Source: Corallium rubrum
Taxonomy: Eukaryota > Cnidaria > Anthozoa > Scleralcyonacea > Coralliidae
DNA length: 64,000 bases
Assembly: GCA_964035015.1 (NCBI GenBank)
Contig: OZ036008.1
Coordinates: 1,933,376 to 1,997,375 of the forward strand
Reading direction: 5' to 3'
Both the position numbers and the translations under genes were made by a program. Within the stretch, counting starts at the first letter, position 1. Each line of letters starts with the position of its first letter. The notes beneath the pieces are model-generated. The model saw nothing but the letters and a program-made list of their open reading frames with translations. It was not told the DNA's origin and made no database searches. Positions 1 to 64,000 of the stretch are shown piece by piece.

Positions 1-468
1 AGCACAAAGATTCATGAGAATGTGAACTTACCAAGGAAGTCCCTTAGAAATATCGTAATGATCTTTAAAAGAACCACTGATGGAAGTGAGTCTTTCTACT
101 ACCCATCTATTGAAAGTGTTAAGATAAGCTTCCAGGGCCAGCCAAACTTCCTGTATACACAGTCGATGAAGAAGTACGATTTCTTTAATGAGGCTAGCCG
201 GGTGTTCTTCCCAAGTGATGACCGGTTTGATAGGAATGTTAGTGAGGCGAATTTCTTCAGTGATAAGTTTGCCCTGGTTTGTGACTTCTCGACAACAGCG
301 CTGAAGAGAGTACAGGGTCAGGGTGTAAAGCTGACTGACACACAAAACGGAATACTTATCGAGGTTGAGAAAAGTGCCGGGACCACTGCCTGTACCTGCT
401 ACCTTTACGTGCTGTCGGATGGGCTAATAAACCTGGCTAACGGTCAGCTTCAGTCTATTCAGTATTAG
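1..468 (+). CDS. Major capsid protein-like, C-terminal part (endogenous virus)
   Basis: The frame is open to the first base of the window, so this is the 3' end of a longer gene; the GTG at 22 is not taken as a real start. About 155 codons remain, ending at TAG 466-468. The sequence is beta-strand rich with no membrane segment. Its arrangement (a segment like PRKSLRNIVMIF, then SIESVKISFQGQPNFLYTQ) looks like the last jelly roll of the double-jelly-roll capsid proteins of Maverick/Polinton and adintovirus-type elements. That assignment is from family resemblance and from the packaging ATPase that starts only 3 nt downstream. No break is visible in the part present. Confidence 0.55.
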   Translation, partial: STKIHENVNLPRKSLRNIVMIFKRTTDGSESFYYPSIESVKISFQGQPNFLYTQSMKKYDFFNEASRVFFPSDDRFDRNVSEANFFSDKFALVCDFSTTALKRVQGQGVKLTDTQNGILIEVEKSAGTTACTCYLYVLSDGLINLANGQLQSIQY

Positions 469-471
469 TGT

Positions 472-1068
472 ATGGATAAGCCAGAGACTATTCTGATAGT
501 TGGGCCATCTGGATGTGGTAAAACTTACACATTGCTTAACGAAATACTTTCTGTAGAGTACGGGAAGTATTTTGACTTCATCATAATACTCTGTCCTACA
601 CTGTGGATAAATATGACATACCTAGACTGGGGATATCTTAATAGCGACCCAGATGTCATCGGACTTAGCATAAGCCCAGATAGACTAGACCCTGTTATTG
701 AGGCTGTGGTAAAAATTTACTCCGGATCTAAGACTGCTGTAATAGTCGATGACATGAGTAACACAGGTGATCAACATCTTAACGACGGCATGCTGGCTTT
801 TTTATCGTACAGTGGTAGGCATCATAATATCACATTGTTCATTCTGACGCAGAAGCTAAACAGTGTCGCGACTGGTATAAGGGACAACACCACCAGACTG
901 TTATTTTTCAGTACGCATAACAGGAGAAGTATGAAGGTGCTAAGGGATGAGTTTTTTGGACATATGGCAGACGATGAAACGGAAAAGTCTATCATTGCGC
1001 AGCTTGCCACTGGTAAGTACCTTGACATTAAACTCAGTGCGCAGCCTCCGACCTATGAGGTTAAATGA
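472..1068 (+). CDS. A32-like/FtsK-HerA-type genome packaging ATPase
   Basis: This 198-residue protein has a Walker A motif GPSGCGKT at residues 11-18, a Walker B-like strand AVIVDDM at about 89-95, and a sensor-like segment LFILTQKLNSVATGIRDNTT at about 122-141. Length and motif spacing fit the small packaging ATPases of Polintons, adintoviruses, virophages and related viruses, which pump the genome into preformed capsids. The gene begins 3 nt after the capsid-gene stop and is intact, intronless and ends 15 nt before the next ORF. It is the most securely identified viral gene here and fixes the identity of the 1-4 kb block. Confidence 0.85.
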   Translation: MDKPETILIVGPSGCGKTYTLLNEILSVEYGKYFDFIIILCPTLWINMTYLDWGYLNSDPDVIGLSISPDRLDPVIEAVVKIYSGSKTAVIVDDMSNTGDQHLNDGMLAFLSYSGRHHNITLFILTQKLNSVATGIRDNTTRLLFFSTHNRRSMKVLRDEFFGHMADDETEKSIIAQLATGKYLDIKLSAQPPTYEVK

Positions 1069-1083
1069 AACATAACCTAATGT

Positions 1084-1632
1084 ATGCCTAAGAGGGAAGG
1101 TAAGCGCAGTAAAAATGAGCCAGTTGTTATTGAAGATGATGAAGCTATCGAAAAACTAGTTGACGAGCTACAGGTTGCGGAAGAGAGTATCGCTAAAACC
1201 ATAAACACTGACAATGCAGACACCAGGCGCGAGGAACTTATAGTTGCGTCTGATGATGGGTACATTACCCAGAAGTCCGGACATATAAGAAAATGTAGTG
1301 AGAAGACATTAGATAAAATTTATAAGGCCTATGAAGCTAAAAGGAAGAAGGACGCAGACGGGTTCCTAACAGATTTACTAATAAGTCAGTTCTCAACAAT
1401 GCTTGGTGGCCTTGACGCAATTGAGGATCCTGTTGCGTTGACAGATGAACTTAAGAATAACGGTATACTGAGAAAAGATGTTGAGAGTATTATATCAGTA
1501 GTTAGCCCATACATACCCCTAATAGGATTACTTGGGGGTGTTGCTATAACTGGTAAGCATATATACCAACATAAGAGCAAACTGACTGAGAATAGTACAC
1601 AACCTATAATATATGAACAAGACCCTAAGTAG
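1084..1632 (+). CDS. Viral ORF, charged N-terminus and hydrophobic segment
   Basis: A 182-residue ORF not recognised by family. The first 60 residues are strongly charged, with a basic start (KREGKRSK) then an acidic coiled-coil-like stretch. A second charged helix follows at 70-90. Residues about 136-157 (IISVVSPYIPLIGLLGGVAITG) form a hydrophobic segment able to span or insert into a membrane, followed by a short tail. Its last 20 nt overlap the start of the next ORF in another frame, typical of compact viral genomes. Position next to capsid and ATPase genes suggests a virion or membrane-associated protein; this is inference from context only. Confidence 0.6.
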   Translation: MPKREGKRSKNEPVVIEDDEAIEKLVDELQVAEESIAKTINTDNADTRREELIVASDDGYITQKSGHIRKCSEKTLDKIYKAYEAKRKKDADGFLTDLLISQFSTMLGGLDAIEDPVALTDELKNNGILRKDVESIISVVSPYIPLIGLLGGVAITGKHIYQHKSKLTENSTQPIIYEQDPK

Positions 1633-2077
1633 ATTTTTTTCTAAGTACCCATATGCTGACAAAAGTAAGTTTATAACTAGCTCAGTTTTTGGTAAGACAG
1701 AACCAGGCATGTTCTTCGGACCCGCCGGCGCCGATGCTACATACATCTACACCGAGGACCGGGAATTCAAGAGCAATGAGAACTACACCAAGTACCTCAC
1801 AATAGATAAGCCACCGCCAAAGTTCCCAAAAATATGGTTAGGTGGTGGTACCGTGCAGAAGGTTCAGGGAAAAAGACATTGGGAGAAGGACATTGAGGGA
1901 AAACACGACTTCTCAAAGTTTACATACCTGTCTGAGAACGTTATAGACTACGACCTTAACAATTTCAGGGTCTATGTTAACGACCATAACTTCTTCATGT
2001 CTAAGTTACCAGTTCTGAACCCAGGAAACAGGACTGATATAGCAGTGTGGTGGAATAACAATGAACCTTACTACTAG
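1613..2077 (+). CDS. Viral ORF, N-terminal half of a TAG-split gene
   Basis: A 154-residue ORF starting at an ATG that overlaps the previous gene by 20 nt. It is rich in aromatic residues and in Asp/Asn, with Gly-rich turns, suggesting an all-beta structural protein, and has no recognised motif. It ends at TAG 2075-2077, but the same frame continues open for 217 further codons to 2728. The two halves therefore probably form one gene of about 372 codons interrupted by a single stop. It may be a minor capsid or penton-type protein; the family is not identified. Confidence 0.55.
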   Translation: MNKTLSRFFSKYPYADKSKFITSSVFGKTEPGMFFGPAGADATYIYTEDREFKSNENYTKYLTIDKPPPKFPKIWLGGGTVQKVQGKRHWEKDIEGKHDFSKFTYLSENVIDYDLNNFRVYVNDHNFFMSKLPVLNPGNRTDIAVWWNNNEPYY

Positions 2078-2728
2078 CTAATCTTTGCAGTCTACCTAAG
2101 TACGTACTGCTGCGGTGTTGGGGTTGAGCATCCAAAGTTCTCCGATGATGTTTATCCAGTGGTTACGTCTATTATGCGCTTCCATGCGTACTTCACTACC
2201 CGACGTATACTAAGGCGCCTTATAAAGGAGAAGAAAAGTGACCTAATGAGGGAATTTGGTGCTGGTAAGGATGTAATCGACAACATGTCAAATATACCTA
2301 GAGAGAAAAAGTTCCTTATTAACCCACATTCTGGTCAGCATCATGACCGCGCATTTAAGGAGTGGATGTGGAGACTTAACCCTGATTATAAAACACACTA
2401 CAGAAGGTTCATACCACTTAAGACAGATGGTTTTACCAGGATAGGGCTCCAATATCTAAACGAGTCTATCGAGGCTTATGTCTATGCCGTCCTAGGCTCA
2501 CAAGCTAAAACAAGGGTAAGTATCGTTAAGAAGGGTGCCGGAAGTCTGGAGTCACAACAGGAATTCAGAGTCCTTGTAAATGACGCTGTCGTTAACTATT
2601 CTGTCAGCACCTGGATTCTGAATATGAACAGATCAATATCAGATACTAACGTCACCCAGAACCTAGCCATAAGTCCTGACACATGGTTAGTGCCAGGGTC
2701 ACTCACAATATTGAAGAAAAAATTTTAG
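2078..2728 (+). pseudogene. Viral ORF, C-terminal half of the TAG-split gene
   Basis: The frame is open from immediately after the TAG at 2075-2077 to the stop at 2726-2728. The first in-frame ATG is at 2174, leaving nearly 100 nt of apparently coding sequence before it without a start. That sequence has a Cys-containing hydrophobic stretch (AVYLSTYCCGVGV) and runs smoothly into the rest, which argues that the upstream ORF and this one were a single gene. The rest is basic (RRILRRLIKEKK) and then beta-rich, with no recognised domain. Either the copy is inactivated by a nonsense mutation or the stop is read through; nothing in the sequence decides between these. Confidence 0.55.
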
Positions 2729-2994
2729 GATATAACAACTTACTTAGGCATGCGTCTGATGTTATGAAATTTGGTATTAATTCTGAAGTAAACTACCAGG
2801 GTGTCCACAAACAACCAAAGAAGATGCACCAGGAATATGTTCCACATCTGGAAACATTAGATGAGGAACCAAAAAAGTCGTATAAGGAAAATGTAGCCGT
2901 CCATACACCTGACACAAATCCGGATAATAAGTTGGGGATTATCTTGGCTGTAACAGCTGTGGCCGGGTATCTGTTCAGTAAAAATGCCTTATAG
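2683..2994 (+). CDS. Small viral ORF with C-terminal membrane anchor
   Basis: A 103-residue ORF whose ATG lies 46 nt inside the end of the preceding frame. The N-terminal 80 residues are polar and charged, with Lys/Pro/Glu-rich linkers. Residues 84-98 (LGIILAVTAVAGYLF) are a short hydrophobic segment followed by SKNAL, the layout of a tail-anchored membrane protein. It ends 3 nt before the next ATG, the same tight TGT-ATG or TAT-ATG spacing seen elsewhere in the block. No family is recognised. Confidence 0.5.
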   Translation: MVSARVTHNIEEKILGYNNLLRHASDVMKFGINSEVNYQGVHKQPKKMHQEYVPHLETLDEEPKKSYKENVAVHTPDTNPDNKLGIILAVTAVAGYLFSKNAL

Positions 2995-2997
2995 TAT

Positions 2998-3792
2998 ATG
3001 AGTCTGTTTTATGGTTACAACAGACCGATCACTAATAAACAGCTCAACGATAAACTAAAAGAGGTCCTTCATACGAAGCCCGTCCCCGACTATAAGGTCA
3101 TCTTTGACCTAAACGTAACCAGAGCCAGTAAAAACGCAATCTCCAAACTTCCCCCCTTTGTTGATTACATAGAAGACAGGGACGGTGAGACCAGAACCAA
3201 TTCAGCCATGTTTTGGAGACCTCCTAGCGTCAACCCACAGCTAAGCACTGCTGGCGATCATCACTTCCTTTGCCCTGAAACGACGATAAGAACAGCCTTC
3301 CACGCTAACGTGTCCAGACTCATGTTCACCGATGTCTCGGTTTTCGTTGTGGTAAAGAGGAATAGTATAAGACCAAAGCTGAATGTTTGGGAGACAATTG
3401 TTTCCAATGATAGTGCTGGCAAAGGTAGGAACCTTGGGTTTAAAGCTGGGGTGAGTGACAAACTGGTCTTCAGTGGGATGACACCATCTAGGTCCAACGA
3501 GTGTACGATTCCAGCGAAGTTTATCGGAAAGAAGATCCTAATATCTATTCACTGGCTATCTGGGCTTAGAGTGTCACACATTAGGATAAACGGTGAGAAA
3601 CTGAGAGACTCATATTCTGTTAGCAACATCGGACAAATAGGGACACCTTATCTGGATGTGTTTGGGGTAAACAGCTTAAAAAGTTTTTATTCAGACATAA
3701 ACTTTTACGGTATGAAGATCGTGGAGGGTCGTCTTGGGGAATCTGACATTGAGAAAATCTGTAAGGAGGTTATGGTTGAATATGACCTGTAA
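2998..3792 (+). CDS. LamG/concanavalin-like jelly-roll protein of the endogenous virus
   Basis: A 264-residue ORF starting at the ATG 3 nt after the previous stop. The first 80 residues are a polar leader. The remainder reads as a beta-sandwich of the concanavalin A/laminin-G type, with regularly spaced strands ([32 protein letters not shown]) and the characteristic closing strand plus helix ([22 protein letters not shown]). Such domains are common on capsid-surface or fibre proteins that bind glycans; that role is inferred. There is no signal peptide, membrane segment or internal stop. Confidence 0.55.
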
Positions 3793-3974
3793 TCGGAGTG
3801 AGAACTATAAGAAGTGTTAATCATCAGTTAGGCTCCTACGAAGTTAACAAGGTTTCACTCAGCTGCTTTGATGATAAGAGGTATATACTTGATGACGGGG
3901 TTAGTAGCTATGCTTACGGACATAAGTTAATCCAGAATTTTGGTGATGTGTTTTATAGCTGCGGGTTTGACTGA
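3786..3974 (+). pseudogene. C-terminal stump of protein-primed type B DNA polymerase
   Basis: The frame from about 3786 to the TGA at 3972-3974 is open but has no ATG. It contains [20 protein letters not shown], then [13 protein letters not shown], then SSYAYGH. I recognise this arrangement as the extreme C-terminus of Maverick/Polinton-type protein-primed DNA polymerase B. Those enzymes exceed 1,000 residues, so more than 90% is absent and the stump is joined directly to the end of the LamG-like ORF. No polymerase or exonuclease catalytic motif survives, so this copy cannot encode its own polymerase from here. Confidence 0.55.
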
Positions 3975-4023
3975 TAACCGGTAGACATATATATATATAT
4001 CAACATAAAAGTAAACAGAAATT

Positions 4024-4211
4024 GCCACCTGCAGAAAATATGCAAATCCAGCCTGACGGCAGCTGAAACCAAAACCAAAACTTTAATTTATGGTTAAAAT
4101 GATTGGCCGTCCCCCTTGCCACCCGCATACGTTAAACAGTTAAATCTCGCTGAGCTGCTCTGACGATCATTTCCAATCAAGCGCCACCTGCAGAAAATAT
4201 GCAAATTCAGC
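4024..4211. repeat. Pair of 30-bp direct repeats near the viral block end
   Basis: A word beginning GCCACCTGCAGAAAATATGC occurs at 4024-4053 and again at 4182-4211 with one substitution, 158 bp apart. Both contain a Pst I-like CTGCAG core and ATGCAAAT, an octamer-like motif. They lie just beyond the polymerase stump in otherwise noncoding sequence (3975-4282), so they could belong to the terminal or regulatory region of the viral element. The stretch also holds a short (AT)n run at about 3988-4003. Confidence 0.6.
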
Positions 4212-4282
4212 CGGAAAGTGACAGCTAAATATATTTATTAAAAATCATCCACTATAACGCATACATCCCTATAGCTTCACTC

Positions 4283-4399
4283 TTATGAAACCACCACATT
4301 ATATACAGTCTCCCTACATAAATCCTTCATACGGTTGTTAATACCACTCCTCTTCTTCACAAGACCCCTTCTAGTCTTCTTCTCTATAGTGAGCAGCAA
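4283..4399 (-). pseudogene. Basic C-terminal ORF remnant, convergent with the viral genes
   Basis: On the minus strand, 38 codons are open between TAG 4400-4402 and TAA 4283-4285, with no start codon. They encode a very basic tail (EKKTRRGLVKKRSGINNRMK). Composition and its place at the convergent end of the viral block suggest the C-terminus of another viral gene, such as a DNA-binding core protein, cut off by the MITE that follows. It is short and may be chance. Confidence 0.25.
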
Positions 4400-4433
4400 C
4401 TATAAACGGTCATTATCCGTATCCATGTAAACA

Positions 4434-4544
4434 ACATTCCATTGAGCGCTAGCAACCCCAACTTTTTTAAGTTGCGTTGAAAAAAAAAATAAAAAAATAA
4501 ACGTAGCTTAAAAAAGTTCGGGTTGCTAGCGCTCAATGGAATGT
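4434..4544. mobile_element. Palindromic MITE, 111 bp
   Basis: Near-perfect inverted arms of about 40 nt (ACATTCCATTGAGCGCTAGC at the left, its complement ending at 4544) surround an A-rich spacer at about 4470-4500. A perfect 16-bp palindrome AGTGTCACGTGACACT, with a central E-box CACGTG, follows at 4552-4567. Confidence 0.7.
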
Positions 4545-4567
4545 CAACATTAGTGTCACGTGACACT

Positions 4568-5437
4568 TGTCTACGGAGTAGAATGAAGAAGTTTTCTGTT
4601 ACTGGGAGTTTGTAAGAGTGCTAGTATAGGCTGTTAATATAGAGCTTTAAAAACGCCGGCGTACAGTCAAAAGGCGGACTACTTAATAAAATCTGACTTG
4701 GATTCTGTGAAGACTTGTATTTTGGAAGATCGGTGGCAACCGACTGGTCTGGCGAGTTGGGGGCAAAATAAACTGGTCCATAAAATGGAAAAATTTCTGG
4801 CTATGTTATATACCAATTGAGGAAACGGTTGATGATGACATAACCAACTTTTACATTGCCAAGCCGTGGACCAAGCCATGATGCTAAGCCGTGGGCCACT
4901 TAAAGCGCTAACGGCAGGACTATGACATAAGTCATTGAAAAGCCGTGGACCATTAAAAGGGCCAACGGCAGGGCCAATGGCAGGTCCAACGGCGAAAAGT
5001 GATGGTAGCGGTGACATACACCCGGGAGAAATGAGCTGGTATTCTCCAGGCTGTCGCCTGTCGCCAGTTCATAATTCTCCCTAGATTATTTCGTATATCA
5101 CTAAACTAAAAGTGCTAAGCCGCGTTCCAAGTCTCGGGCCGGTCCTATAGAGGGCGATACTAGGACTTGCCACAGGCGTTCGCCTGTGACTTGCCCTAGT
5201 TACGCCCTGAGGGACTAGCCACGACCTGACCAACGGCAGGGCCAGCAGACGGAACCAAATAATGGCGACTTAGCGGAAAAGTGATGGTACCGGGCTATGG
5301 AAAAAAGTGGTGCATTCGGCCAACTAAAAACATCCCTGGGAGCGGACAAAAACCTCGTCTACGCCTCTGGGAGAAGAGGTACCCCTGTAGTAGCACCCAA
5401 AATAAACTGCGCTGGTACCCCCATATCCTATACTACT
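4568..5437. other. No gene; short degenerate repeats around CCAACGGCAGG
   Basis: No supportable coding region. The words GCCGTGGACCA and CCAACGGCAGGGCCA recur several times between 4860 and 5000 and again near 5228. The segment GGCGAAAAGTGATGGTA at about 4990 recurs in variant form at 5270-5290. This looks like a decayed minisatellite or subterminal transposon repeat. Confidence 0.4.
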
Positions 5438-6312
<875 letters not shown>

Positions 6313-6947
6313 TATAATAATAATAATAATAACAATAATAATAATTGGCTTTATTTCATGAGGGTAACACTTTACAGTAGTATTTAAACACTGATAACTT
6401 CGTGGCCCTCGCTATTCTTAATCTATCAATTACAAAATATCTAAATATATGCATATGTACAAAGATAAAGATAAGAATTTAAACTAGAATAAGACAATTA
6501 CATATTTAAGAGCCCGGCGGCTTTCTGTTCATTTAAAAATAATTTATATAAGTCGTACTTAAAACTGGCTACTGAGTTTCTCTTCCTAATGCCTAAATCA
6601 ATACTGTTCCATTCTGTAATTGTTCTTACTGTAAAGGTGCGCCCACCCTCAGTTTTTCTGGTGTACTTAGGGCACATCAAGTTCGAATGTGCATAACGAG
6701 TTTCTCTTTGGTGGATGTCTGAATTTCTTAGTAATAGCTTATCTATGTAACTAGGGGTGTTTAAACTTGTATTTACGCGCTTATAGACTGACGTGTTTCT
6801 TTTAACTGGCGATTGTTTAGTATATGGCAGCCAATCTAATTTATTAAATAAGGTAACTGACGGCGTCATCCTATCAGCTTCTAGAATAATTCGTGCAGCC
6901 CTCTTCTGAAGCTTTAAAACTCTTTGTGGGTAGACACATGGATGCAC
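6313..6947 (-). pseudogene. 5'-truncated LINE, reverse transcriptase C-terminal region
   Basis: The minus frame 6498-6947 encodes 149 residues with LQKRAARIILEADRMTPS, then LFNKLDWLP, then an R-T-I-T-E-W-N-S-I-D motif. This is the conserved C-terminal region downstream of the RT core in L2/CR1/jockey-group non-LTR retrotransposons. Downstream on the same strand the 3' end carries an AATAAA-like segment and an (ATT)n tail at 6313-6342. RT core and endonuclease are missing, as expected for 5' truncation during target-primed reverse transcription; the break is near 6947. Confidence 0.8.
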
Positions 6948-7494
6948 CGTGTGCCTGTTTTTGAAAATTTAAAAAGATTTTGTTATTCTTTGTTGAACAT
7001 TTTAGGTATTTTTGCAAATGTGTACCAGATTTTTTTCAGCGATGCACCTCTCAACAACTTGAAGAAGGCCAACATTACTATCAGGGGCACCGAGAGAAAT
7101 TGTGGGGCCTGGTGCAAATTATTGATTTGGGGCCACTGATGACGTCACACGTCATGGGGTACGTTGGCTAAAAATGAAGTTAGTGTTACTGATCTTTACG
7201 CTTTCTGGGCTTCATGTTTTCTTACATCAAAAACTTAAATCTCAAAAATATTAGCAGGGGGCCCTTATCAATTTGGGGGCCTGGGGGCAACTTTCCCCCC
7301 CTAGCCACCCCACCCCCTATTGGTAGCCCTGAGTACTATTCTTAACGCAGAAAAAAAACACGCTATTACTGTAACATTAACTTCTTTCAAAATGAACTTG
7401 AGTAATATTTCAGAATAACATTAAAATCAACTGTTTGATATACTTATATCCACTTTTAATGTACCATTACCAAAGGACTTTTTTATTTACAGGA
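6948..7494. other. No gene recognised
   Basis: Ordinary noncoding sequence. It includes a G-rich stretch at 7250-7330 resembling the ends of other MITE families in the window (GGGGGCCTGGGGGC). Confidence 0.4.
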
Positions 7495-7962
7495 CAACCT
7501 CTTTTCTCTACTTTCATCAGATTCATTAAGAATGGCCTATTTAGCCCTTTGACACATATCTGACAATCTTTTTTCTCTAGCCTCTGTGGATTAATTTTTT
7601 CGCCTCTTTCTAGCATACTCTCGCATTCTTAATAACCTTTTCTCTCTGCTTTCAGCAGACTCATTTTCTTTTATCTTTTGGTACCTTTGTTGATATTTTA
7701 ATTGCTTTTTACTTTTTTCTGAACTTTCATTATTTGTTTTTCCAGCATTATGTGGATGACAAACATTTTTATGTTCTTTTTGATTCTCCAATGGAATATT
7801 ATTTTGAATACCTTTATTTGCTAACTTTACTCCCATAATCTCAAAGGGTACTGCAGTACTCACTGCAGTATTTCGAGCAACAGTATTTTGAAAATATAGT
7901 GACAGGTTATCTAAACCTTCAACATCAAGTAATACACATGTTCCACATTGCATGGGAATCAA
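7495..7962 (-). pseudogene. Transposon-derived basic repeat protein fragment
   Basis: A minus-strand frame of 123 codons (7591-7962) ends in a basic helix (REKRLLRMREYARKRRKN). The following sequence down to about 7495 contains further decayed copies of the same unit, for example NESDESREKRLS, in shifted frames. Tandem E-S-R-E-K-R-L units of this type are known from Helitron-like and other large DNA transposon proteins in invertebrates. The N-terminal half has no recognised domain. It looks like an exon of a dead element. Confidence 0.4.
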
Positions 7963-8380
7963 AAACTATCTTCAGAAATCTTGAAGATTGCATCCGTGTT
8001 ACAGTTAACAGTCAACAAACAATGCTGATAACTTAATTGAGAGTAAGAAAACAACTTATTAAGGGAACCCGTCAATCGCCAGAAAAGGAGTCACTATATT
8101 GTAAATGGATAAACTTTATTAACAACTGAAATCATTTCTGGCAATTCAGTTAACAGTAAAAAATATTTTTTAACAGAATTACTTAAGAAAGTATAAAGGT
8201 TATTTCCAGCAGATATACTGTAGTATCTAAGAATGGTGTATCCCATATGGTAATATCTTTAACTTTGACATGAACTTTTGCAGTCAATGACATAGCTACA
8301 CATTGCTTACCAGCATTTTGTCCAAATTTTCTTATATTGCCTTGATTAAAACTGGCAGATTGTTTGATTTAGGTAAATTA
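7963..8380. other. No gene recognised; probable intron of the dead element
   Basis: Noncoding, AT-rich. Its position between the basic-repeat ORF and the exon-like fragment at 8516-8604 on the same strand suggests transposon intron or decayed sequence. Confidence 0.3.
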
Positions 8381-8635
8381 TTTCATACACAGTAGGTCCA
8401 GGGTTTTCCTCAACATCATTTGCCATTCTCAGTAATAATGCCACATACACAATATAGCATATTACAAGTACACTCCAGTATAAATAGAACCAATATTGAT
8501 GTCAAATTCCAAAACTTACTTTCAGGATGAGAGGCATTTTTGATTTTTACAAAATTATTGTGCATACCAATACGAGCTCTGTATTGCTCAATTGTTACTC
8601 CCATTTTTAAAAGACTGTTTTATTGTAGATAGTGG
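8380..8635 (-). mobile_element. Element copy related to 33795-34010, with exon-like fragment
   Basis: This stretch aligns by eye with 33795-34010: both have GGTCC-AG-TTTTCCTCAA, then CAGTAA-AT, then ACACAATATAGCAT, then TTTTTACAAAATTATT. They are diverged copies of one element. On the minus strand 8516-8604 begins ATG and encodes MGVTIEQYRARIGMHNNFVK followed by IKNAS, then meets a candidate splice donor. It may be the first exon of the transposon ORF at 7495-7962. Confidence 0.4.
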
Positions 8636-8639
8636 ATCG

Positions 8640-9509
8640 ATAGGGCAGTGGCACAACGGCTTGCTATTATAGTAAGTTTGTTTGCCTTAACAGGCGAGTT
8701 TGTTGTTTGCCTCACTGGGCGAACGAGCACGTTGGTCTCGTTAATTTATTGAACGAGCCAACGACGTTGGCTTTGGTTTTGGAACGAGCACAATGGCTTC
8801 GTTTATATTTTTGTGTTGTGTGACATCACCACACAGATAATGTCTGATCAGAATATTGATCAGCGCGAACACACTGGTCCCTGTGAGAACACAACTATTA
8901 GCTATGAACTCACACCCAATATCCACCGTAATACTCCGTGAAGCAAAACCAAGCTAAAAGTGAGGTAGTTTTGGAATTTGGCGGGCTTTTCCGGCCAGCT
9001 GACGCCATTTTACGTCATTCATGATCTATATTCTCTTATAAATGCACGGAGTCCAACCAATCAGAGCGTGCGTAGAGGACACCTTATTTTATAAATGACT
9101 ATATTAAAGCACGATTAAAGGATTTGAAGCAAAATGCTAGTGCCCTAAATATGCAGAACTTTGCACAACTATAAATACTTCACATGGTGTTTCTATAAAT
9201 TCCACATAGCTTAACGTTGACGTGACAAGTTATAACTACTTTCTTACCTTGACAAAATCTTGCCGAAATCGAAGAGACAACAACTTCTTTCGAATCGCTC
9301 ATGAACAAGAATCGAACACGCTACAATCACGCCACCTTGATCACATGATCTGTGACTATACTAGATCACATTAGGCTGTTGCTTACTTCGTTAATACATC
9401 GGCACGAATCGGTACACACCGCTTTATTCGTTCGCGCGCCAACAAATCTGCTACATGACCAATTACGTCACAAAAGTGCGAATACATAGTCTGTCAGACA
9501 GATAGCTCT
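8640..9509. other. No gene recognised
   Basis: Holds imperfect repeats around GAACGAGC (8720-8800) and GC-richer promoter-like sequence near 8930-9070 with inverted CCAAT boxes, but no supportable exon. Confidence 0.3.
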
Positions 9510-9892
9510 GTACGGGCACAGAATAGTAAGAAAACCAGAAGTCCGACTCGAGTGAAAACTTGTCCCCATTCCTTCAATGCGCAGGCGCGATATTTTACGC
9601 CATCCGACGCAATGTCCTACGCCATCCTGGCAAGTTCCCCCAGCAGTTTTAACCTTCTTTTGAAGGTCCAAACTGCCGGGGGAACTTGCCAGAATTGCGT
9701 AGGATTGAATAGAATAGAATAGAATAGAATAAAACTTTATTTTACGAGGGAAAAGACGTATTAACCGTAAAGGTTATCTACATCCTACATTGCGTAGGAT
9801 GACAACGAATCAAATGCGCGAGGACAGAAACTTCAAAGGTTCCGACGCGAATCGGACTTCTGGTTGTATTACTATTCTGTGGTACGGGTACA
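9510..9892. mobile_element. MITE with nested hairpin and retroposon-like tail
   Basis: Inverted ends share CAGAATAGTA and ACCAGAAGTCCGA (left 9516-9553, right about 9851-9882). Inside are a second palindrome (9628-9691, TGGCAAGTTCCCCC against its complement) and a (GAATA)n run at 9705-9730 followed by AAAACTTTATTTTACGAGGG. That last part resembles the 3' tail of a SINE or LINE on the minus strand. A further half-copy of the end lies near 47236-47270. Confidence 0.6.
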
Positions 9893-11447
9893 TAACGTCT
9901 ACCGTTGCTATAGCAACGTAGACGCAATAAAATTACAACCTACTTCTTTTCAGTTTTCAATTCCTTCTTCAAGGATTAAAATATGTCCTGATGGCTGAAA
10001 TCTGTCACGATGTGCATGGTTTTAAAGAGTATAATTTGATAGAAACCGACTAGATCGTGTTTGAATGTCGTGTCTTTAATTCTCCTGAACATTTAGAGTT
10101 TGAATGAATAGCAAAAACTATAATTTAGCTGCCATTGTTTTTTCACGGTTGTTTTTTTCTTGTTTCAAACATTTTCCTGAACACGAAAAACGTTTTGAAT
10201 TTTTACCCACACAAGGACGTATAAACACTAAACTTGAAATAAATGTTTTCTGTCTTTGCTTCAAGTGAACCGCTATTATATTATATTATGTTGTTTATTT
10301 TCTGTATACGGTATTCCAATGCAGTATTGATATAAAAAAGAAACGTGCTATTGCAGGTTCGGGAAAAAACTCCTGTTATCACAACACACTTGTTTATTGT
10401 CGGCAGTAACGGTTTCTTTTATTTATAACAGGCTTGTTGTGACAATCCACGTACGGATTGTTTGTAACACGTCTGTCCTGGTTGTTATATCAGCTTAGTG
10501 CAACTTGCAATAACAACTGGCAACAAGCCTGTTGGGACAACTGTTGTTAACAACCTGCAGCAAGCCGGCACATCCCGCAAGTTGTAACAAACCTGTGAGA
10601 TTTCTGGCTGTGTGGAAGTCAGTAAAACAGTCGGCTATCGCATCGTGTTTTATACACATCTTTCGTGTTTTCTAACTTTCCTCGTGTCATTATAACGCAA
10701 TAAATTTATAATCGACTTTCGACTTTTTAATTACTAATACATTCCTAAAATTATGGGGTTCTTTCAGGTACCGTAAAGACTTCTCGAATCTCTTTTCCAG
10801 TCATCGCAAAAACAGGTTCGCAGCTCGCTGCGAGTACTTGCATCTAATTAAAAAGACCTAACAGTGAGCAAAAGAGCACTGCATGTGAACCAGTTTTTGC
10901 GAAAACTAGAAAAGAGGCTTCACGTTTACATTGGGGGAAAAGAAATCTTTTTCTCTAAAGTGTATATATGAAACAAAAATTTTTGTTTTAACGAACTGCA
11001 TCACTTGAAAAAACGTTTGAAATTATAGATACATGTACTTTGTTTTTGATATATTTTGCCTTAATTAATAAGCGAATGATAACCAACAACATATGCAGTG
11101 TGCAAATATTTGTACACATGATAAATCTGGAAGCTATATATACGCATTGCTTTGCAGGCAACACTATTTTATGCAATGGCGTTTAGTATTGTTAACAGTA
11201 GTTTGTTGAATAAACTCAAAACGTACAGTTTTCCAAATATTTGTTCACACTGCATACACCATAGGTCATATATTAAAGGATAAAGGACTGGGGGGCTAAA
11301 TATCCTTATTTGCAGCCAGCGGCTGAAGTGCGAAGGACGCAGATTACCGCGGCCGTGTCGAGGTATATCAAAGGCGCTCCAGGGAGCCGCCATACGACAC
11401 AGTTCAGACCACGAATCACAGCTAAGATGTTAGGTGTTGATTTTATG

Positions 11448-11448
<1 letters not shown>
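9893..11448. other. No gene; palindromes and CAACAAGCCTGTTG-type words
   Basis: At 9904-9917 is GTTGCTATAGCAAC, a perfect X-box-like palindrome. Between 10370 and 10600 the words AACAGGCTTGTTG, AACAAGCCTGTTG and AACAACCTGCAGCAAGCC recur in both orientations, a decayed inverted minisatellite. Nothing coding is supportable. Confidence 0.4.

Positions 11449-11520
<72 letters not shown>
11449..11520. repeat. (AT)n microsatellite
   Basis: About 70 bp of TA dinucleotide directly joined to a pentanucleotide array. Confidence 0.95.
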
Positions 11521-11525
<5 letters not shown>

Positions 11526-11618
11526 CAATACAATACAATACAATACAATACAATACAATACAATACAATACAATACAATACAATACAATACAATACAATA
11601 CAATACAATACAATACAA
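11521..11618. repeat. (ATACA)n pentanucleotide array
   Basis: About 19 perfect units. Open frames on both strands through it are artefacts. Confidence 0.97.
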
Positions 11619-11623
11619 AGCAT

Positions 11624-11750
11624 CGGAGAATCCGAAAAGTGAAACCATTTTATTTCTACGTTTCGATTAGCTTGCAGTCATCGTCAAGAATGATAATGCA
11701 AGATAGTGGAAACGTAGAAATAAAATGGTTTCACTTTTCGGAGTCTCCGT
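11624..11750. mobile_element. Foldback element, about 125 bp
   Basis: Left arm GGAGAATCCGAAAAGTGAAA continues through CCATTTTATTTCTACGTTTC; the right arm is its near-exact complement ending GGAGTCTCC. The spacer is about 45 nt. Confidence 0.7.
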
Positions 11751-12040
11751 TGTTTTATATTTCAGTCATACACACTTCAGATATTTTCCAAAGCTCTTAG
11801 TGAGACAAAATTCTTGCGCTATATACAAGTAGTCAAGCACACATAGTATCACCATCACGACTCTCAAGAAAGGAAGTTCACTCGTATCTTAATGCACTCC
11901 ATAGTATCACTGACAACTGCATGCATGTCATGTCTTGTCAACTGTTTAACATATCTCAAATCGCAACCAGCAACCTGCGAAACAAAACGAAACAATCAAT
12001 AAATTTCTTTAAGTGAACGTGCGATAAATCATATTTACCC

Positions 12041-12121
12041 TTTCACCGCCGTGGTGGCCCTTTAGTATTTTACTCTGACGATTTTACTCGTCAAGGGAAG
12101 AGGTCTGGCGGTGAAAGGGTT
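12041..12121 (+). mobile_element. TTAA hairpin-arm element (ACGATTTTACTCGTCA family), copy 1
   Basis: Arms ACCCTTTCACCGCC and GGCGGTGAAAGGGTT flank the shared core ATTTTACTCTGACGATTTT. The family has further copies at 15602, 15725, 15847, 26250, 42848, 42970 and 60438. Confidence 0.7.
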
Positions 12122-12154
12122 AAGCTTTGAATTTCAACACTACAGGCTTTGTCA

Positions 12155-12279
12155 AAAGCTCGAAAACATTCAATTCTTCTATATATCACATTTTCCAGAG
12201 GACCACTGAATTTAATTACCAAATTCAGTGGTCCTCTGGAAAATGTGATATATAGAAGAATTGAATGTTTTCGAGCTTT
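12155..12279. repeat. Perfect 125-bp palindrome
   Basis: Two 59-nt arms, 12155-12213 and 12221-12279, are perfect complements by eye, separated by a 7-nt spacer (AATTACC). Absence of any mismatch implies recent origin or active correction. Confidence 0.85.
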
Positions 12280-12481
12280 CAGTTACTACTGTATATAATC
12301 ATGGTAGTGTTTTTATGAACAATTTAATTTCCTTTATTAGTGTTTTTATTGTTTATAAATCAGTGCCGGTATCTGAATCACTAAATGATTATATCATAAC
12401 TTCTTTATCTACATGAAATATATTTTACTGACTGAAACATTGACTGTTTTGAAACTGAAAATTTTTCTCTTTGGCTTAGCT

Positions 12482-12786
12482 GCATCATTGAAAGTTCCAC
12501 CAAAAAGATGAGACTCATACATCATTCAACGCTACATGTAAGGCAAAATAAAGACGATATTAGGGACTTCGCTAATTTTATTCATCGTTCCACGGATACG
12601 AATCATGGAAAAACATTGGATAATAAAAATTTAAAAAAGATTAAACTTCACAAAAAACCATTGGAATACAATTTTATCATGGTTTTAATTCAAAAGATTG
12701 ATCAAAGCGCATCGGTTTGCTTGGCGATGAAACCCTATTGCCAAATATGTGGTGTTGCCTTTTTCTTCCTATATCAAAAACCCTGA
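12482..12786 (+). CDS. Unidentified ORF, possible terminal exon
   Basis: A frame open from a splice-acceptor-like CTTTGGCTTAG to TGA 12784-12786; the first ATG is 12508 (92 codons). It is basic and His/Lys-rich, with DDIRDFANFIHRSTDTNHGK and a Cys pair CQIC near the end. It resembles no family I know. It could be chance, a transposon exon, or a real terminal exon. Confidence 0.2.
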
Positions 12787-12845
12787 TTTAACGAAAGTGG
12801 TAAGTATTTTGCTAAGTGCTTTATTGTATACGTATCAAACATAGG

Positions 12846-13229
12846 TTGACGCTACTCTGGTTGAAAACATTTTCAACGTAGCTTAAAAAGTTATGGTTTA
12901 TGACCCAACGTTTCGACAGACCAATATAGTGTCTTCAGCAGGAGTGATCGCTGTGAGAATAGGATCCAAATTTTATACCCTTAAAGGATTGACGATGATC
13001 TCATCTATTAACTATTAGATGCAAATAAGCTTCTGGCAATACACCACATATAAGCTTATTTGCATCTTGTTAATAGATGGGTCATCATCGATCCTTTGAG
13101 GGTATAAATATGGATCCTATCTTCACAACGATCACCCCTGATGAAGACACAAAACTGGAGTGTAGAAACATTGGGTCATGAACAGTTTAAGCTATGTTCC
13201 AAAACGTTTTAAATCAGAGTAGCGTCAAA
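12846..13229. mobile_element. Inverted-repeat MITE with CTGATGA/GAAAC words in both arms
   Basis: Long inverted arms start TTGACGCTACTCTGGTTG at the left and end at 13228 with the complement. Inner arms pair AAGCTTATTTGCATCT and ATCCTATTCTCAC-type segments. Fragments of the same family are scattered at 23583-23640, 23880-23950 and 24965-25055. Confidence 0.7.
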
Positions 13230-13918
13230 CTATGTCTGATTTATCACCTGGTTGCGTTGGGGATTTATTTGTTGTATACATTGCAGACAATTGCCACGGA
13301 AATGTTGTGAAAACACAATGTCAAATACTCATGTTCAACAACGGGACAAAATCTCACGCATAAATGCATATTCCTTTCGACGCTTTAGAAGCAGAAAATT
13401 AATATATACAAAATGTCACTGTTGCGAATTTTTGTTTACATCGTAATAAAAATAAGAATATTTACGTCTGGGCTAGCATACATCTTCTCAAATCGATCAT
13501 TAATAATTCACGAAGAAAATTCAAAAGATATCAATATTTAATCAGTATTTAGAAATCGGAGGAAGATTACAGCCAAATTTTGCTAACTTTAATCTCTATT
13601 TTCTCTCAAAATGTCGGTTCGTTTTAGAAATGCACCTCGTATTTTTAACTTGCTTGTCTGTATTTAGAAATCATGGAAAGAACACTTAAAACAATCAGTC
13701 CCCCTAAACTGAAAGCTATATACAACGTTAAAACCTGTTCGAGAAGCTAGTTGTCATCTTTTTGTTAATGTCTGGTAAGGAAAAACTTTCCACTGAATAG
13801 TGGTTTTGTTTCCTTGGCAAATTCGTTAGCCGTTATAAAAAAAAAAATTGAGAAATGGAGTACGCTAGACAGCCATTTATTATATCCGTGAGCCGATTTC
13901 TGTATTTTTTCCGCCCTG
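13230..13918. other. No gene recognised
   Basis: Noncoding AT-rich sequence between two MITEs. Confidence 0.4.
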
Positions 13919-14110
13919 AAGGCCCGTTTACACAGGCGATTTTTGGTGCGATTTTTCTCATTCTGACGCATGTGATTGAATGGACGTCTCACGAACGTAT
14001 TGAACCACTATAGCTTTGTACAAATGTTCAATGCATTTGTAAGTCAATCCATTCCATCGCATCAGTCAGGAGAAAAATCGCAGCAAAAATCGCCTGTGTA
14101 AACGAGCCTT
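13919..14110. mobile_element. MITE with GTTTACAC-type ends, 192 bp
   Basis: Terminal arms begin AAGGCCCGTTTACACAGGCG; the right end is the near-perfect complement (GTGTAAACGAGCCTT). No target-site duplication is clear. Confidence 0.75.
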
Positions 14111-14559
14111 GACTAGGTTTAACGTGTGACCATGCAAGTAGTTATTAGATTCCTATTGTTCTAGAGGTACGTGGTGGTATACAGAAATGGTTGATAAAAG
14201 TTTCCTCATATCATACAAAACGTCAAGAAACGTTTATAATTTTTTAACAGTAGTTTACACGGACAAATATATTTTATTTTCTTTTTTGCATCGATTTTTT
14301 TTCCTCCCCAAATGAGACCAACTAAAATGAGATTTTATCTTATCGAGTAAAACTACCTTATTTTCATTGGTTTTCTAGTGTACTTGAATTCGCGGGCGTG
14401 ATGCAGACACACACAATGTGCTTTGGTAAGTTGTATACATATATATGTTTTTCATCTTTTCCATTGACTAGTAATCATCCGTTGTACGGAAGACCTTAGA
14501 AAAGCCATTTTAAAAGTTAAGAACTTCGTAATTATATGCATGGCAAAGTTACTGCATTC
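14111..14559. other. No gene recognised
   Basis: Noncoding AT-rich sequence. Confidence 0.4.
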
Positions 14560-15410
14560 TGATTGTTAAGACGAGTGCAATTAAATCATTAATTATATAC
14601 CTTTCTGTAATCAAGCTCAAATGCTGCAATCTCATTGGTTCAGAAGGGTGCGATTCGAGCATTAAACGCACCCTTTCTGGGCTGTAATTGTACCCCTGTT
14701 TCAGCCAATAAAAATGAAGCTAGTATCACAATTGGCCAATTACAGTTAAAGATACAAAAGGTGAATTTTGGTTTGTTGGGGGGTTTTTTTCAAAAAGAGA
14801 ATGGAAGATTTTGAAATGCAAAAGTCTGATTTGTTGAATTATTTATGTCATGTAACTGAACAACAATTACTATTCCCAGGAACAGAAACTACAAATATAC
14901 TTAACAGCATAGAAAAAATTGAAAAACAACAGTTAATTTCTCTTACCAAACGAGAAAAGAATCGGGAATTATCCGGCGAAGCAAAGAAGCTCTTTTCAAA
15001 ATTCACTCAAAAATTAATATAGTACGTGTCTAATTAGAGAAGGGTATATAATTAACGAATAAAGGTAATAGGACGAATTGAGTCATGCTATTAATTACTT
15101 ATCAAACGTCTAGCTGTAGAGCTGGCTACTTTGTAGAAATGCTGTGAAATAAACCACTATTAATGCCAAATCATACTCGAGATTAACAAATTTTGTAATC
15201 ACTCGTATGATTTTGGCATAAATTATAACCTTCTGTAATCAGGCCCAAATGCTGCAATTTTATTGGTTTAGAGAAGTGCGATTTATCATTAATTGCACTC
15301 TGCTTCAGCCAATGAAAATCGAGCTAGCTGTCAAAATTGTCCAATCACAGTTCACCACCTACTGTAAGCTGTAGCATTTTGCGGGATTTTTCAAAAACTT
15401 AAAAATGGAG
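14560..15410 (+). repeat. Two diverged promoter-like repeat copies flanking a short ORF
   Basis: Segments 14605-14830 and 15230-15420 align: AATGCTGCAAT, ATTGGTT-AG, GTGCGATT, CAGCCAAT-AAAAT, GAGCTAG, CAATTGGCCAAT, then TTTTTCAAAAA and ATGGA-GATTTT. A third relative is at 34660-34880. Inverted and direct CCAAT boxes precede an ATG in each copy, so these may be the promoter end of a transposon family. Confidence 0.45.
14801..15022 (+). CDS. Short unidentified ORF downstream of the repeat promoter
   Basis: From the ATG at 14801 the frame gives about 73 residues, charged and helical, rich in Lys/Glu (MEDFEMQKSDLLNYLCHVTE near the start). It sits exactly where the second repeat copy has ATGGAGGATTTTAAA and then decays. 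It is probably the first coding segment of the repeat's own protein; the function is unknown. Confidence 0.3.
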   Translation: MEDFEMQKSDLLNYLCHVTEQQLLFPGTETTNILNSIEKIEKQQLISLTKREKNRELSGEAKKLFSKFTQKLI

Positions 15411-15601
15411 GATTTTAAATATAGAATTTTAATTTGTATTCTTTTGTATACGTTTTGAAAACAGTGTCGTGTCTCAAAAACAAATGTCAACCAGATTGGC
15501 ACTCCAGTATTTCTTAAATATTTTAGTCAGTAAAGTAGCAACACTCAGTGAAAAATATGTACGCCAAAGTACGTGATTATAAACAAGCTAAATACATATA
15601 C

Positions 15602-15935
15602 GTATAACTCTTTCACTGCCACACTTCTCCCTTTTACGAGTAAAATCGTCTGGCGTTAGCCAGAGTAAAATATTAAAACTCGACTTTGGCAGTGAAAGAG
15701 TTGAGATGGCTATAAGATGCGCCATAACTCTTTCACTACGACACTTCTCCCTTTAACGAGTAAAATCGTCTGGCGTTAGCCAGAGTAAAATAATAAAACT
15801 CGACTTTGGCAGTGAAAGAGTTAATTGAGATAGGCTAAGATGCGCCATAACTCTTTCATTGCCACACTTCTCCCTTTGACGAGTAAAATCGTCTGGCGTT
15901 AGCCAGAGTAAAATATTAAAAGTCGACTTTGGCAC
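15602..15935 (-). mobile_element. Three tandem copies of the TTAA hairpin-arm element
   Basis: Copies at 15602-15705, 15723-15822 and 15846-15935 share ACACTTCTCCCTTT, CGAGTAAAATCGTCTGGCGT and TAGCCAGAGTAAAAT, with arms AACTCTTTCACTGCC and GGCAGTGAAAGAGTT. The third copy is cut at its right arm by the inverted-repeat element starting near 15936. The spacing of about 120 bp suggests local tandem duplication. Confidence 0.75.
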
Positions 15936-16757
15936 GAAGACATTTTCTAGATTTTCAAAACGTCGTACCTTATTAACACCGTTGCACAATTCATATAACT
16001 ACAACAATACCACGCTGTACCAATCTATAAATAAGTGGGTTAAAAAAAAATAAACTGAACAGCGAAATACAAAAATTATAGGTTTTACTCAGAGGGATCA
16101 AAAGTCAAATGAAAGGGTTCCCTTTATCGCGACTCTTCAAATGCAAAATAATTTACCTGGTCTTGTGTTATCGATTCAAAAGGATTGTAAACACTATTTG
16201 AAACTATCAGAGGACAGAAATCGTAGATGTACAGTACAATGGCTGTCGAAGGCTTTTGGGAATTCGAATCAATAACTCACGACGACGTAACAGGCACCTC
16301 CAAACATTCCAAATTCTCGTACCCAGACTCTTGTAACGGCTTGTCATTCTCCCTCTCTTGACAAATCTCGTGTATAAATCTCGTGTAAATCGTATCGTAT
16401 CCATCATTAATCGTGAGGTAAACGAAGCTGTGCGTTAGAAAGAAGGGGACAATCTAGTTTAGTGTTAGAGAGAACAGAAGATGCCATAACAGCCATCGTT
16501 CGCGGAGTCGAAGACATCGTAGCTGTATTGCTAAGCAGATTTGGCAAATTCATTATTTATCAACTCCTTCCCCTGGTGTTTGACAAGTCTACAATCTAAA
16601 ACGAGGAACATCAGCGCAGTCTGAGAAGAAAGTGTTGTTTTGTTCATCTCACAGTGCCATGGAAGATCAGCTGGCGAAACTTCTAGTTTGTCTTATTGAA
16701 AAGAACATTTAAAATGATAAAATAACATCTTTTGCAGTTTTTGGTTTCCTTGCTTCG

Positions 16758-17040
16758 TTTTTGAGATATTCCAGTTTGTTTGATATGCAAATGACACAAC
16801 TTTTTACGTCACAGGTGCGTAAAGAGTATTATTAGTTACCGAGAGAAGGTTACATATCTTTGCTATTGTGAAACGAAATCACTTGGAATGTTACATGTTT
16901 GGTGTTGTGGGTAGAAACACGCACATGCCCATGTTTTCATAATAGCAAAGATGTGTAATCTTTTTTCTGATAATTCATTATGCACATGTGACGTAAAAAG
17001 TTGTGTCATTTGCATATCAAACAAGCTGGAATATCTCAAA
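16758..17040. mobile_element. Foldback MITE core
   Basis: Arms TTTTGAGATATTCCAG...TTTGATATGCAAATGACACA and the complement ending at 17040 pair over about 60 nt. The outer parts of the same family, GACAAAC...AACATCTTTTGCAGTTTTTGG, are at 16685-16745 and, inverted, at 21425-21490, so the right arm has been separated by the intervening insertions. A complete relative is at 40228-40712. Confidence 0.65.
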
Positions 17041-18069
17041 AATAGGTACGCAGCGCGTACATGTGTCGACTGGTTGAGTGATCATGAGTTCAGTGAATGA
17101 AATGAAAAAAGTTACAATGACTTGTTACCGGAATCCCGAAGCTGTATGTTCAAATTTCAAATACGCGATGCGTATATCTTACTATTGTGGCACACTCGAT
17201 TAAACTGATTGCCTTAGTGATTTCAGGTGAAGGGAAATCATTAACTCAATTTGACATAGGTGGACTGGTGCACATTCATTTTACAAACTATTGTATACGT
17301 CATACACCTTCACACCCATCAGTGGTATAGCCCATAGTTAACCGGATGCATTGATAAATCTTTGCACCATCTGGGGGTGATGACATTAATAGGGGTGCAC
17401 CGGAACCAATATTTTAAGATCCGGCCGGAACCGGATCTGACCGGAACCGGATCTGACCGGAACTGAAAAAGAAATCCGGCCGGAACCGGGTTTGTTAAGC
17501 CATATATGGTTATATGCTATTTTATCAAGAGCGGGGGGGGGGGGGTAAGTTGGAATAAAAATATTGAATAATATTAACGTAATTGTGTAAAACGTCTTCA
17601 TAAAATGCTCATGTATTGGCATTAATGATTTAATGGCATACAAATATATCCTTGTATAGTGTATTATCTACACGGGAGCAAAGAGCCTGGGAACGAGGTT
17701 GTAACTAGAGTATATCAGCATATATAAAATCACTTGTTTTCATTTTATTTTGTATGTTTCACACCAATTTTCAACCTTTCATTTGCATGGCTAGTATGAA
17801 ATGATTAAATTATCAGTATGTGCTTGTTATATGAAGTACTTTCCCTAACCCACCATTCCGAACCGCTGACCGTCTTTTGATGTGTGATATTATTGAATAA
17901 AATCTGTGAAAAAATAAACGCTGTTATAAAAAAGACAAGAGTTATTTTTTTTTCAATGATTGCAGATTTTTGATCAGGTTAGTAAAGTCATACAATTATT
18001 TTGTCGATGTTTTTATCTTTGAGTCAGTTAACTAAAGAATAACTATATTAACCAATACTTTAATTACGT

Positions 18070-20034
18070 TTGTTTCAAGATGAGAAAGTCATGTCAACTT
18101 CAATAATTTGGCAGTTTTTCACTGTCGAGGACCAGGCGGATGAAGTTGCAAAATGTAAACTTTGTTTAAAAGGATTACGGAGAGGAAAAGTTGGATGTCG
18201 TCCCAAGGATTTCAGCACCTCTCCACTGCATAAGCATATGAAATCCATGCACGCAACAGAATATGGCCAGGCACAAGAAAAGGCGCTACGGGAAGAGCAG
18301 TCGAGAAAGGAAGAGGGAGCGGGTACAGGACCATCTCCAAAGCAGAGGAAGCTAACCGCTATGAATCAGATGACCCTTGAAGAAAGTTTCAGCCAAAAAA
18401 AGTATTGGGACAACAACGATCACCGTTCTGTAGCCATTCACCAAAAAGTTATGAACATGATAGCCATTGACAATCAGCCGTTCTCCATCGCCGAAGACCA
18501 AGGCTTCATTGAGTTACTAGCCCATATTCAACCAAAATATATGATCCCAAGTCGAAGATACTTCTCGGATGTTATGCTTCCCAATACTTACAAGGAGATA
18601 AAAGCCCGTCTCTTAGCTCAACTGGATGAAACTCATGCCCCACATGTTTCGTTTACGTCTGACATTTGGACCAGTCAGCATTCTATCGAATCGTTTATCT
18701 CGCTAACAGCGCACTGGGTCGATGAGGAATTCAGACGGTGCAGTGGTGTTCTCAGCGCTCAGCATTTTCCAGGTTCTCACACTGGGGAAAATATTGATCA
18801 TATGATCAATAAAATGATGAGAGAGTGGGAGATTTCTGAGGAGAGGCAGCACATCCTTGTACGTGACGGGGCATCCAATATGGTTTTGGGACTTCGTTTG
18901 GCAAATGTAGCAAGTGTACACTGTTTCCTTCATATTCTTGATCTCGTAGTGAAAGATTCTATCTTCAGTCAGCGTACTATTATCGATCTTTGTGCAAAAG
19001 TCCGTCGTATTGCTACTCATTTTAATCATTCGAGCCTGGCTCGCAATGAACTGAAGAATCTTCAAGCTGAACAAGGTATTAAACTACCATTGTTCCCGGT
19101 TCAAGATGTTTCTACACGCTGGAACAGCACGTACCTCATGCTTGAACGAGCATTAACTCTCAAGCGACCACTTCAGATTTACACTGCTAACCACGATGTC
19201 CCAATACTAAGCTCAAACGAATGGAATCTGTGCGAGAAAATTCTGCGCATACTTCAACCATTCTTTGAAATTACCAAGCAAGTTAGCTCAGAGCAGTCGA
19301 CACTGGGTGATGTTATTCCTCATGTCGTTGCCCTTGATCGATATTTGTCGAAGCCTGGTCATGATAGTGGAGTGCAAACTACTAAAACTGAAATACGTAA
19401 CGCCCTCCGACAACGGCTTCTTTCTTGTTTACCTAACAAATTAAATGTCAAGGAAGACAAGAATTATGTCCTCACAACGGTGGTTGATCCACGTTACAAG
19501 TTTAAGTTCCTGAACAACAAGGAAATTGCCAAGAAGTGGCTTCTAGAAGAGATGCAGACCGCAGTTATGCCGGTTAATAGCGATGCCGATACACAGGCAA
19601 CAGACAAAGATGGGCCAGATGGCAATACCCACAAGGCCGCTGGGAAAAAAACAACCGAAGGAGAAAAGACTGCGAAACAACGTACAGATACAAACACACC
19701 CAAATCGCTAAAAGAGGAAATCCATTCTGATTTTCTGAAGTGCTATGACGAAGTCAGTTCTACTGAAGAGCTTTCTGATGAAGAAAGTTCTGATGACGAA
19801 CAAAGTTCTGAAAGAGATCAAACAGAAGTTTCGAAGACGCGTCGGAAAAGGCCGAAGGGACCTAGTCTATCTGAGTTGGCAAGTGAAGTAGACAGATACG
19901 CTGTTACTCCCACTGTTGAAAGGTGCAAGGACCCTTTAAGTTTCTGGAAAGAAGAGAAATCAATATATCCAACCATTGCCAAAGTATGCCTGCACCATAA
20001 TCTTCCTCGATTCCCAATTAATCCCAAACTCTAA
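18070..20034 (+). CDS. hAT transposase with BED zinc finger, C-terminally short
   Basis: A 654-codon ORF without internal stops; ATG at 18070 or 18091 (MSTSIIWQFF), the second nearer the BED domain. Residues about 10-66 form a BED finger with C29-x2-C32 and H56-x4-H61. The RNase H-like catalytic fold follows: first Asp D198 in TSDIWTS, second Asp D266 in VRDGASNM, the CFLHILDLVVKD motif near 285 and VSTRWNSTY near 350. An acidic Ser/Glu/Asp insertion lies at about 563-585. The dimerisation (hATC) region begins near 600 (LSELASEVDRY) but stops at PINPKL, before the usual S-x-x-x-E-R-x-F-S segment, so 40-60 residues appear to be missing. It is close to ZBED-type transposases; activity is doubtful. 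Confidence 0.88.
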   Translation: MFQDEKVMSTSIIWQFFTVEDQADEVAKCKLCLKGLRRGKVGCRPKDFSTSPLHKHMKSMHATEYGQAQEKALREEQSRKEEGAGTGPSPKQRKLTAMNQMTLEESFSQKKYWDNNDHRSVAIHQKVMNMIAIDNQPFSIAEDQGFIELLAHIQPKYMIPSRRYFSDVMLPNTYKEIKARLLAQLDETHAPHVSFTSDIWTSQHSIESFISLTAHWVDEEFRRCSGVLSAQHFPGSHTGENIDHMINKMMREWEISEERQHILVRDGASNMVLGLRLANVASVHCFLHILDLVVKDSIFSQRTIIDLCAKVRRIATHFNHSSLARNELKNLQAEQGIKLPLFPVQDVSTRWNSTYLMLERALTLKRPLQIYTANHDVPILSSNEWNLCEKILRILQPFFEITKQVSSEQSTLGDVIPHVVALDRYLSKPGHDSGVQTTKTEIRNALRQRLLSCLPNKLNVKEDKNYVLTTVVDPRYKFKFLNNKEIAKKWLLEEMQTAVMPVNSDADTQATDKDGPDGNTHKAAGKKTTEGEKTAKQRTDTNTPKSLKEEIHSDFLKCYDEVSSTEELSDEESSDDEQSSERDQTEVSKTRRKRPKGPSLSELASEVDRYAVTPTVERCKDPLSFWKEEKSIYPTIAKVCLHHNLPRFPINPKL

Positions 20035-20134
20035 GCAGTTGGGACACTAAAGACGTGTGTTGTTAACACTTTTTATCAGTAACATTAACTGACTAACTGT
20101 GATAAGTTCTTTATATGTTTGCATGGCGATTACA

Positions 20135-20300
20135 GTATATATAAATGTCTTGTGGAACACACCACGAATGTTTAAATAAGCAAGTGCTTTCTGTCCGTGT
20201 AAGCCCGGATCATCATCAGTGTATTTAAAACACAATCAGACAGACTGAAAGCTTTGCTTAATAAAACATTTGTGGTGTGTTCCACAAGATATTTATATAT
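20135..20300. mobile_element. Foldback MITE within the hAT element
   Basis: Arms ATATATAAATGTCTTGTGG-AACACACCAC and the complement ending near 20300 lie about 100 bp after the transposase stop. It also pairs AAGCAAGTGCTTTCTGTC with its complement at 20240-20260. Confidence 0.65.
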
Positions 20301-20598
20301 AGCATTAATTGTGATTACATCTTTTACACGTTTTAGCTTTTCGCCGCTTCTTGGTTCATTTTTTTATGATTTAAGTAACTGCATATTGGACTTCACTGGA
20401 TGCCATGTTGTTCCTTGCTATTTAGTATTTATGTAAATTATACTTCACAGTTGTTGAAATGTGATCTGTTCAGTCTGTTTGATCGATGTTATTTAATAAA
20501 TAAACTTGATATTCAATCTCTCTGAAAACGACAGAGTTCCGGTTCCGGCCATGCTTTTTTAATCAGTTCCGGCCGGAACCGAGTTCCGGTGCACCCCT

Positions 20599-21424
20599 AA
20601 TGACATAAATCTTTTACTTGAAGTTGTCGGTTACGTTGCTAAGCAACGTAGATGCAAAAAGTGTAATTATTACTGTCATGTAGCCAAATTCCACGGTGAA
20701 TTATTTTGCATCGAAATGAGTGTCACAGCCCAACTTTAAAACACTGTAGAACAAGCATCGCTGCAGGGCCGCAGAGGTGGAGATTCGAAGCTCAAGCAAT
20801 CCCAGACTGCTTTGCGAGTTTTATTTGGGCGAAATCCAAACACGAGGTGTATCAAGGGACGAGGCGAACAAAGGGTAACAAGAGCGATTAAGCGGTAAGA
20901 AAAACTGGTTAATTTTCGCTGTTAACTCATACATGTAGTTATCTAACATACATGTTGTGAACTGTAGAACTTTTTTATTTTGATTATCACTACATTTTAA
21001 AGAAAGTATACTTTGTACTGAAACAGGTGTACCAAGCAATCCACTCAAATTTTCTAGATTACAAACAACACTTCAATTCAAAAGGTAAAACTATGTCTTG
21101 AGCACATGAAGTAAGCTGAAAATAGTTTACTAAGTCTTGAACAGCTTCAACCAAAGTTAAAACACAACATCCTGATGAACATGGCATTCCTTGGCATATA
21201 AATCTCTTGAATGAGAGTCAAAAATTTTAAATACCTCTGGAAAAGGTCTAAAAATTGCAACAGTATTAATACCGATAGTAAGCAAACAACTTTTGTAACA
21301 TGTTCAAGTGTAAGGGCCATACATAAAATACGTGACGCTTTTTTTGCTTATTTTTGACTCCCCTATACCCCCCTGTGACAATCTGTGATGGTTGGCATTA
21401 CCCCCATCGAAAATTATGTGACTC
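20599..21424. other. No gene; GTTGCTAAGCAAC palindrome
   Basis: ACGTTGCTAAGCAACGTAGA at about 20635-20655 repeats the palindrome type of 9904-9917. Otherwise noncoding. Confidence 0.35.
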
Positions 21425-22153
21425 TGAGCCAAAAACTGCAAAAGATGTTATTTTATCATTTTAAATGTTCTTTTCAATAAGACAAACTTAATTTTCGAGT
21501 CATACATGTATGCCCTTTAAGAATAAAGGGGAAGGAGTTGATAAATAATGAATTTGCCAAATCTGCTTGGCAATACAGCTATGATGTCTTCGACTCCGCG
21601 AACGATGGCTGTTATGGCATCTTCTGTTCTCTCTAACACTAAACTAGATTGTCCCCTTCTTTCTAACGCACAGCTTCGTTTACCTCACGATTAATGATGG
21701 ATACGATACGATTTACACGAGATTTGTCAAAAGAGGGGAATGACAAGCCATTACAAGAGTCTGGGACGAGAAATTGGAAGGTTTGGGAGTGCCTGTTACG
21801 TCGTCGTGAGTTATTGATCCGAATTCCCAAAAGCTTTCGACAGCCATTGTACTGTACATCTACGATTTCTGTCTTCTGATAGTTTCAAAGAGTGTTTACA
21901 ATCCTTTTTGAATCGATAACACAAGACCAGGTAAATTATTTTGCATTTGAAGTGTCGCGATAAAGGGAACCCTTTTATTTGACTTTTGATCCCTCTGAGT
22001 AAAACCTATAATTTTTGTATTTCGCTGTTCAGTTTATTTTTTTTAACCCACTTATTTACAGATTGGTACAGCGTGGTATTGTTGTAGTTATTATGAATTG
22101 TGCAACGGTGTTAAGGTACGACGTTTTGAAAATCTAGAAAATGTCTTCGTGGT

Positions 22154-22865
22154 TGTTGTTGTTCCCTGCTACTTCTGGGGATCAGCTTACTTGAGAAATA
22201 GCAGTTGTATTTAGTGATCCTCACAATACGTCATGTTATTCTCTGACAACATTCTGTTCAATGTTTTTTATATCAAAATTAACTGTTCCAGATATTCATT
22301 CTATACTTTTATTATAAATGGTCTTATGTAATTGAGAAGGTAAATAGCTTTCGTCTTCCCTTGTAAAAATAGCTACAAAAATGACTCGAGTATTTAACCA
22401 TGCAGTCTGTTGTTTACCACTCAAGAAGCAAATGTTACCAAAGATACTTACAGTAAGGTCAAATTCAGTGCGAAACTCATGTATGTGGTAAGGTCACCCT
22501 GTAGTGCTCATTTCAGAAGGAATTTACCTTTGGGGTTACTATAACTCTCTGCAATTATTATGCGTTATGTTGATTGGTTTTTGGTATCTGGCGTTCAGCC
22601 AGGATTTCAAAATTGGCCATTCAAAAATTAAGATGGGAGTTACAATGAAAATTTTTTGATGGATCACATCACTGAGTAGTAACTGAACAAAGTTCTTCAA
22701 CTCAAATTAGATTAAACTATCTTTTTAGTCTATCTGCCTTGTAGTTGATTGCTATATCTTAAATCGATCTCACAATCAACCGTCAAATCTGCATACATGT
22801 TGTTAACAAAAATACCATAGAGTCTCAAAAGTAACCGGGGCGGATACTTTCAGAATTATTAACCT
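22154..22865. other. No gene recognised
   Basis: Noncoding sequence; nothing supportable. Confidence 0.4.
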
Positions 22866-23300
22866 CTCTGGGTGGCTACTTTAAGAAGGGCAGTTACTTT
22901 CGGAGGGCAGTTACTTTTGGAGGGTGGTTACTTTTGGGTTGCTATTTTTATTGTAGTACTGTATTTATTTTATTTGAACCACTACTGTATACATTTCGCA
23001 AAACGTTTAAAAGTGTTTGTTTTACTTTTATTAAATGACAATAGCAGAGTAGTTACATTTTATCTATATTAATAATAAAGTCTTACTCTACAAGTTCAGG
23101 TACTTAGATCTAGTGTTCATACTAGTGTATGTATATCAACTGGCATGAATAAATGGAGACCACGGTTCTTAAATAAATAAATAAACACCAGAGGTTATAC
23201 AAAAATGAATATTGGAAGCGACTACATTTGAAGGGGTGGTTACTTTAAGAAAGGTGGCTACTTTCAAAGGGGTGGTTACTTTTGGGGTGTGGTTATTAAG
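22866..23300. repeat. Interrupted minisatellite of GGTGGTTACTTT units
   Basis: Units such as GGGTGGCTACTTTAAGAAG, GGGCAGTTACTTTCGGA and GGTGGTTACTTTTGG are arrayed at 22868-22940 and again at 23232-23298, separated by unrelated AT-rich sequence. Confidence 0.6.
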
Positions 23301-25089
23301 GAAGGTAATATTTTTGTAGGCCGTCAATGGCCGTCCATGTAAAAAGTGACCATCCATGAATCTAATTTTTCAAAAGTGGCTGTCCATATGAAGACTGAAA
23401 ACCTGGTTGGGACACATGATGCTTAACCACCATGCGATAACCAAACCCAATAAATTTTTTCATTGCGCATAAGCTGTGTATTCTAACTTGTGGCTGTCAC
23501 ATGATGATATGCCATGAAATCAAAGAGTTTGAATATAATTAACAAAAGCATTATTCCCAATGCAACCAGGTGGTAAATCAGACACTACTCTGGTTTAAAA
23601 AGTTCTGGACGCAGCTTAAAAAACTCATTATTTAATAATTCACGAAGGAAAAACAAAAGAAAATGAATATTTAATCAATGTTTTAAATCGGATAAAGATT
23701 CGTCCTGATTTACATAAACTTTTCGTTCAATTTTCTCGGCTAATACAGCTTGTACCTTTAGTTGATAAACATGAACATTTATATGTATTCGTTTCATAAG
23801 CAATATAAAACATTCATATCTGATCTTTATCTGATATAATAAAGATTGGCTACTCATGTTTTATATATTACTTAACAAGTCACTGTTCATGACCTAACGT
23901 TGACACTCCAGTCTAGTGTCTTCATCAGGGGTGACCGTTGTGGACAAGAGCCATTCCATAGTGACTTGCGTGACAAAGTCACAAAATTTTAAGGTTAAAA
24001 AGGGGTTTTTCTGCCACTTTAAATTTAGCACAAAGTAAGCCTAATACATGTATTATATTTTAAGCCTTCAATTTAATGACTTATGGTCATGTGACTCATG
24101 TGATGCCAGAAATTAGAAAGTTTTGATCTTTGGCATTCTTATTTATTTTCCTGGCAACATATTGATTTTATTTAATTTCAATTTTTATAAGACATATAGT
24201 TAGACATGATACAATGACACTTCCAGTGAAATTTGAGCAAAAAACATTTGTAATGGATGAAATACTGTTGCAAGTTTACTGTGACTTGCACGACATAAAA
24301 ATGTGACTTGTGTGACAAGTGGCAAATAACATAACAAAAACTCAGTTTAATTTGGAGCCACTAATGCCATTTGCAATAATAATTTAGAACAAGATTTAAA
24401 GCTGGACAACTGAAAGCATATTTTTAGAAATGCCACAGCTACTCAAGATCACTATATGAGAATTTGTATAAAATGGCTTTTATAATACTGTTAAAGCAGC
24501 CAAATCAATGTTTTAAGAATAAAATTTGAATTCATTATACATCTATTTAACATTCTGTGTTGATCTGTTCCTTAATTCACTCCATTCGACTGATATGAAT
24601 GCCTCAACAGCTTTGAATTCTATGTTTGTGATGTGACTCGCGTGACCAACTTGAGGGTGACTTTTCTCTGAAACTACTGAAAATATTCTCCTACATGTTT
24701 TAGGATTGGTTTCATTAACTAAGAGTACCAAGTTGTGATAGGCTTAAAGAAGTTGTTCAAATTGACAGGAAATGAGAATACTTTATGTGAACATATTGAC
24801 TCACATGACCCTAAAATGAGGGTGTTTTCACTGTGGGCTGACACAGAGCCAATTCCTCATTTTGAAATTTGAAATATGCTATCAAATAGCAATGGCAAGT
24901 TGAATACATAAAATAATGAAGAAATTTAGTTTTGATACAAGAAATAGGACCCTTTTCTTAAAACATGCAAATAAGCTTCTTCTGTTGCCAGATTAGCTTA
25001 CTTGCATCTTGTGAATAGATGAGGTCATCATCAATTCATAGAGGGTATAAGTTTCATCACTTCCAATTATTCTGAAAACTACATGTAAT
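23301..25089. other. No gene; fragments of the 12846-type MITE and GTGACTTGCGTGAC words
   Basis: Pieces of the inverted-repeat MITE occur at 23583-23640, 23880-23950 and 24965-25055, so a copy was split by the 23950-24960 insertion. That insertion has repeated GTGACTTGCGTGACAAAGT-type words (23960, 24280, 24310, 24630, 24800) but no ORF. Confidence 0.4.
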
Positions 25090-26250
25090 TGCTGAGATCT
25101 AAGATCAATGAGCTTCATTTGATCACTCATACTAACTCTACTGACATAGTTGCTATCATCAAAACTTGGTTGAGGAATATAGTTCCTGACAGTGCACTCT
25201 GTATTGCTAACTTTAATCTCTTTGGAAAGGATTAGAATCAACCCAACAAAATCTTGTGGTGTCAGTGTGTATATCCACAGTTCTCATCCCATGAGAAGGC
25301 TGTTTGATTTCAAATGCTCTTACATCGAATCATTGTCTTATTACTGCCAAGAGTATGATCCATGTGTGACATTGGAGGCTGTGAGGCTGAGCCTCAACCA
25401 TCCTGATGCACTGGTTATTATCACAAGAGATTTCAACCCTAACAGCAAAAACCTCATGGGCACTGGCATGGTTTTGACATGAATAATCAAGATAATTAGA
25501 GATACTGGAATTCATTGACTGATTTCAACCAACTGAGAAATACTGTAGAGTCCAATATGAATCAAATTACTACCATAACAAAGTGAAATGTCTTAAAGAA
25601 ATGAGCTATGTTTCAAGCTGGAAGAAGATAAAATGTTTGGGTGGGGCTAGTACTACCACAGATTGGTGTCAACAGTTGCTGAGTAACAATATAACTACCA
25701 TAGCACTACTTTCTAAAAAAATATAACAACTTTTTTGTTAGCTTCACTGACATCAGACTTCCAACATCTGTCTCAGAAAGACAATGCAAATGACAAATCC
25801 ATTGAAGTCCCTGCTGAATTCCTGGTAACTGAAAGTATGTGTTATAGAGAACTAAAGAAGGTTAAGCGTAACACATCTCCAGGTCCTGATTCCTTCCCAA
25901 TTAGAATACCAAAGGAGTTCATGTTACAATTCACACTAGTGGTGGTGTGATACCAAACAAACTCAAGCAATCTACATGTACTGTGTCATCAACCCAAAAT
26001 ACACCTCAAAAAACTCTCCACTATATATTCCTTAGGCTTTTAGCCAGGCAGCTGTTGTATGGACAGCCACATTTGAAAATTTTTTTGGATGGTCACTTTT
26101 CACATGGACACCCATGGGCAGCATGAAAAAATATTTTCCTCAAACAACATCTCACAGGTTTCTTCCTTTGTGCATGTCTCTGGACACTCAAGAAAAGCCT
26201 GAGCTACAGAGGGGCTAAACTGTGGAATAGTCTCCCTAATAACCCTAATA
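25090..26250 (+). pseudogene. Degenerate LINE: endonuclease, RT start and C-terminal fragments
   Basis: The frame 25192-25482 contains GVSVYIHSSHPMRRL and ITRDFNPN, matching the APE-type endonuclease of L2/CR1-group LINEs. The frame 25735-25950 contains ELKKVKRNTSPGPDSFPIRI, the segment just before the RT fingers. At about 26183-26245 a further frame gives LKKSLSYRGAKLWNSLPNNP, the end of the same kind of ORF2. Stops and frameshifts separate them and the RT core is absent. Confidence 0.7.
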
Positions 26251-26340
26251 GTCCATTGGCCGCCTTTAGTATTTTACTCTGGCTAACGCCAGACGATTTT
26301 ACTTGTCAATTGGAGACCTCCTGGGCTATAAAAGGTTAAA
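26250..26340 (+). mobile_element. TTAA hairpin-arm element, diverged copy
   Basis: Core TATTTTACTCTGGCTAACGC and CAGACGATTTTACTTGTCAA are conserved; the arms are decayed (TTGGCCGCC left, AAAAGGTTAA right). Confidence 0.6.
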
Positions 26341-27577
26341 GACTCCAACAAAAATGATAAAAACTGTAACTTACGTACGTGTCTTGTTCGCTCTCCTCGT
26401 CAGTCGTAACTCGTATCTGCGAACTCCAAACAAGGATTGAATTCAGAAAACAAGATAATATTAACATTTTCTCAGGTTTCATCACTTTCACGTTATCCTG
26501 CGAGCAGAGCCTTCTTTTCCAACTACTACTCGACTTACTCGACTAAGAAACACAGAACGCACCTTTACACACTGATCTACATTACAGGCCATGGCGAACA
26601 GGCTTTACCGTTTAGGGAAAACCCGCAATGCATTGTGGTAGTTACTTGGGTAATCACTTCACGCGAGGCGAGCAAACCGCTTTTAGCTTTCGAGAGTAAA
26701 CTTTACTTATTGCAGCATAAGTTGCATAACTAGGGGGGTATTTACTACATTCTGTGGAAACGGTAATGAAGTTACTGCAGTCGTTGTCGAGAAAGTCAAT
26801 TCAGAGTGACCGACTGACCGAACACGCTTCGAACAAAAACACTTATGAAGAAAGGTCTGTGCGAGCGTTTGCAGGTGAGTATGCTTATCAAGTGGCGATC
26901 AGTAAAATATTTTGCTATGTGCATATTTGTTTGTAGTTTATCTGTGCAGATCGCGTAGTTTTTGCAAGTGTGCACGTCTCTTTAATGCCTTTTTTCACTT
27001 ATTGAGACTGACAAAGTTTGGCTATGCTTCCGATCAGACGTTCGTTCGATAAACAATACCCCCACTAGCAATGTTTTGGTTCTGTTTTGCCTTTTGGCCC
27101 GAAAACTAAGCTTGTTCAGTGAGCAAAAATTCAGGTTTTTACAAGAGCTGCAACTCAAAAGTGATTTCGCGAGTTTTGCAGCCGTTGTTTTGCTTATTTT
27201 CTTTGTGTCTTGATTCGTCTCCTCCCAAGTAATTTAGTAAGTTCTAAAATTATGCACTTGTCAACGTTTAGCCCCAGGCTTGGAGGGACGATCAAACCCG
27301 GGGGGATTTGACATTTTTTGAAAATTTACTTAAAATTCCTTACCCATGCGGCAAATATTTGTGTCAAATAAAGAAAAAAACTTTTCTGTGATTCAACCAT
27401 TGTATCCATTGTATCAATGTAAATACAAATATCAATTGTTAAGCCCCAGGGGGGGGGGGCTTGTTGGTCAAAATACCTCTCCCTGGGAAATATCAAGTGT
27501 CAAAAATCCCGTCCCTCGAGCTTGTCAAGAAAGTTGAATTTCCCTGTCTTGGGAAGTCCCACCCTGGGGCTTAAGCC

Positions 27578-27763
27578 TGGTTCTCATATGTTGCCGATGG
27601 TCGCCGGTCATCAGTGATTTGTGATTTAGATGCATGTTAAAATGGGAAGTGCAGCAGCATGTTAAGTAATAAAGAACAATGCAGAAAAGCAGTGCTTTTA
27701 TTCTTTTACTTAACATGCATCTAAATCATGGGTCGGCGACGATCGGTGACATATGAGAACCAG
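27578..27763. mobile_element. MITE with CTGGTTCTCATATG ends
   Basis: Ends CTGGTTCTCATATGTTGCCG and CGGTGACATATGAGAACCAG are inverted. Flanks GGGCTTAA and GGCTTTAA, compared with the uninterrupted GGGGCTTAACATTGACAGG at 28303-28323, indicate insertion with a roughly 8-bp duplication. Confidence 0.75.
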
Positions 27764-29187
27764 CTGGCTTTAACATTGATAGGTGCATAACAATTGATTC
27801 AAGAAGAAACAACATTAACAGTATAATAAAGCAGTCAGTACAAAATATATGTATGTGGTAGTGTTCAGGGAGCTGGACATTTTTAATATTAACAAACAAA
27901 TAAATGATAAACTAGAAAAACCAAACTAATTGCTCTTGTGGTTGATCAAGAACATTTAAGCCCATTTCAAACCTTGCACTACTGAAGAGGGCAGTTTCCC
28001 ATCCATCTCTTCTGAAACCTTAAAAATGAAATATCAGTCAACAAAAAATATTAAACTGATATTGTCAAAGAAACTGAGCACAATTTCAACCTGAGCGATA
28101 ACAGAACACAAAAATCCAATAAAAACAGCTCATATTTACCTATCAGCTTTATACACCACATTTCGATACTTGATGGTCACCAGACGCCCATGTGAAATTA
28201 TCAAATATCCCCTCTCTCAGGATGGTCGTTTTTTGTCAAATTCCTAACCCACAGGGGCATGGAGGTTGTTAAATTCCCTTGGGTTGCCTGTCCCCCCTCC
28301 CCTGGGGCTTAACATTGACAGGTGCATTAGTTTTAATATGTCGTAAAATAATTTAAATTCAACATTGTTTATTTACTAAATACATGTATTTAAAAAAATG
28401 TGGAGTTTTTCTCTGTACGTGTTGTGTACATTGAACTTTTCTCAAATAGTTTTAGTTACTTAGATATATTTAGTAAGAAAAAACTCAAGGTACATGTATA
28501 AATGTAAACATTATTTGTGTTTGTGCAGTGTTCTAGAACTATAAATACATGTACATGCAACCTAGTTAATATAGTGCTGCTTATTACAGTAATATAATTT
28601 TTTAACCTAAAATAAAATTTGTAATGTTTGGCTTAACTTGTTAAACATGTTGGTAGTTGAATAGTCTGTAAATGAAATAATTATAAATATTTGTACTGTA
28701 TATACATATTAGGAATATATTTAATATATTTATAATATTAAAATAGTTAAATTAGTTAGAACATAATTTCTTAATATGAAGGATGAATCTTGCACTTCGA
28801 ATTGAAGGAGGCAAACAAACTATGCCAAGGTGAGACAAAGCAATGGACAAGAGACTTGAAATTCTTCCACCTTTTACCTATGATGGACAAGAGACTTGAA
28901 ATTCTTCCACCATTTACCTATAAGCAGTTGCAAAAGCATCTGGGACTGAGCCAAAATTAGCCAGTGACAACTCTACTGGTGCTGTCAAAACAGAATCAAA
29001 TAACTGAATAAATTGTCTGTGCTAACTATGTGTAAGGCTGGTAAAGGAGGAGTTTTTTTCTTTATTTGACACAAATATTTGCTGCATGGGTAAGGAATTT
29101 TAAGTAAATTTTTAAAAAATGTCAAATCCCCCCGGGTTTGATCAAGCCTGGGGCTAAACTTTGACAAGTGCATAATTTTAAAACTTA

Positions 29188-29693
29188 GGGGGTGTTCATA
29201 TGATCCCGGTAAGCAGGATGGCCCGGTAAGCAAAACGAAGTCTGTTTTGTGTTCATATGGTAGTTTTCATCCCGCCTACTGAGGAGAAATCATGACTAAA
29301 ATTAGCTTGTCTGATGATCCGTGACTAGACATCAGCCATCAAAGATCGCAATTTTGTCGTATTGCACATGTTTGTATGCTTCATAATCAATCCTTTTATT
29401 ATACAATTGTGATTTATATGCCAATTAAACAATAAAATCTTCAACTATCCTTAATTCCACAAAAAAGAACTAACTTTTGTCCTTAATGACTTCATCCTGG
29501 TAAGCGGGACGATGTGTTCATATGGTTCGATGTGTTCTACTTATGATCTCGGCACACGCTGCCGAGATCTCGGTAAGCGGGCCAGCCCGCTTTCTCATAT
29601 GAACGCAAAGCAAATTTTTATAGGAAAATAACTACGAGGCGAGATCCCCACTAAGCGGGCCAGCCCGGTAACCGGGATCATTTGAACACCCCC
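29188..29693. mobile_element. PIF/Harbinger-type MITE, 506 bp, TSD TTA
   Basis: Ends GGGGGTGTTCATATGATCCC and GGGATCATTTGAACACCCCC are inverted; TTA flanks both (29185-29187, 29694-29696). The sister arm at 27225-27250 is uninterrupted and has one TTA at that point. A 3-bp TWA duplication is the Harbinger signature. Internal CCCGGTAAGCGGG words repeat. Confidence 0.85.
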
Positions 29694-30402
29694 TTACTAA
29701 ATTACTTGGGAGGAGACGAATCAAGACACAAAGAAAATAAGCAAAGCAACGGCTGCAAAACTCGCGAAATCACTTTTGAGTTGCAGCTCTTGTAAAAACC
29801 TGAATTTTTGCTCACTGAACAAGGTTAGTTTTCGGGGGTATTGTTTATCGAACGTCTGATCGGAAGCATAGCCAAACTTTGTCAGTCTCAATAAGTGAAA
29901 AAAGGCATTAAAGAGACGTGCGCAATTGCAAAAACTACGCGATCTATACAGATAAACTACAAACAAATATGCACATAGCAAAATATTTTACTGATCGCCA
30001 CTTGATAAGCTTACTCACCAGCAAACGCTCGCACAGACCTTTCTTCATAAGTGTTTTTGTTCGAAGCACGTTCGGTACTTCGGTTCGGTCAGTCGATCAC
30101 TCTGAATTGACTTTCTCGACCACGACTGCAGTAACTTCATTACCGTTTCCACAGAATGTAGTAAATACCCCCCTAGTTATGCTGTACTCTCGAAAGCTAA
30201 AAGCGGTTAAAACCAATCAATTATTCTTCCAAGTAAAAGTGCTCGCCTCGCGGCAGCCATTTCACCTGGAATGGAAGTGAAGTGAATAAGTGATACCCAA
30301 CTACCACAATGCATTGCGGGTTTTTCCTAAAAGGTAAAAGGTCCATTGGCCACTTCAGAAACTGCAGGAACTGGGGACGAATTAGCAGCTCACCTGGAAT
30401 TA

Positions 30403-31609
30403 TGGGACTGTTTTGGGGGACGCTTTATGTTGAACTCGCTACCGATTTTGTCATTTGGCCCTGTTTAAATTTGTAATATTTTCAAGTTGATTGTGAATTT
30501 CACTCTTGTTCATAATAATTCAACTCCAATATGAATTGTGCCGTCGTTAACATGCTACAATTTGTCCGTTTGTACTAGCAAAATCGGTAGCGAATTTGGC
30601 CGGTTTGAGTTCGAAATAGTTCAGATCGCTGCAAATTTTATCGTATGTAATTTTCTATATTTTCAACTCGCAATGTACTTCAACTCGTTATTTATGTTGT
30701 AATCTTTTTGGGTCGCTACAAATTGAGATAGTTGCAGTTTGTCTTTGACTTTTCTATATTTAACTTGCTACGGAATTTGCTGTTTTTATTTGCTGTTTTT
30801 CAACTCGGTGAGGACTGCGTCGTTGGTTTTCCAAATATTACAGACAATCTCTGGGTATTTTGTCATTCAGCGCACTTGTAATATTTTTAGCCAGCTCACT
30901 TCGAATTTCGCCGTTTGTATCACTAATATTTCAACTTGAGTTTTGGTGCGAATACAAAAAAAAACCTCGTAGCGAGTTGGAATCATAGCAAATACAACGG
31001 CAAAATATGTAGACGTAGCCGTAGGGAGCAAAAAACAAAGAATATACACGAAAGTATCTAGGAATACAGAAATTCATAACGAGCTGAAAATATTACAGAT
31101 ACAAATGGCAAAATATTGTAATAACTTATAGTAAGTGACATACTGCGAATCTAAGCACAAGCCCACATGGCAAATGGAGATGGTATATAAACGGCGAAAT
31201 TTGTAGCGAGTCAAAATAGTAAAATATAACCATGTAGCGAATTTCGTATAGTCACTCGAAAATACCACAGTAATACAAACGGTAAAATTCGTAACGAGTT
31301 GAAATATTTCAAATGCAAACGGCTGAATTTGGGGCAATTTTAAATTATACAGGCAGGACATACGGACGGAGAAACATGGAGCGAGTTATATATACCAAAG
31401 ATAAACGAGAAAATTCGTATACCAATTATTAAAACAATTAGGTTAAAATATTACGAATGCAGATGGAAATTCATATTGGACTTAATTAACTATTACGAAT
31501 ACGAGTGAAATCCGCGAGCAAATTGAAAATATAACAAACTTAACAAGGCCGCATGGCAAAATAAGAAGCGAGTTGAAAACAAATTAAAGCGTCCCCCAAA
31601 ACAGTCCCA
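30403..31609. mobile_element. 1.2-kb element built from an inverted minisatellite
   Basis: Ends TGGGACTGTTTTGGGGGACG and its complement at 31585-31609. The interior has no ORF. The left half repeats diverged units with AACTCGCTACGAATTT and GCCGTTTGTATT and TAATATTTTC; the right half carries the same units in reverse complement (GCGAGTTGAAAATATTAC, AATACAAACGGCAAAAT). The unit is roughly 40-55 bp. Confidence 0.65.
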
Positions 31610-31638
31610 CAACTCCGCGCGCGGTTTGCCACCCAAAA

Positions 31639-31660
31639 ATGGCGGATAATGCCTGGTCGC
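31639..31660 (+). CDS. Candidate first coding exon of the small membrane-protein gene
   Basis: CCAAAAATGGCGG is a strong animal start context in GC-rich sequence 30 bp beyond the 30403-31609 element. ATG opens seven codons (MADNAWS) plus one base, then GTGAGA, a good donor. Joining to 32924 (second AG of CAGAG) keeps the frame of the next exon; joining to 32922 does not. It may instead belong to another gene or be chance. Confidence 0.3.
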
Positions 31661-32921
31661 GTGAGAAAGGCTAATTGGGTTGCAGAAATCTGTAGCCCGA
31701 GTAAACGCCTGGGCAGGCGTCTAGAAAATGTGCCCCCTGCTGCTTCGCATAGGGTCAATAGTATACGAACTATTACAAAAACACAAACTCCCTCGACTCT
31801 CGAGGGAAGATAAAGCTTCATTTTGGTAACCGTAATCGTCAAAACCGGTTGCTCGTTGTTTTTCTGGTGCGGATTTTTAGTAAACGTCGTGGGCATGCAA
31901 GAAAAGAGGGCAAAATGTATAACAGTGAACCCAAAACTAATGAACGCGCGTGGTGTAAGCTTTATTCAAATAATAGACTGCTAAAATTTGGAATAAAGCA
32001 AAAAACAGCAGTAAGAAAGTGCACCGTGGTCTGGTTGAAACCAGACCAACCGTACTGGTGGTTGCGGTCCTGATAGGAAAAGAGCTCGTGACGAGGTTCT
32101 GTTGTTATTGCGAGGTTTATGTAAAGTTGGGAGGTTTATAACGTGTATATAACCCACGGTATATAAAAAAAACCCGACTTGATCATATTATATATAACTA
32201 ACAATTAGACAACGAGCCCAAGTTTTCTATGAACGAGTAGTCAACGAGGCGAAAATTGTTTTAGTATAAATTTACCAACAAAAGTTAAATAAATTCTCGA
32301 CCATAACGTATTCTTTGAGGCTCCTTTAATACATATTTTAACAGACAGCTACAAACGTTCAACATTGTCATTTCGGACATTTCCTTGTCCCGTACGGTAA
32401 CTGATCGAAGAGTAATGTTTTCTTGCATAATTTAGCATGGGTTTTTATGTACGATATTGAAACAATATATTTGATATGTAAAAATTACAAAAAGTTGAAA
32501 GAGACATTCATTTTAGAATGTAGTTTACATCACGAAATCTTTATATCAGTTATCACTAGCAAACGTAATTTTGAAATGTGTTTTAATTTGCTTGCAGATA
32601 TTAATTCATTTTAAACGAACACAGATAACAATTTAACAATCTTACCATTAATAATTTCCATTCTAACCCGGCATTTTGTAGCCGTTTTTGTTTTGTGTAG
32701 AACTTATAGCTTCGTGTTAGTTCAATTTCTTCTCTCATTTGTATTATATCATGAATTATAAACTCCTGCAATAGCCAATGAAATTTGAGGATTTGCATTA
32801 TAAACTTGTAAATTTATACTAATATATAGTACATACAACACTGACGTTAAGAAATATGTTTGTGAATTTAATGTTTTAACCAAATTCCATCGTTTTTATT
32901 TTTGTTTCATCCTAATTTCAG
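31661..32921. other. No further exon supported; candidate intron
   Basis: An ATG-led frame at 31909-32073 (MYNSEPKTNERAWCK at the start) with GTAAGA nearby does not match the phase of the next exon. A decayed relative of the 41785 foldback lies near 32200-32280. A CTGGTTGAAACCAGA-type hairpin lies at 32030-32045. Confidence 0.3.
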
Positions 32922-33031
32922 AGCTGCTGCAGGAATGTTGCGTCATGTTACTGATCAGGGCATAGGTCTAGGCCTCCTAGGCCTAGGCATGGGTACTGGC
33001 ATCGGCTTGTCTGTGCGTCCCCCTTTGGACA
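32922..33031 (+). CDS. Exon of a small Gly-rich membrane protein gene
   Basis: A 110-nt segment lies between CCTAATTTCAG and GTAAGTATT, both near-consensus splice sites. Only one of three frames is open; it encodes AAGMLRHVTDQ, then GIGLGLLGLGMGTGIGLSV, a glycine-zipper membrane segment, then RPPLD. The exon starts with one or two leftover bases (depending on the AG used) and ends with one. The next exon starts with two, giving a clean Lys codon. No family is recognised; small inner-membrane or ER proteins have this look. Confidence 0.55.
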
Positions 33032-35138
33032 GTAAGTATTGAAGTGGGTGTATAAAATATGTAAAAATAGGTACGCAATGCGTACATGCGTCTACGTTTA
33101 GGGCAACAGTTACATCGTTTGCAATGATGTGATATTGGACGCCATCTTGGTTGATTTCTGTTAATTTCAAATACCCTTGCTAAAATAAAAAGAAGGTCAG
33201 CTGTGTGTCAATAGTGTTTCCCAACCGAACGAACCAAAGTGATGTCATGTGGAAACGTTCTTTTCACACAATCTGATTTTAATTACAATAACATATAACC
33301 GACTGCTATAGATCGTTTTCATCTGACGTCACGGCGGCCATATTGGTGTACCAAAACAATGAAATGGCGGCCATATTGGTGTACGGTATGGGAATTAGCT
33401 CTTTCTTATTCAAATATTTCGTATTGTTTCACCGCCCCAATGGGTGATTAATCAGATCAATTTGAATTTGCCTTTTGTTGAGATAATCATCAAAGACACT
33501 GGCGATAATTAATACCTACAACATCAGAGCACATAGCAATATACCAAAACCGGAAATGACCAATTTAATTTGATAAAATATATATTAAGAGCTTTCCAGA
33601 ATGTTTGTTAATACCTGTAGGTATTTTACTAGTATAGCATGAAACTTGGTATGATATATTTGCAGAATAATACTGTCATAATATGTTACATGCTCGTTTA
33701 ATTAATATATCTTTTATCTGCATATTATCACAGTCAACAACATAGCAAAAAACTGACACAGATTGTTTGTCTTCGCTAAAATTGGCACAGATTGTTTAAG
33801 TATAAACAATGGGTCCAGAATTTTCCTCAATGTTATTTGCTATGCAGTGCTCAGTAACATAAATTATGATGTTAATGCATGCAACACACACAATATAGCA
33901 TGCTACACATTTCAAGACAAAAGGCTGCCCCTCTAATTTTTACAAAATTATTTTGCATACCAATTTGAGTTACAGTATATATTATTTGTTACCCCTATTC
34001 TAATAGAACAGTTCAATAGTTATATATCTATACATTATTTATTTTAATAATTATATTATGACATTTTGTTTAGTTTATAGTGTGTTCAGTTTAACCCAAT
34101 GTATTGATTATGATTACACAGTCTTGTTGTAATTTTTCTGAATTGGAACAGTAGTCGGTTAATGTTTTCCTTGGTAGAGAAGTTGTTTGCTCCCTGTGAC
34201 TGCGAGACAACTGTCACACGCTATGAACACACAGACATACAGTCAATATCTATTTCTAAATCAGAAAACAAAAAATCAGCGGAATCTATGGAGAAAAAAA
34301 TGTTAATCGTGTCAGACGCATTTGTTGAGATTTTATTTTTTTATTTCATTTTTGAAGAAATCGATCGCTTGGTATAGCATATACAGTTGCACATTTATAT
34401 TAAATAAATGTACACAGTACATGTATACTATTTTGAACTATTTTGAAGCATAATAGTCTAGTGGCCAAATCCAAAAAGAGCTTTTTTTTCGGAGTTGCAC
34501 CCTTCTTCCGGCAAGCTGTTTTAAAGCTTAGAGCCTACTGATTACGAGGGTTGCTATGCTGCGTAAATGTATACATTTATGGAGTTTGTACTGGGAAACA
34601 TTGCCAAAACCTGATCGGTTTTACGTAAATAGTAGTCTGTAAGCAAATTAATAATATACATGACAAAATTCCTGCATCCTGATTGGTCGAGAGGAGTGCA
34701 ATTTCAATGTAATACAGTGCAGAAAAGGTGTAATACAGTGCAGAAAAATGAAATACAGTGCAAGTTTTAATGAGTATTAAACATTTTGATTGGCTAATAA
34801 ACAACCGGAATCTACCGGAAAGCCAATGAAATGCCTATGCGGATTTTGAAGGATGGATTTTCCTTCACGAGAAAATCCAATATGGCGACCAAAACATAAA
34901 GTTGTCGAAGAACATTTCGATGAAATACAGAGTGAATTTTGCTTTAATATTGTCATAAAAATTCCTACAAGAAGACTAGAAGACGTTAGATGCTATGAGT
35001 AAAACGTTTGACGTATTTAGTGAACAAGATGAAGCAGTTTTCAACCATTAAAGCTTCGAGAAGTGGAGCAATGAGTGGTATGTAACTTCGTAGCTGGAAG
35101 AACATTTTGTCTAACATTTTCATGTATATTATTAATAA

Positions 35139-35305
35139 GTAATAGCATGGTTTCGAGTGCAATTTTGAAAAAACACGCACTCGTGAGTTTTTCAAAGACC
35201 TCAAATGGCACTCATCCTTCGGACTCGTGCAATTTTGATAGTCTTTGAAAAACTCACTCGTGCATGCATGTTTTTTCCAAATTGCACTCGAAACCATGCT
35301 ATTAC
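35139..35305. mobile_element. Foldback MITE, 167 bp
   Basis: Arms AGTAATAGCATGGTTTCGAG and the complement ending at 35305 pair over about 60 nt with small mismatches; the centre reads CTCATCCTTCGGACTCG. Confidence 0.75.
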
Positions 35306-36519
35306 CTATACTAACTCGAAGAAAGCTGTAACAATATTTAATTTTAAAGAAAAGTTTACAATTCCGTATTTAACCGCCATAAAATGACCTTTAACCAAAC
35401 AAACTATTTTTCTTTACCTTTTAAGTTATTTTACGTGCAGAAAATAAGAAAACAAGAACCTAGAAAAGTAAAAAGCACTCTTTTTAGGTGAATAAACTAA
35501 ACCAGAAGTAAGCAAATATATATTTCTGGTCTGAGTAAAATAAGTAGAATAAGTAAAACTGAAAACAACTTCTGGTCTGACTTTTATTGCAACAACTATG
35601 TGTGATATATAGGTTTATTACAAACTGAAACGACAAGTTAGCGTTGAAAATGACTGTTATGGAGTACTGAGCCATAAAACGGTGCTCTCAAGTGGTACAA
35701 ACGAGGAAAAATCATTTGCTGATGTCAAACTATAAGTTATACATGGATTGCACATTATTGTAATACATGCTACATGGAAAAAACAAACAAAACAATCCCT
35801 CAAGTAGTCAAGTAAATAGGTAGACATATGTTTTACAGTAAATATTTTATTATATTGAACTTCATGCACTTTTCTGCGGTCTCTTATGAGCAGCGGTTAA
35901 GTTATTGCTGAGCGAAACATAATGATGACAGTAATTATTTATTTTGCTTTAAGAACTTATTTAAATTAGCTGGATTGTATATCTACAATCGTTGCCAAAA
36001 TTGTTGCCACGAAACACAAAAAAGACTGCGTAATCCATTGCTGCCCCCTTCCCTCCATTTTAATGTTGTCATTTAGTTAGTGAAGCATTATAGCCATAAT
36101 CCTGGCAAAATTTTCACTCAGACAGACGCGTAAAAAGAAGTTAAGCGCATTAATTCCTAAAATTATGTACAAAAACATCGCCCCTCCCTCCCCCTGTTGG
36201 GTGGTGGGGTGGCAGATGTTATTTAACGCAAGGTTTCCGAGTGATGTTGACCAGGATTGCAGCGCTTGGCTGTTAGTGCACCTGTCTTGACTAGGACAAC
36301 ATTGGGATTGGTGGGGAGGGGGGTAATTTTCATGCCGACACAGTTAAGTGACACGGGAGGGGAATGTCAAGTGATTTTGGGAACGATTGTAGCTTGTTAT
36401 TTCGATCAATGAGATGAATTTAGATTCAGAAAAAGATTATTATTATTATGCAGTAGCGTCTTTTTTCATTTACCGTCTGTGCGCGAATCTATTCGCAAAC
36501 GCGTTCTGGTACATACAGT

Positions 36520-37045
36520 CAAACAAACAAACAAACAAACAAACAAACAAACAAACAAACAAACAAACAAACAAACAAACAAACAAACAAACAAACAAAC
36601 AAACAAACAAACAAACAAACAAACAAACAAACAAACAAACAAACAAACAAACAAACAAACAAACAAACAAACAAACAAACAAACAAACAAACAAACAAAC
36701 AAACAAACAAACAAACAAACAAACAAACAAACAAACAAACAAACAAACAAACAAACAAACAAACAAACAAACAAACAAACAAACAAACAAACGAGCGAGC
36801 GAGCGAGCGAGCGAGCGAGCGAGCCAGCAAGGAAGCAAGCAAGCAAGCAAGCAAGCAAGCAAACAAACAAACAAACAAACAAACAAACAAACAAACAAAC
36901 AAACAAACAAACAAACAAACAAACAAACAAACAAACAAACAAACAAACAAACAAACAAACAAACAAACAAACAAACAAACAAACAAACAAACAAACAAAC
37001 AAACAAACAAACAAACAAACAAACAAACAAACAAACAAACAAACA
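36520..37045. repeat. (AAAC)n array with GAGC/AAGC core
   Basis: About 270 bp of AAAC units, then about 30 bp of GAGC units (36793-36823), AAGC units (about 36830-36860), then about 185 bp of AAAC again. Frames on both strands are artefacts of the 4-bp unit. Confidence 0.97.
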
Positions 37046-38458
37046 AGGTTACTTACTTGGGAATTTATTACATGACTTTGTTCTTTTTCTTATAATTTTT
37101 CACCTAATTTTCTCTACTTTTCGCGTAAAATCTACGAGGTGGGGATTTAGTTGTGTTCTAAAACTTCCAGTCAAGTTAATCTTTCATATAACGCACCTAA
37201 ATCTTGTTTGTTTGTACCTTCAAATTTCCCAACCAAAATTAGCTGGGGCTGTCTGTTAGCAAAACTTACTGCACGGCGACGCAACCCATCAGCGTGCTTC
37301 AGATGCTTTATTTTACTTGCGTACGGAAAAAAAAATCCGACACACAAAAATGTCATCCAAAAGTGTGGTTGGCTATTTCCAACTCAGTTGCATCACTAAC
37401 GATTGAAATTGTCAACGGTGTATACAGTACTGAAAAGGTCTGTTGAAATGCCATCTGAGCTGAGCCACGATATGAGACTGTTGTGTTGCTGTCGTAGATC
37501 AGGCAATATATACGAAGGTCCTAAAAGTTGTATAACAGCAGAAAGAAGAGTTTCACAGCATCGTGCTACAGATATGAGGCATCCATATTACTTGCGTCTT
37601 TTTCTCAGTAACAGCAAAGGTGGTGCATTGAGAGCTTTTTTGCCGGAGTTCTGAAAGGGAGTTTTGCCTCAAAACAGGGCAAAGAATTCTGCAATCTCGC
37701 GCAAGGAACTCCATATCTCGCGCAACCATTCAATTATATAAAATTATCGCGGCAGAAAGAGCGGCAGGTTACATTTGAGAATTCAACGAATCATCAAGTG
37801 GCATCAGCATGCAGCATGAGTTTATACTTACGAACAAATACCGAGATGGTTCTTCTGTGCTTCATATGGTTAAAAAAAGAGGACTGCATGGAACCGGCAT
37901 ATACCCTATACGATATCACCCTATATAGCTGGGCGATGTCCAGCTGACGATTCCGACACATCTCCGACGATCCCCGAAATTTACGATCTCCGAAAGAACC
38001 TCTGCGGAGGAGAGAGGTTTGAATCAACATTTTTGTCATATACAAATAATATTGCGAAAAATTTGTTAATATTAAAATTTAAAACAAAACAAAACTGGGC
38101 ATAGCCTAGAAAACGCAACTTCAACGACATTGTCCACACTATGGACTGTGACAGTCCCTCCTTTTCTCTCCCGCGCGCCGTAGTCTAAGTAGTAGTATGA
38201 GATGCTTTGGTCAGGTTACCAAGCCTTTTGGACATTTTTTCCACGTCGTAACAAGCAGATTCGTAATCAGTGCGCTCTAAGCTTTAAAATGATACCAAGA
38301 ACAGCTTGCCAGAAGAGGGGTGTAGCTAACTTGTCAAATTCTGGGTTTGGCCACTGGACTATAAATGCATGCAACAATGGATTTCAGAGTAATCATATTT
38401 TGAAACGATAATCTATTTTGTCTGCATGTATGTTTTTTGTTTTTTCTTTTCTTTTCAG

Positions 38459-38512
38459 AATTGGCAGCGAGAGTGAAGCGTTTTAATTATCAGACACCGA
38501 CTCGTTCTTTGG
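38459..38512 (+). CDS. Second supported exon of the small membrane-protein gene
   Basis: A 54-nt segment preceded by a long polypyrimidine tract and CTTTTCAG and followed by GTAAAT. After two bases that complete the codon from 33031, the frame reads LAARVKRFNYQTPTRSL and ends with one base. Incoming and outgoing phases match the neighbours (110-nt exon upstream, terminal exon at 41644). The encoded segment is basic and would follow the membrane helix. Confidence 0.55.
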
Positions 38513-38525
38513 GTAAATATTAAAC

Positions 38526-38526
<1 letters not shown>

Positions 38527-38570
<44 letters not shown>
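38527..38570. repeat. (AT)n microsatellite
   Basis: About 44 bp, 14 nt beyond a splice donor. Confidence 0.95.
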
Positions 38571-38574
<4 letters not shown>

Positions 38575-39066
38575 GTTGGTGGTTTACTGTAAATGGTGGT
38601 GTGGTTGATGGAGGTGACTGATGTTGCTGTGGGTGGCTGTGGGTGGGTGTAAATATGTAATTTGTTATATAGCTAGAGTTTCACTGGATGCAACGATGAC
38701 TGTCATTGGTTGGTTTGTGGTCACATGACCTTAGCTAAATTTCAATGTCTACCGAGTGGGCAATAATTGAGAACTTATTGACCGCTCGGTCAATAAATTT
38801 TGAATTGTTGACCGCTAGAACTTTGAACTCTTCACGGTTTCCTACTAAACAAAAGCTTGTTTGGTAAGAAAAAAAGAATATTTATAGGTCTTCAAAAAGC
38901 ATGTGTGAAGATTAATTGGAGAAATGTTTGCTGTTCTTTTGTTTGATGTGAAATTACAGAACTAGGCGAAATGTTTTGGTCAGTCTTTTAGTTTGTCTTT
39001 TCGTTTGTGTACTTTCCCTTCATAAACGTCGAAATTATTCAGCGAAACTCAAGCTATATAACAAAA

Positions 39067-39212
39067 CACTTAATGTCTGATCCCTCGGGAAACAGTGAGT
39101 TTTGTTTTCCCTCGAGTCTCGATGTTTCCCTCGACTTCGTCTCGGGAAATATCAAAACTCTCGGGAAAACAAAACTAACTGTTTCCCTCGGGAGCAGACA
39201 TTAAGTGTATAA
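39067..39212. mobile_element. Foldback with CCCTCGGGAAAC subrepeats
   Basis: Ends ACACTTAATGTCTGATCCCT and AGCAGACATTAAGTGT pair; the interior repeats CTCGGGAAA in both orientations. Confidence 0.7.
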
Positions 39213-39301
39213 TGTAATATATAATTTGTAATATATATATATATATATATAGTATAGTATAGTATAGTTTAAGTGGGCTTACTTCAAAATCAGTGTTGAG
39301 T

Positions 39302-39395
39302 GTCGCAACAGTCAGTTTCACGCGGAATAATCGCCCCGCGTGAAACTGACAGTTGCGACCAGGGCGCTTATATCCCCTATAAGGAATATAAGCGC
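39302..39395. repeat. Two adjacent perfect hairpins
   Basis: Hairpin 1 (39302-39359) has arms GTCGCAACAGTCAGTTTCAC and the matching complement. Hairpin 2 (39364-39395) has arms GCGCTTATAT and ATATAAGCGC. Confidence 0.65.
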
Positions 39396-39956
39396 ACCCC
39401 GACAAATCTTTTATCCGATCCTCTTTTACAGGGAAAGAAAATTTCGCCAATTCCCTCTAAAAGATGGATATTGTTAGCTTGCGTTTTATCCAATTCTTTC
39501 CAAACTTTGCCCCAACGTTGAACACAAGTAAAGGAGTAAAACCGTATTCGCATTGTAGATTTAGTGCAATATTTTTCTAATAATATACATCTCCGTTTCT
39601 ACCGTTTTACTAAGTCAAGCTGAGTCAACTTACCCCTTTAATATCAAAGCAAATACATTACCTGTCAATAAATACGAACACTGTTTTATTCTTTCATCTT
39701 TCGAGATGAAGAATATGATGTTTTGGAAGCTTCTGCAGTGAAACCAGAACCGCCAATATATCATGGCGCAAATGGCGCTATTATTTAAAAAGCACCTCGT
39801 AGCAACTGTAGTTTTTAAAGGTGTAGAATGTAATTGTTTTGTTAAATTCTTAGCTTCTGCAGTTATTTATCATACTGCATGCCAAATTTCAGAGTAAAAT
39901 CTCAAAAATTGAGCACGCGATGAGTATTTTGGTGAAATAAGATTCTATCATACGAT

Positions 39957-41030
39957 GTGAGCAACTTGGCGTACCGGATATTTGTCGACAAAACAGTCTT
40001 TACAACTTTTGAATACTCTAATTTAATATTTTTGAATACTCTAATTTTATATCTTAAGGGTAAACATCATAAATTAGGGAGGTTCTATCTCTTGCCTAAA
40101 ATACATAAGAGATATTACAAAAAGTACATGGTAGACTACGTACGGCGGCGGAACCGTGAAGAATTTCGGAATTGCTTGATCAGTTCCATTTACAACCAAT
40201 AGTAGCAGAATTGCCGTATATTATTAAAGTGCATATGAAATGAAAATCAAGTTTGTCTAATTTGGAAGAACTCTTGAAATGGTGAAGTAACATCTTTTAC
40301 AGTTTTTCCATATCTTACTTCGTTCTTAAGATATTAAGGTTTGTTTGATATATAAATGATCACACTGCATACGTCACATTGCATGTATAATGAGTTTTTG
40401 AGAAATCGTGTATATTGCATTGATATTTGTCTGTTAAATCGCTTGAACCTGTGTTTCTTTAAAGTCATGAGACAAATATACTGACCTACATGCGCAGTTT
40501 CGTGTGACTTTGTTCGGTAACTTCAACGACATTCCTAATTTTACAACAACTCATTATACAATGTGACCTATGCAGTGTGATCATTTACATATCAAACAAA
40601 TAGTAAGATCTCAGGAACGAAGTAAGATACGGAAAAACTGGAGAAGATGTTACTTTACCATTTCAAGAGTTCTTCCAAATTAGACAAACTTGATTTTCAT
40701 TTCATATACACTTTAAAGATACCAATGATTTTCCTTAAAAAATTGAAAGAATTTGGCGAGATTCCGGAGGTTTATATCATCACATGAGGAAGGTTTAGAA
40801 AGTATGGCAGCCATTATAGAAGAATTCATTCATAAAGATGAAAAGTTAAAATCGAAGTTAGATAAAAATGATTTGCTGGGATTGGCGAAGGATATATTAG
40901 AAAATAATTACTCTGAATTTAATGAAACGATTTACAGATAGAGAATGGAACAACGTTTGCGCCGGCTTTTGCCAATATGTTTATATGTTTCGGTTGGAAA
41001 GAAAGAAAGAAGCTTAGTGAATCCGAGTTA
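39957..41030 (+). pseudogene. Penelope-like reverse transcriptase fragment split by a MITE
   Basis: Upstream of the MITE one frame has GRFYLLPKIHKR and another has DQFHLQPIVAELPYI. Downstream are KDTNDFLKKL, then HEEGLES, then LLGLAKDILENNYSEFN, and, after a frameshift, GTTFAPAFANMF. Order and motifs are those of Penelope-like element RTs. The catalytic motif A between KDTNDF and HEEGL is deleted and frames shift, so it is dead. It lies in the last intron of the small + strand gene. Confidence 0.75.
40228..40712. mobile_element. TTAA-targeting foldback MITE, 485 bp
   Basis: Ends AGTGCATATGAAATGAAAAT and the complement ATTTTCATTTCATATACACT are inverted; TTAA flanks both (40224-40227, 40713-40716). 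The insertion splits a Penelope RT frame, so the empty site is known from the coding continuity. TTAA duplications are typical of piggyBac and Kolobok elements. Arms are homologous to pieces at 16685-17040 and 21425-21519. Confidence 0.8.
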
Positions 41031-41643
41031 GGCCTATAGCCTTTAGTTTGGTGAAGATTTTTGGACGATATGTCGTTTTTGATTTGGTTACACAGGAAAG
41101 AAAGTTTAATTAGTTTTTTTGAGTATGTAAGTTCATCAAGATATTAAAGGTGCGTTACACTCCGTTCTGCGCATGTACGAAAAAAATATAATTAATAATA
41201 ATATTACGGGAAAAAATACAGATTCCTCATTCAAGATTGTAAGCTTTTCTTGCTTCTTCTTCATTACTTGTACTCGAAACAAAACATTTTTAGAAGAAAC
41301 AGAAGAAATCCGAAGAAATATCCTTGCCGAAACGGTTGTTTTTCTGGTATGTTGCTCGGAACAGTGAATTCTATATATACCTGGAAGGCTGAGTGCCAAT
41401 AAAAAAGTGAGGCAATACATGGCGGCAATGGGGAATTTTTGGACGTCAGTTCTAGGTCTCTGCGCGGTCATGTTGGATGTCAGTCTTAGTCTTTTTTCTC
41501 GCTGCCGAACCACAGGAAGCCCAAACGTACACCCCCTGCACGCGAGCAGTGTTGTCATTTGCTTTGGGGAGAGGGGCTGCGTATGTTGTTCTTAAAACAA
41601 ATCCTTAATTTACGTTTATAATTTTCTTTGGTATTTTTTTCAG

Positions 41644-41675
41644 AGATAGAGTTTAACGACCAAGAAAAAAAATGA
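41644..41675 (+). CDS. Terminal coding exon of the small membrane-protein gene
   Basis: After TATTTTTTTCAG the two bases AG complete a Glu codon with the last base of 38512. The frame continues IEFNDQEKK and stops at TGA 41673-41675. The total product from the ATG at 32934 would be about 60 residues, or about 70 if the 31639 exon is used. The tail is acidic then Lys-Lys. Confidence 0.5.
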
Positions 41676-41730
41676 AGATAGCTACAGAGGTATTATAGTA
41701 ATTTAGCTTTTGACACGAGATAGAGTGAGA

Positions 41731-41782
<52 letters not shown>

Positions 41783-41891
41783 TTAACAATTAGATTATGA
41801 GCTCGAAATTTCTATGAGTGAATAGTTGACGAGAGCGGAGCTCGAGTCAACTATCATCTCATAGAAATTGAGAGCGAATAATCCAATTGTT
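41731..41891. repeat. (AC)n microsatellite and adjoining foldback
   Basis: (AC)n at 41731-41777 is followed by a foldback 41785-41891 with arms AACAATTAGATTATGAGCTC and a matching complement ending in CCAATTGTT; CTATGAG and AGTTGAC words also pair. Confidence 0.75.
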
Positions 41892-42067
41892 TTTGTAGAA
41901 ACTAATTTGTGTACCTTAGTTCTTCCAAATTATTTCTAAAAGCCAAGCATAACCATTGTTTCTGTGCGAAAACCAAGGCAAAACAATCTGTCACTCCTCG
42001 TGTCCTCCATGTTGTTTTACTGCATGGCCGCGCGAGTACTGGTACTCAATTTGCTACTCGCTATCTA

Positions 42068-42366
42068 TCGAACACCGCTGCCAAACGTTTGCTCATGCGT
42101 GAATTCACTGAGTAGTAAACATTGCAAGAGAAGTGGGAACTAGCCGTGGCGACAACAACCAGACAGTGAAGATCAAGTAAGACTCGACTATTCATTTGTG
42201 TTTTAAAAAAAGGGTAAACAAAATCACGAAGGGGTAAATTCAGAATATGTTACAATAATGACAAGGAAGCCATGCACAAATTCTCTACCGTATCTTTTTG
42301 GTAGTATGCTTATAATTTTAACTTTTGTGTCGGACTCTCAGCTCGGACCAGTCCAAATATTTCAGG
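42068..42366 (+). repeat. 300-bp direct repeat, copy A
   Basis: Aligns over its length with 62051-62343 in the same orientation, with scattered substitutions. Both include ACACCGCTGCC, CATTGCAAGAGAAGTGGGAA and TATCTTTTTGGTA. Copy B lies inside the 61941-62642 element, so this is a fragment of that family. Confidence 0.75.
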
Positions 42367-42443
42367 GGGCCTGGGCCCCCCAACTACACATTTTTGTGTT
42401 CCTGGCTACTCACAAAATTGTTATCCTGGCTACGCCACTGCGT

Positions 42444-42813
42444 TAGGCGTTTACACTACAACAGTATTCGCAGATTCGGCCCTTTACACTAAACTCGGAA
42501 TTCCTTTAATTCAGTTAATATGTTGACCATGTTGGTTCCACCGCAACCTCACATGACTACGAGCGGAAGAGCATCCGAATTCATCGGAATAACCGTTCAC
42601 ACTACGTATTGTTTCGGATTCAAAAGTATTCGGATACGAAGTTTCTACATTTCCCCCCCGATTCTTTCGAAATCTCCGGATGCGTGATCAAACCGGAAAG
42701 TTTTTATCCCAGATTCATTCTTTGTGTGTAAAAACGGCAAAACGAATCCGGTACTAAAACGTTTCGGATTCGTGACGAATCCGAAAACGTTTGCCCTAGT
42801 GTAAATGGGGTCT
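42444..42813. mobile_element. MITE with TTTACACTA ends
   Basis: Ends AGGCGTTTACACTA and TAGTGTAAATGGGGTCT are inverted; the interior repeats CGGATTC/GAATCCG. Confidence 0.6.
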
Positions 42814-42847
42814 TATAAAATGTTGAAAACCATTGATGCTGATCTCC

Positions 42848-43065
42848 TGTCCGAATCGATCTGTTATTCTGGCCACGTTCTGGCTAACGCCAGACGATTT
42901 TATCCACCTCAGGGGAAGCCCTCGGACAGGAATGAGTTATAAACTATCTTTTTATAAACTATCTCTCTAACTCTTTCCTGTCCAAATCGGTCTTTGGTAT
43001 TGTATTCTGGCTAACGCCAAACGATTTTATTCACTTTCAGTGGCTAAGACAGGAATGGTTAAATG
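42848..43065 (+). mobile_element. Two copies of the TTAA hairpin-arm element
   Basis: Copy at 42848-42942 (arms CTCCTGTCCGA and TCGGACAGGAATGAGTT) and copy at 42969-43062 (arms AACTCTTTCCTGTCC and GACAGGAATGGTT). Both keep TTCTGGCTAACGCCA and ACGATTTTAT. Confidence 0.7.
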
Positions 43066-43460
43066 GATGGTAAGACGCAGAATTGTCTTTCCCAATTTTG
43101 ATTTTTTTAAAAGTATTTTTAAAATAAGGAGGACTAGCCTTTATATTCTCACTTGGTAAATTTTCCATCTTCTTCCAAAGTTATATTCTGGATTTTAGAA
43201 AATCCAAACGATACCTTATGACGTCATCTACTTTACGATTTCATAAAGTAGGAATATCTACGGAAATAACTGGTAGATTGTACTGAAATGTTGCAGCTGT
43301 GCTGATAAGAATGGTACATTGCAATGTACAGCGTTATTAATGTTCTTCATTTGGGCCCAATGGCGGATTACCAAGTAGGCTGAGTAGGTCCGTAATTTCC
43401 AGAGAACACATTTTTTATTAGCATTATTATTTTATTTTTAATATTGGGCATTATTATTAA

Positions 43461-43756
43461 TGCCCAATATTACTTATAATATACCCATTTCTCTCCTGGC
43501 ATTACCACCTTGTTATATACAGAACTCGCGATCAAGCTCTCGGCAACGCCCTCCGTGGCTCAGTGGTCAGAGCATTGCACTAGAATCGCAAGCAAGGTCG
43601 TGGGTTCAATTCCTGCCGGAAGGCCTGTGCAGTTGCATTTTTCGGTCCCGGTTTGGTCTTAAAATGTATATATTCTACACTCGAATTTTCCTTCACCCAA
43701 AATCCTTAGAACATGCTATGTAATCGAGTGAAATGCCAAATATTACTTATAATATA
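43461..43756 (+). mobile_element. tRNA-derived SINE with 23-bp target-site duplication
   Basis: 43549-43623 folds as a tRNA: acceptor CCCTCCG with CGGAAGG (one mismatch), D stem GCTC/GAGC, T arm GTGGG/CCTGC, A box TGGCTCAGTGG at 43556 and B box GGTTCAATTCC at 43603. The loop CTAGAAT would give anticodon AGA. The 250-bp body 43484-43733 is flanked by a 23-bp direct repeat with one mismatch (43461-43483, 43734-43756). Transcription by RNA polymerase III from the internal promoter and LINE-mediated insertion follow from this. Confidence 0.8.
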
Positions 43757-44075
43757 TGGAAACACGACTGTTGTAAAAGATCGCAAACAATCGCCGACTG
43801 AATTACAACAATTACAACTATATGGAAACCAGGCTTATAAGGTCTGATGTTATTTTGGTGGATTTGGTCGCGTTGCATGATAATATAATTAACATTTATT
43901 ATCTGCTCATTCGTGTCTGAACTATTACTTAATATATTCCCTTATCGAGCATGTTTCTTTATCGTTTTAGAACCGGTTAGATGGGTGCACTCAATTGGTT
44001 TATTCCGTTGGTTTCATCAGAAAAGCAAAACAGCTCATAACTATGTTTGATTTTAGTATTTGCATGATAGGTTTT

Positions 44076-44218
44076 TGTTAGGTAAGAGGTCACGTGATTA
44101 TCGCGCGGACCAACGTTGTTCTTTTTTTTTTTCGATATACGGTTCTTGTAAGCTAATAAAGAATATAAAATACAATCCTCGTTGTTGTGTATCCATCGTT
44201 ATGACAAATAATCTAACA
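44076..44218 (+). repeat. 5' LTR of the copia element
   Basis: 143 bp beginning TGTTAGGTAAGAGG and ending ATAATCTAACA. The end reappears exactly at 46236-46271. Confidence 0.85.
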
Positions 44219-44235
44219 GGTTATGGGCCCAGCAG
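44219..44235 (+). promoter_or_regulatory. Primer-binding site for half-tRNA(iMet)
   Basis: GGTTATGGGCCCAGCA directly follows the LTR. It is complementary to the anticodon arm of initiator tRNA-Met, the internal primer used by copia-group elements rather than the tRNA 3' end. Confidence 0.75.
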
Positions 44236-44309
44236 TAGGCTACTTTTCGACGGTGATGAGAGGAAGTATGAGTTATGGGAGATTAAATTTCTTGGTTAAC
44301 ATCTTCGTT

Positions 44310-44650
44310 CACCTTTTTACTTACCCGTTTGGAAGGTTGTGCAAGCCGTAGCCCGGTGGGGGCCTGGGGCGAATAGCGGTACTTGGATCCAGGTTAAGAT
44401 CCAGCCATGCAGGATCTTGAGCTGACCACCCCCCACTCGGTATGGCTTGCACCGATCACACCAATAATTGGTGGAAGTATTACACTTACCTCTTTGATTG
44501 AAGGGAGGGACGGTGGGAATATCTTATTTTCCTCTGACTCCAACACTGCGTCTGACTGCTAGCCCGTTAACGCGGCAATGACGACGTTCAACTAGTGCCA
44601 GTCTTCCATGGCCGCTGACCCCCAAGCTTGCAGTTAACCTTGGTTTAACC
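44310..44650. other. GC-rich structured block inserted in copia gag
   Basis: The block separates conserved Gag segments. 44340-44450 folds strongly: GCAAGCCGTA...GGTGGGGG pairs with CCCCCCACTCGGTATGGCTTGC-like sequence, with an inner hairpin AAGATCC/GGATCTT. ACTTACC occurs twice (44327, 44483). I could not match it to any snRNA, 5S RNA or transposon. Confidence 0.4.
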
Positions 44651-45268
44651 TCATTTATATTGAAGAAACTCAGCGATACAATCCTCACGCCGCAGCAGAC
44701 GCAACGAAGAATGCCGATACATTTGCCGAGTTGATCCAATGCTTGGATGATAGAACTAGAAGTCTTACGCTTGTTATTCGAGATGCGACAAACGACGGAA
44801 GAAAAGCCTTGGCTATTTTACGCGAACATTATCGATCAAAGGGAAAGCCAAGAATAATAACCCTCTCTACGCAACTGACGTCGCTAAAAATGGCTGCCGA
44901 CGAAAATATTAGACAGCCGCTACTTCGCTCAAAACGGCAGGAGAGACAATCAGTGACAGTTTATTAATAGCAATGATTCTAAAAGGACTACCTCAAGCCC
45001 GCTTCAAGCCGTTCTCAACAGTAGTGACCCAAAAGGACAAAGCATTGTCTTTTGGCGAATTCAAGGTTGCACTGAGAAGTTTCGAAGAAACAGAAAAACT
45101 ATCTACTGAAGCCAGCAAAGAGGACAGTGTGATGAAAGTTATCCTTTGTTATGGATGTGGAAAGCCCGGACACAAATTGGCCGAATGTCGTGTCAAGAGA
45201 AGCGATGGTGTGATATATGCAAGAGCAACACTCATCAGACTGAAAAATGCCGCAAGAAGAACCACGTA

Positions 45269-46235
45269 GCAAAATCCGGCGTAAGTGAGACTAAAAATGA
45301 CAATATGCATGAAGTCAAACAATCTTTTGTATTTAAAGTTGGTATTAATGTAACTAGTAAACAAAATGTAAATGGGTTACTAGTAGATTGTGGGACAACC
45401 ACACATATTGTGCATGATCCCACTAAGTTCATTAGATTTGATAAAGAATTTAATCCCGAAAATCATTATATTTAACTAGCTGATGGCAGTAGGTCTAACA
45501 ATGTTGCTTTGAAGAGGGGTGATGCGTGTGTCCAACTCTGTGATGTTGATGGTAATGTTCATCAGGCAACTGTACGTACCCTCTTTGTATGTACTCTCTT
45601 ATATAGACAGAATATATTTTCTATTCAGGCTGCCACTAGCAAAGGTGCTGCTGTATGTTTTTCATCTGATGATGCTAAGCTTATTTACCCCAATGGCACT
45701 GAATTTAAAATTGAAAAGAGTGGTAAATTATACTATTTGAATAGAGTAGCTTCTTCTAGTATGGCTAAACAAAACAGCAAGACCAAATCCTTGAGAGACT
45801 GGCATGAGATTTTGGGCCACTGTAATTTGAAAGATGTTCTTGCTTTGGAAGGTGTTGTAGATGGGATGAAGGTGGTTGGTAAACGTGAGTTTGATTGTGA
45901 TGTCTGTGTTATGGGAAAAATGACTCAATCTAGGAGCAGAGAGCCAGATAGACGTGCTAGCAAAATTCTTCAGTTAGTACATTGTGATCTTGCAGGCCCC
46001 ATCGAGCCTGCAGCCAAAGATGGTTTTCGATATGCTATTTCATTCACTGATGATTTTTCAGGTATTATTATGATTTACTTCATAGTCGTCAGAAAAGTGA
46101 CACTATAAGTGCAACTGAACAATTCTTAGCAGACTCAGCACCATATGGTAAAGTTAAATGTCTGAGGAGTGACAATGGTACTGAATTCACCTCAGAATCT
46201 TTTCAAAATCTTCTCTTAAAGCACAGCATAAAACA
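45269..46235 (+). pseudogene. copia protease-integrase relic
   Basis: Protease: LLVDCGTTTHIVHD, with Cys in place of the usual Ser in D-S-G. After a stop near 45473, the frame 45509-46108 has the integrase zinc region (WHEILGHCNLKDV...CDVCVMGK), the first catalytic Asp in VHCDLAGP and FTDDFSG. A shifted frame then gives KCLRSDNGTEFTSESF, carrying the second Asp; the catalytic Glu and everything downstream are deleted at 46235. Confidence 0.75.
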
Positions 46236-46271
46236 TGTTGTGTATCCATCGTTATGACAAATAATCTAACA
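46236..46271 (+). repeat. 3' LTR remnant of the copia element
   Basis: 36 bp identical to 44183-44218 and joined directly to integrase coding sequence. Confidence 0.85.
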
Positions 46272-46439
46272 GTTTTTAATTAAACAATGATTTAGCTTTG
46301 GTTCATATTTTATTATAATTAGCTCAGTACTCAGCAAGAACAAAAATGGGAGGGGGATGTGGTTTTCGTCCCCGAGCCCGGGGAGGGTGTTAATCTGCAT
46401 GGACATGCGTGAAGTCCACTTGCACACGAATTACGCGCG

Positions 46440-46740
46440 CGCGAGTTGAAAAATAGGTACGCAATGCGTACATGTGACTACCGCTGTTAAGTACAGAACG
46501 AGATATAGACTTGAAATGCATGAAAATGTGTGAAAAGCACAGACACACACAAAAATTTGTGGATAAATCCTAGCTAGAGAACCACTCTAGTGGTACCGGT
46601 GCTTTGAACAACCCAATTTAACTTTTATCCACTGAACAGCACTATCAGATACATAACTATTCAGTGGATACAATTTTATATTAGGTTGTTCAAAGCATGA
46701 CCAGTGCTGTTCTTTAGCTAGAACTTATCAACTAGATAAG
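46440..46740. mobile_element. GTACGC-type repeat and a TTGAACAACC foldback
   Basis: AATAGGTACGCAATGCGTAC at 46452 is the dispersed repeat word. 46590-46710 is a foldback with arms GGTGCTTTGAACAACCCAAT and TTAGGTTGTTCAAAGC, plus inner ATCCACTGAACAG against CTATTCAGTGGAT. Confidence 0.6.
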
Positions 46741-46784
46741 CTATCTTGGCTTTGTACAACTCACCCCAGATCATATACATGCAC

Positions 46785-46897
46785 ATTATTTTTGTGGAAA
46801 CACCGTAAAATATTTATTTGCTAAGCTTTCAGCCTGTTGACTCAGGCCGAAACTGTTAGCAAATAAATAATTTTCATGGTGTTTCCACAAAAATAAT
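46785..46897. mobile_element. Foldback MITE, 113 bp
   Basis: Arms ATTATTTTTGTGGAAACACC and the complement ending at 46897; inner parts pair TATTTATTTGCTAA with TTAGCAAATAAATA. Confidence 0.75.
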
Positions 46898-48292
46898 CTA
46901 TATACATTATCGCCTTGAAAACTTTCAAAAAATTAATCACTCCAGATAATCAACATTGTGTTCCAAAACAACATTTTACCTGCCATAAATATGCTGTCAG
47001 TGCCATTCAAGCGTAATGCATATCACGAATATTTTGTGATTCTGTTAGTATTTTAAATAAGACAGTACAACAATACTCAATATTGTAGTTTCAACAGATA
47101 TATTTCTTCATTTCAAGGCTTTCAACATATTCAAGGTTTTAAGTTTCCCAGCAGTTCGCAGTAGCTTTTCAAAAAGTACATTTGAGTGACACTTAGACAC
47201 CAGATTATGGAATATTTTAGTACTTTCACAAGAGTCAGACTTCTGGTGTATCTACTATTCTGTGGTCAGACCGCTGTATAGCAGCTCTGGTGAACGCTCT
47301 GGTGTGCACTGAAACTTAATTTGGTTTCTTAATTTCATTATACAACACGTTGCCAAAGTGATCTTATATTAGATTTTGCAAGCGTTTGAATGGCTTCCTT
47401 GTCTGTTTCAGAATGACAGAAAAACCAACGTATTAAAATTAATAGCTCGGAAACTATACGTATAATAGAACTAAAAACAAACCAGTACAATCAGATTGCC
47501 ATGAAAAAGTAACAGGCAAGGTTTCAGTCAAAAATATAAAAAAACAGCGGAGAAAATTGAAAATTTCATATCAATAATTAAAAGAGTACTGTATGTGTAG
47601 CCAACATTCTATCAAGAAGATTAGGTAGAAAAGTTAGTTATTATTGTATTGTTTGTGAAATAAAGGATTCAGACAAGCGGAATTCTGGAATGATTCTACT
47701 CACGGCAAATAATTATGCTGTTATATAACGTCAAAGTCAAAAACACCGAAAACCACTGAAAAACACCACAGAAAACAAATTAGCGAATCTATTTAAGGTA
47801 GTATAAACAGACTGTTTTCATGAAGCAAAAGGCAAATTTTCATAAAAAATTAGTAAGATAACAGTGGGCAAAAAAATATGGAAAACATATATACCACGCC
47901 GATCCTAAAAGATTAGTGGCGTCTTCAGCAAAACACAGCAAAAATCCTCATCGTACTGAAATTGATATCTCTCAAGATGAAACAAAATATGAAAAACTTA
48001 AGCTTACCTTAGTGACTTATTAAGCCGTGTTTACACGACCAATATTTAAGCACGCTTAAGTTTTGCCGTGTAAACATGGCTTTCGTACGGAAGTTTTATA
48101 CCTTCGAGTTTATTCTTGCTGTCCTCTTTTAGTTTCCATTTTACTCACAATCAACAGTTTTCCCTCAGTTTTTCTTTCTGTTCTTTCGAAAGAGATGTGC
48201 TAACTGATCCGATTAAACCCCATGAAGCAGTGGCGTTGCCAGACCTGGGAGAGTGTGTGTGTGTGTGTGTGTGTGTGTGGGGGGGGGGGGGG
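46898..48292. other. No gene; small MITE and a (GT)n-G run
   Basis: A 60-bp inverted element at 48023-48082 (AAGCCGTGTTTACACG against CGTGTAAACATGGCTT) and (GT)n followed by a G run at 48255-48292. At 47236-47275 is a half-copy of the 9510 MITE end. Nothing coding is supportable. Confidence 0.4.
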
Positions 48293-49143
48293 ACAAAATG
48301 ATGACGTCATCGTTATATGACGCCATCGGTATATGACGTCATGATTGTTGGTACTTCATGTTAACTCTATATAATAGTTATTATACAGATAATTGTGATT
48401 TTAAAATATATACTAGAAATTACTACCGCAAGTGAAATGCTGCCTCGAATGCGACAAGAAGCCTGATTAGTTTCCTGATGTTTCACAAAATTCCTAAAAT
48501 AAGCCCTTTAATTACAGACAGAATATCTAATACACGTTTATTTTTAATTATAAGATTTAAAATTATACATTACTATGAAACCTATCTCTTTATATCATAA
48601 TTGGCAAGGGTTTTAACAGGATAAACACTACATGTATTACATGGTATACAAATAATAGATCACTATGCGTCTTGCTGTGGCAAAACAGTCAACGAAATTC
48701 CAAGTGTTTCATGTTATGACAAATGTATAGCTGTAAAATGATACAGCAATATACCAACTTCAGATTATTTTGGAGAAGTTGTATAACTAAAATAATTATA
48801 TTCCAGGCTGTGCATGCTAGCATTTTAGAGTTGCGCATTGTTTATAATCTCTGATTCTTATAAGTTCTTGATACAAATACACCACTTTCAAGGCAATTTA
48901 CTATTATAGTCATTGTCTCATAGTCATTGATGATGATCCATTACTTTCAAGATGTCTCACTCTGCATAATTATTGTGTTGCAATCCATCATTGAAACATA
49001 GTTTATTTTCTAAGAGAACATGTAATATTGTATTTACTTTACAGAAAACACGAGTATCCAGGAGTATGACTGACTAATACTTCTGTTGTAAGTGAACCAT
49101 ACTTTTCTTTTTTTGAGTGAAATGATAATCCATTTCTTCTCAG
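48293..49143. other. No gene recognised
   Basis: AT-rich noncoding sequence; it starts with repeated ATGACGTCAT words (48301-48345). Confidence 0.35.
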
Positions 49144-49348
49144 TATTTCAATGTACAGTCACTGCATCACATGTAGTTTACTTCCGGATACTGCTAAGTT
49201 TTTGTGCGGACAACTCATCACTGAAAGCAAATGTTATATTCTGAAATCAGATGTACTGTATGGAAATCGAATAGCATCATGTAGACATAGAGCAGTTCCA
49301 AAGGTGCACGAAGAGATGGTTAAACAGAGCGAAGGTTTCAGGCTTTGA
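49144..49348 (+). CDS. Unidentified candidate terminal exon
   Basis: Follows CATTTCTTCTCAG and is open to TGA 49346-49348; the first ATG is 49151. It encodes MYSHCITCSLLPDTAKFLCG and then a Lys/Arg-rich segment ending SEGFRL. Six cysteines in 65 residues. No family recognised and no matching upstream exon found. Confidence 0.2.
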
Positions 49349-51310
49349 AAGCATTTACAAAAATCGCATGCCACCATGCCACTGTCTATTTGTAAGAATT
49401 TGTAATACTCACCGTCTAAACTCCGTGCTAAAAAACGTCAATCTCGTTTGTCCCACTGATCTCAAGTAATAGGCTCCTTTAATATACTGGATAGAGCATC
49501 TATTGTTTCGCGCTCCAAATTCTACGTCACAAAACGTCATAAAAATGTCTACGTCATCCGACAGAAATCCTTGAATTCGATCTGATCGAGTTTCTGTGTC
49601 GACCAGAGGAGGTTGGTCACGGTCCGAAAAGGATCATGGGTGGACATTTTGACCAATGAGAAACCGATCGGCGAAGGAGCGATTGGAGGCAATTTTGATC
49701 AAGGAGAAGACAAGACCTTCAAGAAAGTGATATTTTCGACAAATTTTTAGAAATTTTAATCAACTACATGTAACAACAGAAATAGGAGGTAAGACAAGTT
49801 ATTAATATTTTTGGTTAAAATCTAGCTCGAGATCGGCTTAATCTAATGTATAATGTGAGGTGATAGAATGGGTCTACGAAATGGCGCCATTTACCTCGCG
49901 CGCTTGTAGTACTTCACCTTCTGATAGTTTACATGAATTGGTTAGTGGTTCACAGTGGTTTTTTAAGTCATATGTACAGAATAAAGGTTGCTGATTATGA
50001 TTATGATATCGAACCCCATTGAACCTCTTCTGGTTTTCGAGATATACGTCGCTGAAGACATGCTAAATTTTCTAGCAAGTTGTTGTCCTAATATGTTCAA
50101 AGTCTTGAATAGGTCTTGTGCGTTTTGGTATAATTTGTCATATACTGATACGTAGAGTGTTCTTATAGTTTCTTCGTATTCATAATATTAGTATGATTAT
50201 TAAAATTAGTAATGTGTAGGTTTGTAGTTTATTGTCCAGCTCATTGCTGTTACTTGTTATTGTAAATAATATATATAGTATGTTGATATTGCTAATTTGT
50301 TGTTGGGACCTTGAGCCCTTTCAACTGAATCAGTGGTGTAGGAAGCAAGTTGATGTGGATACTGAGGGGACTTTCAAAAGGGCATGCACTGTTGCAAATA
50401 TAGGGGGCTTTATGACCAAGTGGGGCCAGCAACATATGTGCCAGTGTTCCCCTGGTTTGCACACCTCGGAACTAATACAATACTATGGTCAATAATTCCA
50501 TCTCTATTTTGTTTTACAGGAGGTGAAAATATACAGAAGGCAATCTTGGAATAACTTACTTAATATGTAATCCAAAGTTTTGCATGTCAACTACAATGCA
50601 TGATAATTGTGGACATAACTAATAAAATTTTAACAAATAGAAGTATTTCACATGGCATTATATGATATTATCCAAATGCTGGGTCTCAAAGCTTAATGCT
50701 TATTTAAAGCTCCAAATGGCTAAGGGAATATTCATTAACTTAGAATGCTATTGCATTATACTATACACTTATAAACTGGTGATGAGGAGAACAGTTTTGT
50801 TTTCACAAGAGTCTTGATGTTTCCTGAGATGATGGGCAACATTTGATTTGTCTAATCCCACATGACCATAAATAAACCAAAAGCAGTCTGAGTTACAACT
50901 AGGAAAAGTCTCTAATAAGGCAGACAACCTTGGGGACAATTTCATCTGTCTTAGAGAGACACCCTCTAAGAGACCTCAACCACATTGACAATATTCTAAA
51001 CAACAATTATATACAAGCAGCCAAGATTTGACCATTTTATACACCAATCAAACTTTTGGTCAACCCAAGGGAGGGTGGGTGTACAATGATTGACAAAGAT
51101 TGACCACAAACTGGTGCTCCACAGCGGGGTGTGTATGTCAAATGCCCCCTGGGTATGCCCGACCTCTCCCTGGTTGGGCAAAGCATTGATTGGTGCATTA
51201 GAGAGGTGCCAATTAATAGCACGTTCACTGTAATTGAATACCTGTATCAATGCCAGTGGCACTTTAGAAGTAACTAAGATCAATAATGAGACTAGCTTTT
51301 GAAACCCATG
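49349..51310. other. No gene supported; dispersed repeat pieces
   Basis: 49455-49510 shares CACTGATCTCAAGTAATA and ACTGGATAGAGCATCTATTG with the minus strand of 57045-57105. 49595-49645 (GACCAGAGGAGGTTGGTCAC) is inverted at 52195-52255. 51100-51205 resembles the CCCCAGG/GGTGCATTAG repeat of 28300. Confidence 0.4.
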
Positions 51311-51316
51311 CATATT

Positions 51317-51413
51317 TTATATATATATATATATCATTGGCTTCAAATTGGGAAGAGGCAGCACGCAGGCTATATTGAGACAAAACATTTTATTTTCATT
51401 CAAGTTACTTATT

Positions 51414-51468
<55 letters not shown>

Positions 51469-51491
51469 AAATATATATATATATTATATAA

Positions 51492-51545
<54 letters not shown>
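51317..51545. repeat. Compound (AT)n microsatellites
   Basis: TA runs at 51317-51334, 51416-51460 and 51470-51545. Confidence 0.95.
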
Positions 51546-51550
<5 letters not shown>

Positions 51551-52440
51551 ATCAAGTAACAACACATAAAATTTCTAGTTATTTGTCATCTGTGAAGGCT
51601 TGAAGTGGTGCAATATTTCTATGTTGAACATTTGAGCAATTCAATATTCCAAAATCACCCTTTATACAAACAAAAAAAAACCCAAATTAATTGTATATAT
51701 GCAGTCTACCTATTTTAAAAACATCAAAGTTAATACCAAATACATAAGTTAATTTCATACAGCCAGTGCATACGATTTTAAAACAGTATTAATATAAACA
51801 ACAACGTTGATTTCTTACCTTACGCTTTTCTCCATTTGCAACGACTTACGACGCGTTCCAATCTAAAATTTTCAGCACAATCAAATCCTTCTTTGTTGTA
51901 AACATCTCATTCGTTTCATTTGTATCAATAAAATGCCTCCAATGGAACTTGAGTAGGTCTTGAAAATTATCTTGAATGCCCACACGCCATTGTCGCGAAT
52001 ATACACCAAATAAAGCACAATCTGATATTTAATTGTCTATGATCATCACGAATTGTTTTCCTATTTTGCTGACGATCAGCTTTATAAATTCTGGATCAAC
52101 TGTGACGAGTTTTCAAAAGATTTTACGCATCGAGTCCACCCAGAGGAGATCACTCCTCGTCTGTGGTCAGATGCAAATGAATCGATTTTGGCGTTAGTAA
52201 CCATGATCCTTGTCGGACCGTGACCAACCTCCTCTTCCTCCTCTGTGTGTCGACTATACATACGTCGGCAAAAGGTCTGGGCACGAGTAACAGGCCACCC
52301 AAGTACCCAAGCCAAGATTAGTGTACTGCCTCGCTATACGCTCGGCAGCAATGATCGTTTCGGGTGCATTAACCTTAACCCCCAAACATTCGTAAACTTA
52401 ACCCAAATTGTTGTGTGGACCTAACACATAGTAGAAACGC
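51546..52440. other. No gene recognised
   Basis: Noncoding; includes the inverted partner (52195-52255) of 49595-49645. Confidence 0.35.
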
Positions 52441-52612
52441 TCTGGGGGGGGGGGTCCGGGGTAGGCCCCCCGGGAAAATTTTGAAATTTAGAGTCTCGGA
52501 AATGCCATTTCCTACATTCTGAGATGTGAATTTTTACATTCTGAGGGGTGATTTTTAAATTCTTGTACCGGTGTACCGGCGTCTCAAACCGCCTGGATAC
52601 GGCCCTGAGTGA
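52441..52612 (-). mobile_element. Diverged copy of the CAGGG-ended hAT MITE
   Basis: On the minus strand it starts CAGGGCCGTATCCAGG and shares AGGAAATGGCATTTC, ATTTCAAAATTTTCCCGGGG and CCCGGACCCCCC with the complete element at 56132-56494. The far end lacks a clear terminus. Confidence 0.6.
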
Positions 52613-52630
52613 ACTAACGCAAGAAGAGAT

Positions 52631-54163
52631 TAGCCTGCGAGCAGGCTCTCTCAACGTGGCGCTGTGAAATGAGAGCCTGCAACAATCCTAGGGGTAAATC
52701 GATAACGCCCACTTAATTAATATGCAAATGTCGCGAATCAAACCAATCACATTCTTCCGGAAGTCTGTGTAAAAACCCTCATTCAAAGCACAATCCGAAG
52801 ATGTAAATTTCACACTATCAACTATACTCCTTACTGGAAACTCAAAATCTGTTTATAAGAAAGCCAGAAGCAATGTAACGCATCTAACGATTATCGGGTA
52901 TGTAGTTAGGAGTTCAAAATATTCAACTTTAGACTAAAAACATGTAGCGAAACAGTTTAGCGATGCATGCTATAAACGTCTCAGTATGAATCAAATAGAA
53001 TGTACTTTAAAGATTGGGTCATGACAACCTCAGATCTTAGCTTTATAAGTTTGCTATCTCTAATTTGTGGAAGACGAACATAACTTTGATTTTGTACAGA
53101 AACATTGACAAATCGTTATTCGAGATTAGGTGTTTGTGATTCACTGAACGGCATTCACTGATCCAGGTGATGGCGACAGAATATCGTCAAGATAGCGCTT
53201 CTCGTGTAAATGTGCAAGTTGCAAGAGGTCAAAACGAAGACTTTCACGAACTGCTGTATACGAACGAACATGAAATGAGTTACGCTCCTTCGTAGCTAGG
53301 GAAGGTGCGAAAACCTAACTTAAATGAACATATAGACACTTTCAGACGCTTTCAAAGATAGCCGACATATAGAACCAGGTGCGTATCATTATAGTCTAAA
53401 CGGCGACATATTAATAGTTCAGAAATTCAAGTGTTTTCATCAAATTTAGCAAGACTTTCGTTCTGGCTGTTGAGTTAAAAAACTGGGTCATTCTGAACTG
53501 AATAACTGGTAGCCTCGAGCCAGTCGGCTTCGATAATATAAATAATACTTGACACACTGGCGCACAAATTGGATAATATATCAATTATAAAGTTCCAGAC
53601 AATAGCAGACATTTATTAATGGCAGAAAGAAACCTCGTTTGAAAAAGAGCTTACCTCATTCAGCAATAATCTTTATTACACGAATTAAGTGAATGTGTAA
53701 TCTCCTCTTATTAAGTATGTTTTGACGTTTTGAACGGCACATTATTATTGAGTCAAGGCGACACACGGGGCTCGATTTCTGATGAAAGTGATGACACTTG
53801 CTTCTGTATTATAAAGCCAGACACAGACAGACAGAGAGATTCGTGGAGTTTCAACCCGGATCTACTTTGCTATTTCTTTTCTTTTGTTCCACAGCGATGT
53901 GTTTTAAAAATATTAAGAGCTACGGCGTCTTTAATAGCCGTCTTGTTGAAATATGTCTCACTCCATGCATTGTTGAAGTCCGTAAACAATAACTTTAAAA
54001 ATAATTTATTCTGCATTAATTTTGTTCGACCAATAGAAACTCGCGGCCGCCAAATTTGCCCAATAGAAATACGCGGCCTCTGACGGCCGCGAGTGACGAA
54101 AAAACATCATGCTTTGTTGCAGGCCCACATTGCACAGCAACAGGAGGGCCTGCCCGCAGGCTA
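52631..54163. mobile_element. 1.5-kb transposon with TAGCCTGCG ends and 9-bp TSD
   Basis: Ends TAGCCTGCGAGCAGGCTCTC and the complement GAGGGCCTGCCCGCAGGCTA. AGAAGAGAT flanks both sides (52622-52630, 54164-54172). Subterminal GAGAGCCTGCAACAATCC at 52671 repeats the arm. Interior mostly noncoding; a 9-bp duplication is compatible with MULE-type or, allowing one shared base, 8-bp-TSD families. Confidence 0.75.
53170..53295 (+). CDS. Short ORF inside the TAGCCTGCG element
   Basis: ATGGCGACAG in good start context opens 41 codons (MATEYRQDSASRVNVQVARG at the start) to TAG 53293-53295. Polar, Gln/Asn/Glu-rich. It may be the beginning of a decayed transposon protein or chance. Confidence 0.2.
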   Translation: MATEYRQDSASRVNVQVARGQNEDFHELLYTNEHEMSYAPS

Positions 54164-56131
54164 AGAAGAGATATGAATCGAAAAACACATTCACACACTT
54201 GCAAACTATTTGTCCAGCTAGCGGTGTGAGCTGAGCACTTGGAATCATTACATACACCCACCCCCCAACGTTTCTCACCGGATTTGGAAGAATCTCAAAA
54301 TTGGTCTTGAAGTTAACTGGGGGGGGGGGGGGGGACGCCCCCCCCAGTCCCCCCTCTAGCGACGCAAGAAGTCATAACTGTGTCTGTTTAAACTAATAAA
54401 CTAATACCCGCTGTTGATACTGTTCACATGAATTCGAACTTGAATAGAACGGTTTGTTCAGTTCTATGTGGTTATAATTCAGTGAAACACGGTTGAGTCT
54501 GACTTGTGCTCATTGTCTTCCAGTTAATATTTTAACTTTCACTACAAGGTTTGGTTATTGACTAATAGTATATGAATTCTTGGGCATGATAGAATGTGCT
54601 TGACATGTCTTGGATAGAATGTGCTTGTCTTGTCTTGTAGTATATTTGCTGTCTAATGTGATATTAAAGGTAACAAACGATACTTAGTTTTGTCGAATTT
54701 GGGCTAATAATGTTCAACCAGTTCAGATGGTTTTATTATGGTTACAGTACAGTATGTATTTTGCCCAAGCCCTTGTCCTTTGATAGTATTTTCAATTCGA
54801 CTATCGATTCCACTTTTGTTTAAGCAACACATTCATTTTGTCTACAGTATGTCTCAAACAAAATATGTACATACTGGATAACATTTTGAGTTAGTGGTAA
54901 ATTACTGAGAGCCGAGTCTTTTAGCCAAATACAGCCCGAGAGGCCTGTGGCCCCAAGGGGTTTATTTGGATAAAAGCTGGGGTTCGAGGTAATTAACTGA
55001 CTTATTTAATAGATGAGGTTTTTGAAAAAACATGTAATTACTATATATTGCCCTGTTGACCAGGGCAATATCTATATACAGTGCCTTGATTTTTTAAATA
55101 TTGGTTCTCTTGGGATATATCGTAGATACAGCTCTAGAAAGAACAAAGAAAACCAACTCAACTATTAAATGATTATAGCATCTTAATGGCCATTAAGAAG
55201 TTACACCCAAGTTTGATTCCTACTCGATCAATGCAGTTTTACTGTACATTTAGCAGATTAAAATTTTATCTAGTTTGCTGAAAGCAAGAAAAGTCTTTCC
55301 AGTTACATGCATCCAGGATTACTGTAGATCTAAGGATGTTACTCTGCAATCTGGGTTTAACTCCTACTCTTCACTTATCAGATTAAAATTTCACCTTGGA
55401 TATACACCACCAGAGATTTCTTCTGGCTGGTTTCCTCCTGTAGTAACACTGACCAATGAGGGATGACTCTTGCACTAGTATAGTATTTTAAACATTTTGG
55501 ACAGTCCTTTGCGGCTTTGCCGTTGTGCTGAATTAGAGAAAACTTAAATTAATTTCAATAAAATTGTTTGTACTATCCAGAGCGGCTTACACTAGCTTTA
55601 ATTCAACTAAAATCTTATGAACATCTGTATGCATTGTTATGATCACTCATCTCAAAAAAAAATTAATGACTGATCTTGTCTTCTGCCAAGATCAGCTAGT
55701 GATACTATGATTTGTGCATAAAAAGTCGTGTGGATCTAATAAGGAAAAGACATATAGATGGGATGAAACCTAAAAAGTTGTATGATGCAAGATATTGAGG
55801 TATGATAAATGTAGTAAAGATTGAAATTTTTCAAAAATATCTTGAAATAAAAACACTTCTGTAGTAAATAATAGTTTGGAATCATCCTTCTCTTTGTTTA
55901 TTTTAGAAAAAAGCTCATGACTTATTATCTGTTTCAAATATAAGTATACACAAAGTAGATTATAACCAATAAATAATTATTTTTGTATGTAAATCAGAGC
56001 TGGTCAAACCATACCCCTTTATTATAATTTTATTTCAATCTCAGATTATTCTACTATTTCAAATACCAGACAATTTGACTTTGTCAAATAGAAAACCCTT
56101 GGCAAGTCTCTCCAGCAAGCCTAACTACAAA
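54164..56131. other. No gene recognised; G/C homopolymers and one hairpin
   Basis: A run of G followed by C at 54317-54350 and a hairpin ATATTGCCCTG/CAGGGCAATAT at 55043-55072. The 63-codon frame at 55275 lacks splice context or family. Confidence 0.35.
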
Positions 56132-56502
56132 CAGGGACGTAGCCAGCGGAGAAGCCGGGGGAGCCGCGGCTCCCCCCGTTTAGATATAAAACAGCAGACA
56201 TGTAACTACAAAACTGATGCAATATAAATTATGTCAGGAAGTAAACTGTAAACAGTGTATTCAATCTATACTGAGTGTATGCATTTTGAGTATCTATGTG
56301 ACGTTTGCGTGTTTTGAGTATTTTATATGACGTTTTTTAACCTTCAGGGTCTGTAAAATCTTCCTCCAAAAGCCAGGAAATGGCATTTCAACGACTCTCG
56401 ATTTCAAAATTTCCCGGGGGAGCATGCCCCCGGACTCCCCTGAAATTTTTTCTGATTACGGCTCCCCCCTTTCAAAATCCTGGCTACGTCCCTGACTACA
56501 AA
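56124..56502. mobile_element. hAT-type MITE, 363 bp, with 8-bp TSD ACTACAAA
   Basis: Ends CAGGGACGTAGCCAG and CTGGCTACGTCCCTG are perfect inverted repeats (56132, 56494). ACTACAAA is duplicated at 56124-56131 and 56495-56502. CAGGG ends with an 8-bp duplication are the hAT pattern. Confidence 0.88.
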
Positions 56503-56527
56503 CTTCCAATAAACGAGGTATCATCGG

Positions 56528-56803
56528 TTTCAAATTATGAAGCTTAACCATGTAATAAAACCATCCCACAAGCGGGATGTTAAACTTGAACACATAAAGG
56601 TAAAAACTCTATAGGGGTGTTGTGGTCGGGGTATGAGAGGTGGGACATTTTTCCGGGGGGTTGTGGTTAGGTTTAGGGTTTCCGGGGGGTGTGATTTGGT
56701 TTAGGGTTTCCGGGGGGGTATGGGGGTGAGGTTTCGTTTAAAAAGGTTGTCTAATCAGATGGTGGTTTTAGTAGTTGGTTAAGCTTCATAATTTGAAGGA
56801 AAT
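56528..56803. mobile_element. Foldback with G-rich TTTAGGGTTTCCGGGG repeats
   Basis: Arms TTTCAAATTATGAAGCTTAA and TTAAGCTTCATAATTTGAA enclose two copies of GGTTTAGGGTTTCCGGGGGG (56665-56730). Confidence 0.65.
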
Positions 56804-57314
56804 GATAGCTCAATAAACATCTTGTATAAAACCCTCAGATCGTCTGATCCAAGATACGTTGAAAAAGACGGATATAGAAATGGTAATAATTTTACTTTGT
56901 CTTAAAGTCACTGTCAAACTGCTAAAGTGAATACAAGATGTTATTTGTTCCTTACCTCTGTTCCTTAAAAACTGTAGCCTAGGTCCCACCGGATATGGCC
57001 GCCGCGAGATTTTCAGCCTCACTTCCGACTTCAATTTTGCCACGGACGAACCAATAGATGCTCTATCCAGTACAATAAGTATATTATTTGAGATCAGTGT
57101 ATTTAACATGCTCTGTGCGAAATTGTGAAGCGATGTTTCGAAGCGAATTTAGAGCCCTTCTACTGAAATCGTCGGAGTCGGAGTTTCTTACCTTGTGGCT
57201 GCTGGTGGTCAGGAGAGCAGCGAGTTCAAAACTGTTCAATCAATATCTGTCCTCTGAAGTGGGTTAAACAACAAATCTTAGTAATTATGAATACAGAAAG
57301 ATCAAAAGTAAGCA

Positions 57315-57320
57315 TTTATT
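57315..57320 (-). terminator. Candidate polyadenylation signal
   Basis: TTTATT on the plus strand is AATAAA on the minus strand, about 380 nt after the stop codon of the microexon gene. Confidence 0.35.
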
Positions 57321-57696
57321 TCAAATTTTGCCTTAAAAAAATACCGTTTCGAATGTTTTAAGATTAAGGGAGTGATTACATGGACCGGGCTGGACCAGTA
57401 AGCCGGGGTGAGTTTTAAATGGACGTGGGATATATACTGTGGTTTTGGTTCATAATAATCTGATTGCTGTGGCGCGGGTCGTGGCAGAAAGTTCTAGCAG
57501 CAGGCTGTATAGTAGATCTGGCGGTGCTAGCCTTGTTGATCGACGAGACGCATGGCCAATGGGTATAGCGCAATTGTGGTATGGCATCGGAATGATCCGT
57601 TGGCTCGGAATTTCGGAACCTTTGAGGCCCTTTGGAGGCCTCTGGAGTCTGGACGTTGGGAGACCCTGGTTCAATGAACCGTATGAACCACTGGGC

Positions 57697-57828
57697 CTAG
57701 GCTACTGCTGGCCTTCCGGCAGCGTCCATTTCATCATAATCACCACTAGAAGCGGTGTGATAAGAATCAGAAGATGACAAGCTCAAGGAATTAGTCGCCT
57801 TGGTTGACTGGTTTGACGATGGCGTAGA
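57697..57828 (-). CDS. Microexon gene, terminal exon (43 residues)
   Basis: After CTTTTTGTAG the exon begins with a diverged repeat, STPSSNQSTK, then ATNSLSLSSSDSYHTASS and GDYDEMDAAGRPAVA before TAG. Confidence 0.75.
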   Translation of the reverse strand, partial: STPSSNQSTKATNSLSLSSSDSYHTASSGDYDEMDAAGRPAVA

Positions 57829-60800
57829 CTACAAAAAGATAATTTTTAGTTTTAAATTAAGTGGCTCAAAATAGTTCCCAAAGGGGAAGACTCATCAAAA
57901 ATCTAATCAAAAATCTTACCTCAGATGATTGGTTTGGCAATAATGGAGCCTACAGACAGAAGAATTGTTTTTGTTTTAACTTAAGGGTGTGCGTACAAAT
58001 TCCGTTGTTAGGCTACAGTTACTAAGGGTAATTGATTTTTGCAATTAATCTATTTCAAAAATGAACTGCAAATGTATGAAATAATTACGATCTTGAATGC
58101 ATGGTGTATGTAAACAACAGTTCGTCGGTAGGTAACGTTATATGATGACGTCACACTGACGTCATCAAAAATCTACTTACCTCAGATGATTGGTTTGGCA
58201 ATAATGGAGCCTACAAATAAAGAATTGTTTTAACTTAAGGGTGTGTGGACAAAAAGGGTAATTGATTTTAGCAGTTAATCTGTTTCAAAAATGAACTGCA
58301 AATGTACGAAATAAATACGATCTTGAATGCATGGAGTATGTAAACAACAGTTCGTCAGTAGGTGACGCTATATGGTGACGTCACACTGACATCATCAAAA
58401 ATCTACTTACCTCAGATGATTGGTTTGGCAATAATGGAGCCTACATAAAAAGAATTGTTTTACTTAAGGGTGTGTGGACAAAAAGGGTAATTGATTGTAG
58501 CAGTTAATCTGTTTCAAAAATGAACTGCAAATGTACGAAATAAATACGATCTTGTATGCATGGAATATGTAAACAACAGTTCGTCGGTAGGTGACGTTAT
58601 ATGGTGACGTCACACTGACGTCATCAAAAATCTACTTACCCCAGATGAGTGGTTTGGCAATAATGGAACCTACAAAAAAAGAATTGTTTTAACTTAAGGG
58701 TGTGTGGACAAAAAGGGTAATTGATTGTAGCAGTTAATCTATTTCAAAACTGAACTGCAAATGTACAAAATAAATACGATCTTGTATGCATGGAGTATGT
58801 AAACAACAGTTCGTCGGTAGGTGACGTTATATGATGACGTCACACTGATGTCATCAAAAATTTACTTACCTCAGATGATTGGTTTGGCAATAATGGAGTC
58901 TACAAATAAAGAATTGTTTTGACATAAGGGTGTGTGGACAAAAAGGGTAATTGATTTTAGCAGTTAATCTATTTCAAAAATGAACTGCAAATGTAAAAAG
59001 TAATTACGATCTTGAATGTATGGAGTATATAAACAACAGTTCGTTGGAAGGTGACGTAATGTGATGACATCACACTGACATCATCAAACACCTACTTATT
59101 ACCTCAGGTGATGCCAACCTCGTTCCCAGGGCCTTTTTTAAATTAGGATGGCGGGAAACGGTCCTGTGGACTCTGTATTTTTATTGGTTGATTGCTTTTC
59201 TTAAACATTCCTCAGGAAACCTAATTATGTATAGTTTTGGGTCAGTTATAATCAATTATACAATACTCTGGTTGCTATGCGCGTTTTCATTGGTTGTTGG
59301 CCATGATCTATTAGAGGACAGACACACGGATCACGCACGTCAGATCATGTCAGCTGACTTGCTTTTTTCTTTCTTCATGCCCCAAAATCCGGCAAGAAGT
59401 ATTGTGCAATTTTTATATTGTAAAAAAACAAATAGATTCCATTTTTTTGTTGTCTGTTCAGTTATAGATGCGCAGAAGACGTAACAACGTGGTAAGAACA
59501 TCAGTGACCCACTCGGCTGCGTCTCGTGGGCCACTTTTTTGTTCTTACCACGTTGTGACGTCATTTGTGCATCTATAACTGAACAGACAACGGAAAAATG
59601 GCCATGAATCTATTTGTTAAATAGCTTCAACAAAACCGCCAACGGGACCAATTCTCCCACGGGACCGCCATTACTCGGAATGATATTGCATACTAAATTA
59701 AGTTGCTAATTTATTACACCCAGTATTTCTGGGTGCTGTGACCAGCCGATGCCAGAACCTTTTCCCGCCCTCCTAATTTCAAGAAGGCCCTCGGAACGAG
59801 GTTGTGTTTTAACTGAAGGGTGTGCAGACAAATTCCGTTGCCAGACTACAGTTGCTAAGGATAATTGATTTTAGCAGTTAATCTATTTCAAAAATGAACT
59901 GCAAATGTAAGAAATAATTACGATCTTGAATGTATGGACTGTGTAAACAACAGCTCGTTGGTAGGTGACGTCATCAAAAATCTACTTACCTCATGATCAG
60001 ATGATTGGTTTGGCAATAATGGAGACTACAAAAGAGAATTGCTTTTGTTTTAACTTAAGGGTGTGCGGAAAAATTCCGTTGCTAGGTTACAGTTGCTAAG
60101 GGAAAAATTGATGTTAATTGATTTTTGCAGTTAATCTATTTTCTAAATGAACTGGAAAATGTAAAAAACAACGTCATCAAAAACTAACTTACCTCAGATG
60201 ATTGGTTTGACGATGAAGGAGGCTACAAAAAGAGAATTGTTTTTGTTTTAACTTAAGGATGTGCGGACAAATCCCATTGCTAGGCTACAGTTGCTAAGGG
60301 TGATTAATTTTAGCAGTTAATCTATTTTCTAAATGAAATGCAAAATGTGAAAAATAACGTCATCAAAAACTTACTTACCTCGGATGATTGGTTTGACGAT
60401 GAAGGAGACTACAAAAAGAGAATTGTTTTTGGGTTAACTCTTTCCTGTTTGAATCGATCTTTGGTATTTTATTCTGGGAAGCCCTCGGACAGGAATGAGT
60501 TAAGGGTGTGCGGACAAATTCAATTGCTAGGCTACAGTTGCTATGAGTAATTGATTTCAGCGGTTCATCTATTTCAAAAATGAACCGCAAAATGTAAAAA
60601 ATAACCAAGATGTTGAATGTATGGAATATATACACAACACTTTGTCGGTGGATGACGTAATACGACATATGACGTCACACTGACGTCATCAAAACCCTAC
60701 TTACCTCGGCTGGTTGGTTTGACGATGGAGGAGACTACAGATAAAGAGAATTGTTTCTGTTTTAACTTAAGCGGACAAATTTCGTTGCTAGGTTACAGTT

Positions 60801-63399
60801 GCTAAGGGTGATTTAAGACAGTTAATCTATTTTCAAAATGAATTGCGAAATGTAAAAAATAACCAAGATATTGAGTGAATGAAATATACTGATAACAGTT
60901 TGTTGGTGGGTGACGTAATGTGATGGTATCACACTGACATCATCAAAAACTTACCTCGGATGGTTGGTCTGACGATGGCGGTGACTACAAAAAGAGTGAA
61001 TTGTTTTTGTTTTAACTTAAGGTGGCTCCACACAATTTCTTGAAAAATGGAAAATACAAGTTTGAGAGTCCAAAATACGTGATTAAAAAATTCGGAAAAA
61101 GAATAAAACTAAATGTTATGCATAGTTAAACAGTCTGACAATCAAAAATTGTTACCAAATAAATAGCAACAGTTGTTGCTATGGCAACAATGACTTTTCA
61201 AAATGCCAATTACCCTTCAAACTAATTTAATTCGGAAAAAAACTTTAGTGACCCCCAGTTGTGTTTTTTTCATTAAAACTTTTCTTAAAGTATGAGTAAT
61301 CAATAAGCCGATTTTAAAAAAATTCTGTAGAACGAAATTTTTTAAAAATTAGCAAACATGATTTTTCCGGAAAAAAAAAATTATTCGTTCCATTATTTTA
61401 AAATCAGCCAATTGATCACCCATACTTCAAGAAAAGTTTTAATGAAAAAAAAATTGGGGGTCACCAAAGTTTTTTCCGAATTAAATTAGTTTGAAGCTGG
61501 GGTAATTGGCTGCAGTCATTTTGAAACGTCATTGTTGCCATAGTAACAACTGTTGCTATTTAATTGGTAACAGTTTTTGATGGTCAGACTGTTTAAATAT
61601 GCATAACATTTAGTTTTATTCTTTTCCCGAATTGTTTAATCACGTGTTTTGGACTCTCAAACTTGTATTTTGCATTTTTCAAGAAACTGTATGGAGCCAC
61701 CTTAAGGGTGTGCGAACAAATTCCGTTGCTTGGCTATACAGTTGCTATAGTCCGCGTGTTTCAAAATTAAATAAACTGCAAATTGTAAGAAATAATCAAT
61801 ATACGAATGTATGGAATGTATACTGGTGGCCAAAATTATTGATCCACCTATACTTCTGCAAGTCTTCTTGTAATGGTTTTAGAATTTAATAGAGTTCTAT
61901 TAGAACTGTAATATTTTATTTGCACTCTTATATGTCAAAGCATAGATAATGGAAGGGGGACTGGATAGGAAACTTACGAAACCGGAAACGGTGTTTGCAC
62001 AACTTGCTATGGTAATTATACACTGATAAGGGGCTAATGCACCTAACGGAAACACCGCTGCCATACGTTTGCGCATGCGTGAATTCGCTGAGTAAACATT
62101 GCAAGAGAAGTGGGAACTAGCCATGGTGACAACAAGCAGACAGTGAAGACTAAGTAAGTCTCGACTATTCATTTGTGTTTTAAAAAAAGGGTAAAGAAAA
62201 TTACGAAGGGGTAAATTCAGAATAATGTTACAATATTGTCAAAGAAGCCATGCACAAATTACCTACCTTATCTTTTTGGTAGAATGCTTATAATTTTAAC
62301 TTTTGTGTCGGACTCTCGGACCAGTCCAAATATTCCAGTGTTTTCCCACTCTTTTTTCGAGGACGAGCTCGGACGTCGCACATGCGCAAAACGTTTAGCA
62401 GCGGTGTTCCTAAGGGGTGGTCCCACTGTAAAGTTCAGCAGTGTCGGGCTTTAGCCATGTGCCACATGGCTAAAACCAGACACTGCTGAACTAAAGTGAT
62501 ATTACACTATTGTTTAATTTCAGCAATAGCTGATCCTGGCCATGTGGGACCACCCGTTAGGTGCATAAGTGGTGCAAACATCGTTTCCGGTTTCGTAACA
62601 TCATTTTAAGTTTCCTATCCAGTTCCCCTTCCATTATCTATGGTCAAAGTGTATAAAAACAACAATTCTAATTTCTACTCTATTTTAGTAATTTTTGTGA
62701 TTATTAAAACTGAAAGCAGTCTCCTTGGTATCCTCGTAGGCACAGCGAAAGGAGACTCTTGGGGTGAGACAAACCATTTTGATCTTGCTTCACAAGTTTT
62801 CGGTGCGCACGGCGTAGTGACTTATTTTATTACGGTGCTAAAACGTCGCAACGCATAATACCTAGATATTTTATGAATATCTCTAGTTCGAGGCCTGATA
62901 TTTTGAAATAATTTAGACAGCAAAACAGAAGGAAGTGATAGAGAAGTGTACATTTCATAGATGCACCTTCGTTTCTCATCGTACAAGACAATACTAAATA
63001 TATCAGCTAGTTTTCGAAATTCAACGCCGATATCCTTGCGTGATTACGGAAATTTGAAGTCGTATTCAGGTAACTGTTGCGCATGCTCAAACAAAATAAT
63101 ACATGATTTTGGCAGAGCCTCCTTTTGTTTGGCTCGAAACATGCAGGAAGCTCTGCTTCCAAGGTAGGGGCGGGCCTCTATTTTGGTGCAGGAACTGATT
63201 AACGCAGTAATTTAAAGACTTACGATTTGTCTTACGCAACAGTGATCTCTGCTTTCAATAAAACAGCTAACAATGAAAAGCACTATGAGACACAAAGCCA
63301 TAACTACGACTACGATTATGATGACCTCAACTTTCTTCCAAGCTGGCATATTTGACAGTGAATCTGTCATATTTGACAGTGAATCTGTCCAATCGTCAA
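57697..63399 (-). CDS. Microexon-repeat membrane protein gene, 3' part (12 exons, 5' end beyond the window)
   Basis: Minus-strand gene reconstructed from splice sites and phase. The transmembrane exon (63224-63399) ends phase 0. Ten microexons follow, each starting after TAG or CAG and ending at GTAAG, each an exact multiple of three. The terminal exon reaches TAG 57697-57699. The visible product is about 203 residues: an N-M-T sequon and tandem TDSLSNM before a hydrophobic helix, then Cys-Cys and basic residues, then decapeptides of the form [SATVP]-P-x-x-[PS]-[ND]-[QH]-[SP]-[SA]-[EG], then a Ser-rich tail with SGDYDEMD. YDEM fits the YxxM consensus for PI3-kinase SH2 domains. I infer a type I receptor-like protein with a repeat-built cytoplasmic stalk. 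The ectodomain is off-window and the family unknown. Confidence 0.7.
57920..57949 (-). CDS. Microexon 10, APLLPNQSSE
   Basis: 30 nt between GTCTGTAG and GTAAGATT; phase 0. Its donor lacks the downstream hairpin. Confidence 0.75.
58181..58210 (-). CDS. Microexon 9, APLLPNQSSE
   Basis: 30 nt between ATTTGTAG and GTAAGTAG; hairpin arms GATGACGTCA and TGACGTCATC follow the donor. Confidence 0.8.
58411..58440 (-). CDS. Microexon 8, APLLPNQSSE
   Basis: 30 nt between TATGTAG and GTAAGTAG; same coding sequence as microexons 9 and 10. Confidence 0.8.
58640..58669 (-). CDS. Microexon 7, VPLLPNHSSG
   Basis: 30 nt between TTTTGTAG and GTAAGTAG; diverged at four codons from microexon 8 but in frame. 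Confidence 0.75.
58870..58899 (-). CDS. Microexon 6, TPLLPNQSSE
   Basis: 30 nt between ATTTGTAG and GTAAGTAA. Confidence 0.8.
59103..59112 (-). pseudogene. Destroyed microexon
   Basis: Only the last 10 nt (ATCACCTGAG) and a weakened donor GTAATAAG survive; the rest of the exon and its acceptor are replaced by the transposon at 59115-59804. Confidence 0.7.
59115..59804. mobile_element. Transposon with AACCTCGTTCCCAGGGCC ends, nested foldback
   Basis: Ends CAACCTCGTTCCCAGGGCC and GGCCCTCGGAACGAGGTTG are inverted; subterminal GGCGGGAAA pairs with TTTCCCGCC. A foldback 59429-59628 (AACAAATAGATTCCATTTTT...CAGTTATAGATGC) is nested inside. Part of an end also occurs at 17686. Confidence 0.75.
59990..60025 (-). 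CDS. Microexon 5, SPLLPNQSSDHE (36 nt)
   Basis: Same unit with an in-frame 6-nt insertion near its end, between TTTTGTAG and GTAAGTAG. Confidence 0.75.
60193..60222 (-). CDS. Microexon 4, PPSSSNQSSE
   Basis: 30 nt between TTTTGTAG and GTAAGTTA. Confidence 0.75.
60379..60408 (-). CDS. Microexon 3, SPSSSNQSSE
   Basis: 30 nt between TTTTGTAG and GTAAGTAA. Confidence 0.8.
60434..60503 (-). mobile_element. TTAA hairpin-arm element inside a microexon intron
   Basis: CTCTTTCCTGTTTGAATCG...CCTCGGACAGGAATGAG (60438-60499) is bounded by TTAA at both sides. Sister introns have the uninterrupted TTTTAACTTAAGGGTGTG. The family core is partly deleted here. Confidence 0.75.
60705..60734 (-). CDS. Microexon 2, SPPSSNQPAE
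   Basis: 30 nt between ATCTGTAG and GTAAGTAG; hairpin arms with TGACGTCA follow. Confidence 0.75.
60955..60984 (-). CDS. Microexon 1, SPPSSDQPSE
   Basis: 30 nt between TTTTGTAG and GTAAGTTT; first of the array in transcript order. Confidence 0.75.
61017..61705. mobile_element. TTAA-targeting MITE, 681 bp, carrying two X-box motifs
   Basis: Element 61021-61701 with ends GGTGGCTCCACACAATTTCT and a near-complement (TGTATGGAGCCACC), flanked by TTAA (61017-61020, 61702-61705). Arms of about 300 nt are inverted copies. GTTGCTATGGCAAC (61175-61188) and GTTGCCATAGTAAC (61534-61547) match the RFX X-box consensus. Sister introns give the empty site. Confidence 0.85.
61934..62649. mobile_element. Transposon with CATAGATAATGG ends, TSD GTCAAAG
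   Basis: Element 61941-62642; ends CATAGATAATGGAAGGGG and CCCCTTCCATTATCTATG; GTCAAAG flanks both (61934-61940, 62643-62649). Inner arms pair GAAACCGGAAACGGTGTTTG and GCACCTAACGG. 62051-62343 matches 42068-42366. Confidence 0.8.
62414..62555. mobile_element. Nested MITE with GGGTGGTCCCAC ends
   Basis: GGGGTGGTCCCACTG and CATGTGGGACCACCC are inverted. Inside, TTCAGCAGTGTCGGGCTTTA pairs with TAAAACCAGACACTGCTGAA in a long hairpin. Confidence 0.7.
62650..63223. other. Intron sequence, no exon recognised
   Basis: Between the membrane exon and the array. A segment after TTCAAAATATCAG on the minus strand (near 62910) is stop-containing in phase 0, so I do not call it an exon. Confidence 0.4.
63224..63399 (-). 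CDS. Microexon gene, transmembrane exon
   Basis: 176 nt between TTGTTTACAG and GTAAGTCTTT. It starts with two bases completing an upstream codon, then 58 codons: DDWTDSLSNMTDSLSNM, PAWKK, hydrophobic VEVIIIVVVVMALCLIVLFI, VSCFIESRDHCCVRQI. An alternative in-frame donor (GTAAGA) lies 12 nt earlier. NMT is a potential glycosylation site before the helix; the Cys-Cys after it could be palmitoylated. Confidence 0.7.
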
Positions 63400-64000
63400 C
63401 TGTAAACAATACAAACAATTTAGTTTTAGCAACAATTAAGAAAACAACTAAACAAACATAAAAACAACCAAACAAACATAAAAACAACCAAACAAACATA
63501 AAAATAACCAAACAAACATAAAAACAAATGAACATAAAAAATTACACAAATACAAAAATACTGACCAAAAAACATAAAAACGGTCAACGAAAAAACACAA
63601 CAAACAACCATAGAAACAACCTAAAATAAGAACAAGAGAAACAAAACAAACATAAAAACAACAAAACACAATGAAAACAAACAAACAAACATAAAAACAA
63701 CAAAACAAAATGAGAACAAACAAACATAAAAATAACCAAGCCAAAAAAACGTAAAAAACAAACAAACAAACAATCAAACATAAAAACAAACAAACATAAA
63801 AACAAACAAACAATAAAACCAGCCAAACAAACAAACAAACAATCAAACATAAAAACAAACAAACAAACAAACAAACAAACAAACAAACAAACAAACAAAC
63901 AAACAAACAAACAAACAAACAAACAAACAAACAAACAAACAAACAAACAAACAAACAAACAAACAAACAAACAAACAAACAAACAAACAAACAAAATAAA
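63400..64000. repeat. AAAC/ATAAAAAC-rich intronic simple repeat to the window end
   Basis: 63430-63840 is imperfect AAACAAACATAAAAACAACC-type sequence; 63840-63995 is nearly pure (AAAC)n. The long Cys-Leu-Phe-Val frames on the minus strand are artefacts. Confidence 0.9.

Follow-up and report, generated by a model that had tools for sequence, protein, structure and literature searches.

A tandem array of predicted microexons encoding decapeptide repeats at the 3' end of a putative membrane protein gene of Corallium rubrum

In a 64-kb stretch of Corallium rubrum DNA (the window, that is, the whole segment analyzed here), the minus strand between positions 57697 and 60984 contains a tandem array of ten microexons, all 30 nt long except for one of 36 nt, and our analysis confirms that this array is real. 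We consider it reasonably probable, at odds of roughly 60%, that an animal gene encoding a single-pass membrane protein has its 3' end here, with a cytoplasmic tail that would be spliced from the ten microexons and would have grown by local duplication of a single unit.

The microexon array and its growth

All ten microexons are preceded by TGTAG and followed by GTAAG, have lengths divisible by three, are open in phase 0 and translate to variants of one decapeptide, in line with the original prediction. From the first to the fifth, they encode SPPSSDQPSE (60955-60984), SPPSSNQPAE (60705-60734), SPSSSNQSSE (60379-60408), PPSSSNQSSE (60193-60222) and, in the only 36-nt exon, which carries a 6-nt in-frame insertion, SPLLPNQSSDHE (59990-60025); the remaining five encode TPLLPNQSSE (58870-58899), VPLLPNHSSG (58640-58669) and three copies of APLLPNQSSE (58411-58440, 58181-58210 and 57920-57949). 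Each microexon would contribute ten or twelve residues, with serine and proline accounting for 30% and 21% of the composition, respectively, and, going by the exon coordinates, microexons make up 306 of the 602 visible coding nucleotides, the 5' part of the gene not being readable. The introns between microexons are duplicates of each other, as predicted, but the range of about 190-260 bp originally given was too narrow: they span 156-296 nt, with one exception of 1090 nt, and the last intron, between microexon 10 and the terminal exon, is 91 nt long.

The terminal coding exon (57697-57828, minus strand; 43 codons followed by TAG, with the stop codon at 57697) is preceded by the same TGTAG and opens with STPSSNQSTK, the diverged repeat copy that had been anticipated at its head; the unit profile also matches 57863-57783, around the start of this exon. 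A polyadenylation-type signal, AATAAA, lies on the same strand at 57315-57320, approximately 377 nt past the stop codon.

When both strands of the window were scanned for the strict motif TGTAG-N24..45-GTAAG, 14 instances were detected, namely, the ten microexons, one alternative donor for the microexon at 60408 and three elsewhere (one on the plus and two on the minus strand), none of the three with a length divisible by three. In 30 trials, Markov sequences modelled on the minus strand yielded 1.4 such motifs on average and never more than 3. A 30-mer spanning the acceptor and the exon, with at most 3 mismatches allowed, was found at 3 places in the array, at 3 in a second copy on another contig of the same genome (C31) and nowhere else, the reversed control giving 0 matches.

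The identity between units declines with their distance in the order of the array (r = -0.64; none of 5000 permutations was as strong). The array has therefore grown through local duplication, and the view that whole exon-plus-intron units were duplicated is borne out. The related proposal that the repeat number can change stands in part: all microexons are symmetrical, so that any number of them could be skipped without a frameshift, but no copy-number variation was seen: the C31 copy contains these same ten microexons, although, with only 3 differing positions over 57697-60984, it may not represent an independent allele.

Two further units are degraded. The 1090-nt intron 5 harbors a MITE-like inverted-repeat element of 690 bp (59115-59804, minus strand), with 52-nt arms (59115-59166 and 59753-59804) that are 88% complementary, and this element has wrecked an eleventh unit, the remains of which occupy 58944-59114 of the minus strand according to the unit alignment (profile match 59112-58944). 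In this unit, the acceptor is gone, the exon is truncated and the donor is altered to GTAATAAGT, so the sole unit that lacks an acceptor also carries a changed donor. Of a twelfth unit, located further 5', the intron part alone is retained (61719-61822, minus strand; profile match with E = 3.1e-8 and unit alignment).

Fixed splice signals and drifting residues

Because the copies are duplicates, their common form does not amount to ten independent observations, and the informative part is the set of positions that remained fixed while the copies diverged. Among the intron columns with letters in at least seven of the ten units, 82 of 160 have changed between copies, as have 14 of the 30 exon columns, compared to none of the 10 splice-signal columns (P about 0.0006). 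Mapped on the unit tree, these differences correspond to 124 changes over the 160 intron columns versus 0 over the 10 splice-signal columns (P = 0.0006), and both contiguous 5-column windows of splice signals are invariant as opposed to 3 of the 131 intron windows. The encoded residues behave differently: the exon changes comprise 16 nonsynonymous and 5 synonymous ones, distributed over codon positions 1, 2 and 3 as 11, 4 and 6, and the copies lack the excess of third-position changes by which a conserved protein is normally recognized. The microexon residues drift neutrally, without purifying selection, and it is for this reason that we derive the coding status of the array from the splice signals and the frame. 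Frame-breaking indels number 0 in the ten exons with their signals versus 9 distinct ones in the introns; taken alone, however, the frame tests are weak (P = 0.25 for the absence of stops and P = 0.31 for the absence of frameshifts) and insufficient as proof of coding. In the no-stop simulation, the branch length of unit 10 was manually reduced from 0.44 to 0.10, since this unit has a short intron that aligns poorly; in the tree itself, the value of 0.44 was retained.

These observations bear on two explanations under which the tail would not be a working part of a protein. One of these, that the locus is a tandem DNA repeat of about 230 bp without any exons, with splice-like signals and open segments arising by chance, is compatible with the stop and frameshift tests taken alone, with the inheritance of the same motif by every copy, and with the fact that TRF calls plain tandem repeats in parts of the array (58024-59098, period 230, and 60510-61021, period 258). 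It does not account for splice-signal columns that stayed fixed while other columns did not, nor for the phase match with a transmembrane exon and with a terminal exon that bears a stop codon and is followed by AATAAA, and we regard it as highly improbable. The other, that the array is a former coding tail under relaxed constraint, with microexons largely skipped or optional and repeats that are tolerated rather than used, appears doubtful although it draws on the neutral drift (16 nonsynonymous versus 5 synonymous changes), on the killing of one unit and the erosion of another, and on the fruitless homologue search described below; if inclusion of the exons did not matter, invariant splice signals would not be expected next to introns in which about half of the columns have changed. 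Since this explanation is compatible with either topology of the protein, the confidences that we assign to the different readings do not sum to one.

The candidate transmembrane exon and the probable orientation of the tail

Upstream of the array, the minus strand contains a candidate transmembrane exon of 164 nt (63236-63399; DDWTDSLSNMTDSLSNMPAWKKVEVIIIVVVVMALCLIVLFIVSCFIESRDHCC), which is flanked by TTTACAG upstream and GTAAG downstream, has a single open frame, is entered in phase 1 and left in phase 0, and reaches a hydropathy of 3.8 in its best 19-mer. The phases of its exit, the microexons and the terminal exon agree; from this phase and the position of the exon, we infer splicing between it and the array, across 2.25 kb that contain two inverted-repeat elements. 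In a search of the whole genome, the only credible match of the transmembrane exon was the exon itself; a second match (E = 0.33, 40% identity, one internal stop) turned out on reading to be low-complexity sequence and was dropped.

Entry into the transmembrane exon in phase 1 followed by phase 0 is commonly seen in genes for type I receptors. With this change of phase and with the transmembrane exon located 5' of the repeats, a cytoplasmic tail ending in YDEM appears more likely than an extracellular stalk, so the rod-like stalk of the original prediction is doubtful; the strength of the predicted membrane segment would also speak against secretion. The opposite topology, a type II or otherwise N-in protein whose spliced repeats would form an N-glycosylated stalk outside the cell, is unlikely but has points in its favor. 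Two lysines flank the membrane segment at its N-terminal end and, under the positive-inside rule, would favor the N-in orientation; the transmembrane exon has methionines able to start translation; and the tail contains nine N-x-S sequons. By contrast, the good acceptor and the phase 1 entry of the transmembrane exon suggest that coding sequence probably lies upstream of it, the phase change from 1 to 0 fits a type I protein, and YDEM in the terminal exon would be idle outside the cell.

Under the preferred reading of a type I protein with a cytoplasmic tail, repeated local duplication of one unit, an intron plus a 30-nt exon, would have lengthened the tail, and splicing would combine the microexons and the transmembrane exon in a single message. 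The repeats would then form a flexible Ser/Pro-rich linker on the cytoplasmic side, connecting the membrane to a terminal piece with the putative YxxM-type motif, YDEM. Considering that the residues drift neutrally and the splice signals do not, the length of this linker, rather than its letters, may be what matters for the protein. Every unit being symmetrical, unequal crossing-over or exon skipping could shift the length in ten-residue steps, leaving the terminal piece untouched.

Known relatives in design and database searches

The chicken BG genes and the tandem-exon and micro-exon genes of schistosomes provide precedents for genes of this kind. In the chicken BG genes, which belong to the butyrophilin family, a transmembrane exon likewise precedes a long series of tiny tandem exons, every one encoding a short repeat of the cytoplasmic tail, and the same order is apparent here, with the predicted transmembrane exon (63399-63236) directly before the ten microexons. 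The BG exons, however, are mostly 21 nt long, have a split codon and presumably encode a heptad coiled-coil, whereas the exons described here are 30 or 36 nt, in phase 0, and encode a ten-residue repeat rich in Ser, Pro, Asn and Gln, without the 21-nt heptad; the repeats are different and we claim no relation at the sequence level. The micro-exon genes of schistosomes give rise to splice variants and are described as encoding secreted proteins with a signal peptide, most of their exons being 15 nt (PMC10526429). They resemble the present array in their chains of very short exons, the majority with lengths divisible by three, that are separated by longer introns, and differ from it in that here there is a predicted membrane segment and a single repeated exon. 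Tandemly repeated exons encoding 81-base repeats were reported in Schistosoma mansoni (Davis et al. 1988, in PMC10526429); that case differs in being a flatworm gene with exons of 81 nt each. The C-terminal region of periostin also has short repeats, with rapid change of exon count, exon length and splicing pattern between species, the fish forms having 39-nt repeats within one long exon and the product being a secreted matrix protein (PMC2824660), unlike the array described here. In the neural microexon programme, inclusion is controlled by the SRRM4/eMIC splicing factor.

Conceivably, though we put this forward only tentatively, the locus encodes a membrane receptor with a splice-adjustable cytoplasmic ruler in an early-branching animal, with tail length set in ten-residue steps by exon choice and unequal crossing-over. 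Each 30-nt microexon would then be one interchangeable decapeptide between the membrane and the terminal tyrosine motif, the signalling reach would perhaps also be set in ten-residue steps, and the tail design of chicken BG would have been invented independently, with a disordered repeat instead of a coiled-coil. If the exons are used at all, this single locus records the steps by which a tail grows through duplication of introns with their exons, since it preserves intact units, one that a mobile element disabled, one that has eroded and a terminal exon beginning with a copy, and it allows constraint on splicing to be separated from constraint on residues within one gene. A second, apparently unrelated tail of the BG type would also raise the question of whether receptors have repeatedly arrived at tails of variable length.

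Upstream of the transmembrane exon, the next 5 kb (64001-69000, beyond the end of the window) read N. BG genes have an Ig-V ectodomain exon in this direction; with Pfam, no Ig domain was detected upstream in the three minus-strand frames of 67001-107000 (window coordinates, N up to 69000), the only hits being a Mutator-like transposase, Cupin_3 inside it and RDM3_C, the latter two below the cut-off; downstream, at 46000-57690, no domains were found in two of the three minus-strand frames. The exact exon-donor pattern had 0 matches in viral_contigs and 0 in genome_contigs, in neither of which an animal gene is expected, and among the titles retrieved in the literature none named this gene. The homologue search that the original prediction had called for was performed with the spliced 199-aa prediction and with a 127-aa core set in a longer protein with unknown N-terminus (633 letters, the scored region being one X plus core residues 1 to 126), and returned nothing at E up to 10 among the 226 and 329 word-sharing candidates, respectively, which together covered lengths of about 109 to 1108 residues. 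The database does contain animal proteins, as a hAT control had 293 matches among 7989 scored candidates (120 listed). The window itself encodes a hAT-type protein and, among the matches listed, the first relative with a named organism comes from Hydra vulgaris.

Layout of the microexon array

Ten symmetrical microexons with fixed splice signals, multiplied by local duplication and accompanied by one damaged unit, make up the array. They lie on the minus strand, from 60984 down to 57920; nine are 30 nt and one is 36 nt long, each is flanked by TGTAG on its 5' side and by GTAAG on its 3' side, and the phase-0 translation of each is a variant of one decapeptide, just as the original prediction had it. 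In 5' to 3' order, the predicted peptides are SPPSSDQPSE, SPPSSNQPAE, SPSSSNQSSE and PPSSSNQSSE in units 1-4 (a unit being an intron with its exon), SPLLPNQSSDHE in the fifth, and TPLLPNQSSE, VPLLPNHSSG and three copies of APLLPNQSSE in units 6-10. The terminal exon (57828-57697, minus strand), which had been claimed to begin with a diverged copy of the repeat, indeed opens with STPSSNQSTK; it ends at TAG, and an AATAAA on the same strand lies 3' of it, at 57320. About 2.25 kb 5' of the first microexon, a candidate transmembrane exon (63399-63236, minus strand) encodes a strong membrane segment; its 5' boundary is in phase 1 and its 3' boundary in phase 0, which is also the phase of the microexons. 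The microexons would be spliced into the message and linked to this exon, with the length of the product set by exon skipping. Within the intron before the first microexon, we also observed an inverted-repeat element at 61016-61706 (190-nt arms, 94% complementary), where a long hairpin could form in the transcript, and a second one at 61941-62642, with arms 97% and 94% complementary.

Tests for constraint on splice signals and peptide

When both strands of the 64-kb window were searched for TGTAG, 24-45 nt and GTAAG, 14 matches were found, namely, the ten microexons, one of these again with a second donor, and three matches outside the array, none with a length divisible by three. Thirty trials with Markov sequences of one strand yielded a mean of 1.4 and a maximum of 3 matches. 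Because the copies are duplicates, the informative test is what stayed constant during their divergence. Along an intron-based tree, the 160 intron columns occupied in seven or more of the ten units accumulated 124 changes (82 columns altered) and the 30 exon columns 21 changes (14 altered), whereas the ten TGTAG and GTAAG columns had none, a result obtained in 0.06% of random draws of ten intron columns. When neighboring columns were allowed for by using contiguous five-column windows, 3 of the 131 intron windows, all in one block, were invariant, compared to both splice-signal windows. By this measure, the splice signals look selected.

The support for coding is weaker. Parsimony assigns 16 nonsynonymous and five synonymous changes to the exons, which is the neutral prediction because about 28% of changes are expected to be synonymous without selection; all ten exons remained stop-free in 25% of simulations with 21 neutral changes. 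Given nine frame-breaking indels in the introns, 1.2 would be expected in exons and splice signals together, and none was observed (P 0.31), the sole exon indel being an in-frame one of 6 nt. Thus, selection on the peptide letters does not look apparent.

History of the array and its second copy

Mean whole-unit identity falls from 88% for neighbors to 71% for the two ends of the array (r = -0.64, with none of 5000 permutations as strong, in an analysis of eleven units that included the damaged one), so the units multiplied locally, which bears out the proposed growth by duplication of whole intron-microexon units. Units 6-9 are 93-96% alike. The damaged eleventh unit, into which a 690-bp inverted-repeat element (59115-59804) is inserted, survives at 58944-59114 with no acceptor and an altered donor, and so represents a natural control, albeit with n=1. 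Together with a further, intron-only remnant at 61822-61719, this unit indicates that the array once had at least 12 units besides the terminal exon. Of the 15 copies of the palindrome TGACGTCA in the window, ten fall within 57800-61000 (58146-60681); nine of these belong to the repeated introns, and the inverted-repeat element carries the tenth (59556). This CRE-like site was copied along with the units.

In the genome (474 Mb, 312 contigs), where the window occupies 1933376-1997375 of contig C30, an acceptor-plus-exon 30-mer matched, with up to three mismatches, at least three places in the array and at least three on another contig, C31 (117 kb), with no match in the reversed control. Against window positions 57001-62831, C31 differs in 12 columns; three of these fall within 57697-60984, where the inverted-repeat element accounts for two and the third is an additional T in the run of Ts preceding the microexon 5 acceptor. 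No exon or splice signal of the array differs, and hence both copies have the same ten microexons. Variation in repeat number was not seen in this one second copy, with which other numbers elsewhere are compatible. In the parts of C31 compared (1-10000 and 50001-90000), collinear pieces of over 400 bases further away are about 92-98% alike, so C31 looks like an alternative haplotype, although its array part, being nearly identical, may not be an independent allele. Between 54260 and 62831 the contigs are 98.9-99.7% identical, whereas the four longest pieces of 26.7-31.8 kb agree at 95-98%; this tract could be a young shared segment, a conversion tract or an assembly effect. Two runs of exactly 5000 N lie at 64001-69000, directly after the last base of the window, and at C31:62501-67500, the corresponding part, where the transmembrane exon would lie.

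Predicted protein and its relatives

In the predicted protein, the membrane segment precedes the repeats. A phase 1 to phase 0 switch at the transmembrane exon points to an upstream ectodomain in receptor genes; with such an ectodomain, the repeats would lie on the cytoplasmic side, perhaps acting as a linker, and would form with the terminal exon a tail of 145 residues. Its end carries YDEM, a YxxM-type sequence. Two observations argue against a cytoplasmic location: the tail contains nine N-x-S sequons, and two lysines lie N-terminal of the membrane segment. On balance, we favor the tail over the stalk originally proposed by roughly three to one. Pfam detected no ectodomain domain in the three minus-strand frames of 67001-107000 (of which the part up to 69000 falls in the N run 64001-69000); the only matches were a Mutator-like transposase and two that fell below cut-off.

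The search for relatives of the decapeptide-tail protein that had been suggested found no homologue in a protein database in which, as a control, the hAT-type protein at 18064-20034 has many animal relatives, with one from Hydra vulgaris (45% identity) among the matches listed, a hint of a cnidarian host; the genome contains no credible paralogue of the transmembrane exon. Tandemly repeated 81-base exons are reportedly the subject of a 1988 paper cited in PMC10526429. The overall design, a transmembrane exon followed by tandem tiny tail exons, is already known. According to two papers (PMC5938342, PMC4046983), chicken BG (butyrophilin-family) genes have an Ig-V exon, a transmembrane exon and many 21-nt exons encoding a cytoplasmic tail of heptad repeats, which number 27 to 38 in the compared sequences, and undergo intron read-through. 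The array would resemble a BG tail in its working but differs from it, as it does from the schistosome micro-exon genes described in PMC10526429, in exon length, phase and repeat character, and lacks the exon features that define BG genes. Were the intron after the transmembrane exon retained (63236-63212), the frame would gain VRQIVSL and then a stop, yielding a short-tailed form like that from read-through in BG genes.

Elsewhere in the window, an open frame at 469-1068 matches a Pox_A32-type ATPase (E 1e-8), and three further plus-strand frames scanned after it have no Pfam match, the region being Polinton-like. The 656-aa frame at 18064-20034, with a zf-BED match and one relative 93% identical, is probably a recent hAT-type transposase. 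At 44913-46108, matches to GAG-pre-integrase and, below their cut-offs, to gag and zinc knuckle occur in different frames and mark the remains of a Copia-type element. A tRNA match at 43549-43624 (43.6 bits) is the only one from Rfam at gathering score.
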